The notes under the pieces are model-generated. The model had not been told where the DNA came from, searched no databases, and saw only the letters and a program-made list of their open reading frames with translations. From Methylovulum psychrotolerans (GTDB taxonomy: Bacteria > Pseudomonadota > Gammaproteobacteria > Methylococcales > Methylomonadaceae): 32,834 nt of DNA. The translations under genes and the position numbers were made by a program. Shown here piece after piece: positions 1 through 32,834 of the stretch; the stretch's first letter is position 1, and the number at the start of each line of letters is the position of its first letter. The DNA lies in assembly GCF_002923755.1 (NCBI RefSeq), contig NZ_PGFZ01000021.1:2141-34974 (forward strand), given 5' to 3'.

Positions 1-216
1 CACAGCTTAAATCCATCCGCAACCAAGCACGATGTTCCGTTGACGACCTCTTCACTGGGGCGGTTACAGGACATCTTTTTATATCGGATTAGCTATATAT
101 GTGCCTATTACAAATCTGAAAAAAGGGACTGCATAGGCGGCGACGAATTGCAGGATTGGCTGGCGGCGGAAGCGGAAATCAGCAAACAGGTTTCCTATTG
201 GTTTCAAGAATGTTAA
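1..216 (+). CDS. DUF2934-like small protein, 3' part only
   Basis: Frame 1 is open from the first base of the window to a TAA at 214-216, giving the last 71 residues of a protein whose start lies outside. The C-terminal part (RISYICAYYKSEKR... then GGDELQDWLAAEAEIS) has the shape of the DUF2934 family: an alpha-helical start, 'A-Y-x-K/R-A-E-K-R', then 'D-W-L-x-A-E-x-E-I'. The function of that family is unknown; members are small and soluble. It ends about 40 bases before the start of the M41-like gene on the same strand, so the two may be co-transcribed. The family call rests on motif shape only. Confidence 0.6.
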   Translation, partial: HSLNPSATKHDVPLTTSSLGRLQDIFLYRISYICAYYKSEKRDCIGGDELQDWLAAEAEISKQVSYWFQEC

Positions 217-259
217 TCGGCCATGACCGCTTTTGCAAAGCAATTTTAGAGAATTTACT

Positions 260-943
260 ATGAAACGCAGGGTTGTCAGAAATATAAATAACAATAATTA
301 TGCCATGCTAGAAAAACTGGTCGCTTATCATGAAGCAGGCCATGCGGCGGCCATTTATCTCAACAACCGTTTAAAAAAATTGCCACCCGTTTTTTTTAAG
401 ATTCTTTTGGATAATTTGCAGGACGGTGCGGTCGTATCGGTTTTAAAGGATAGGGATGGTCTGCATGGGTGTACTTCCAGGATTAAAGGTGGTCGTCTAA
501 TCCACACGCTGCCTTCCCATACTGAGGATCAGAATGCCATCCGGTTCCAGTTTACCGACCGATACCACCCGGCCTTTGAGGCGGACATCGTCAATCTGCT
601 GGTCGGCCCCTTGGCGGAAGCCAAATATATTGCCCGTATGGATAACGAGCCGTTTAAAATCCAATTGCTTACCGTGCAGGCACTCAACAATTATGGTGGG
701 GAAGCCGACTTGGCACTCGTCCATGAGTATTTGCAAAGCTATTCTGACGACCAGCAGGTACAAAATGAAAGTCTGGCGCATTTTTTAACGCAGGCGTTCG
801 CTTTTGTTGACGATCCGGCAAACTGGGCGGCCATTACCCAGTTAGCCGTCCATATCCTGGCTTGCGATAAGGATGAGATTGCTTGTGAAGAGGTGGCCAC
901 TGTGTTGGAGCAGCAATACCGGGCAAGAAACCGTCTTATTTAA
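260..943 (+). CDS. Stand-alone M41 (FtsH-type) peptidase-domain protein
   Basis: A 227-residue protein. HEAGH at residues 24-28 is the zinc-binding HExxH of M41 peptidases. A later segment, LLVGPLAEAKY, corresponds to the FtsH 'GG-R-x-A-E' region. The D of YGGEADLALVHEYL sits where FtsH has its third zinc ligand. There is no AAA+ ATPase and no membrane segment, so this is only the protease-like domain of FtsH (about 640 residues in full). The ATG at 260 is chosen over a TTG at 233 because AGAGAA lies just upstream and because the paralogue at 7923-8609 has the same length and aligns from its own ATG. The substrate is unknown. It may be a regulated protease, or a zinc protein that has lost proteolysis. 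Confidence 0.8.
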   Translation: MKRRVVRNINNNNYAMLEKLVAYHEAGHAAAIYLNNRLKKLPPVFFKILLDNLQDGAVVSVLKDRDGLHGCTSRIKGGRLIHTLPSHTEDQNAIRFQFTDRYHPAFEADIVNLLVGPLAEAKYIARMDNEPFKIQLLTVQALNNYGGEADLALVHEYLQSYSDDQQVQNESLAHFLTQAFAFVDDPANWAAITQLAVHILACDKDEIACEEVATVLEQQYRARNRLI

Positions 944-960
944 TGGGGATTTGCTAAGCA

Positions 961-1006
961 ATTGATGTTACATCAGACATTTTCTGCGATTTGGAAAACA
1001 AATAAT
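961..1006 (+). repeat. Diverged copy of the left end of the 13.6-kb TIR element
   Basis: This stretch aligns with 13581-13625 at about 38 of 45 positions with one gap. Both contain GATGTTAC, CAGACAT, TTCTGCG and AAAACAAATAAT in order. It begins shortly after the M41-like stop codon and stops where the IS remnant inverted repeat begins. It therefore looks like an old element end interrupted by a later insertion. Confidence 0.55.
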
Positions 1007-1240
1007 AGACATCTTTCCTAAATTTTGCCATATCTCAGGTTAACCAACGCGGCCACCAAGCTCCATGTCAGGGAGTAGTTTTTGTGTTTGCCCCGGTAAA
1101 CGTTTTTGACGATACTGAAAATCTTGCAGCGGCGGTTGAAAGCGGCTTGTCTTTTGTCTTTTTGACGAGCAAGACCGAATTCTGGTGGTGGCCGTGCTGG
1201 TTAACCTGATATCTGGCAACATTTAGGAAGGATGTCTATT
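1004..1240 (-). mobile_element. Remnant of a DDE insertion sequence with long inverted ends
   Basis: The two ends (about 1004-1055 and 1188-1240) are imperfect inverted repeats of about 50 bases, both starting AATAGACATC. On the minus strand, in a frame open from about 1200 down to a stop near 1020, the peptide NRRCKIFSIVKNVYRGKH... through LVAALVNLRYGKI looks like the C-terminus of a DDE transposase, IS5-like in style. The right end, read on the plus strand, codes a similar tail (LVVAVLVNLISGNI, stop). The piece thus seems to hold two copies of the same IS end in opposite orientation, with the body of the transposase missing. It replaces the 3' end of the HAF pseudogene. The family assignment is tentative. 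Confidence 0.55.
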
Positions 1241-2158
1241 GATGGCACTGGTGGAGGTGTACTCGCCACCCAAAGTGCCGAGGTCAGTCAACACGCCTTT
1301 ATCCCACAGGAATGCGCGGTTGGTACTGTGTTCACGCCAAGTGTTACTGCCATTGCCGGATACTTGTCCCCGCGCGTTGATACCGGTGGTATAGGCCGAA
1401 GCCCCACCCAGATTGCCGAGGTCGGTCAATTTGCCCTTGTTCCACAGAATGGCATGAGAGACTTCGGAAGCGCTGCTGCTGCCCCTGCCCGAACCGATCA
1501 CCTGCCCCCGCCCATTAAGGCATAAGTATCTACACAAGTTTAATTATTTTAAAAACAATATGTTATATAGAGATTCTTGCAGATAGCGGCTAGATTTTTA
1601 GTTCTTTGACCAGAGAAATCCGGCTTAAAACAGCAATTATTTATATGAAATAACGCTATTATTTACTTAACATAATGATTTTTAATACATAAACTTGTGT
1701 AGATACTTATGCCATTAAGGGCTATCGCATTGGAGACAGCGGTCGCGGTCGCTCCCGCAGCCCCAAGGTCGTGCATCATGGCTTTTTTCCATAAAAAGGC
1801 ATGATATGAAGGCCGGGTTGACGTACCTAACGGTGTCGTCTCGCTGCCGCCGACTATTTGGCCTTGGTTGTTGATATCCGCCGCATCGGAATAAGTCCCA
1901 CCCAAGGTACCGAGGTCTTTCATAGCCCCTTTTTTCCGGTCTTTTTCCCAAAGAAAGGCGTGGCTTTTACCCGTAGACGTGTCGCTGTTGCCGACCACCT
2001 GCCCTTGGTCATTAATGGCATTGGCCCTGGCATTGGTTCCCCCCCAATGTGCCAAGGTTAATGATCCGATAATCGGCCAACAGCGGTTGGGATAAGCCCA
2101 AAGCACTTACCGCCATGGCGGGGACAAGCAGCCGGCACAGCATGGAAGGTATTTTCAT
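1238..2158 (-). pseudogene. HAF-repeat secreted protein, broken copy
   Basis: The ATG at 2158, with an upstream AAGGAA, opens a signal-peptide-like start (MKIPSMLCRLLVPAMAVSAL, then GLSQPLLA) followed by DYRIINLGTLGG. This matches the start of the intact neighbour. Three lesions are visible. A run of seven G (2039-2045) where the neighbour has six shifts the frame after LGTLGG. A 191-bp MITE interrupts the codons of 'AIALNGRGQVIG', and removing it with one target copy restores the frame. The 3' end stops at 'TSAIN' where IS sequence begins. About five HAF repeats (DLGTLGG...NAIN-GQVVG) remain. The intact protein would be exported. The G7 lesion could also be a sequencing error or a slippage site. 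Confidence 0.8.
1521..1711. mobile_element. 191-bp MITE with perfect inverted ends and 9-bp target duplication
   Basis: Positions 1521-1542 and 1690-1711 are perfect 22-base inverted repeats beginning CATAAGTATCTACACAAG. The 9-base sequence CCATTAAGG occurs directly outside both ends (1512-1520 and 1712-1720), as expected for a target duplication. The interior is AT-rich and has no credible reading frame. It is therefore non-autonomous and was mobilised by a transposase encoded elsewhere. The family is unknown; several IS families make 9-bp duplications. It lies inside the HAF pseudogene. Confidence 0.9.
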
Positions 2159-2590
2159 AACAGATTTCCTTAAGAATAGGAGGTCGCTGGCAAAGGCGTT
2201 GGCAGAGCTTTGGTTTTTGGGATCGTATAGTTAAAATAAAAACTCTAAAAGTTTTTTAGGCGTGCAATTAATGGAAAAACGTAACTACTCAGCAGCCCCC
2301 CCCCTGTAAAAAATTAACCATTTATAAACAATGGTTTAAAATTTAAAAAGATGCCCGTGTCTTCATTTTTTAGAATAATTCCCTCTTTTTTTGGATGATT
2401 TTGGACGGTGATTCCAAAAACAATCTACATATAGAGTTTATATTTTAATTTATATGCTATATGTAGATATTAAGGGGGCTGAGTAGTTACGGAAAAACAA
2501 GAAAAATATGATGCAAGGCTTTGGTTTGGCAAAATTACCCCCTAATCACTGACTTAAAGCCTGTAATAGCTTACCGCTATTAGTGCCACA
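2159..2590. other. Gene-free stretch between the two HAF copies
   Basis: This 432-base stretch holds the 5' side of the broken HAF copy and the downstream side of the intact one, plus the IS66-like MITE described separately. A short inverted repeat, AATAGC-N5-GCTATT (about 2564-2580), lies just after the intact HAF gene and may be part of a weak terminator, though it has no T-run. I see no further gene. Confidence 0.5.
2281..2490. mobile_element. 210-bp MITE, IS66-like ends, 8-bp target duplication
   Basis: The ends are perfect 13-base inverted repeats, GTAACTACTCAGC (2281-2293) and its complement (2478-2490). The 8-base GGAAAAAC lies directly outside each end (2273-2280 and 2491-2498). IS66-family elements are known for GTAA termini and 8-bp duplications, so an IS66-derived MITE is the likely identity. 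Inside are a run of nine C near the left end and a second inverted pair (TCTACATATAG / CTATATGTAGA) near the right end. There is no open frame of note. Confidence 0.8.
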
Positions 2591-3805
2591 TTAGTCAGGA
2601 TTTGAGGGCTTGGTCTGGCTGTGTGTCCTATATGAAGCTTCCCACAAAACCGCATGGCTTTCACCCGTGACGGCTGCACTGCTGCCTACTATCTGGCCTA
2701 AGGTATTGATGGCGTTAGGTATTGAGGAACTATCACCGGTTAATGTGCCCAAGTCGAGCATTTTGCCATGCTCCCACAGGAAAGCGTGGTATTCACCCGT
2801 GGCGATTGTGCTGAGGCCAATAATCTGGCCATGATCATTAATGGCAACCGCGAAGGAACAACATCCGCCCAAGGTTTTCAAATCGGTTATCCGGCCTTTA
2901 TGCCACAAAAACGCGTGCTGTTTGCCAAGGACGGCGGTATCACTGGTGCCTGTCACCTGCCCCTTATCATTGATGTCCACGGCGTATGAATACCCGCCGC
3001 CCAAAGTCCCAAGATCGGTTATGGTGCCTGTATGCCAGAGGGTGGCATGGATTTGATAACTGGCCGTTTCACTGGCACCGACGATCTGGCTCCGATTATT
3101 GATGGCGCTGGTGGAGGCGCGGTCTCCACCCAATGTACCGAGGTCGCTTATCAGGCCTTTATTCCAGATGAAGGCGCGGTTTACATTAGGTTCAAGCCAT
3201 GTATCGCTGCCATTACCGACGATTTGGCCTTGGGCATTAATGCTGACGGTATAAGCCGATGCCCCGCCCAGATTGCCCAAGTCAGTCATGACCCCCTTAT
3301 CCCACAAGATGGCTTGTGATAATTCGGAAAAATAGTTGTCCCTGCCGGCACCGACCACTTGGCCGTAGTCATTGATCGCGTGGGCGGAGGAAACCGACTT
3401 TCCGCCCGCCGTGCCCAAATCGTTCATCACGCCCTTTTTCCATAAAAAAGCATGCGGGAAAAGGTCTCGTTCCGCACCTCTGCCGGTATCGCTAATTCCG
3501 ACCACTTGGCCGTGGCTATTGATGTCCACCGCATCAGAATCAGCTCCTCCCAAAGTGCCAAGATCTTTCATGATCCCGTGTTTCTTACCTTGTACCCAAA
3601 GGAAAGCGTGGCTTTCACCCGTAGACGTTTCGCTATGGCCAACCACCTGGCCTTGGTCATTGATGGCATTAGCACTGGAACGGACACCCCCCAATGTACC
3701 AAGACCAACGATTTTATAATCGTCCAATAATGGTCCGGACAGCCCTAAAGTGCTTGCCGCAAGAGCGGGCGCAAGCAGTCGGCAAACTGCAAAATGTATT
3801 TTCAT
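2591..3805 (-). CDS. HAF-repeat extracellular protein
   Basis: A 404-residue protein. The first 25 or so residues form a signal peptide (MKIHFAVCRLLAPALAASTL). The remainder is about eight tandem HAF repeats of 45-50 residues, each built as 'HAFLW-G-DLGTLGG-S-A-AIN--GQVVG-S'. This repeat family (named for the His-Ala-Phe motif) is found in secreted proteins of unknown function and is thought to form a beta-propeller-like or repeat-solenoid structure. The start at 3805 is preferred over 3823 because AAGGAA lies 7 bases upstream and because the broken neighbour starts at the matching place. It has no obvious operon partner other than the broken copy downstream. A palindromic site lies about 165 bases upstream. 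Confidence 0.85.
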   Translation of the reverse strand: MKIHFAVCRLLAPALAASTLGLSGPLLDDYKIVGLGTLGGVRSSANAINDQGQVVGHSETSTGESHAFLWVQGKKHGIMKDLGTLGGADSDAVDINSHGQVVGISDTGRGAERDLFPHAFLWKKGVMNDLGTAGGKSVSSAHAINDYGQVVGAGRDNYFSELSQAILWDKGVMTDLGNLGGASAYTVSINAQGQIVGNGSDTWLEPNVNRAFIWNKGLISDLGTLGGDRASTSAINNRSQIVGASETASYQIHATLWHTGTITDLGTLGGGYSYAVDINDKGQVTGTSDTAVLGKQHAFLWHKGRITDLKTLGGCCSFAVAINDHGQIIGLSTIATGEYHAFLWEHGKMLDLGTLTGDSSSIPNAINTLGQIVGSSAAVTGESHAVLWEASYRTHSQTKPSNPD

Positions 3806-4394
3806 GGCGATTTCCTTACACATCGAATAAAGTAACTGACAAAGGGTTGGTTAAGGCGTGCGTTCTGTTCGGGATGGGCTAGTTGCGTAAGTTTTTTTTA
3901 AAAAACATAATGATATGCCATCAATGCCTGTGTTGGGGGTATTTAAGCAAAAAGGGCAACATAAAATCTATAGGTATAAATACCTAGTGCCGCCCTTTAA
4001 GTCAGGGTGGCGAAAGTTAGTTTATTTGGGGTCAAGCGACTGGTGCCGGGTAAAATGGCCAGATAAGGCATGGCGGCGGTTATTTGGGGGAATAACCGCA
4101 TTTATAGGGTGAGGAAATGTCTGAACGGGTGCTGTGAGTTTTGCGGGGTCTTGGTTTAGGCATCAAAATCCACATCTTGACAGGCGGTGAGGCCAACGAT
4201 ATTGGAAGCTAACTCTTTGTGGGCTTGACACTGGAGACCCCCAAGCCATGGGCGGGGATAAGGGCTATGATTAGGCTGCGTTTGTCCAAGCCATCCAAAT
4301 CCGGAATATGTAGGCGATCATCCCTGCCGCAGCAAGCGCAATAGCCACTAACACTTGATAATCGAGTATTAAGCATTTTTTGGTGCTGAGGCGT
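3806..4394. other. Gene-free stretch between HAF2 and fic
   Basis: About 590 bases with no convincing gene. It holds the upstream region of the intact HAF gene and operator candidate copy 1. A short minus-strand frame ending at 4271 would encode one hydrophobic helix (VLVAIALAAAGMIAYIF...) but has no ribosome site. A plus-strand frame at 3915-4112 has no family features. Both may be decayed sequence. Confidence 0.4.
3971..3986. promoter_or_regulatory. Palindromic operator candidate, copy 1
   Basis: TAGGTATAAATACCTA is a 6+4+6 perfect inverted repeat upstream of the intact HAF gene. Two near-copies occur at 28303-28318 and 32501-32516. The bases after it (GTG) also match copy 2. It is likely a dimeric regulator site; the regulator is unknown. 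Confidence 0.4.
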
Positions 4395-5147
4395 TTAATT
4401 GGGGCTACCTTGGATAATCCGTAAATATCGCGCCAAGGCCGTCTGCTCCAAGCCCGCCACTAGCTCGATAAAAAGTGTGTATTCACCACAGGTATGAGCA
4501 GTATCTAATGCATCATAGTATTCCAAGCGTTGCCAAACCGGAATAATTGCCGGCAAAAACCCCCGCCGAATCAGCTCAAAATTCATCAACAGGCGGGCAG
4601 TATGGCCGTTCCCATCGACAAACGGATGAATACCAATAAAATCGGCGTGTAACCGGGCGGCGCATTCAACCGGATGCAAATGCTCCTCCGCACCATACTT
4701 TTCTATTAGGGAAGCCATCGCTTCCGGCACATTAAGAAAATGGGGCGGCACATGTTCGGCACCGGCCACCACAATATTTTCGTGCCGATATTGGCCGGCA
4801 TTGCGGTCGTCGATGTTTTTCAGAATGAAGTGATGGATGGACTTAATGTGCAATTCGCTTAATAATGCTTTTGCATGGACAAGCGCCTCCACATAATTAA
4901 TCGCTTTTTTGTAGTTAATGACCTCGAAATGTTCGCGTAACGGCTTGCCACCGATAGTGACGCCTTCCAACACGACGTTGGTTTCCTTCTCTGTCAGGGT
5001 ATTGCCTTCGATAGCGTTGGAATGGTAAATCCATCCGAGGATTTGCTGTTCATGTAGGGTACGGACGGTATATTCTGGCAAAGGGCATAAAGTGCCCAAA
5101 CGGGATTTAAGGCAGTCTATTTCGGCAAACGGGTCGATGAGGTTCAT
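4395..5147 (-). CDS. Fic-domain protein, class II inhibitory motif
   Basis: A 250-residue protein of the Fic family, enzymes that transfer AMP or another nucleotide to protein hydroxyl groups. The active-site motif is HPFVDGNGHTARLLMN. The catalytic His and the D-G-N are present, but the usual Arg after GNG is His. The N-terminal SNAIEGN fits the inhibitory [S/T]xxxE[G/N] motif, placed upstream of the Fic core as in class II proteins, so the protein is probably auto-inhibited. No antitoxin gene is adjacent, consistent with internal inhibition. It is cytoplasmic, with no signal or membrane segment. The ribosome site is weak (GGA six bases before ATG). The Arg-to-His change could lower or alter activity. 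Confidence 0.85.
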   Translation of the reverse strand: MNLIDPFAEIDCLKSRLGTLCPLPEYTVRTLHEQQILGWIYHSNAIEGNTLTEKETNVVLEGVTIGGKPLREHFEVINYKKAINYVEALVHAKALLSELHIKSIHHFILKNIDDRNAGQYRHENIVVAGAEHVPPHFLNVPEAMASLIEKYGAEEHLHPVECAARLHADFIGIHPFVDGNGHTARLLMNFELIRRGFLPAIIPVWQRLEYYDALDTAHTCGEYTLFIELVAGLEQTALARYLRIIQGSPN

Positions 5148-5289
5148 TATTGATCCATTTTTGTACGGTGTTTCCCAATGCAGGATGATTAGATAGGACT
5201 TTTCTGACTAGACCTTGGATTACCAGCCCTTATTTAGCGGTTAACGCCCTAAACCGACAACTAAACGCCTATAACCGCTTGCGCGGTTT

Positions 5290-5328
5290 TAGGCTTATTT
5301 TGTCCGTGCCACAGACAGAATAAGCCTA
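5290..5328 (-). terminator. Long hairpin after the PilZ gene
   Basis: TAGGCTTATTTTGTC (5290-5304) pairs with 5314-5328 over 15 positions with one mismatch around a 9-base loop. A second hairpin, AACCGC-TTGC-GCGGTT, follows at about 5273-5288. They lie 55-110 bases downstream of the PilZ stop on the minus strand. No strong T-run is seen, so termination is likely but unproven. Confidence 0.5.
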
Positions 5329-5383
5329 ATTGCATAAAAATTGACGGTTTCGCAATAGTTTTGGGGTTAGCGCAATTTTCAGC

Positions 5384-6130
5384 TTACCACTGGCGCATTT
5401 TCTGTGGCTCCGACAGTTGGTTTGCCCAGGTTTTGCCACAAAACAAATAAGGGGGGCAAGTGTCGCCGCGCCGTTGCCCTACCGGCTCCAGATGGTTATC
5501 AGATACATCGAGAGGGGCGGGATACCCACCAACTGGATTATCGGGCGCGATATGTTGTAGGCCTATGAGCGTTTCACAGTTTTCGTTATCCATCGTCCAA
5601 ATCACCGTGGCCTGTCCTTTAAGGTTGGCATGAGGGAATTTGAATGCCACAACCATCCCTTGTTCGACCCCAAAGACAATGGGTAAACGGATCATCAGGC
5701 CATCAACCGACATGTTGACCGTCATAAAATCAAAATAGTAGCCGTTTAAAAACAACTTCCCAGGAATGGTTATTTTGGCACGATAATTTTTACGGTTAAA
5801 ACAAGGCTTATCTTCCGAATGGTTCAGCTCTTGAAAAGCCATCGCAAAAGATACCTGTAAGTTTTCCGTAATGGTTATCCTAACGACTTTAGCGATACCG
5901 GATAACCGCAACGGGGGCAGAAAAAAATCCAGCGTTTTAGATAATGACAAATTTTTTAGGGTTTGCTGATGATCATTGCCAACGTGTAAATTTTCAGGGA
6001 TCAACACGGCCAATGCCCCTGATATGGAAAGGTTTTTAATGGTTATTTTACGCATTTTGCCGCCCAAATAGACCCAGCCATCCAAGTGGGTGGCTTTACG
6101 GTAAGCGCGTTGCTGTAGTTGAGTGCCCAT
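5384..6130 (-). CDS. Tandem PilZ-domain protein (probable c-di-GMP receptor)
   Basis: A 248-residue protein with two PilZ-like halves. The first has RAYRK near residue 8 and NLSISG near residue 33. The second has FNRKNYR near residue 110 (RxxxR) and NMSVDG near residue 140 (N-x-S-x-x-G). PilZ domains bind cyclic di-GMP through these two motifs; the second half looks fully competent, while the first has a less standard arginine motif. There is no membrane segment. GGAG lies 5 bases before the ATG. It is the last gene of the unit that begins with the PAS kinase. Proteins of this kind often act on polysaccharide secretion or motility, which fits the neighbouring polysaccharide genes. Confidence 0.75.
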   Translation of the reverse strand: MGTQLQQRAYRKATHLDGWVYLGGKMRKITIKNLSISGALAVLIPENLHVGNDHQQTLKNLSLSKTLDFFLPPLRLSGIAKVVRITITENLQVSFAMAFQELNHSEDKPCFNRKNYRAKITIPGKLFLNGYYFDFMTVNMSVDGLMIRLPIVFGVEQGMVVAFKFPHANLKGQATVIWTMDNENCETLIGLQHIAPDNPVGGYPAPLDVSDNHLEPVGQRRGDTCPPYLFCGKTWANQLSEPQKMRQW

Positions 6131-6286
6131 ACTGTCTCCGGTATTTTAAAAAATTATTTTTCGTTGGGTTAGGATGATTTTTATTGCATCACGAATACTA
6201 TGGTTTTTTAAGCATTTTTTAGTGGTAAAAATATTCTGACATCTGCGGATAAACCCACCATGGACGTGATGTGTGAAAAAGCGTAT

Positions 6287-7099
6287 TTAGTTCTGGTTTT
6301 CCGCCGCCTCATAGTGATTGAAATTCACATCCATAAAATCACTACGGATTCCCGCGTACCCTGGCGTTAAAATACGTTCAATATCAGCCCCGGTATCTTC
6401 AATTTCAAGCACCTTTGTCCAACCAGGGCCGAGTTGCTGATCGTTGAGATACAACGATATATCGACGCTACCATTAGCGGTGTCTGCGATAACGGTTTTA
6501 AGCCCAACCCAACGGTTGACAGGCAGCAGGTTAGGAAGGGTTTCGCGGTTATAAGCTCCGGGGTATACCGCAACGGATTTCAATTCATAATAGCGGCCTT
6601 GGCTTTTCTTTTTAACGATGGCAAAACCATCGACCCGAATCCCGGCATAGTAAAGGTTTTTACCGTCCTGATAGCGGTGAAAAAACAGCACACCGTTGGA
6701 TTGGTTGCGGTTCGGGCTGGCCGATAGGTTAATGTTTTTAATATTGAAAAAGACTTGTTGGGTGAAGTTCTTAAATTTGCCGAGCGTTACTAAACGGAAT
6801 ATATTTTGTGGCCTATAGCCATTGTCAGTGTCGATGGGATTAGAGGCCGCGTAGAGCAAACGGAAGCGGTCTATACCTGAAAGCTCGCCTGTCACCGTGC
6901 TAGCGATACCGTTGGCACGGTAGAAATAGGCGCCGGAATTAAGCCACCAATGCGGGTCAGGGCTATCGCTCATATTGCCGGTTTCACTCAGTGTGGCGAC
7001 ATTATCAAAATCATCAATAAAAACCTCCCCTGAAGCCGCTGTGTTAAAAACAACAAACAACAATAACGTTGATAGGTTTAATAATTTCGAATTGGCCAT
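6287..7099 (-). CDS. Secreted jelly-roll-like protein (possible glycan binding)
   Basis: A 270-residue protein with a signal peptide (MANSKLLNLSTLLLFVVFNTAASG). The mature part starts FIDDFDN and continues with beta-rich text (FNIKNINLSASPNRNQSNGVLFF, YYAGIRVDGFAIVKKK, 'NRWVGLKTVIADTANGSVDISLYLNDQQLG'). This resembles the concanavalin-like jelly rolls of the LamG/DUF1080 group and of glycan lyases. No catalytic residues can be named. Its layout recalls the central part of the FN3 protein at 28.4-30.2 kb ('...[19 protein letters not shown]'). AAAGG lies 9 bases before the ATG. It lies 45 bases downstream of the FixJ-type regulator, so is probably co-transcribed. It may bind or process the polysaccharide made by the neighbouring cluster. 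Confidence 0.55.
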   Translation of the reverse strand: MANSKLLNLSTLLLFVVFNTAASGEVFIDDFDNVATLSETGNMSDSPDPHWWLNSGAYFYRANGIASTVTGELSGIDRFRLLYAASNPIDTDNGYRPQNIFRLVTLGKFKNFTQQVFFNIKNINLSASPNRNQSNGVLFFHRYQDGKNLYYAGIRVDGFAIVKKKSQGRYYELKSVAVYPGAYNRETLPNLLPVNRWVGLKTVIADTANGSVDISLYLNDQQLGPGWTKVLEIEDTGADIERILTPGYAGIRSDFMDVNFNHYEAAENQN

Positions 7100-7144
7100 C
7101 TTAAAATACCTTTTTAATCTGAATCAGCTTGCACAGCATTTGGG

Positions 7145-7786
7145 TTAAGCGCAAAGTGCCTTGTTATTTAATTCATTGTTGTACATGGCTATCCTAATCA
7201 GGCCGACGATATTGCCCGCTTCCAGTTTTTCCATGATATGCGCCCTATGCAAATCAATGGTACGGTAACTGATACCAAGAATTCGAGCCGCCTCTTTGTT
7301 TGAATAGCTGTCCATAATAAGATGCAGCACTTCTTTTTCCCGGTCAGTTAACCGGTCTATCCGCTCTTGTCTTTCCAGTTTGCTGCGCCGTTCTTGCCAA
7401 GCCTCTGTGTCTTTCCTCAGCGCTTCGTTGATCCGTTCAATCAATAACGCGGTATCCAACGGTTTTTTCAGAAAATCGACGGCACCGGCCCTAAAGGCTT
7501 TTGCCGAATCGGGGATGCCGGCATGGCCGCTGATAAAGATAATAGGGATGGCGATGTCTTTTTTCGCCAGCTGTTGCTGAAGGCCAAGCCCGTCCATTCC
7601 GGGCAGGTTCACATCCAACACAAGGCAGCTGGGCACCTGGTGGTTGTAGTCATGCAAAAACGCTTCGGCAGACTCAAACTGTCTGACAGTTTGTCCTGTT
7701 GCTTCAATTAACAGCCTGAGCGAATCACGCACTGAAAAATCATCGTCAACGATATAAACTAAACGGGTAAGGTCATCTTGTTTCAT
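7145..7786 (-). CDS. FixJ/NarL-family response regulator
   Basis: A 213-residue two-component regulator. The receiver domain (about 5-120) has the acidic pair in YIVDDD, the phospho-acceptor Asp in LVLDVNLPGMDG, Ser in FISGHAG and Lys in FLKKPLD. The LuxR-type helix-turn-helix (about 145-205) reads LTDREKEVLHLIMDSYSNKEAARILGISYRTIDLHR. It binds DNA when phosphorylated. I place the start at 7786 (MKQDD) rather than 7801 because GAGG sits 9 bases before it. The PAS kinase upstream is the natural partner. Target genes may include the neighbouring glycan genes, but this is inference. Confidence 0.88.
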   Translation of the reverse strand: MKQDDLTRLVYIVDDDFSVRDSLRLLIEATGQTVRQFESAEAFLHDYNHQVPSCLVLDVNLPGMDGLGLQQQLAKKDIAIPIIFISGHAGIPDSAKAFRAGAVDFLKKPLDTALLIERINEALRKDTEAWQERRSKLERQERIDRLTDREKEVLHLIMDSYSNKEAARILGISYRTIDLHRAHIMEKLEAGNIVGLIRIAMYNNELNNKALCA

Positions 7787-7922
7787 TGCATTTATCCTCA
7801 TTCAGTAGCTGTCTTTACGACCCGGTCGGCGGCGGTGGCTCTTAAGCTACACTCCGTTAAACATTTAACCGCTTATTGAAGGCTTAAGGTAACCGTCTGC
7901 CCGGCAATAAAGGCACTTAGTA

Positions 7923-8609
7923 TTAACAATAAAAATACCGGGTGGCACGGCTACCCGCTTCAAGTACGGAAATGGCTTCGTGGTAGTCAATGACATTGGC
8001 ATGGTTAGCTAAAATATAATCGGCCAACGCGGTGATCGCGAGCCAATGGGGTGTTTCGCTGATAAAATTGAATGCGGCCAAAAATAACCGGTTCAATTCG
8101 TTTTCCCTCAACTCATCACTATCAGTCAAGTAATCCAAGTACTGGTTGACAATTGTTAAATCAGACAAACCGCCATAATAAGTTAACGCATAGGCATTTA
8201 TCGATCGTGGCCCCAGCAGTTCGTCATCCCGTATTGCACTGTATTTAGCTTCCGCTAAAGGCCCTACCAACAGATTGATCATATCGGCTTCAAATGCGGT
8301 TTTATAAGTAAGCAGTTGTGGAGTGGAAAATTTTTCGGTTCCCCCAGCAGCAGGCGGCAAACTCTGGATCAAACGGCCACCTTCTATTTTTGCGACCGGT
8401 TGTTGGCAATGTTGCTTGACAAAAAGGGCTTGTTGAAAATAGCTATCTAAGGTTTGCACAACGATCTGAAAAAAAACCGGCGGCAATTTTTTTTCCCGGT
8501 TGCCAAAATAAATGGCGGCGGCATGGCCGGCTTCATGGATAGCCACTTTTCTGCGTTCGCTATGATAGGTTGACCGGGATATTTTTTTAATGCGCTGTAT
8601 ACGGTTCAT
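7923..8609 (-). CDS. Stand-alone M41 (FtsH-type) peptidase-domain protein, paralogue
   Basis: A 228-residue paralogue of the protein at 260-943; both share IHEAGHAAAIYFGNREKKLP-type text at the active site and the LLVGPLAEAKYS and YGGLSDLTIVNQYL segments. HEAGH is at residues 25-29. It has no ATPase or membrane part. A strong GGAGG lies four bases before the ATG. It sits between two response-regulator genes of one apparent operon, so it may cleave or modulate a regulator or be a signalling output. Function unproven. Confidence 0.8.
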   Translation of the reverse strand: MNRIQRIKKISRSTYHSERRKVAIHEAGHAAAIYFGNREKKLPPVFFQIVVQTLDSYFQQALFVKQHCQQPVAKIEGGRLIQSLPPAAGGTEKFSTPQLLTYKTAFEADMINLLVGPLAEAKYSAIRDDELLGPRSINAYALTYYGGLSDLTIVNQYLDYLTDSDELRENELNRLFLAAFNFISETPHWLAITALADYILANHANVIDYHEAISVLEAGSRATRYFYC

Positions 8610-8710
8610 AGAACCTCCTCTAAATATTGCGTACTAGAAGTAAGCCAACCACTATTATTTTTAGGTTATTGCCCTGTGTATGACGTAGAAATTTATGACA
8701 AACCATATAG

Positions 8711-9097
8711 TTACCAGTATCTTTGTTGGTTTATGGCCATAGCCGTACGGACGCTATCACGCAGGTTTTGTCCGTTCACCGGCTTGGTTAGAAAATCAAC
8801 GGCCCACGCCTTAATAACTTTAACCGCCACCGAAATGTCTTCATACCCGGAGAGAAAAATGATCGGAATGCTAATGTCCCGACGGAGCAATTCAGCCTGT
8901 AGTTCGGGGTCTGTCATATTGGGCATACAAACGTCAAGCACCAGACAACCTGTGGCCTGCGGATCAAAAATGGCTAAAAAGTCTTTACAGGAAGCGAAGC
9001 TTTCGACAGTAAAACCATATGCCCCCAGTTGTAAAGCCATGCCTCCCCGGACATCATGGTCATCATCAATAATAAAAACAGTAGGTTGCGTGTTCAT
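8711..9097 (-). CDS. Receiver-only response regulator
   Basis: A 128-residue protein that is only a receiver domain: FIIDDDHD, phospho-acceptor D in LVLDVCMPN, FLSGYE and FLTKPV. There is no DNA-binding output, unlike the FixJ-type protein two genes on. The usual AGAVDF before the Lys is AWAVDF. The ATG at 9097 overlaps the kinase stop as ATGA, showing translational coupling, so the longer frame starting at 9169 is not used. It probably takes phosphate from the kinase and acts by protein contact or as a phosphate sink. Confidence 0.85.
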   Translation of the reverse strand: MNTQPTVFIIDDDHDVRGGMALQLGAYGFTVESFASCKDFLAIFDPQATGCLVLDVCMPNMTDPELQAELLRRDISIPIIFLSGYEDISVAVKVIKAWAVDFLTKPVNGQNLRDSVRTAMAINQQRYW

Positions 9098-11160
9098 AAA
9101 GGCCTTGTGGATGCGAAAGGGACAGTTAAATAAAACGCCGCGCCGGGGTTGTCGTCTGCCTGGAACCACAGTCGTCCGCCCTGAGCTTCAACCAAAGCCC
9201 GGCTGATCGCCAAACCCATCCCTAAGCCATGGGACTTGGTGCTATAAAAAGGCTCAAAAATACGCTTAGCCGCTTCCGCATCAAGACCTTGGCCGCAATC
9301 CCGGATACAAACCTGTGCCTCGGAGGTACTGATAGCGCAGACTGTCACCATTAGGGAACCTGCCGTCAGACCGATGGCGTGCATAGATTCAACGCCGTTA
9401 CATAGCAGGTTAATCAACACTTTTTCAAGTTGCAGGGTATTGGCTTGTACCTTGGGAAGGTTCTTTTCCAGGCTAAGCTTGACGGTAAATTGCTGGATCC
9501 GACCATCTTCTTTCAGGACGGCAACGACTTTACGCACGATGTGGTTAAGGGAAAGCGGCGCGGTGACGGTTTCCCCAGTACGCAGAAACCCGAACAACTG
9601 ATGGACGAACTGGCCGGCTCTGCGGATTTGTTCGGTGCTTTGCTCCAGCGCGTAGACCAATTTTTCCGGTTGCTTATTGCCGGCCTGAAATAAGCAGTGG
9701 GCGGCATCGGCATAAGAAGCCGCCGCACTCAACGGTTGGTTAAGGTCATGGGCGATCGCGGCGACGGTTTGGTTAACAATCTCAAGCTTCAATAGCCGTT
9801 CATATTGGCTATGGTATTCGCGTTGCTGCTGTTCGTAGTGTTTACGCTCAGTGATATCGACGAAGCTGCCTACCATACGCACAGGCTTGCCTTTCGCATC
9901 CCGCTTCACAACAATGCCATTCTCCTGCACCCAAATATAACTGCCGTCCGCCCTGCGCAAACGGTGCTCACTATGGAAACGCTCGCCCGTCCTAAGCGCT
10001 AGCCGGAGCTTGCGCAACACGTCTTTGCGGTCATCCTCTTGGAGCAGTGTGATAAAAAACGACGGCTGGGTGTAGGTGGGGATATTTTTGTCTAAACCGA
10101 GCAGTTCATACCATTTGTCATTATGGTGGGTTTTATTCCCAATGATATCCCAATCCCAAAGGCCTTCCCCGCTCGCATCCAAGACTAAGGCCAGCCGCTC
10201 TTCGCTGTCTTGAAGAGCCTGTTCGGCTTGTTTGTGCTCGGTAATATCCCGAAGGATGCCGGTATAATACCGCTCGTTCCCCTCATGGAAGTCACCAATA
10301 CCGACACTCAATAAAAGGCTGGCTCCATCTTTCCGCCGCACGCTAAACTCCCGTTGGATACGGAAGGGCTTAGGCTTTTCGGTAGGGGATGGGAAACAAC
10401 CGTCAAAGCTTTGTGACAGTCCCATCAGCTTATTGATGCTGTGGCCGATGATTTCTTGCGCCGATACACCCAGCATGGTCTCGGCGGCTTTATTAAAAAC
10501 CCGGATGATGCCCCGGTGGTCAATCGTAATGATACCGTTGACCGCCGTGTCAATAATGGCCTGAAGCCGTATTAAACCGTTACGCAGCTGTTCTTCGGAG
10601 TGTTTGAGTTCCGTAATGTCATTGATGACCGTACACAAGCTGATTGCGCCGCTGGCTTTATCCCTAACCACACCGGCATCCAGCCTGACCCATATCTTAG
10701 CGCCGTCTTTACGCAACAGGCGCGGCTCAAAAGTACGCCACTCGCCGCCGCCCAGCAGTTGCCGAAAATACAAGGCACAGGCATCTTGATCTTCCGGAAT
10801 GACAAAATCACTTAATGGCCGCCCGATAAAGGCCTCTTTTGTTATCCGCAATAACAGGCTAGCCGTAAGATTGGCCGCCAAGATCAGCCCCTTATGGTCG
10901 AGTGAGAGGTAACCTACGGGCAGTTGGTCGTAAAGCTCAATGTAGCAGGCCTGCACATTCTGTAATTCTGCGGGTATATAGGGCAGCTTTTCACTTTGGG
11001 TCATGTCAGCTCCCTGATATGCCTGCGGCTCATGAAGGGCGCGTATGGTTTCAGAAGAAGTGCCCAATAAAAAGCTGCGTTCGCTACGCCTACGGAACTT
11101 AGCGCTTCTGGAACCGGCCCAACAGGAGTTATAGAGATTATTTTTCGATGTTATTGTCAT
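9094..11160 (-). CDS. PAS-domain sensor histidine kinase
   Basis: A 688-residue kinase with no membrane segment. About 50 basic residues are followed by three PAS domains (about 75-185, 195-305 and 320-435; 'ELYDQLPVGYLSLDHKG', 'IIDTAVNGIITIDHRGIIRVFNKAAE', 'ALVLDASGEGLWDWD'). Two are followed by a PAC-like 'DITE.K' segment. The phospho-acceptor His is in AAIAHDLNQPLSAAASYA. The ATP-binding domain shows VLINLLCNGVESM, CIRDCGQGLD and GLGMGLAISRALV. It is FixL-like in layout, but the PAS cofactor cannot be told. The start at 11160 has AAGGAG before it; MTQSEK at about 11008 has its own GGAG and is an alternative. The stop overlaps the receiver gene. Confidence 0.88.
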   Translation of the reverse strand: MTITSKNNLYNSCWAGSRSAKFRRRSERSFLLGTSSETIRALHEPQAYQGADMTQSEKLPYIPAELQNVQACYIELYDQLPVGYLSLDHKGLILAANLTASLLLRITKEAFIGRPLSDFVIPEDQDACALYFRQLLGGGEWRTFEPRLLRKDGAKIWVRLDAGVVRDKASGAISLCTVINDITELKHSEEQLRNGLIRLQAIIDTAVNGIITIDHRGIIRVFNKAAETMLGVSAQEIIGHSINKLMGLSQSFDGCFPSPTEKPKPFRIQREFSVRRKDGASLLLSVGIGDFHEGNERYYTGILRDITEHKQAEQALQDSEERLALVLDASGEGLWDWDIIGNKTHHNDKWYELLGLDKNIPTYTQPSFFITLLQEDDRKDVLRKLRLALRTGERFHSEHRLRRADGSYIWVQENGIVVKRDAKGKPVRMVGSFVDITERKHYEQQQREYHSQYERLLKLEIVNQTVAAIAHDLNQPLSAAASYADAAHCLFQAGNKQPEKLVYALEQSTEQIRRAGQFVHQLFGFLRTGETVTAPLSLNHIVRKVVAVLKEDGRIQQFTVKLSLEKNLPKVQANTLQLEKVLINLLCNGVESMHAIGLTAGSLMVTVCAISTSEAQVCIRDCGQGLDAEAAKRIFEPFYSTKSHGLGMGLAISRALVEAQGGRLWFQADDNPGAAFYLTVPFASTRPL

Positions 11161-12278
11161 GACGGCTCTCCTTAATAATGCTTACTGGCGCTGTACCAGC
11201 CCCCAAAGATGTAGTTACTGCGGTTTTGCCCCGTTAGGAACAAATTTATTCCTCATTAAAATGATGCCTCCCAAATCGCAGGTATCTTGTCAAAATACTT
11301 ATAATGCAACGCTATAGGGCTGTCGCCGTTCTCAGGCGATAACGCCAAACGCCAAGCAAAAATTACAATTTTTATTGTGGTCGGCAACATGGCGTAGCGA
11401 TTTCCCAATCTGTTAATCTTTTAACCTTTTGGTTATTCTGATGCAAAAATCCCTTGATAACAAACGTTCTAAATGGGGTATTAATGGATATAAAATGGAT
11501 AGTAAATATATTCATTTTTCTATGTCAGGATAGGTATCAGCATGGTGCTTCCGCCTATCTTCAGCGGCAACCATCCCAAACACTGGGAAATTTTTGTTTA
11601 AAGGCTTTTTATATAGTAAAAATTTGAATTTGATGTAAAAATAATATTAGCTCTGACTTTTTTCTGACCAGCTTACGCAATCTTCCATACACCGCCAACC
11701 TGCCTTAATAAACAATATTAGGTTTCGGCACAAAAGTGTCCGTTGGGGTTTCATAGGGTGCCCTATTATCCATTTAAGTTATAGGGTTTTTTATTTAAAT
11801 TAGTTAAACTTTAAATTAAAATAAATGCGCATTAATTTAAATAAATAACTTTTATAGTAATTTTATTTAATTTTTTATAGGATTTTTGAAGTGCTATTGG
11901 CATTAAAGAATGGGCAGGAAAAACCGCCAGATTACCGCAATAGGGTTTAATAAAATAATCAAAGATTTTTATTTACTATTTTAGTAGGTTTTTAAAATGG
12001 CTGGGTAATGGGAAATACGGCAGAAGGAAGGTGGAAACTTTACAGGCAATAGGAAGCAATTTGTGATACCGTGTTTTTGCGGGGATAAGTGCAGAAGAAG
12101 CTACTTTTTTGCCGCCTGCACACGCTATCTTAGACCAGGCAATGCTGGTCGCGCCCACCGCCTATTATGCCTACAACAGGCGGTGGGCTTTTAAACAAGC
12201 GTAATTACAGGAGTTGGGCATAATATCGGCAACGGCATAGCCGTGGGTGCCACACGCTAAAGAGTGCTCTAGCCCCCA
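11161..12278. other. Long gene-free stretch before the PAS kinase
   Basis: About 1.1 kb with no convincing complete gene. It is AT-rich in the middle. A weak terminator-like hairpin, CCCTAT-N14-ATAGGG followed by TTTTTT, lies at 11761-11792. Two hairpins lie at 12133-12150 and 12154-12187. A plus-strand frame of about 45 codons (about 12069-12206, with the text ISAEEATFLPPAHAI and APTAYYAYNRRWAF) reads like protein but has no start codon, so it may be a decayed gene end. The kinase promoter should lie in the right part but I cannot fix it. Confidence 0.35.
12154..12192 (+). terminator. Strong hairpin with short T-run
   Basis: CCCACCGCCT (12154-12163) pairs perfectly with AGGCGGTGGG (12178-12187) around a 14-base loop, followed by CTTTT. 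This has terminator form on the plus strand, but no plus-strand gene is established upstream. A second stem, GACCAG/CTGGTC, lies just before it. Confidence 0.4.
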
Positions 12279-13559
12279 CTACAGCCGCCAAACTTTAATG
12301 CCGGCCTGTTCCAGTTTATGCACATTGAAATAAGACTTAACATCGATAAAACACCCGCCTTTAATCAGTTTTTTCTGAAAATCCTCAACCGATAACGCGG
12401 TAAATTGCTCATGCGACACCGCCGCGACAATGGCATCCGCTCTCGGCATATCCTCCCAAGACAGTAACCGTAAGCCATATTCCTTCATGGCTTCATCGGG
12501 ATCCGCATACGGATCATGGACAAACACGTCCACACCATATTTTTTTAACTCATTAATGATGTCCATGACTTTAGAGTTGCGCATATCAGAACAATTTTCT
12601 TTAAAGGTCAACCCTAATATATTGACCCTTGCGCCTTTCACATAACTGCCGCAGGCGATCATGTTTTTAAGAGTTTGCTCGGCGATGAATTTACCCATGC
12701 CGTCATTTATGCGTCTGCCGGCAAGAATAACCTGCGGATGGTAGCCCAGCATCACGGCTTTATGGGTCAAATAATAAGGGTCGACACCAATACAATGCCC
12801 ACCGACCAAGCCGGGTTTGAATTTCAGAAAATTCCATTTGCTGCCGGCCGCCTCCAAGACTTCGGTGGTGTCGATGCCGAGCATGTCAAAAATGATCGCC
12901 AACTCGTTCATCAGCGCGATATTTAGGTCACGCTGGGTATTTTCGATCACTTTGCAGGCTTCTGCCGCCTTGATGCTAGAGCAGCGGTAAACGCCGGGCT
13001 TGACTATCCTTTCATAAACGTTTGCGACTATCTCCAGGGTTTCCGGCGTATCGCCCGACACCACTTTCAGAATGGTGCTTAAGGTATGTTCGCGGTCGCC
13101 GGGATTGATCCGTTCGGGCGAGTAGCCGACAAAAAAATCCTGTTTCCAAACCATGCCTGATTCCTTGGCGAGAACCGGAATGCACACTTCTTCGGTTGCG
13201 CCCGGATAGACGGTGGATTCATAAATGACCACCGTGCCTTTCTTCATGTATTTGCCGACGAAGCGGCTGGCCGCTATGAGCGGGCTAAAGTCGGGAATGT
13301 GCGCCCCGTCAACCGGGGTCGGTACGGCCATGATAATAACGTCCGCCTCGGACAACAGGCTGGGGTCTGAAGAATACTCCGCATAGACGGCCGCCTGCAT
13401 AGCGTCCTCGGACAATTCATGGGACGGGTCAACGCCATTTTTACAAGATTCGACTTTATGTTCGGCAATATCAAAACCGATGGTGCGTGAATGCTTGCCC
13501 AGCTCAACAACCAGCGGCAAACCCACATAACCTAAACCTATAACTGCAATAATTGACAT
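12279..13559 (-). CDS. tviB: UDP-N-acetylhexosamine 6-dehydrogenase (TviB/WbpO type)
   Basis: A 426-residue NAD-dependent nucleotide-sugar dehydrogenase that oxidises the C6 hydroxyl of a UDP-sugar to a carboxylate in two steps. The N-terminal GLGYVGLP binds NAD; ESTVYPGATEE and ENTQRDLNIALMNELA are family motifs. GGHCIGVDPYYL holds the catalytic Cys. The C-terminal domain holds the FKENCSDMRNS region. The style fits the TviB/WbpO group acting on UDP-GlcNAc/UDP-GalNAc better than the UDP-glucose group, but substrate cannot be settled by eye. AAGGAA lies 6 bases before the ATG. It likely supplies UDP-HexNAc uronate (or UDP-GlcA) to the polymer made by the GT2 at 25.8-27.1 kb. A transposable-type element separates it from the exporter gene. 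Confidence 0.85.
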   Translation of the reverse strand: MSIIAVIGLGYVGLPLVVELGKHSRTIGFDIAEHKVESCKNGVDPSHELSEDAMQAAVYAEYSSDPSLLSEADVIIMAVPTPVDGAHIPDFSPLIAASRFVGKYMKKGTVVIYESTVYPGATEEVCIPVLAKESGMVWKQDFFVGYSPERINPGDREHTLSTILKVVSGDTPETLEIVANVYERIVKPGVYRCSSIKAAEACKVIENTQRDLNIALMNELAIIFDMLGIDTTEVLEAAGSKWNFLKFKPGLVGGHCIGVDPYYLTHKAVMLGYHPQVILAGRRINDGMGKFIAEQTLKNMIACGSYVKGARVNILGLTFKENCSDMRNSKVMDIINELKKYGVDVFVHDPYADPDEAMKEYGLRLLSWEDMPRADAIVAAVSHEQFTALSVEDFQKKLIKGGCFIDVKSYFNVHKLEQAGIKVWRL

Positions 13560-13574
13560 ACTATTTTCCTTTGG

Positions 13575-14142
13575 ATTATTAACTGATGTTACGCAGACAT
13601 ATTCTGCGGTTTAAAAAACAAATAATGAGTCGCTACCGCGACGGTTTTTTTAATCGGGTTCTCGCACCCGAAGGCGAGATACTCTGCAAAACCCATCCAT
13701 GGGTTTTGCCCTTCGGGTTGGCACCAAATCCGCTCCCGGCGGATTTGTCTTTTGCTCCGCCTCGGCAACTGCTCTGTCTCCAGACCACCCCTGTGGTGGC
13801 GTTGCTCTACCTCCTTTACGCCCCAGAGGGTGTCATCCATGCAGTCGAAAAGAAAGTATCCAAAGACAAATCTGCCGGGAGCAGATTTGGATGCACCGCA
13901 CACGAAGTGCGAGTGCCTGGACGGCACGAGTCAGAAGGCGGCCCGATTGCCGCTTCTTCCTGCGCTCCTCGGTTTTGCCGGGGGTCGGCAGAGTGGGCTC
14001 CTGCCTTTATGCCCTGCGGGTATTTATGCCCTGCGGGTATTTATGCCCTGCGGGTATTCGGGCTTGTCCCGACAAAACCTGCGGTGCTCGGCGCGGCAAA
14101 CGGGGGGTAAAGCGACGTTACTGCGTAACGTCAGTTATTAAT
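13575..14142. mobile_element. 568-bp element with terminal inverted repeats, no transposase
   Basis: The ends 13575-13596 and 14121-14142 match as inverted repeats at 20 of 22 positions (core AACTGA[C/T]GTTACGCAG). The inside is rich in small palindromes (CAAAACCCATCCATGGGTTTTG-type) and holds three 17-bp tandem repeats. Frames in it are open on several strands but resemble no family, so I treat them as non-coding. The target duplication is unclear (perhaps ATT). It lies between the TPR exporter gene and the dehydrogenase and may interrupt their operon. A related left end is at 961-1006. Confidence 0.6.
14006..14056. repeat. Three perfect 17-bp tandem repeats
   Basis: TTTATGCCCTGCGGGTA occurs three times without a break (14006-14022, 14023-14039, 14040-14056). 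The CCCTGCGGG core is a near-palindrome. Copy number may vary between strains. Confidence 0.9.
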
Positions 14143-14173
14143 TTAATGTAAACAAACGGCTTGGCCGTTCTTG

Positions 14174-17100
14174 TCAAAACTTCATGGCGAAGCCGACAAA
14201 TGCACTAAAGTTGGCATAAGTGGCGGCTTGATAACGGTTCGCAGAAAGGTTTAGGCTAAGGTCGTCGTTCAAATTCCAACTTAACATGCCGGTCGAGTTG
14301 ATCTGAAACTTAAACTCATTGCCCGCTTCCTTCCCCATGCCCGGTTCAACGGCTAGTGTCGCAACGACAGATTGCCCCCACTTCTTTTTAAAGTTGACCG
14401 GGACGGCAAAGGCCATATAATTTTGCGGCGCCCAAAACAACCGGCTAGTATGCGCGGTGTCGTCATGGATGAACTGGGCGCCAACCGTGACGTTCGGGTC
14501 GTCCCAAACCTTGCTGTCCAACTCCACCTCAGTCCGGTTGCGTTGGTTGTTATTGGTATAGTCAAAATAAGCATGGCTGATGCTTAAACTGAGGGGGTCG
14601 GACAATTTTATGGTGGCCCCGCCCAAAATTCGGGTGAAGGCAATGTTGTTTAAAATTGCCCCGGCCGTGTTGACGAAAGTATGGTCGACGGCGATGGACA
14701 AATCCAAGCTGTCACCGATACCGGCATTCAATTTGGCCGCCGCTAAAGGGAATGTCGGGGCGGATTTTGACGGTTCAGAAGACGCATGGCCGGAGAAGTA
14801 CATAGCGCCTGCCGACACCTCTATAGAGGAACGGCGGCCCAATTCATAGTTTAACTGGCCTTCAAACTGATTCCCATCGGCTTGAAAATGCTCTTCGCCA
14901 GTTGCCGCCCCCGCACTGGGCGGCGTGAGTTTTTGATAGAAATTCAGGTACTTGTAAGATACCGATAACGCTAGCGCATCCGAAATAGGATAATTGATTG
15001 CGGGGCTGAAACTGTAATAAGAGCGGTGGGCATTGTCATTGAAATAAAGGCCGCTCAATTGCAGGGTCGGTTTCAGGCGACGGTCAAGCACCGCGATTTC
15101 CTTTTGAATCGCGGTATCGTTGAGGCGCAGCGCCGATGCTTGGGTAAGCCGCTCCCTGGCGGCGGCATGGTCGCCGCTCCAATTGAGCACCTTGCCTGAA
15201 GCAAGCAGCAATTCGGCGTTATCGCCCGCCCCTTGGTCAGCTAACTTATCGTAGATGGTCAAAGCCTGTGCGTAATGCCCGGATTCCACATCCAAATGCG
15301 CCAATTTGTAAGATGCCGACCGTTCGGGGTTTATGGCCTGTAACTGCCGGACAAGGTCTTGTCCGGAAAACGTCCTAGGCACTTCAAAGCGCGGTAAGGT
15401 AAATCTGGATGTTGTGCCGGAAACCAGATAAGTATTGTCGACGTTAAAAGCCAAGCTAAAATGTTTTTTTATCAGGCCTTGGTTAATGCCGAATGCTTCG
15501 GTGGCATTAGAAAGCGACCGGTGCCCTTGGTCACCATAGGGGAAAGCGAAAGCAAAAATATTCACGCCGGGTACCTCGCGGCTTATGGTTTCTTTACACG
15601 TCAGCAAATCACGCTCAATACGCGCGGCGTATTCCTGATCCGTTTCTAAGCGGGCCGCATCCGCCAGCCACATCCTGTTGGCAAGAAAATGGCCTTTACC
15701 GCCTTGGGCATTAACGGCGACATAGTGCTGCGCATTGGCCCCATGACATTGCATGTCCCAGCGCCCGGTCGCAAACATTTTTCTGACGGTTGGCCAGACT
15801 GCCGCATAGGGCTGATGCGCGGCGACATCACCTACGGGCACAAACATCGTCGCTTGAAAACCCGTTGCTACCAAAACGGGATCCGCATACTGAAAGCTGT
15901 CCGAACGGGCATCATCAAACGTGATCAAAATAGGTTTGGCGGGCAGCAGGGACTGCCCGTCAAAAAAACTCCGCAGTTGGGTAATGGTGATCGCTTGATA
16001 ACCTGCCCTTTTTAGGGCCAATAATTGGTCTTTGAAATTTTGTAAAGGCACGGTGTCCTGGCGGTCAGAAGCCGTGATGCCATGGTAAAGCAAGACCGGG
16101 ATAGTTTGGGACGGGGACGCTATAAGCCCATTGAGCATTGTAAAGGCTTGGTCTTTATCGCCCTTGGCATAGGCCAGCTCGGCAAGGTTTTCCTGTAATG
16201 ACGAGCTGTTGGGGAAAAAAGGCCTACTGTGTTCGAGCATGATGCTGGCCGCCGAATAGTCGCCCTGATCCTTATAGATAAGGGCAAGCTGTTTGATGAC
16301 ATCCACGGAATTGGGGTACTTGGCGTAAAGCTGTTCGCCAAGCTTGGCCGCTTCCGCTAACTGTCCCTGAAGGCGCAGGACGCGGAGCATGTCAACCGGC
16401 GCCATCGATTTAACCGGATCGAGGGCGGCGGCTTGCTCCAAGTCATGCAAGGCCGCCCGATATTGGCTCATTGCCGCTTCATGTTTGCCTTGGGTATCGT
16501 TACCCTCCCCCAACTCGATGCGCAATTTGGCAACCCGGCTCAGCCGCTCTGAAGTCGGTTCGATGGCCGCAAGCTTGGCGGCCCAGAACACGGCGGCGCC
16601 AATATCTCCAGAAAATACGGCATCGTCGGCAATTAGGCTGATGGCCGGTATTTTATCGGGTTCCTTAGCCAACACGTCGTGGGCTATTTTTACCGCTTCC
16701 CCGTGGTGCCCTGCCCTATGTAAAACACTGGCCAGCCTTAGTTGCCATTTGGAGTCATCCGGATGTAAGGCCGCCAGCGTTCTGAGCTCCCGTTCAGCCA
16801 GCTCCCAATTGCTGGCCGCCGAGGCATTTTCGGCCAGTAGTGTCCGCACGGCTTCATTGTCGCCATGCCTCACCAAGTACCCCTGTAGCAGCGCTATTGA
16901 TTCGTTATAAGCATGTCGGTTCCAGTAAGTGTGCGCAAGCCCGATCACGGCCTTATCATCTTCAGGCGCCAATTGCAGGCTTTGTTGGAAGTAACTGGCC
17001 GACTCAGTATCTTTGCCCAAATCGGCCAAAATAGTCCCCAAACGGCAGAGGTTCTTAGGGCTGGGGTCGCGTTCGACAAGCGGCTGTAAGAGGCGTGCCG

Positions 17101-18199
17101 CCTCTTCGTCACGATGCTGGGCAACCAAAATTTCGGCCATTGCAAAACCTGCTTTGGCATCCATAGGCGCTTGTGCCAAAATCGGCCTTATCTCCGATTC
17201 AGCCGCCGGGTAGTTTTGCTGGGCAGAAAATAGCCTTGCCCGGCCAAAACGGGCGGCCTGCTCTTGAGGGGCTTTTTGTAAAGCCTGGGTATAATAATCC
17301 AAGCCTTGTTGCCAAAGCCCGTCCTGCTCGCTGGCCTTGCCCAGCGCCAAAAAAGTCGGCAAATCATTGGGAAAAGCTTGCAAGATACCCTGCCAAAGCG
17401 TGTAGGCCTGCTGGTTTTGGCCGGCTTTGCGCAGGCTGTCGCCCAAGCCCCGCCAAGCGTTAAGCGTGCCTATGTCGGCACTACCGCCCAAGCTGCTTTT
17501 ATAGGCATCAGCCGCTTGCCTGTAGTTACCCGTTGCCGCCAGCGCCCGGCCTAGGCGGCGCAGATTGGCCGGCACGGGTGCGAGTGTCCGCAACACGCTT
17601 TCTGCTTGGGCATAGCGGCCTTGTCCCAGCAAGGCATCGGCCAGCAGAGATAGGGCGGCGGGGTCAGCCGGTGCGGTCTCCAAGATCGCCGTTAAATCCT
17701 GCTCCGCCAAGGCGAATTGGTGTTGGCCGACCAATAGCCTCGCCCGGCCTTGATGTGCATCCTGATTGCTTGGGTCAAGCCCTAGTACCTGACCATAATA
17801 ATTGGCCGCCTCAGCCTGGCGGTTATCTTGCTCGCCAGCTTTGCCGAGCGCCAACAAAGTCGGCAAGTCATTAGGAAATGCCTGGGCCAGGTCTGTCCAT
17901 ATCTGATAAGCCTGCGCTTTTTGCCCTAGCGCCCAATGGCTCCAGGCAAGGCCGCGCCATGCCGGCAACGAACCTTTGTCGGACTCAATGGCCTGTTCAA
18001 ACTCCCGGCGGGCATCAGCGAACTTCTTTTCCGAATAGAGTGCGTTGGCATGTTCCAGAACAGAGCCTATGGGGGAGTTGGCTATCTCTTCGGGTCTGGT
18101 GTTACCCGAAAGCAAAATTAAGGCCATGCCTAGCGCTTTGCCTTGGGATGCAGGTTTGCTAAACAGCCATTGTGAATTAAGCTGAGTTAATCCTAACAT
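14174..18199 (-). CDS. TPR + polysaccharide deacetylase + outer-membrane barrel fusion (PgaA/PgaB-like exporter)
   Basis: A 1341-residue protein with three parts. A weak signal (KALGMALILLSG near residue 25) precedes about 18 TPR-like repeats (about 45-690; 'A..G.YAQAE', 'ALL.LGKA.EQD'). A NodB/PgaB-like deacetylase follows (about 697-965): IPVLLYHGI, LITFDDARSDSF (metal Asp pair near 762), CHGANAQHY near 816 and FAFPYGDQGH near 888. A short TPR linker leads to a beta-barrel of about 300 residues (1040-1341) ending in Phe (VGFAMKF). PgaA of the PNAG system has TPR plus a barrel of like size and works with a separate PgaB deacetylase; here the deacetylase sits between TPR and barrel in one chain. 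Likely role: export with coupled deacetylation of an amino-sugar polymer at the outer membrane. Confidence 0.8.
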   Translation of the reverse strand: MLGLTQLNSQWLFSKPASQGKALGMALILLSGNTRPEEIANSPIGSVLEHANALYSEKKFADARREFEQAIESDKGSLPAWRGLAWSHWALGQKAQAYQIWTDLAQAFPNDLPTLLALGKAGEQDNRQAEAANYYGQVLGLDPSNQDAHQGRARLLVGQHQFALAEQDLTAILETAPADPAALSLLADALLGQGRYAQAESVLRTLAPVPANLRRLGRALAATGNYRQAADAYKSSLGGSADIGTLNAWRGLGDSLRKAGQNQQAYTLWQGILQAFPNDLPTFLALGKASEQDGLWQQGLDYYTQALQKAPQEQAARFGRARLFSAQQNYPAAESEIRPILAQAPMDAKAGFAMAEILVAQHRDEEAARLLQPLVERDPSPKNLCRLGTILADLGKDTESASYFQQSLQLAPEDDKAVIGLAHTYWNRHAYNESIALLQGYLVRHGDNEAVRTLLAENASAASNWELAERELRTLAALHPDDSKWQLRLASVLHRAGHHGEAVKIAHDVLAKEPDKIPAISLIADDAVFSGDIGAAVFWAAKLAAIEPTSERLSRVAKLRIELGEGNDTQGKHEAAMSQYRAALHDLEQAAALDPVKSMAPVDMLRVLRLQGQLAEAAKLGEQLYAKYPNSVDVIKQLALIYKDQGDYSAASIMLEHSRPFFPNSSSLQENLAELAYAKGDKDQAFTMLNGLIASPSQTIPVLLYHGITASDRQDTVPLQNFKDQLLALKRAGYQAITITQLRSFFDGQSLLPAKPILITFDDARSDSFQYADPVLVATGFQATMFVPVGDVAAHQPYAAVWPTVRKMFATGRWDMQCHGANAQHYVAVNAQGGKGHFLANRMWLADAARLETDQEYAARIERDLLTCKETISREVPGVNIFAFAFPYGDQGHRSLSNATEAFGINQGLIKKHFSLAFNVDNTYLVSGTTSRFTLPRFEVPRTFSGQDLVRQLQAINPERSASYKLAHLDVESGHYAQALTIYDKLADQGAGDNAELLLASGKVLNWSGDHAAARERLTQASALRLNDTAIQKEIAVLDRRLKPTLQLSGLYFNDNAHRSYYSFSPAINYPISDALALSVSYKYLNFYQKLTPPSAGAATGEEHFQADGNQFEGQLNYELGRRSSIEVSAGAMYFSGHASSEPSKSAPTFPLAAAKLNAGIGDSLDLSIAVDHTFVNTAGAILNNIAFTRILGGATIKLSDPLSLSISHAYFDYTNNNQRNRTEVELDSKVWDDPNVTVGAQFIHDDTAHTSRLFWAPQNYMAFAVPVNFKKKWGQSVVATLAVEPGMGKEAGNEFKFQINSTGMLSWNLNDDLSLNLSANRYQAATYANFSAFVGFAMKF

Positions 18200-18248
18200 T
18201 GAATACCTATCCTTATTCGCTTGTAGAGTGTTGGTAAATGGTTCTTGC

Positions 18249-18282
18249 TGCTGGCCGCCACTTTAAAGAGGGGCGGCCAGCA
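18249..18282. other. 11-bp perfect hairpin between deacetylase and exporter genes
   Basis: TGCTGGCCGCC (18249-18259) pairs with GGCGGCCAGCA (18272-18282) around a 12-base loop, within the 126-base gap upstream of the exporter gene. It has no T-run on the minus strand, so it may be an mRNA processing or stability element rather than a terminator. Confidence 0.45.
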
Positions 18283-18325
18283 ATGGGCTTCCGCCCGTTT
18301 TCCGGTACGCGGCCTTAAGCTACGC

Positions 18326-20755
18326 TCAGGGTGCGAGCGTCATCATGTAATCATCAGTCACTAATGTGCCTATATTATTCAAGTACAAACCAAAGGAAAT
18401 GGCGGTCGCCCCAGCCGGTACCGGTGGTGTGGTATAGCTTGCCTTGGCCCAATTGCTGGCCGCTGCGGCATTAGAGCTGGTCTGCCAATAGATCCAGGTT
18501 CCCGCGCTATTGCGGTAATAAACCACTATGCCTACAGGAAGGGTTGACTTGTACCAGCCGCTCAGGGTGTAACGGGCCCCTACCGTGACGCTCGGCGCAC
18601 AAGTGCTGGTATCCTGACGCTGCACCAGTTTACGGTCACCGCTGGCCAGACTGGTCACTTGCAATTGTTCGGCGAAGTTGCCGGTATGGCCTTCGTTACT
18701 GATGCGGGTCCAACTATAGGCGTTGGTGCCATAACCGGTACGTTGCCAGCAATCGGCAATGCCGTCTTTGTTGGCATCGAGTTCCAGCGAGGGGTTAGTG
18801 AGCAAATTCCCGACATTATTACTGACCGTCACGTTGACTATCGGTGTTTGGGTCTGGTTACCCGCCGCATCAAAAGCGACGGCGGCAAGCGTTGCCCCGC
18901 CGTTGGCGTTTAACAGGGAGTTCCAATTAATGGCATAAGGCGCCGTATTTGCGGAGCCGACTACCGCACCGTTCACCAAAAAGTCTACGCGCGTCACCGC
19001 CACATCATCACTTGCGGTTGCCGCCAGTGCCACCAAACCCGATACTATCCCGCCTTCAACAGGTGTAGGCGGTTGGGTGAGGGATACCACAGGCGGTGTG
19101 GTGTCATTAAACACGTTCAGTTGGTTCGTGGCGGATAGCGCGGTGTTACCGGACAGGTCAACGGCGCGGACGGAATAGGCCACGGCACCGTTCGTGGCTG
19201 TGAGCGAATTCCATGCAGCGGCATAAGGGCTAGTGGTATCGGTAGCGATAACGGTGCCGTTGATCAGAAACTCAACCCGTTGCACAGCGACATTGTCGGT
19301 GGCCGAAGCGGTCAAGGGCACCACGCCGCTGACGTTAGCGCCATTAACAGGTGAGAAATTGGCGATAGTGGGGGGGGCGACATCCGCGTTGGTTTGGCTA
19401 TCCTGAACCAATGCCAGCGAATAGTCGTCTGTGGTCAGTGTACCGACGCGCTCCAAGGCGATGCCAAAACTGATGGCTTGTGCCCCCGTCGGCACCGCCC
19501 CCGTGTTAAAGGTCATTTGTGCCCAACTGTTAGATACCGGCAATTGCGCACCATCGCGCCAATATTGCCAGACACCGGAGGCGTCCAGATAGAACAGTAC
19601 GGGGAAAGACGGCACGGTCGATTTATACCAAGCGCCAATCTGGTAAACGTCGCCTGCCGCCACGGCTGGCGCACAGCCATTGGGCTGGCCGGCATCCATC
19701 GTCGGCACCAATTTACGGTCACCCGTACTGTAGCTGGTGATATTCAACTGCTCGGCAAAGCTTCCGGTATGGGCATCGCTGATGCGTGTCCAACTAGGGC
19801 TGTTGCTTCCGTAGCCGTCCCTCGTCCAGCAGTCCGCTTGATTATTACCGTCAATATCATCCTCTAACGAGGCGTTAATCAACAGGTTTGAGCTGAGCTG
19901 AAGCTGGGGTGGGCTAGGATAATCGCCGGACATCACTTGATGCACGGTCTTGACATAAGTGCTCTGTAATTGCCGTCCTTCCAACCATGCCAAAAAGGCA
20001 TCCAAAGTGGCCGGGCTGACCGACAGCGGCACGCAATTGTCACAGACACGGTGGAACAGCAAAGTCACCCAGCCGCCGCCGTTGGTTTCTGCTTGGGTCA
20101 CATAGGTTTTTAAGTCATCAAGCGTTGTTGTTGTGTCTACCGATTTATTGCTGGAAATATGATAAATATTGCTGGCGGGGATGGATTCTGCCCAAGGGCA
20201 GCTAGTGCATTCCGTACCCGATAACAATCCGCCGACCCCGCGGGCGCTTTCATAAGTCCCCACTCCTGGGCATCCGGCCATGACTATGCTCTGGGTATTC
20301 ACCCCGGTAGAGCCGTACGGATAGGCAAACGAATGTATCGGGTATCCCCAATTGACCAAATTTTGCATATCCGTACAAATTGCCGTTTGCTGGGCGGCAT
20401 CCGACAGCGTCGCCAAGTCGACATGGTTGATGGTATGCCCGCCTATTTCGTTGCCGTCAGCATATAAGCCGTCCAATTCGGCCTTAGTCAAATAAGTCCC
20501 GCCACTATTGATCAGGTTAGAGTTGACATAAAAAGTGCCTTGCATACCATGGCTGGCCAAAATATTCCGGACTGGCGATTGGGTCAGGCCATCGTCAAAA
20601 GTCAGCGATACCAGCGTCAAGGCCGGGGTGCTGGCCTGTGCCGGTTGGCTTAAGGCCACCGCTGACAAACCGGCAACCAGCAGCCAGTAAACAAAAGCTA
20701 AGCAGGCATCCATAGCGTGCCATTTAGCGCGTTTTTTAATAAATAGTGTCTTCAT
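18326..20755 (-). CDS. Secreted polysaccharide deacetylase with two CBM-like and two Ig-like modules
   Basis: An 809-residue secreted enzyme. The signal peptide ends near residue 41 (LSQPAQA). The NodB domain (about 45-275) has LTFDDG (52-56), GGHTINH (105-111; H-x3-H metal site) and FAYPYGSTG (143-151). After it come a CBM-like beta module ('NLLINASLEDDIDGNNQADCW...TTDDYSLAL'), two Ig-like repeats ('NGANVSGVVPLTASATDNVAV' and a copy), and a second CBM-like module ending at the C-terminus. NodB enzymes remove acetyl groups from GlcNAc-type polymers. GGAG five bases before the ATG sets the start at 20755, overlapping the stop of the small gene upstream. It probably trims the polymer after export. 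Confidence 0.85.
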   Translation of the reverse strand: MKTLFIKKRAKWHAMDACLAFVYWLLVAGLSAVALSQPAQASTPALTLVSLTFDDGLTQSPVRNILASHGMQGTFYVNSNLINSGGTYLTKAELDGLYADGNEIGGHTINHVDLATLSDAAQQTAICTDMQNLVNWGYPIHSFAYPYGSTGVNTQSIVMAGCPGVGTYESARGVGGLLSGTECTSCPWAESIPASNIYHISSNKSVDTTTTLDDLKTYVTQAETNGGGWVTLLFHRVCDNCVPLSVSPATLDAFLAWLEGRQLQSTYVKTVHQVMSGDYPSPPQLQLSSNLLINASLEDDIDGNNQADCWTRDGYGSNSPSWTRISDAHTGSFAEQLNITSYSTGDRKLVPTMDAGQPNGCAPAVAAGDVYQIGAWYKSTVPSFPVLFYLDASGVWQYWRDGAQLPVSNSWAQMTFNTGAVPTGAQAISFGIALERVGTLTTDDYSLALVQDSQTNADVAPPTIANFSPVNGANVSGVVPLTASATDNVAVQRVEFLINGTVIATDTTSPYAAAWNSLTATNGAVAYSVRAVDLSGNTALSATNQLNVFNDTTPPVVSLTQPPTPVEGGIVSGLVALAATASDDVAVTRVDFLVNGAVVGSANTAPYAINWNSLLNANGGATLAAVAFDAAGNQTQTPIVNVTVSNNVGNLLTNPSLELDANKDGIADCWQRTGYGTNAYSWTRISNEGHTGNFAEQLQVTSLASGDRKLVQRQDTSTCAPSVTVGARYTLSGWYKSTLPVGIVVYYRNSAGTWIYWQTSSNAAAASNWAKASYTTPPVPAGATAISFGLYLNNIGTLVTDDYMMTLAP

Positions 20756-21282
20756 AACATCTCCATATTTAAGCTGGTGGGTTGGGCGGGTTGTGAAGAA
20801 GCATGGTTGTGACGGCCCCTCATAACCATTGGAGGGTGTTCGGCCAAACGCAACCTTATCCGTAACAGCCGTTCCTTGTTGACATGGTCGCCGCCTGTCG
20901 CTGCGGCCGGCATTTTTTGCCAAGCTGGCTTTTCCCAAACGCTGACCTTACGGTCGGCCATGGATAAAAGCCGCCGCTGCGCGTTCTGGCCTAGCAAGCG
21001 CAGATGCGAATTCTGCATAGCCCATTCGGAGTGGGCGGGGCCATTAAGGCGATTTACCGCCCCGATCCGGTTTAGCCGCCGCCTTAAGTCAGCCCAAACA
21101 GACCTGGCCGCCCAATCGCAAGCGCTCGCTGTCACGGCAGCAACTACGACGGTAGCCCGTGTACAGGCACGAAGCAGCCGTAAAACTGGGGTTACGGTTT
21201 TGTGGCGGCCCCTATGCCTCCATACTAGGTTATGGTTTTTTATACAGGGTTCGTAATCTCTACTGTCTCGATATGAATTCAT
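20752..21282 (-). CDS. Small secreted protein, diverged paralogue of the 22917-23558 protein
   Basis: A 176-residue protein. It holds the same place before a deacetylase gene as the 213-residue protein and has the same upstream leader (AAGGTGTTATG then ATGAA). It aligns loosely with that protein: 'SHLRLLGQ...KVSVWEKPAWQKMP' against 'SRLRLIVHDG...KIDVLENNQWQPIL', and both end in 'QPAQP..LN.E.L'. The N-terminus has a short hydrophobic stretch (ATVVVAAVTASA), so export is possible. It is shorter, more basic and lacks the GxxGAPGEVHN part, so it may be decaying. Its stop overlaps the deacetylase ATG (ATGA), so it is at least used for translational coupling. Confidence 0.6.
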   Translation of the reverse strand: MNSYRDSRDYEPCIKNHNLVWRHRGRHKTVTPVLRLLRACTRATVVVAAVTASACDWAARSVWADLRRRLNRIGAVNRLNGPAHSEWAMQNSHLRLLGQNAQRRLLSMADRKVSVWEKPAWQKMPAAATGGDHVNKERLLRIRLRLAEHPPMVMRGRHNHASSQPAQPTSLNMEML

Positions 21283-21459
21283 CGCATAACACCTTATAAC
21301 TTGCTGCTGTTGTAAAAATACACAGGCTCTTAATGGGAATCCGAAACGGTTAATGTGCTATTTGGCTATTGACAGGCCTTACGGCCACTCGGGATGACCT
21401 AAAGTCATGCCGTTCTGGCAATTTTGCGTCCGTTGCTTATACCTATACTAAATGCCGGT

Positions 21460-21482
21460 AAAAAAGCTCACATCCCTGTGAG
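21460..21482 (-). terminator. Rho-independent terminator after the 458-residue deacetylase
   Basis: On the minus strand, CTCACA-GGGA-TGTGAG is followed by CTTTTTT: a short stem with a good T-run, about 60 bases after the deacetylase stop. A further stem, GCCCTGT/ACAGGGC (21497-21524), precedes it. It should separate the two small-protein/deacetylase pairs into two transcripts. Confidence 0.65.
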
Positions 21483-21543
21483 TTGGCGGGCATCAAGCCC
21501 TGTGCCCGGATATAGGTACAGGGCATTTCTTTTTCAGAGCGTC

Positions 21544-22920
21544 TTAAGGCATGGAAACCATCGAATAGTCATCGGTGGTCAACGTACCGACACGTTCCAA
21601 GGCGACACCAAAGCTAATAGCCTTGACGCCCACGGGTACGGGGCCGGTCTGATAGACCATTTGTGCCCAACCGGTTGCTGCCGGTAAAGGCGGGCCATCC
21701 ACCCAATACTGCCAATTGTTGGCCGCATCAAGGTAAAACAATACCGAGAACGCCGGCACCGTGGATTTGTACCAAGCACTGATTTGGTAACTCTGCCCAG
21801 CCTGTACCGCTGGCGCACAACCGCCCGGTCGGCCTGCATCCATAGTCGGTAACAATTTAAGGTCACCGCTGGTGTAACTGGTGACTTTCAACTGCTGGGC
21901 AAAGCTTCCGGTATGGGCATCGCTAGTGCGTGTCCAAGTGGCTTTGTTACTGCCATACGAATCACGCGACCAACAATCGGGCTGGCTATTATTGTTGGCA
22001 TCAATCTCCAAAGAGGGATTAATCAATAAGTTGGCAGGCGGTGGTGGTGGTGGTGGTGGTGGCGGTGGCGGTGGCGGTGTGCCGGTAGTGTCGCCGGACA
22101 TGACCTGATGCACCGTTTTGACAAAAGTATTCTGTGCTGGCCGCGCTTCCAACCAGGTCAGAAAGGCATCCAGCGTCGCCGCGCTCACAGAATAGGTATC
22201 GCAGCCGTCGCAAACCCGGTGGAAAACCAACGGCACCCACCCCCCACCATGCGTTTCGGCTTGCGTCACATACCCTTGTATGGTTGCCAACGGTGTGGTT
22301 TTAACAATCGAACTGCTGGTATAAATAAAATAGGGATTGACTGGCGGAATGGTATCGGCAAACGGACAACTCGAACACGACGTTGTTGTCACCAGCCCCC
22401 CCACTGTCCGGGCGCTTTCATACGTCCCCACACCCGGACAACCGGCCGCCACTATGCCTAAGGTGTTCGGCCCGGTAGAGCCGTACGGATAAGCAAACGA
22501 ATGCACTTGATAACCCCAATTGACCAAGTTTTGCATATCGGTACAAATTGCGGTTTGCTGCGCCGCCGCCGATAGCGTCGCCAAATCGACATGGTTGATG
22601 GTATGCCCGCCTATCTCATGACCGTCAGCATAAAGCGCGTCGAGTTCGGTTTTGGACAGATAACCGTTAATGCCGATCATATTCGAGTTGATATAAAAAG
22701 TGCCTTTCATGCCATGCTTGGCGAGCAGGGCATGTACATCCGATTGCGTCAGGCCATCATCGAAGGTCAATGACACGAGTGTCACTGGCGGAGTGGCGGC
22801 TTGCACCGGGGCTGTAAGGGCCGCCGCCGCCAACCACGCCATCAGCAACAGCTTAAAAAAAGACCAAACAGTGCCCATTACTCCCCATCTGGACAAGGCC
22901 TTTATGGGTAGCGTGTTCAT
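21544..22920 (-). CDS. Secreted polysaccharide deacetylase with poly-Pro linker and CBM-like module
   Basis: A 458-residue secreted enzyme. The signal peptide ends near residue 41 (TAPVQAA). The NodB domain (about 45-275) has LTFDDG (51-56), GGHTINH (104-110) and FAYPYGSTG. Next is a linker of 14 prolines, then one CBM-like module ('NLLINPSLEIDANNNSQPDCW' to 'TTDDYSMVSMP'). The enzyme domain is close to that of the 809-residue paralogue, so the pair arose by duplication, with loss or gain of the extra modules. Its start overlaps the stop of the small secreted-protein gene (ATGA). Confidence 0.87.
   Translation of the reverse strand: MNTLPIKALSRWGVMGTVWSFFKLLLMAWLAAAALTAPVQAATPPVTLVSLTFDDGLTQSDVHALLAKHGMKGTFYINSNMIGINGYLSKTELDALYADGHEIGGHTINHVDLATLSAAAQQTAICTDMQNLVNWGYQVHSFAYPYGSTGPNTLGIVAAGCPGVGTYESARTVGGLVTTTSCSSCPFADTIPPVNPYFIYTSSSIVKTTPLATIQGYVTQAETHGGGWVPLVFHRVCDGCDTYSVSAATLDAFLTWLEARPAQNTFVKTVHQVMSGDTTGTPPPPPPPPPPPPPPANLLINPSLEIDANNNSQPDCWSRDSYGSNKATWTRTSDAHTGSFAQQLKVTSYTSGDLKLLPTMDAGRPGGCAPAVQAGQSYQISAWYKSTVPAFSVLFYLDAANNWQYWVDGPPLPAATGWAQMVYQTGPVPVGVKAISFGVALERVGTLTTDDYSMVSMP
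22036..22077. repeat. Trinucleotide run encoding 14 prolines
   Basis: Fourteen codons, read on the minus strand, are CCN; seven consecutive codons are CCA (TGG on the plus strand). Such a run can change length by slippage and would alter the enzyme-CBM spacing in steps of one residue without frameshift. Confidence 0.9.
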
Positions 22921-23558
22921 AACGCCTCCAAGTTTAAGACAACAGGTTGGGCTAATTGCGTTTCCCCGTTATCAGGGGAAACTGACATGACCATCGTATA
23001 ATGTCCGCTTGAACGGAACGTTACCCGTAGCTGCCAGGTGCTGTTTGCCTTATTGCCGATGCTGAAACCGCCGCCTTTATGCGGGTCGTTATGGACTTCC
23101 CCGGGTGCGCCAATCGCCCCTATGACCCCCTCGTCGATGAGTTCGACCAGTATCGGTTGCCACTGATTATTTTCCAGGACATCGATTTTGATGTCATCAG
23201 GCCCTACGGAACGTTCCATACCATCATGGACGATCAAACGTAGCCGCGAATCGCGTAATGCCAAACTTGGGTTAACCAAATGTACATTAATGCCTTCCAA
23301 CGGCACCCCTACTTTTGCGGTGGTCGGGCTGCTCACAGTCAGCGTCAGAGGTGGCCGGGGGCGGCTATCCGCCATGGCGGCCCCCCCTCCCCAACTGCCG
23401 GTAACCAGCGGCAGTGCCGCAACTGCCGTAACCGCCAAGGTGGCGGCAAGACACGAGCGTGCCACCGCCTTTACGGCATAATGGATCTTCCCGTGCGTAT
23501 CGGCCACCTTATATCCCCTTTTACAAGCGGTATAATTGCCAGTGTCTGTATTGTTCAT
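22917..23558 (-). CDS. Small secreted Ig-like protein of unknown function
   Basis: A 213-residue protein. The N-terminus has a long basic lead then a hydrophobic export segment (SCLAATLAVTAVAALPLV). The mature part is beta-rich ('LTLTVSSPTTAKVGVPLEGI', 'SRLRLIVHDGMERSVGP', 'WQLRVTFRSSGHYTMVMSV'), Ig- or FN3-like. I do not recognise the family. A leader AAGGTGTTATGAC precedes the ATG, as in the paralogue at 20752-21282. Its stop overlaps the deacetylase start (ATGA), so the two should be made in fixed ratio. It may be a partner or carbohydrate-facing subunit of the deacetylase. Confidence 0.7.
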   Translation of the reverse strand: MNNTDTGNYTACKRGYKVADTHGKIHYAVKAVARSCLAATLAVTAVAALPLVTGSWGGGAAMADSRPRPPLTLTVSSPTTAKVGVPLEGINVHLVNPSLALRDSRLRLIVHDGMERSVGPDDIKIDVLENNQWQPILVELIDEGVIGAIGAPGEVHNDPHKGGGFSIGNKANSTWQLRVTFRSSGHYTMVMSVSPDNGETQLAQPVVLNLEAL

Positions 23559-23820
23559 GTCATAACACCTTAATAGTTTGTTAAAATTTTAAAAACACCT
23601 ATGTCTTAAATGCCCTTGACAAACGTCAAAAACCCTTACCCCCCAAAAAACTTTCCTACGGATATTGATGATCCCCGGAAAGCGAAGGCCGTCGACCCCT
23701 TATGCCCCATGTATCCGGCCGCCAAGCTCAAACGGGGGGCGAATATGGCTGTTGTGGCTGGGTATGGAGGCATAATGTTTTGCTTATTCTTTCTCTCTTG
23801 CCGATGGCTACGGCGGCCAT

Positions 23821-25758
23821 TTACTGTGCCGACGGATACAGCAACCTGGGTGTGGCGGGCAATAGCTCAGGGCGGGCGGATACCCATAACAATCCGTCAT
23901 CGCCCTGGCGTGGCAAGGCCTGTCCTTGCTTGTCCAGTAAAGTCACCGCCAACGTCTTACCCGCTTGGTTCATCCGCCGACTTAAACCGCGCAGAAATGG
24001 CTGCCATTTCTGTGTGTCCTGGGCCGTGTTCAGAAGGATGTTCAGGCCGTCATAGCCCGGCTCAGAAGCCCATGCCAACGCTTGCCCGGTCAACGCCGCC
24101 ATTTCTGCCAAAGCAGGTGGGGTGTCAATGGCGAGTGCGGGCAATAATTGCAGGTGGTGATAGCGGGCGAAAATCTCCATAGGGCTATTATGGCCGCCTG
24201 ATACTTGGGGCTTGCCGTCTAGCCAAGCGAAATAACGGGGGCTGAGCATAGAAAGGTCTCCGGCCCGTTGGCTGAGTTGCGCCAAGGTCGCCGCACCGGG
24301 TAGCGGGGCAATAATTCCGCCTTTAAGGAACAAAGGCGTGGCGGTGATTTGCTGTAAATTGACTAACGCATTTCCTGAGGCGACCTGCCCGTCACCGGTC
24401 TGTTCATTCCAGACCGCCAAGGCGAAGGCGCCGTGATCGGCGGCTTCTGGCAGTTCGGTTGGCCTGCTTAATAACGCCTCGCCATTCAGATAGGCAAGGG
24501 CATGAAAACCCACCACATGCAGCCTCAAGGTAATATCGCCAGTTGGGGACTCCCGGCTCGCCAATTGCTTGAAGGCATCAATGCCATCGTATTTTTGCAA
24601 TATCACCTGGCCTTTGGCCAGACCCAGGCGCACAAACGGCTGACCGGTCCGATAACGCAAGGCTATCCAGAATTGGCCTTCAGGTTGGCCTTTCAGCCGC
24701 ACTTCAACATCGGCATCTTGCCACTTCTCAGTGCCTCCCAGCGTCATCAAAGCCCCCTGCTCCCCGGCTTTGTTGAACAATTGCAGATTGCCGTCCGTCA
24801 CCGCAATGTCCCCACTGTCGACCATCCATTCTGACGCACTAGAATTAGCCTGGAAGGTGTCGGTAAAGGCCTGCCGACGCGGTGTATGGGTATTAATCTG
24901 GGCAAGAAGATCCTGTGGGTTCCATGTTCTTGAAACGCGGATACGCCTGAAGCCGAACTCAGGATCACTCCAATAATTTGCCCCGAACGGCGCCGCCACG
25001 AAACCCATCGGCAAATAAGCGATGCTTAGGGCTTGCTGCCAAACTTCCTCGCTGTTGTCGTGGTCAGAAGTCCAGCGGCGGGGGCAATTGGCGGCGCTAA
25101 CCGGAACCTTAAGCCGGTGTTCAAGCAGTTCACGTTGCTGGGTCAGTTTGTGCGCCAAGGCGGCTTGGGAAGTAAGCTCTGGATTGTCTTGGCCCGAACA
25201 GCCGGATATGCCTATTTCCCAGCGGCCGCTGTTAACCAGTTGTTCCAGCTGATGCCAAGAAACTAATTGGATATTGCCTTGATTGAGCTGGTCGACATCG
25301 ACGAATACGAGTGCGGTCATGCCTAAAGCGGCCAATAGGGGGTCGGCAATCTCCATCGTCTCCCGGTTCGCTTCCTCAAATGTCAGCAAAATCGGCCGGG
25401 CGGGTAAGGGCAGAGTATCCGACTGTAGCCACGGCTTGATCTGCTCAAGGCGTACGGAAGAGTGGCCGGCTTGTTTTAACGCAATCAGTTGCTGCTCAAA
25501 CGCAGAGGCCGCGATTGCCAATTCATGCGTGGCGCTGACCTTCCCGAAGGCAAGGGCAATAAAAGCCTCCCTCTCGGTGTCATTGCCTTTACCTGCTGAC
25601 AACAGGGGGGGTGGCACTTTTAGGGCAAACATAAAATCATTAGACAGTTCCTTAACCGCGAAGATTGCACCGATTCCGACTAGCCACCATACTAAGTTGT
25701 ACCAATGGCAAACTGGCCGGGGTTGTGGCGATATTGATTTTGGCTTGATTGCTTGCAT
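23821..25758 (-). CDS. Membrane-anchored protein with degenerate deacetylase and jelly-roll/GH-like parts
   Basis: A 645-residue protein. One membrane helix (NLVWWLVGIGAIFAV, about 21-35) anchors it. Residues about 80-290 follow the deacetylase layout ('LIALKQAGHSSVRLEQIKPWL', 'RPILLTFEEAN', 'WHQLEQLVNSGRWEIG', 'RIRVSRTWNPQDLLAQI'). But the catalytic TFDD is TFEE and the metal His pair is absent (GISGCSGQ). A LamG/DUF1080-like beta domain follows (about 300-460), and the C-terminus (about 470-645) looks like a worn GH18-type barrel ('PGYDGLNILLNTAQ'). It lies five bases after the GT2 stop and is surely co-transcribed with it. Likely a non-catalytic polymer-binding partner of the synthase, in the place of PgaB. 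Confidence 0.7.
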   Translation of the reverse strand: MQAIKPKSISPQPRPVCHWYNLVWWLVGIGAIFAVKELSNDFMFALKVPPPLLSAGKGNDTEREAFIALAFGKVSATHELAIAASAFEQQLIALKQAGHSSVRLEQIKPWLQSDTLPLPARPILLTFEEANRETMEIADPLLAALGMTALVFVDVDQLNQGNIQLVSWHQLEQLVNSGRWEIGISGCSGQDNPELTSQAALAHKLTQQRELLEHRLKVPVSAANCPRRWTSDHDNSEEVWQQALSIAYLPMGFVAAPFGANYWSDPEFGFRRIRVSRTWNPQDLLAQINTHTPRRQAFTDTFQANSSASEWMVDSGDIAVTDGNLQLFNKAGEQGALMTLGGTEKWQDADVEVRLKGQPEGQFWIALRYRTGQPFVRLGLAKGQVILQKYDGIDAFKQLASRESPTGDITLRLHVVGFHALAYLNGEALLSRPTELPEAADHGAFALAVWNEQTGDGQVASGNALVNLQQITATPLFLKGGIIAPLPGAATLAQLSQRAGDLSMLSPRYFAWLDGKPQVSGGHNSPMEIFARYHHLQLLPALAIDTPPALAEMAALTGQALAWASEPGYDGLNILLNTAQDTQKWQPFLRGLSRRMNQAGKTLAVTLLDKQGQALPRQGDDGLLWVSARPELLPATPRLLYPSAQ

Positions 25759-25763
25759 TGTGG

Positions 25764-27101
25764 CTACCTAGTCCCCCATCTGTTGTCGCGTTGGGTCGCA
25801 ATGGCGTAGGGCATTTGCCAGACCAAAAAAATCAGATAATAAAGCGTAAAGTAAAGGCCGTAGATCCAGTAGCGGTCGCTGTTCCAAAACAGGTAATAGG
25901 CCGAAAACATAAGCCCTATCAAAACAGTCCCTAACAAATAGACCACAGGGGAGACAAAATCACCGTTGGCGATGGGTAACCAGAGGCAGATCCGCACTAT
26001 CAGCAGCGGCGCGATAATCGGGAACAGCAGTTGGCCGTAAAAAGCCAGGGCGGCCAGCGGCGGTTTCTTCCACATAAAGGTGGCGGCGATCAAAGTTTCC
26101 CGAAACCATGATTTTTTCCAACGTAACTGTTGCTTGAGAAATTGTTTGTGGCCTTCCGGGACGATGGTGGTGGCAATGGCATCTGCCGAATAGATGACCC
26201 TATACTTGCGTAACAAATAATTCGTCAGGCTCCGGTCATCACCAAATGTGGCCTGGACACCGAGAAAATGCTGGCCTAGCCACGGCTCCAGAACTTCCAT
26301 CATGCAGCTGCGCCGATAAGCGGAAAAACAGCCAGGGCAACACGTTACCGTACCAAATACGCTTTCCGCCGCCTTGATCACGCGAAAAGCCACATAATAG
26401 CGGGCCTGCTGCATTTTGGTGAGGCTGTTTTTTGTGACATTGGCGACTTCGGTATGTCCGGCAACGGCGGCTACCCGTGGGTCGGCAAAGCCCTGGACAA
26501 TCTTGCGCAGACCGTCACTCCTAAGAAAGCTGTCCGAATCGACATAGACGAGAATTTCTCCCTTGGCCAACAGCGCCCCAGCAGCCATCGCTTCGCGCTT
26601 GCCTTTATTGCGCTCGAAGGCGATTAACGCCAGACTTGGCCAGCGCTGTTGGGCCCTCTGGATCTCTTTTATCGTCCCATCCGAAGAACCGTCGTCAACG
26701 ACAATGACATCAAACAGCGATGCCGCATAATCGGCGGCATAACAACATTCAACCGTCCGATAAATGGCATCCTCTTCATTAAATGCGGTGATGATAATGC
26801 TCACCGTTGGCGAAATATTGATGTCCTTAGGGGCTCTGTAGCAAAACGACAGCACAAAGCGCGAGAAGATAAAGCCCGCTATGGCGATTGAATATAAATT
26901 CGACAACGGCTGATACCAATAATAAGTGACATTACCCCAACGCAGCCCAAAAACCATTGCCATGCAAAACGCAATGATGGCGATGGCCGCCACGCGGGCT
27001 AACAGCCGTCTGATTCCTGACACGCCCGGAAACCTCGTGGGACGGACATTGACGGAACCGTATTCTGCAATCGAAATTTCCCCGTCGGTTGATGACATCA
27101 T
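25764..27101 (-). CDS. GT2 polysaccharide synthase, hyaluronan synthase/NodC type
   Basis: A 445-residue membrane glycosyltransferase. Two N-terminal helices (about 33-53, 68-85) precede a GT-A domain: ITAFNEE, VVDDGSSDGT, VDSDS (188-191), TCCPGCFSAYRR, GDDRSLTN (287-294), QLRWKKSWFRE (325-335). At least three C-terminal helices and a WGTR end follow. The D-D-D-QxxRW set marks processive GT2 enzymes. CCPG...YRR plus GDDRxLTN is nearer to class I hyaluronan synthase/NodC than to PgaC. The product is likely a GlcNAc-containing polymer; whether it alternates with a uronic acid cannot be told. GGAG precedes two adjacent ATG codons (27101 or 27098). First gene of the minus-strand polysaccharide run. 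Confidence 0.85.
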   Translation of the reverse strand: MMSSTDGEISIAEYGSVNVRPTRFPGVSGIRRLLARVAAIAIIAFCMAMVFGLRWGNVTYYWYQPLSNLYSIAIAGFIFSRFVLSFCYRAPKDINISPTVSIIITAFNEEDAIYRTVECCYAADYAASLFDVIVVDDGSSDGTIKEIQRAQQRWPSLALIAFERNKGKREAMAAGALLAKGEILVYVDSDSFLRSDGLRKIVQGFADPRVAAVAGHTEVANVTKNSLTKMQQARYYVAFRVIKAAESVFGTVTCCPGCFSAYRRSCMMEVLEPWLGQHFLGVQATFGDDRSLTNYLLRKYRVIYSADAIATTIVPEGHKQFLKQQLRWKKSWFRETLIAATFMWKKPPLAALAFYGQLLFPIIAPLLIVRICLWLPIANGDFVSPVVYLLGTVLIGLMFSAYYLFWNSDRYWIYGLYFTLYYLIFLVWQMPYAIATQRDNRWGTR

Positions 27102-27599
27102 TCACTCCTAAATGTATAGTTTGGTTGTTGCACCCCAAAAAAGTAGGGGGGCACATGGGTGCTTCGTTTTGCTTGTTCATGGCGCTTAGCGCCTTTGCTT
27201 CTTTAGCTAACACTAATCTTCATGGGATATGTGGTACATACGCAAGCGTCCTATGCAGATTAAGCAGAGATATGTTTTAACTTATCGGGCCTTTTATTGA
27301 CCCGTTTACGCACTAGCTAAACGCTTTTTAGCCGATTTTTCCCCTCAGCATAAAAATTTTTAATAAAAAATCTTTTAACATTTTTCAGGTAAAAACAAGG
27401 CGCAATGGCCGCTAACGTACGCGCCAATTTCTGCCCGCTTCATTCATGCCGCCGGTTATTGCTGAGCTTGGCCAACTAAACCTTTCCTGCTTCGTCCCAA
27501 CTTTTCTGGTCAGCACGGGCTATCTAAGTATTAGGGCGACTTAGTTATAGGCCTAAGCCACCATTAACAGCAGAAGCGGGGGCCTATCCCACAGCCCAC
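27102..27599. other. Gene-free stretch upstream of the synthase
   Basis: About 500 bases that should carry the promoter and leader of the GT2 operon. It has a run of seven G/C around the GCACCC/GGGTGC stem near 27130-27163 and a GGCGCTTAGCGCC palindrome (27180-27193) that could shape the mRNA leader. I looked for a c-di-GMP riboswitch and do not see its conserved bases. No gene is seen. Confidence 0.4.
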
Positions 27600-27947
27600 T
27601 CACTGCCGATGCGTCCCATCAGATAATAGACACGGACGGCCACTGCGTGGCTTATCAAATAACGCGCAAACCCCCCCCATCTCCCACGCATGTAGCCAAG
27701 TGGCAACAGTTTGTCTACAAACACCAAATACGGTTGACAACTTAGTGACGGAAAAGCCTACGTCACTCAATAAAACGGCATGTGCCCGCATTCGGGTGAT
27801 GTAGCGCGGATGGTAACGGTGCATATTTTCTAAAGTAATTTTTTCTACATCAGAAAGGCTTTTTACATACAGCATGACAAGTGATAAAAATAGCCTGAAT
27901 TCCCGAAAATTTAACCGATTAATTTCTGTTAAAAGACTTTTAAACAA
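27600..27947 (-). pseudogene. IS630-family transposase, N-terminal fragment
   Basis: A 115-residue frame. From about residue 42 it matches the DNA-binding start of IS630 transposases: HPRYITRMRAHAVLLSD, FSVTKLSTVFGVCRQTVATWLHAWE, GGVCALFDKPRSGRP. IS630 proteins are about 340 residues and carry a DDE catalytic domain. Here the frame stops right after RPCLLSDG and no DDE text follows, so it is a broken copy. It separates the GT2 run from the FN3/glmS part. Confidence 0.75.
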
Positions 27948-27993
27948 TAACTTACTCTATTCTCCTAATTATGGGATTTTTTCACAATCCCGC

Positions 27994-28021
27994 TTGTTAA
28001 GATGTTTTGTTCGGCTATACT
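27994..28021 (+). promoter_or_regulatory. Sigma-70-type promoter for a short transcript
   Basis: TTGTTA (27994-27999) and TATACT (28016-28021) with a 16-base spacer. It would start a transcript near 28028, ending at the hairpin at 28128-28150. Confidence 0.45.
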
Positions 28022-28053
28022 CCTATTTGGCAACCTAAAAAGGTTTGCCATTC

Positions 28054-28125
28054 ATGCTTAACGTAATTGAAAGCATCAAAACTGTACTCGAACAAGGTTT
28101 TGCCGCTATTTGTGTAATCCATTAA
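28054..28125 (+). CDS. Possible 23-residue small protein
   Basis: The frame MLNVIESIKTVLEQGFAAIC, then VIH and a stop, is preceded by AAAAAGG. The AGG lies in a hairpin (TGGCAACCT about 28027-28035 with AGGTTTGCCA about 28041-28050) that would hide it from ribosomes. A promoter and a terminator-like stem bracket the frame. No family is recognised. It could equally be a small RNA with no translation. Confidence 0.25.
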   Translation: MLNVIESIKTVLEQGFAAICVIH

Positions 28126-28127
28126 CG

Positions 28128-28150
28128 GATAACCTTATGGTTATCTGTTT
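28128..28150 (+). terminator. Terminator-like hairpin after the small transcript
   Basis: GATAACC-TTAT-GGTTATC is a perfect 7-bp stem followed by TGTTT. The stem is AT-rich and the T-run short, so it is a modest terminator. Confidence 0.45.
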
Positions 28151-28170
28151 AAAAACTGCGCAAATGTTGG

Positions 28171-28267
28171 ATGCCGGCAGCCCATCGGGTTAAAAACATA
28201 ACTGTTGGTTAGTTATTTTTAATTTTAATCAATGTGTTATATGTAAAACTTAACAAGCTGCCGGCAT
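28171..28267. repeat. 11-bp inverted repeat pair with AT-rich middle
   Basis: ATGCCGGCAGC (28171-28181) and GCTGCCGGCAT (28257-28267) are perfect inverted copies 75 bases apart. No target duplication is seen. It may be a small mobile-element relic or a long RNA stem upstream of the FN3 gene. Confidence 0.5.
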
Positions 28268-28302
28268 GGCTATACGATATACAAGATAAGCCCCCCGAAC
28301 AA

Positions 28303-28318
28303 TATGTACAAATACCTA
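28303..28318. promoter_or_regulatory. Palindromic operator candidate, copy 2
   Basis: TATGTACAAATACCTA is a 6+4+6 inverted repeat with one mismatch, ending 61 bases before the FN3 gene ATG, a good place for a regulator site. It is flanked by GAACA and TGTTC. See copies at 3971 and 32501. Confidence 0.45.
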
Positions 28319-28379
28319 GTGTTCTGTCGTATTTTTTGTGACACCAAGATAACTAATTGAATTGATATTAATTATTTTT

Positions 28380-30215
28380 ATGACTACTTTTTCTCATACC
28401 CTAAAAGCGCGTTTCCAACAGTTGCCGGCACTGCGCTCAACAGTTGGTTTACTAAATGCTTACCCTAAGTTAAACGGTCGCTTGAACAGCACGCCGTTTT
28501 CGGCAAAACAACCGCTTGGCTTTGGTAAGACTCCGATAAACAGCGAATTTTTGGCGCAACGCCATACCTATTATGCAAACGTTAAAAGACCTAAGTATCG
28601 TTTTATTGCCGGTGTTTTGCTGGCGGGCGGCGGCTTGGCGGTTACCACGGCGGCCATGGCGGCGGCCGATGCTTTTGGCATAAACCAAATTTACCCCACC
28701 TTAAGCGGCGGTAAGGAATGGGTGTCCTCTTGGGATAACGGGGTCAGCCGATCTTTTACTGGCGTAGACCCGCAAGACCCTTGGTTCGATGCCAACCATG
28801 GCGATGCGTCTTACTCGGTGGACGGCAAAGGGCTGTTCAAAATTTCCGGAGCCGTGCCACGCATGTACATTCACGACCCGGCGAAATTGAACAGTTGGCA
28901 TAATGTCGAGATGACCGTCTATGCAATGCGGGTCGCGGACAGCGGCACGGCTTACGGCGGCATTGTCGGTGTCGCACGCACCAACCACGGCACAACGGCG
29001 CCGGAACTGTCTAATCTTTGCGATACCCGTGGCATGGCCGGACGGATCCGTTACGACGGCCATATTGACTTTGAGAAAGAAACCAGCCATCCGAATTCTA
29101 CGGCCATCCAAAACAAAACCATTTGGTCTAACGGATTTCCTAAGCAGATATGGGTCGGTTATAAATATGTCGTTTATGATTTGGCTGACGGTAACGTCAA
29201 ACTGGAATTATGGATGGACCAAACCGACGGCTTAAATGGCGGCAATTGGGTCAAAGTGAACGAGCTCATTGACACGGGGGCTAATTTCGGCGTAAACGGC
29301 ACCCCCTGCAAGACCGGCATCGACCCCGCGTTAAAATTGACCAATTCCGATGCCCGTCCAGGCTCCGAGTCGGGCAAACCTAACATCACCGTCTACTGGA
29401 GAAGCGACAATGTCGGCACCGACGGGCTAGTCTACAAAATGATGAGTGTCCGTGAGATCGTGCCGACCCAAGCGACGACGCCCGACACCACCCCCCCGGT
29501 ATTGGGCAACATTGCCCCAAACAGCGTCAGCACCAACCAAGCCACGCTGGCTTGGACAACCAATGAGCCGGCCGACAGCCAAGTGGAATACGGCGCAACG
29601 ACAGCCTATGGGCAATCCAGCAGCCTAGATAGCAACCTGACCCTAAACCACAGCGTCAACATCACCGGTTTGCTGGCCAACACCACCTACCACTATCGGG
29701 TTAAATCGCATGACGCGTCGGGTAACTTGGCAGTTTCCGGCGACTATACGTTTAAGGCGGCCAATAACTGCCTCTTAAGCAGCGGTTTATGGACTAATAG
29801 TCCTGTGCCGTCCACTACAGGCGGCCTAACCGTCGAGTTCAATGCGACCCCGTTCGGTGCGAATATTGACGGTGTCGTTGGCGTATCGGATGGCACGGCG
29901 GCGGCCTATGGCAATTTGGCCGCCATCGTAAGGTTCAATACCAACGGCACTATCGATGCCCGCAATGGCGGCACCTATGCCGCCAGCACGGTGATCCCCT
30001 ATACAGCCAATACCACTTACCGGTTCCGGCTGGCTGTGAATTTGCTTAACCACAAATACAACGCTTATGTGAGTTCTGGTGGCGGGGCCTTCCAAACCAT
30101 CGGGAAAAGCTATGCGTTCCGGACGGAGCAAGCACAGGTCACTGTGCTGAACAATTTGGCGAATATCGCCGGAGCCGGCAGCGATTCCGTGTGTAATGTG
30201 CTGACCACCCCGTAA
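28380..30215 (+). CDS. Secreted multi-domain protein with FN3 module
   Basis: A 611-residue protein from the ATG at 28380 (a TTG at 28362 is less likely; no strong ribosome site is seen for either). An unusually long N-terminal lead of about 70 residues precedes the export helix ([21 protein letters not shown]). The first mature domain (about 100-365) is beta-rich, of glycan-lyase or lectin type ('[20 protein letters not shown]', '[20 protein letters not shown]', '[22 protein letters not shown]'). An FN3 domain (about 370-460; '[20 protein letters not shown]', '[16 protein letters not shown]') follows, then a beta-rich C-terminal domain. No catalytic residues can be named. The only large plus-strand gene of the right half; it may bind or cut the cluster's polymer. 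Confidence 0.65.
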
Positions 30216-30226
30216 TAAACTACTTT

Positions 30227-30253
30227 CGGGCGGCGCCGCTAAGCCGCCGCCCG
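30227..30253 (+). terminator. GC-rich hairpin after the FN3 gene
   Basis: CGGGCGGCG (30227-30235) pairs perfectly with CGCCGCCCG (30245-30253), starting about 12 bases after the stop codon. There is no T-run after it. It probably blocks read-through or protects the 3' end. Confidence 0.5.
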
Positions 30254-30280
30254 GAGGTACATTGCAAAAGCCAAGATGGC

Positions 30281-30324
30281 AGTCCGGCTATCGGAACCGA
30301 TAATGGCCTCCCCTTAGCCGGACT
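30281..30324. terminator. Shared hairpin between convergent FN3 gene and glmS
   Basis: AGTCCGGCTA (30281-30290) pairs with TAGCCGGACT (30315-30324). The right arm overlaps the glmS stop codon. It could act for both converging genes, though no clear T-run is present. Confidence 0.45.
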
Positions 30325-32152
30325 ATTCGACGGTAACCGATTTTGCCAGGTTTCTCGGCTGATCCACATCCGTGCCCTTTAAGACCGCGACATGATAGGA
30401 CAATAGCTGCAAGGGAATGGTGTACACGATAGGTGAAATGTCATTGTCGACTTGCGGTATTTTGACGACCTGGACGTTACCGTCCGCTATGGTATCCAGA
30501 CTTTCATCGGTGAAAATAATCAACTGCCCGCCTCTGGCGCTCACTTCCTGCATATTGGATTTCAGTTTTTCCAAAAGGCTGTTATTGGGCGCTATCGTAA
30601 CGATCGGCATGTCGGCATCAATTAATGCCAAGGGGCCGTGTTTCAATTCCCCGGCCGGATAAGCTTCCGCATGGATATAAGAAATTTCTTTCAGCTTCAG
30701 CGCCCCCTCCATCGCAATCGGATAATGTGAACCCCGCCCTAAAAACAACGCGTGCTGTTTTTGGGAAAACTGCTCAGACAACGCTTTAATTTCATTATTG
30801 AGTTGCAGGATTTTTTTAATGTTACCCGGTAAGTTAAACAATTGGGCGGTCAAATTGTGCGCCTTCTCTTCGCTCAGATGAAAGCGTTTGCCGACCGCAA
30901 TAACCAGCAGCATCAAGGCCGTCAATTGGGTAGTAAAGGCTTTGGTCGAGGCGACGCCAATTTCCGGGCCTGCACGGGTCATCAAGACCAGATCGGCTTC
31001 TCTGACTAAAGAACTTTCCGGCACGTTACAGATGGCCAAAGAATATTTTGCCCCCAGCTTTTTAGCTTCTTGCAGAGCTGCCAAGGTATCCGCCGTTTCG
31101 CCCGATTGCGAGATCACAACAATTAAGGTGTCCGCCGCTAACACCGGATTTCTGTAACGGAATTCACTGGCGACTTCGATATCACAAGGGACGCGGGCCA
31201 ATTTTTCAAACCAGTGCCGCGCCACCAGGCCGGCATGGTGGCTAGTTCCGCAGGCCAATATTTGTACCGCCTTGATATAGTTGAAGATGGCGGCGGCATT
31301 CTCCCCAAACGCGCTGTCTTGCAAACGGTTATTAATAAACCTGTCTTCCAACGTCCGTAAAATGGCGAAAGGTTGTTCATAAATCTCTTTTAGCATGTAA
31401 TGCGGGTAACCGCTCTTATCAAAAAAGTCGGCGGTCAACAGGCTTTCCTTCACCGTCCGGACAACCTCATGCTCGTTCACATCATAAATGACCAATTTGT
31501 CTTTTGTTATGGCCGCCACGTCGCCATCTTCAAGGAAAACAAAACGTTGCGTGACTTGTAGCAAAGCGGCAACATCCGAGGCGATAAAGTAGCCCTCATT
31601 GCCGATACCGATGACTAAAGGGCTGTCTTTCCGGCAAGCCACCAAACTGCCCGGCTCATCACTGCTCATAACCCCCAAGGCATAAGTGCCTTCCAGTTTT
31701 TTGACCGTTTGCATCACCGCACTTAACAGCCCGCCAGAAGTTTTCATAGCATCAAAAATTTCATGTACGATGACTTCGGTATCGGTTTGCGATAAAAACT
31801 GGTGGCCGTTTTCGAGTTGTTGCTTGCGTAATTGTTCATGGTTTTCAATAATGCCATTATGGACAACCGCCACTTTGTTCCGGCAAATATGCGGATGGGC
31901 ATTCGCGGTGCTCGGCTTACCGTGGGTGGCCCAACGGGTATGGGCTATGCCCGTATTGCCTGAGACCGGTTCAGTTTCCAAAAGCTCCCGAAGAGCTTTG
32001 ACCTTACCCAATACGCGTTTACAACGTATCCCCTGTTTATTGAGCACCGCCAAACCGGCCGAGTCATAACCCCGATATTCCAGCCTTCCTAACCCTTCCA
32101 TTAAAATGGCGACCAGATTATTTTGTACTACCCCACCTACAATTCCGCACAT
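30323..32152 (-). CDS. glmS: Glutamine-fructose-6-phosphate aminotransferase (isomerizing)
   Basis: A 609-residue enzyme, the usual GlmS length. It makes glucosamine-6-phosphate from fructose-6-phosphate and glutamine, the first step to UDP-GlcNAc. The start is ATG at 32152, because the protein must begin MCGIVGG with Cys as the exposed nucleophile after Met removal; AGGA lies 8 bases upstream. The glutaminase domain (1-240) has HTRWATHGKPS and NGIIENH. Two SIS sugar-isomerase domains follow (about 280-600), with GTSHHAG, SQSGETADT and ELKHGPLALID. The end KSVTVE is canonical. Placed near an amino-sugar polymer cluster, it may raise precursor supply. No glmU is adjacent, and no glmS ribozyme is visible. 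Confidence 0.97.
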   Translation of the reverse strand: MCGIVGGVVQNNLVAILMEGLGRLEYRGYDSAGLAVLNKQGIRCKRVLGKVKALRELLETEPVSGNTGIAHTRWATHGKPSTANAHPHICRNKVAVVHNGIIENHEQLRKQQLENGHQFLSQTDTEVIVHEIFDAMKTSGGLLSAVMQTVKKLEGTYALGVMSSDEPGSLVACRKDSPLVIGIGNEGYFIASDVAALLQVTQRFVFLEDGDVAAITKDKLVIYDVNEHEVVRTVKESLLTADFFDKSGYPHYMLKEIYEQPFAILRTLEDRFINNRLQDSAFGENAAAIFNYIKAVQILACGTSHHAGLVARHWFEKLARVPCDIEVASEFRYRNPVLAADTLIVVISQSGETADTLAALQEAKKLGAKYSLAICNVPESSLVREADLVLMTRAGPEIGVASTKAFTTQLTALMLLVIAVGKRFHLSEEKAHNLTAQLFNLPGNIKKILQLNNEIKALSEQFSQKQHALFLGRGSHYPIAMEGALKLKEISYIHAEAYPAGELKHGPLALIDADMPIVTIAPNNSLLEKLKSNMQEVSARGGQLIIFTDESLDTIADGNVQVVKIPQVDNDISPIVYTIPLQLLSYHVAVLKGTDVDQPRNLAKSVTVE

Positions 32153-32834
32153 GTTATTTGTCCTGTTTAATTTGGCCACAGTGTCGTCCTGAAAAGAATT
32201 TTTCCCTGGCTGATGGCCAAGGCTCCCAGAACGCGTTTTTAGTTACGGCTTATCCGCTGTTGACAATAACGCCATTACCAAATAGGTAGGGAAGCCGCCA
32301 GTTAAATCGTGACCCCACCGCAAAAGCGGGGTTCGCCAACAAACAAGCATGTGTTGGCCTGCCATCGGATTTTCCATTCTTAATACCGGGTTTATTTAAC
32401 GGCACAGAAATAACCAATAACGCTGTTAATGGCCTGAAAATCCCCTATAGGGTAATAACCTATTTGTAGCCATTACAACAGAGAGATGGATAAAGAGCTA
32501 TTGGTACAAATACCTATGCTAGCCAGTAGCTGAGCGTTTTAACAAAACAAGTAAGACCATTGTGGGTTTTAAAGACATATTTTCTGTGTGATCAGAAGGG
32601 GAGTCGCTATTTTTGCGAAAGATTGCTTCGGCATCCTTGCCGGTCAATCAGCAAAAATCACGCGACCGCTTATGCCTTCGGCTGCCCCAGCCGTCCTGGT
32701 CACTCGTTCGCCACCCAACAAGGGGTGGCTCACATGCTCTCCAATGACTCGACGCGATTTCGTATAGCCTGCATTTTCACTTCCGCTTCGCTTCGTGAAA
32801 ACACAGGCACTATCGCTTCTGGGGACTACTCGAC
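32153..32834. other. Gene-free stretch upstream of glmS with palindromes
   Basis: About 680 bases with no gene I can support. Hairpins include CCGCAAAAGCGG near 32318 and CCAACA/TGTTGG near 32336-32355. The last 240 bases (from about 32590) are GC-richer, full of short palindromes, and one minus-strand frame stays open to the edge (about 62 codons) without family features. The style recalls the 13.6-14.1 kb element, so it may be extragenic repeat DNA. Confidence 0.35.
32501..32516. promoter_or_regulatory. Palindromic operator candidate, copy 3
   Basis: TTGGTACAAATACCTA is a 6+4+6 inverted repeat with one mismatch, sharing GTACAAATACCTA with copy 2. It lies about 350 bases upstream of glmS, far for a direct promoter site, so it may serve a gene or RNA not seen here. 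It is flanked by GCTA and TAGC. Confidence 0.35.

Follow-up and report, generated by a model that had tools for sequence, protein, structure and literature searches.

For PNAG it is an open question how the polymer's modification and its export are coordinated. Passages of PMC9384988 describe PgaA and PgaB of Escherichia coli as two associating proteins: residues 221–515 of PgaA, which adjoin the porin, bind PgaB residues 22–309 (the deacetylase domain) and raise deacetylation 2.3-fold. No complex of the two was detectable on mixing the separately purified proteins. The same passages relate that the TPRs of PelB bind a deacetylase/hydrolase in the PelA–PelB system. Fusions are also on record, since parts of PMC7112194 report BcsZ–BcsC fusions, from Zymomonas, and fusions of a GT with a deacetylase among the pgaB clades.

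We have analysed a stretch of 32,834 nt from Methylovulum psychrotolerans (Methylococcales; contig NZ_PGFZ01000021.1, positions 2,141–34,974), referred to here as the window, in which an earlier note had proposed that TPR repeats, a deacetylase and an outer-membrane barrel are encoded as one protein. This proposal was borne out by domain searches, by a model of the barrel and by homologues with the identical order. Judged from its sequence, the exporter is a single polypeptide with PgaA-like and PgaB-like parts, and it is a new variant of synthase-dependent exopolysaccharide export.

Domain organization of the fused exporter

The exporter frame (14174..18199, minus strand, as are all its parts) starts at ATG, has no internal stops and encodes 1341 amino acids in the order TPR–deacetylase–TPR–barrel. 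The domain search suggested by the earlier note, run on the 1341-aa protein, matched many TPR families to the N-terminal part (profile matches over about residues 45–690; 16130..18067) and Polysacc_deac_1 (PF01522) to residues 753–900, at 39 bits and thus above the cut-off of 23.1. The CE4/PgaB-type domain as delimited by profile and motifs comprises residues 699–970 (15290..16105), where NCBIfam TIGR03938 (PgaB) aligns with 81.5 bits against a whole-protein cut-off of 321.9. The match is confined to profile positions 2–279 of 621, the glycoside-hydrolase half being absent. Characteristic motifs are YHGIT at residue 705, TFDDA at 760 (15908–15922), HGANAQH at 819 (15725–15745) and FPYG at 886. 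E. coli PgaB is the nearest relative of the fused deacetylase in the PDB. The second His is displaced by one residue compared with PgaB (H-X5-H versus H-X4-H), so that metal binding by the fused domain is uncertain.

To examine the C-terminal region, residues 965–1341 were modelled by AlphaFold2 from a five-sequence alignment. The best model had a mean pLDDT of 64 and a pTM of 0.54, and the remaining four were worse (32–55). With low-to-medium confidence, it contains five helices followed by 17 strand elements, and the chain terminates in Phe; counting two short neighbouring elements as one broken strand gives approximately 16 strands. The low-confidence helices correspond to two putative TPR-like repeats (residues 966–1042; 15074..15304) linking the deacetylase to the predicted barrel (residues 1045–1341, about 16 strands from model and Foldseek; 14177..15067). 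Foldseek comparison with the PDB ranked BcsC at 1–3, the PgaA barrel at 4, the generic porin OmpG at 5–6, ahead of PelB at 7, and a search of a viral structure library returned generic barrels. The modelled strand number agrees with the 14–16 strands foreseen in the earlier note, and BcsC, PgaA and PelB are among the best PDB matches. The note was also right about the terminal Phe and about the barrel coming after the deacetylase; the barrel length of about 300 residues becomes about 275–297, and two TPR-like repeats stand between the deacetylase and the barrel. Pfam PgaA_barrel (PF21197) weakly matches 8 of the 10 homologous barrels (best E 1.2e-4), leaves the window's own exporter unmatched and gave zero matches in a search of the own genome at E≤1. 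On the strength of the model, the protein is of the PgaA/BcsC/PelB kind of synthase-dependent EPS exporter, with a TPR array and a predicted C-terminal 16-strand barrel. PelB is likewise a TPR-barrel exporter, but PelA–PelB is a different system and consists of two proteins rather than one chain.

From its place between the TPR scaffold and the pore, the deacetylase is expected in the periplasm, tied to the pore; this order of parts is in line with the position at the periplasmic side of the pore given in the earlier note. With scaffold, enzyme and pore on one chain, deacetylation is probably linked physically to export. The TPR scaffold, the 16-strand-type barrel and the PgaB-like CE4 domain are common to this protein and PgaA/PgaB, but the two associating proteins of E. 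coli described in passages of PMC9384988 are replaced here by one chain without the glycoside-hydrolase half, and the locus encodes, in addition, a stand-alone PgaB-like protein whose active site is altered, and a different synthase. In the BcsZ–BcsC fusions, according to parts of PMC7112194, a periplasmic polymer-modifying enzyme is similarly joined to the exporter, but BcsZ is a hydrolase of the cellulose system whereas the exporter here has a deacetylase.

A survey of homologues, as proposed in the earlier note, found the TPR–deacetylase–barrel order in 10 of 311 Methylococcales genomes (own genome counted), the nine further proteins being 48–67% identical to the window's exporter. Relatives of this first lineage's barrel without a deacetylase were not found: matches came from 8 of 237 genomes of the family, all fused, and in the class from one genome of 229, which was the own genome. 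The own genome held no additional TIGR03938 match at E≤1e-10, and none of the 115 matching plasmid records spanned 80% of the query.

The surrounding gene cluster and its putative polymer

A GT2 synthase resembling NodC and hyaluronan synthase (25764..27101, minus strand) ends 5 bases ahead of a gene for a 645-aa protein, termed PSB (23821..25758, minus strand), which resembles PgaB but has an altered active site and goes unmentioned in the earlier note. Both are present in all 10 exporter genomes; in eight they share a stretch with the exporter, and in G384 and G409 the genes are split between contigs. Between these genes and the exporter, also on the minus strand, are U213 (22917..23558), a conserved protein of no known family with a hydrophobic N-terminal stretch; a NodB/HfsH-like deacetylase of 458 aa (21544..22920), which has a hydrophobic N-terminus and is probably secreted; and a NodB/HfsH-like deacetylase with Ig-like domains (18326..20755), whose listed TTG start at 20938 is probably too early, since alignment with the L063 homologue begins at the ATG at 20755. 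Beyond the exporter lies a TviB-like nucleotide-sugar 6-dehydrogenase (12279..13559, minus strand; 497 bits versus a cut-off of 592). About 5 kb downstream of the cluster is U270 (6287..7099, minus strand), a conserved protein of no known family with a hydrophobic N-terminus, which is found near cluster genes in 9 of the 10 genomes, the stretch from the tenth stopping before that place. A search of the PDB with U270 gave no relative at E≤10, and two of nine members show weak 3-keto-disaccharide-hydrolase matches. The divergently transcribed U617 (28362..30215, plus strand) shows distant similarity to U270 and has an Fn3-like domain as well, and its homologues occur near the cluster in six of the nine other genomes, within the stretches examined. 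Some of the genes lie 614 and 788 bases apart, so a single transcript is only putative. Hydrophobic stretches, and nothing else, were taken from our own in-house TPR count and hydropathy scan.

PSB consists of an N-terminal hydrophobic stretch, which may serve as a membrane anchor, a degenerate deacetylase, a probable jelly-roll middle and an alpha/beta C-terminus. In all 10 genomes, the catalytic residues of PSB are either changed or missing; in the window TFEEA replaces the Asp-Asp motif and the His pair is absent. Foldseek matches of a PSB model (two-sequence alignment, pLDDT 40) were galectins and PL7 lyases, which at this pLDDT makes a jelly-roll likely and nothing more. In a deacetylase tree with group labels assigned by us from locus and frame length, the fused deacetylases share a single clade with those of PSB (support 98/95), a grouping that joins long branches and carries a tree warning. 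The fused domains fall outside the PgaB clade (23 rows under our label, 100/100). A likely history is that a PgaB-like deacetylase was duplicated, and that the copy captured by the exporter kept its active site while the separate copy lost it.

The synthase scored 190.7 of 550 bits with the NodC profile and 127.4 of 422.3 with PgaC, both below cut-off, and matched hyaluronan synthase at E 2.9e-33. The exporter reached 80.8 of 366.65 bits with TIGR03939 (PgaA), again below cut-off. PNAG, the polymer of the earlier note's comparison, is unsupported, because the synthase resembles NodC and hyaluronan synthase more than it does PgaC.

Proposed mechanism and alternative explanations

We favour the view, with a probability of roughly 0.6, that the protein exports the product of a synthase-dependent EPS system across the outer membrane and contains the periplasmic de-N-acetylase of that system. 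In the mechanism that we propose, the processive-type GT2 synthase would make and extrude a chain containing N-acetylhexosamine, which would be more like chitin or hyaluronan than PNAG. From its anchor in the inner membrane, the separate PgaB-like protein may bind this chain and hand it on, and the TPR superhelix may then steer it outward. The embedded CE4 domain would take off some of the chain's acetyl groups shortly before entry into the barrel. The fusion sets the enzyme-to-pore ratio at 1:1 and ties deacetylation to a pore. A natural exporter of one chain, in which stoichiometry and position are given and which could be purified intact, would allow a direct test of whether deacetylation is coupled to passage through the pore.

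Alternatively, the fused CE4 fold might be a polymer-binding guide to the pore and no enzyme, with the NodB/HfsH-like proteins carrying out deacetylation. Two such proteins are encoded in the same cluster, the second His of the fused domain is displaced, and the active site is altered in all 10 sister PSB domains. Moreover, the fused protein of L065 has lost three active-site residues (YHG has become YRG, DD has become DG and the first His has become Q), and its PSB active site is altered as well. Activity is thus unnecessary for the architecture to persist, which speaks against the ‘locked’ coupling of deacetylation to export in the earlier note. Against a guide role, Asp-Asp and the first His are retained in the other 9 of the 10 fused proteins, these nine coming from two families, with four genera in one and a single genus in the other, and in L072 and L073 the fused domain is intact and no further deacetylase was found in either stretch. 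We consider such a role rather unlikely.

That the protein is a PNAG exporter, a PgaA–PgaB fusion in an otherwise ordinary pga operon, could be argued from the PDB relationship to E. coli PgaB and the weak PgaA_barrel matches among the homologues. It is decidedly unlikely given that the NCBIfam cut-offs for PgaA, PgaB and PgaC are all unmet, that the synthase is nearer to NodC and hyaluronan synthase, that the fused protein has no glycoside-hydrolase half and that its deacetylase lies outside the PgaB clade. Post-translational cleavage into a separate enzyme and pore appears very improbable, since the TPR-like helices of the model seem to run straight into the barrel, as in BcsC, and no long variable linker is visible by eye in the homologue alignment. 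A join of separate genes by frameshift, assembly error or annotation, the refutation envisaged in the earlier note, has a negligible probability: we found no support for it, and each of the 10 genomes has a single open frame of 1316–1370 aa without an internal stop. Conservation of the fused order in nine other genomes indicates neither chance nor a join.

A second fused lineage and other deacetylase fusions

In another order, 5 of 12 genomes encode a second type of exporter with the same sequence of domains, traced from a 1178-aa frame; three of the five proteins were confirmed by Pfam. In 258 genomes of the class, this query gave 12 matches at E≤1e-20: two fused (G212 and G917, both from the second lineage's order), three to the exporter part only and seven to the deacetylase part only. 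The earlier note knew of no described system with this order, and our search of open-licence papers found none on a TPR–deacetylase–barrel architecture. The architecture is not unique to the window's lineage. The nearest exporter relatives of the second lineage have no deacetylase, suggesting that capture probably occurred twice, and judging by such comparisons an unrelated exporter apparently acquired an enzyme of this kind on its own. A single origin of the two types is not favoured, because barrel and synthase comparisons speak against it, even though the deacetylase tree alone is compatible with it (AU p 0.30). The unfused relatives may instead have lost the deacetylase, in place of two captures.

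Tentatively, the methanotroph order may possess an undescribed synthase-dependent EPS system. Its polymer, chitin- or hyaluronan-like, would be made by an enzyme of the NodC/hyaluronan-synthase type and carried by a catalytically dead PgaB relative anchored in the inner membrane, and the deacetylase would have moved into the exporter, independently of a like move in the second exporter type. Such an independent move would make built-in modification at the pore a recurrent design. If a deacetylase was captured repeatedly between scaffold and pore, as it appears, evolution would offer an independent line of evidence on the site of deacetylation.

TIGR03938 matches at E≤1e-10 occurred in 94 of 349 genomes of the phylum. 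In a fusion screen, nine non-own frames of at least 900 aa and a 753-aa frame (G842) were inspected by eye, an 880-aa frame (G623) being left out; none of the ten has the TPR–deacetylase–barrel order. Two candidates, G775 and G723, look like PgaB behind GC-rich read-through, and Pfam finds deacetylase and GHL13 only in G775. The designation of L039–L042 and L056 as LysM proteins, also used as a tree label, is unsupported, Pfam finding no LysM in L040. The remaining eight frames of the fusion screen (L076–L083) appear to encode GT–methyltransferase–deacetylase proteins, two of them Pfam-confirmed. GT–deacetylase fusions resemble the exporter in joining a PgaB/IcaB-like CE4 domain to another polysaccharide protein, but they have no barrel and the partner is a glycosyltransferase, accompanied in L076–L083 by a methyltransferase.

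Architecture and conservation of a probable fused exporter

The ORF at 14174-18199 (minus strand) is an unbroken reading frame of 1341 residues. The earlier note had claimed TPR repeats, a deacetylase and a barrel in this one protein, and domain searches and modelling bear this out. Pfam and NCBIfam place a TPR array at approximately residues 45-690; a polysaccharide deacetylase is matched by Pfam at 753-900 and by the NCBIfam PgaB model at 699-970. Among solved structures, the C-terminal 664 residues come closest to the PgaB deacetylases 3vus, 4f9d and 5bu6 (best E-value 8.3e-17).

Residues 965-1341 were modelled with AlphaFold2 from an alignment of five sequences. The chosen model (mean pLDDT 64, pTM 0.54; remaining four models 32-55) has five helices followed by 17 strand elements, making about 16 strands, so that the predicted C-terminus is a barrel, as had been proposed. 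When the model was compared with the PDB using Foldseek, BcsC occupied ranks 1-3 (9.8e-12 to 3.2e-11), followed by the PgaA barrel at rank 4 (1.4e-9, target TM 0.73), the generic porin OmpG at ranks 5 and 6, and PelB at rank 7 (1.1e-8). On this modelling, a C-terminal barrel is well supported, and kinship with the BcsC, PgaA and PelB exporters is likely but falls short of proof. Sequence comparison alone points to this kinship weakly: PF21197 gives weak matches to eight of ten homologous barrels (best E-value 1.2e-4) and none to the window's own, and a barrel profile searched against the PDB reached PgaA only at an E-value of 0.41, with a chitinase adjacent at 0.5.

The exporter is a fusion, and it is conserved. 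Searching with the 664-residue deacetylase-barrel part gave matches over positions 3-664 in 8 of the family's 237 genomes, and a survey of the order found homologues with the same domain order in 10 of 311 genomes (own genome included in both counts). Every homologue is a single open frame of 1316-1370 residues, the shortest of which reaches a contig end, and identity to the window protein is 48-67% over the aligned length, two of the ten rows (L066 and L068) being nearly identical. A frameshift or assembly error joining separate genes is therefore rejected. Four of these genomes are represented by named contigs with identical C-terminal 600 residues: two carry the label Methylococcaceae (UBA6146 and a Kiruna bin), one is a Methylomonas koyamae MAG and one comes from an uncultured proteobacterium.

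The embedded deacetylase domain and its separate relative

The Asp-Asp pair and first His are retained in nine of the ten fused proteins, and the second His in all ten, one residue later than in PgaB. We consider the window protein best read as an exporter with a built-in deacetylase (probability about 0.62); its export function, enzyme activity, polymer and geometry we infer. The main rival, that the embedded domain binds without deacetylating, seems to us rather unlikely. The fused exporter of locus L065 (3936-8009) has YRG, DG and QG in place of YHG, DD and HG, and has lost three active-site residues. In the known system, the PgaA TPR region beside the porin (221-515) binds the PgaB deacetylase domain (22-309) and raises PgaB activity 2.3-fold, and the authors suggest that this contact may restrict production of deacetylated polymer to when it can be exported (PMC9384988). 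By comparison with PgaA and PgaB, the deacetylase of the window protein lies between TPRs and porin, as expected if the two known partners had fused. Other fusions described are the hydrolase-exporter BcsZC of Zymomonas and PgaB with N-terminal GT fusions; the consulted sections of the same source do not mention a deacetylase-barrel fusion (PMC7112194). A search of open-licence literature found no account of the TPR-deacetylase-TPR-barrel architecture.

The window also encodes a separate PgaB-like protein (PSB; 23821-25758, minus strand), which matches the fused deacetylase weakly (29%). In all ten genomes its Asp-Asp motif is altered (TFEEA in six, TFDEA or TFDEP in three, TFDVA in one) and I/V-S-x-C stands in place of the His pair, the signature of an apparent conserved pseudoenzyme. 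A hydrophobic stretch close to the N-terminus (residues 22-33) is read as an inner-membrane anchor, and the middle part is probably a jelly-roll, modelled at low confidence. A tree built from 73 deacetylase domains groups the fused and PSB domains in a single clade (98/95) and sets 23 domains labelled PgaB apart (100/100); the tree carries a long-branch warning, and the PSB branch is long. Deacetylases of approximately 600 residues in other genomes of the family (L039, L040 and L056) carry conserved, unclassified extensions at both termini; in L040 the deacetylase is the sole Pfam domain found.

Gene cluster and polymer

From upstream to downstream, the minus strand carries a GT2 synthase (25764-27101), PSB, U213 (a conserved protein of unknown family, 22917-23558), two NodB/HfsH-like deacetylases, the fused exporter and a TviB-like dehydrogenase (12279-13559). 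Synthase and PSB are 5 bases apart; since gaps of 262, 788, 126 and 614 bases occur in the cluster, we do not take it as one transcript. Counting absence within the retrieved stretches, synthase and PSB are present in all ten genomes, and share one stretch with the exporter in eight; in the remaining two, G384 and G409, they are on contigs separate from it. The NodB/HfsH-like deacetylases occur in eight genomes, the dehydrogenase in seven, and U270 (6287-7099, minus strand), another conserved protein of unknown family and with no PDB relative by sequence, in nine, the tenth stretch stopping short of its place. In the two members from a second family (L072 and L073), synthase, PSB, exporter and U270 are the only cluster genes, and two deacetylase profiles detected no further deacetylase in these stretches.

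The synthase scores 190.7 bits against NodC and 127.4 against PgaC, both well below cut-off; among solved structures it is closest to hyaluronan synthases (2.9e-33), with chitin synthase far behind (1.5e-6). These similarities suggest that a chitin- or hyaluronan-like polymer would be a better fit than PNAG. The Citrobacter bfpABCD cluster is described as producing a chitin/chitosan-like polymer (PMC6414854).

In window-type locus L063 the synthase gene (3561-4895) is interrupted by one in-frame stop. Between dehydrogenase and U270 (7145-11160) lie a PAS histidine kinase and, by eye, two response-regulator-like ORFs; an ORF resembling this kinase likewise follows the dehydrogenase in L063. Also by eye, a related ORF pair (233-943 and 7923-8609) has an HEAGH motif resembling a zinc-peptidase site, and ORFs at 1663-2106 and 2591-3823, one apparently a fragment, contain 'INDxGQVVG...HAFLW'-type repeats.

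A second fused lineage

Genome G212 belongs to the same class but to a different family and order; it encodes a 1178-residue TPR-deacetylase-TPR-barrel frame with the motifs TFDDA and AHSKTH. This exporter, divergent from the window type (L084:3461-6997; also L086-L089), is present in five of the 12 genomes from its gammaproteobacterial order, the other four being 59-65% identical to the G212 protein. In the three members scanned, Pfam reports Polysacc_deac_1 in each (72, 79 and 67 bits) and PgaA_barrel slightly below cut-off (20-25 of 27 bits). Relatives of the exporter part in L100, L101 and L102 have no Pfam deacetylase, and two profiles detected no deacetylase frame in the surrounding 8-13 kb; by eye, an epimerase and a GT2 adjoin all three exporters.

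With hhalign, the second-lineage barrel aligned with the unfused barrels at probability 100 (E-value 3.7e-39), and with the window-type barrel at 42 (2.7e-4). The second-lineage GT2 shares 43-54% identity with its counterparts in the unfused systems and about 24% with the window's. Because barrel and GT2 are both nearer the unfused relatives than the window type, the better reading of these comparisons is that a deacetylase was captured twice. An AU test on the deacetylase tree fails to reject a topology that unites both fused deacetylases (p 0.30), and possibly the unfused relatives lost the domain, instead of a second capture having occurred. In L084, L103 and L104 a GH-like gene, identified by eye, follows the exporter.
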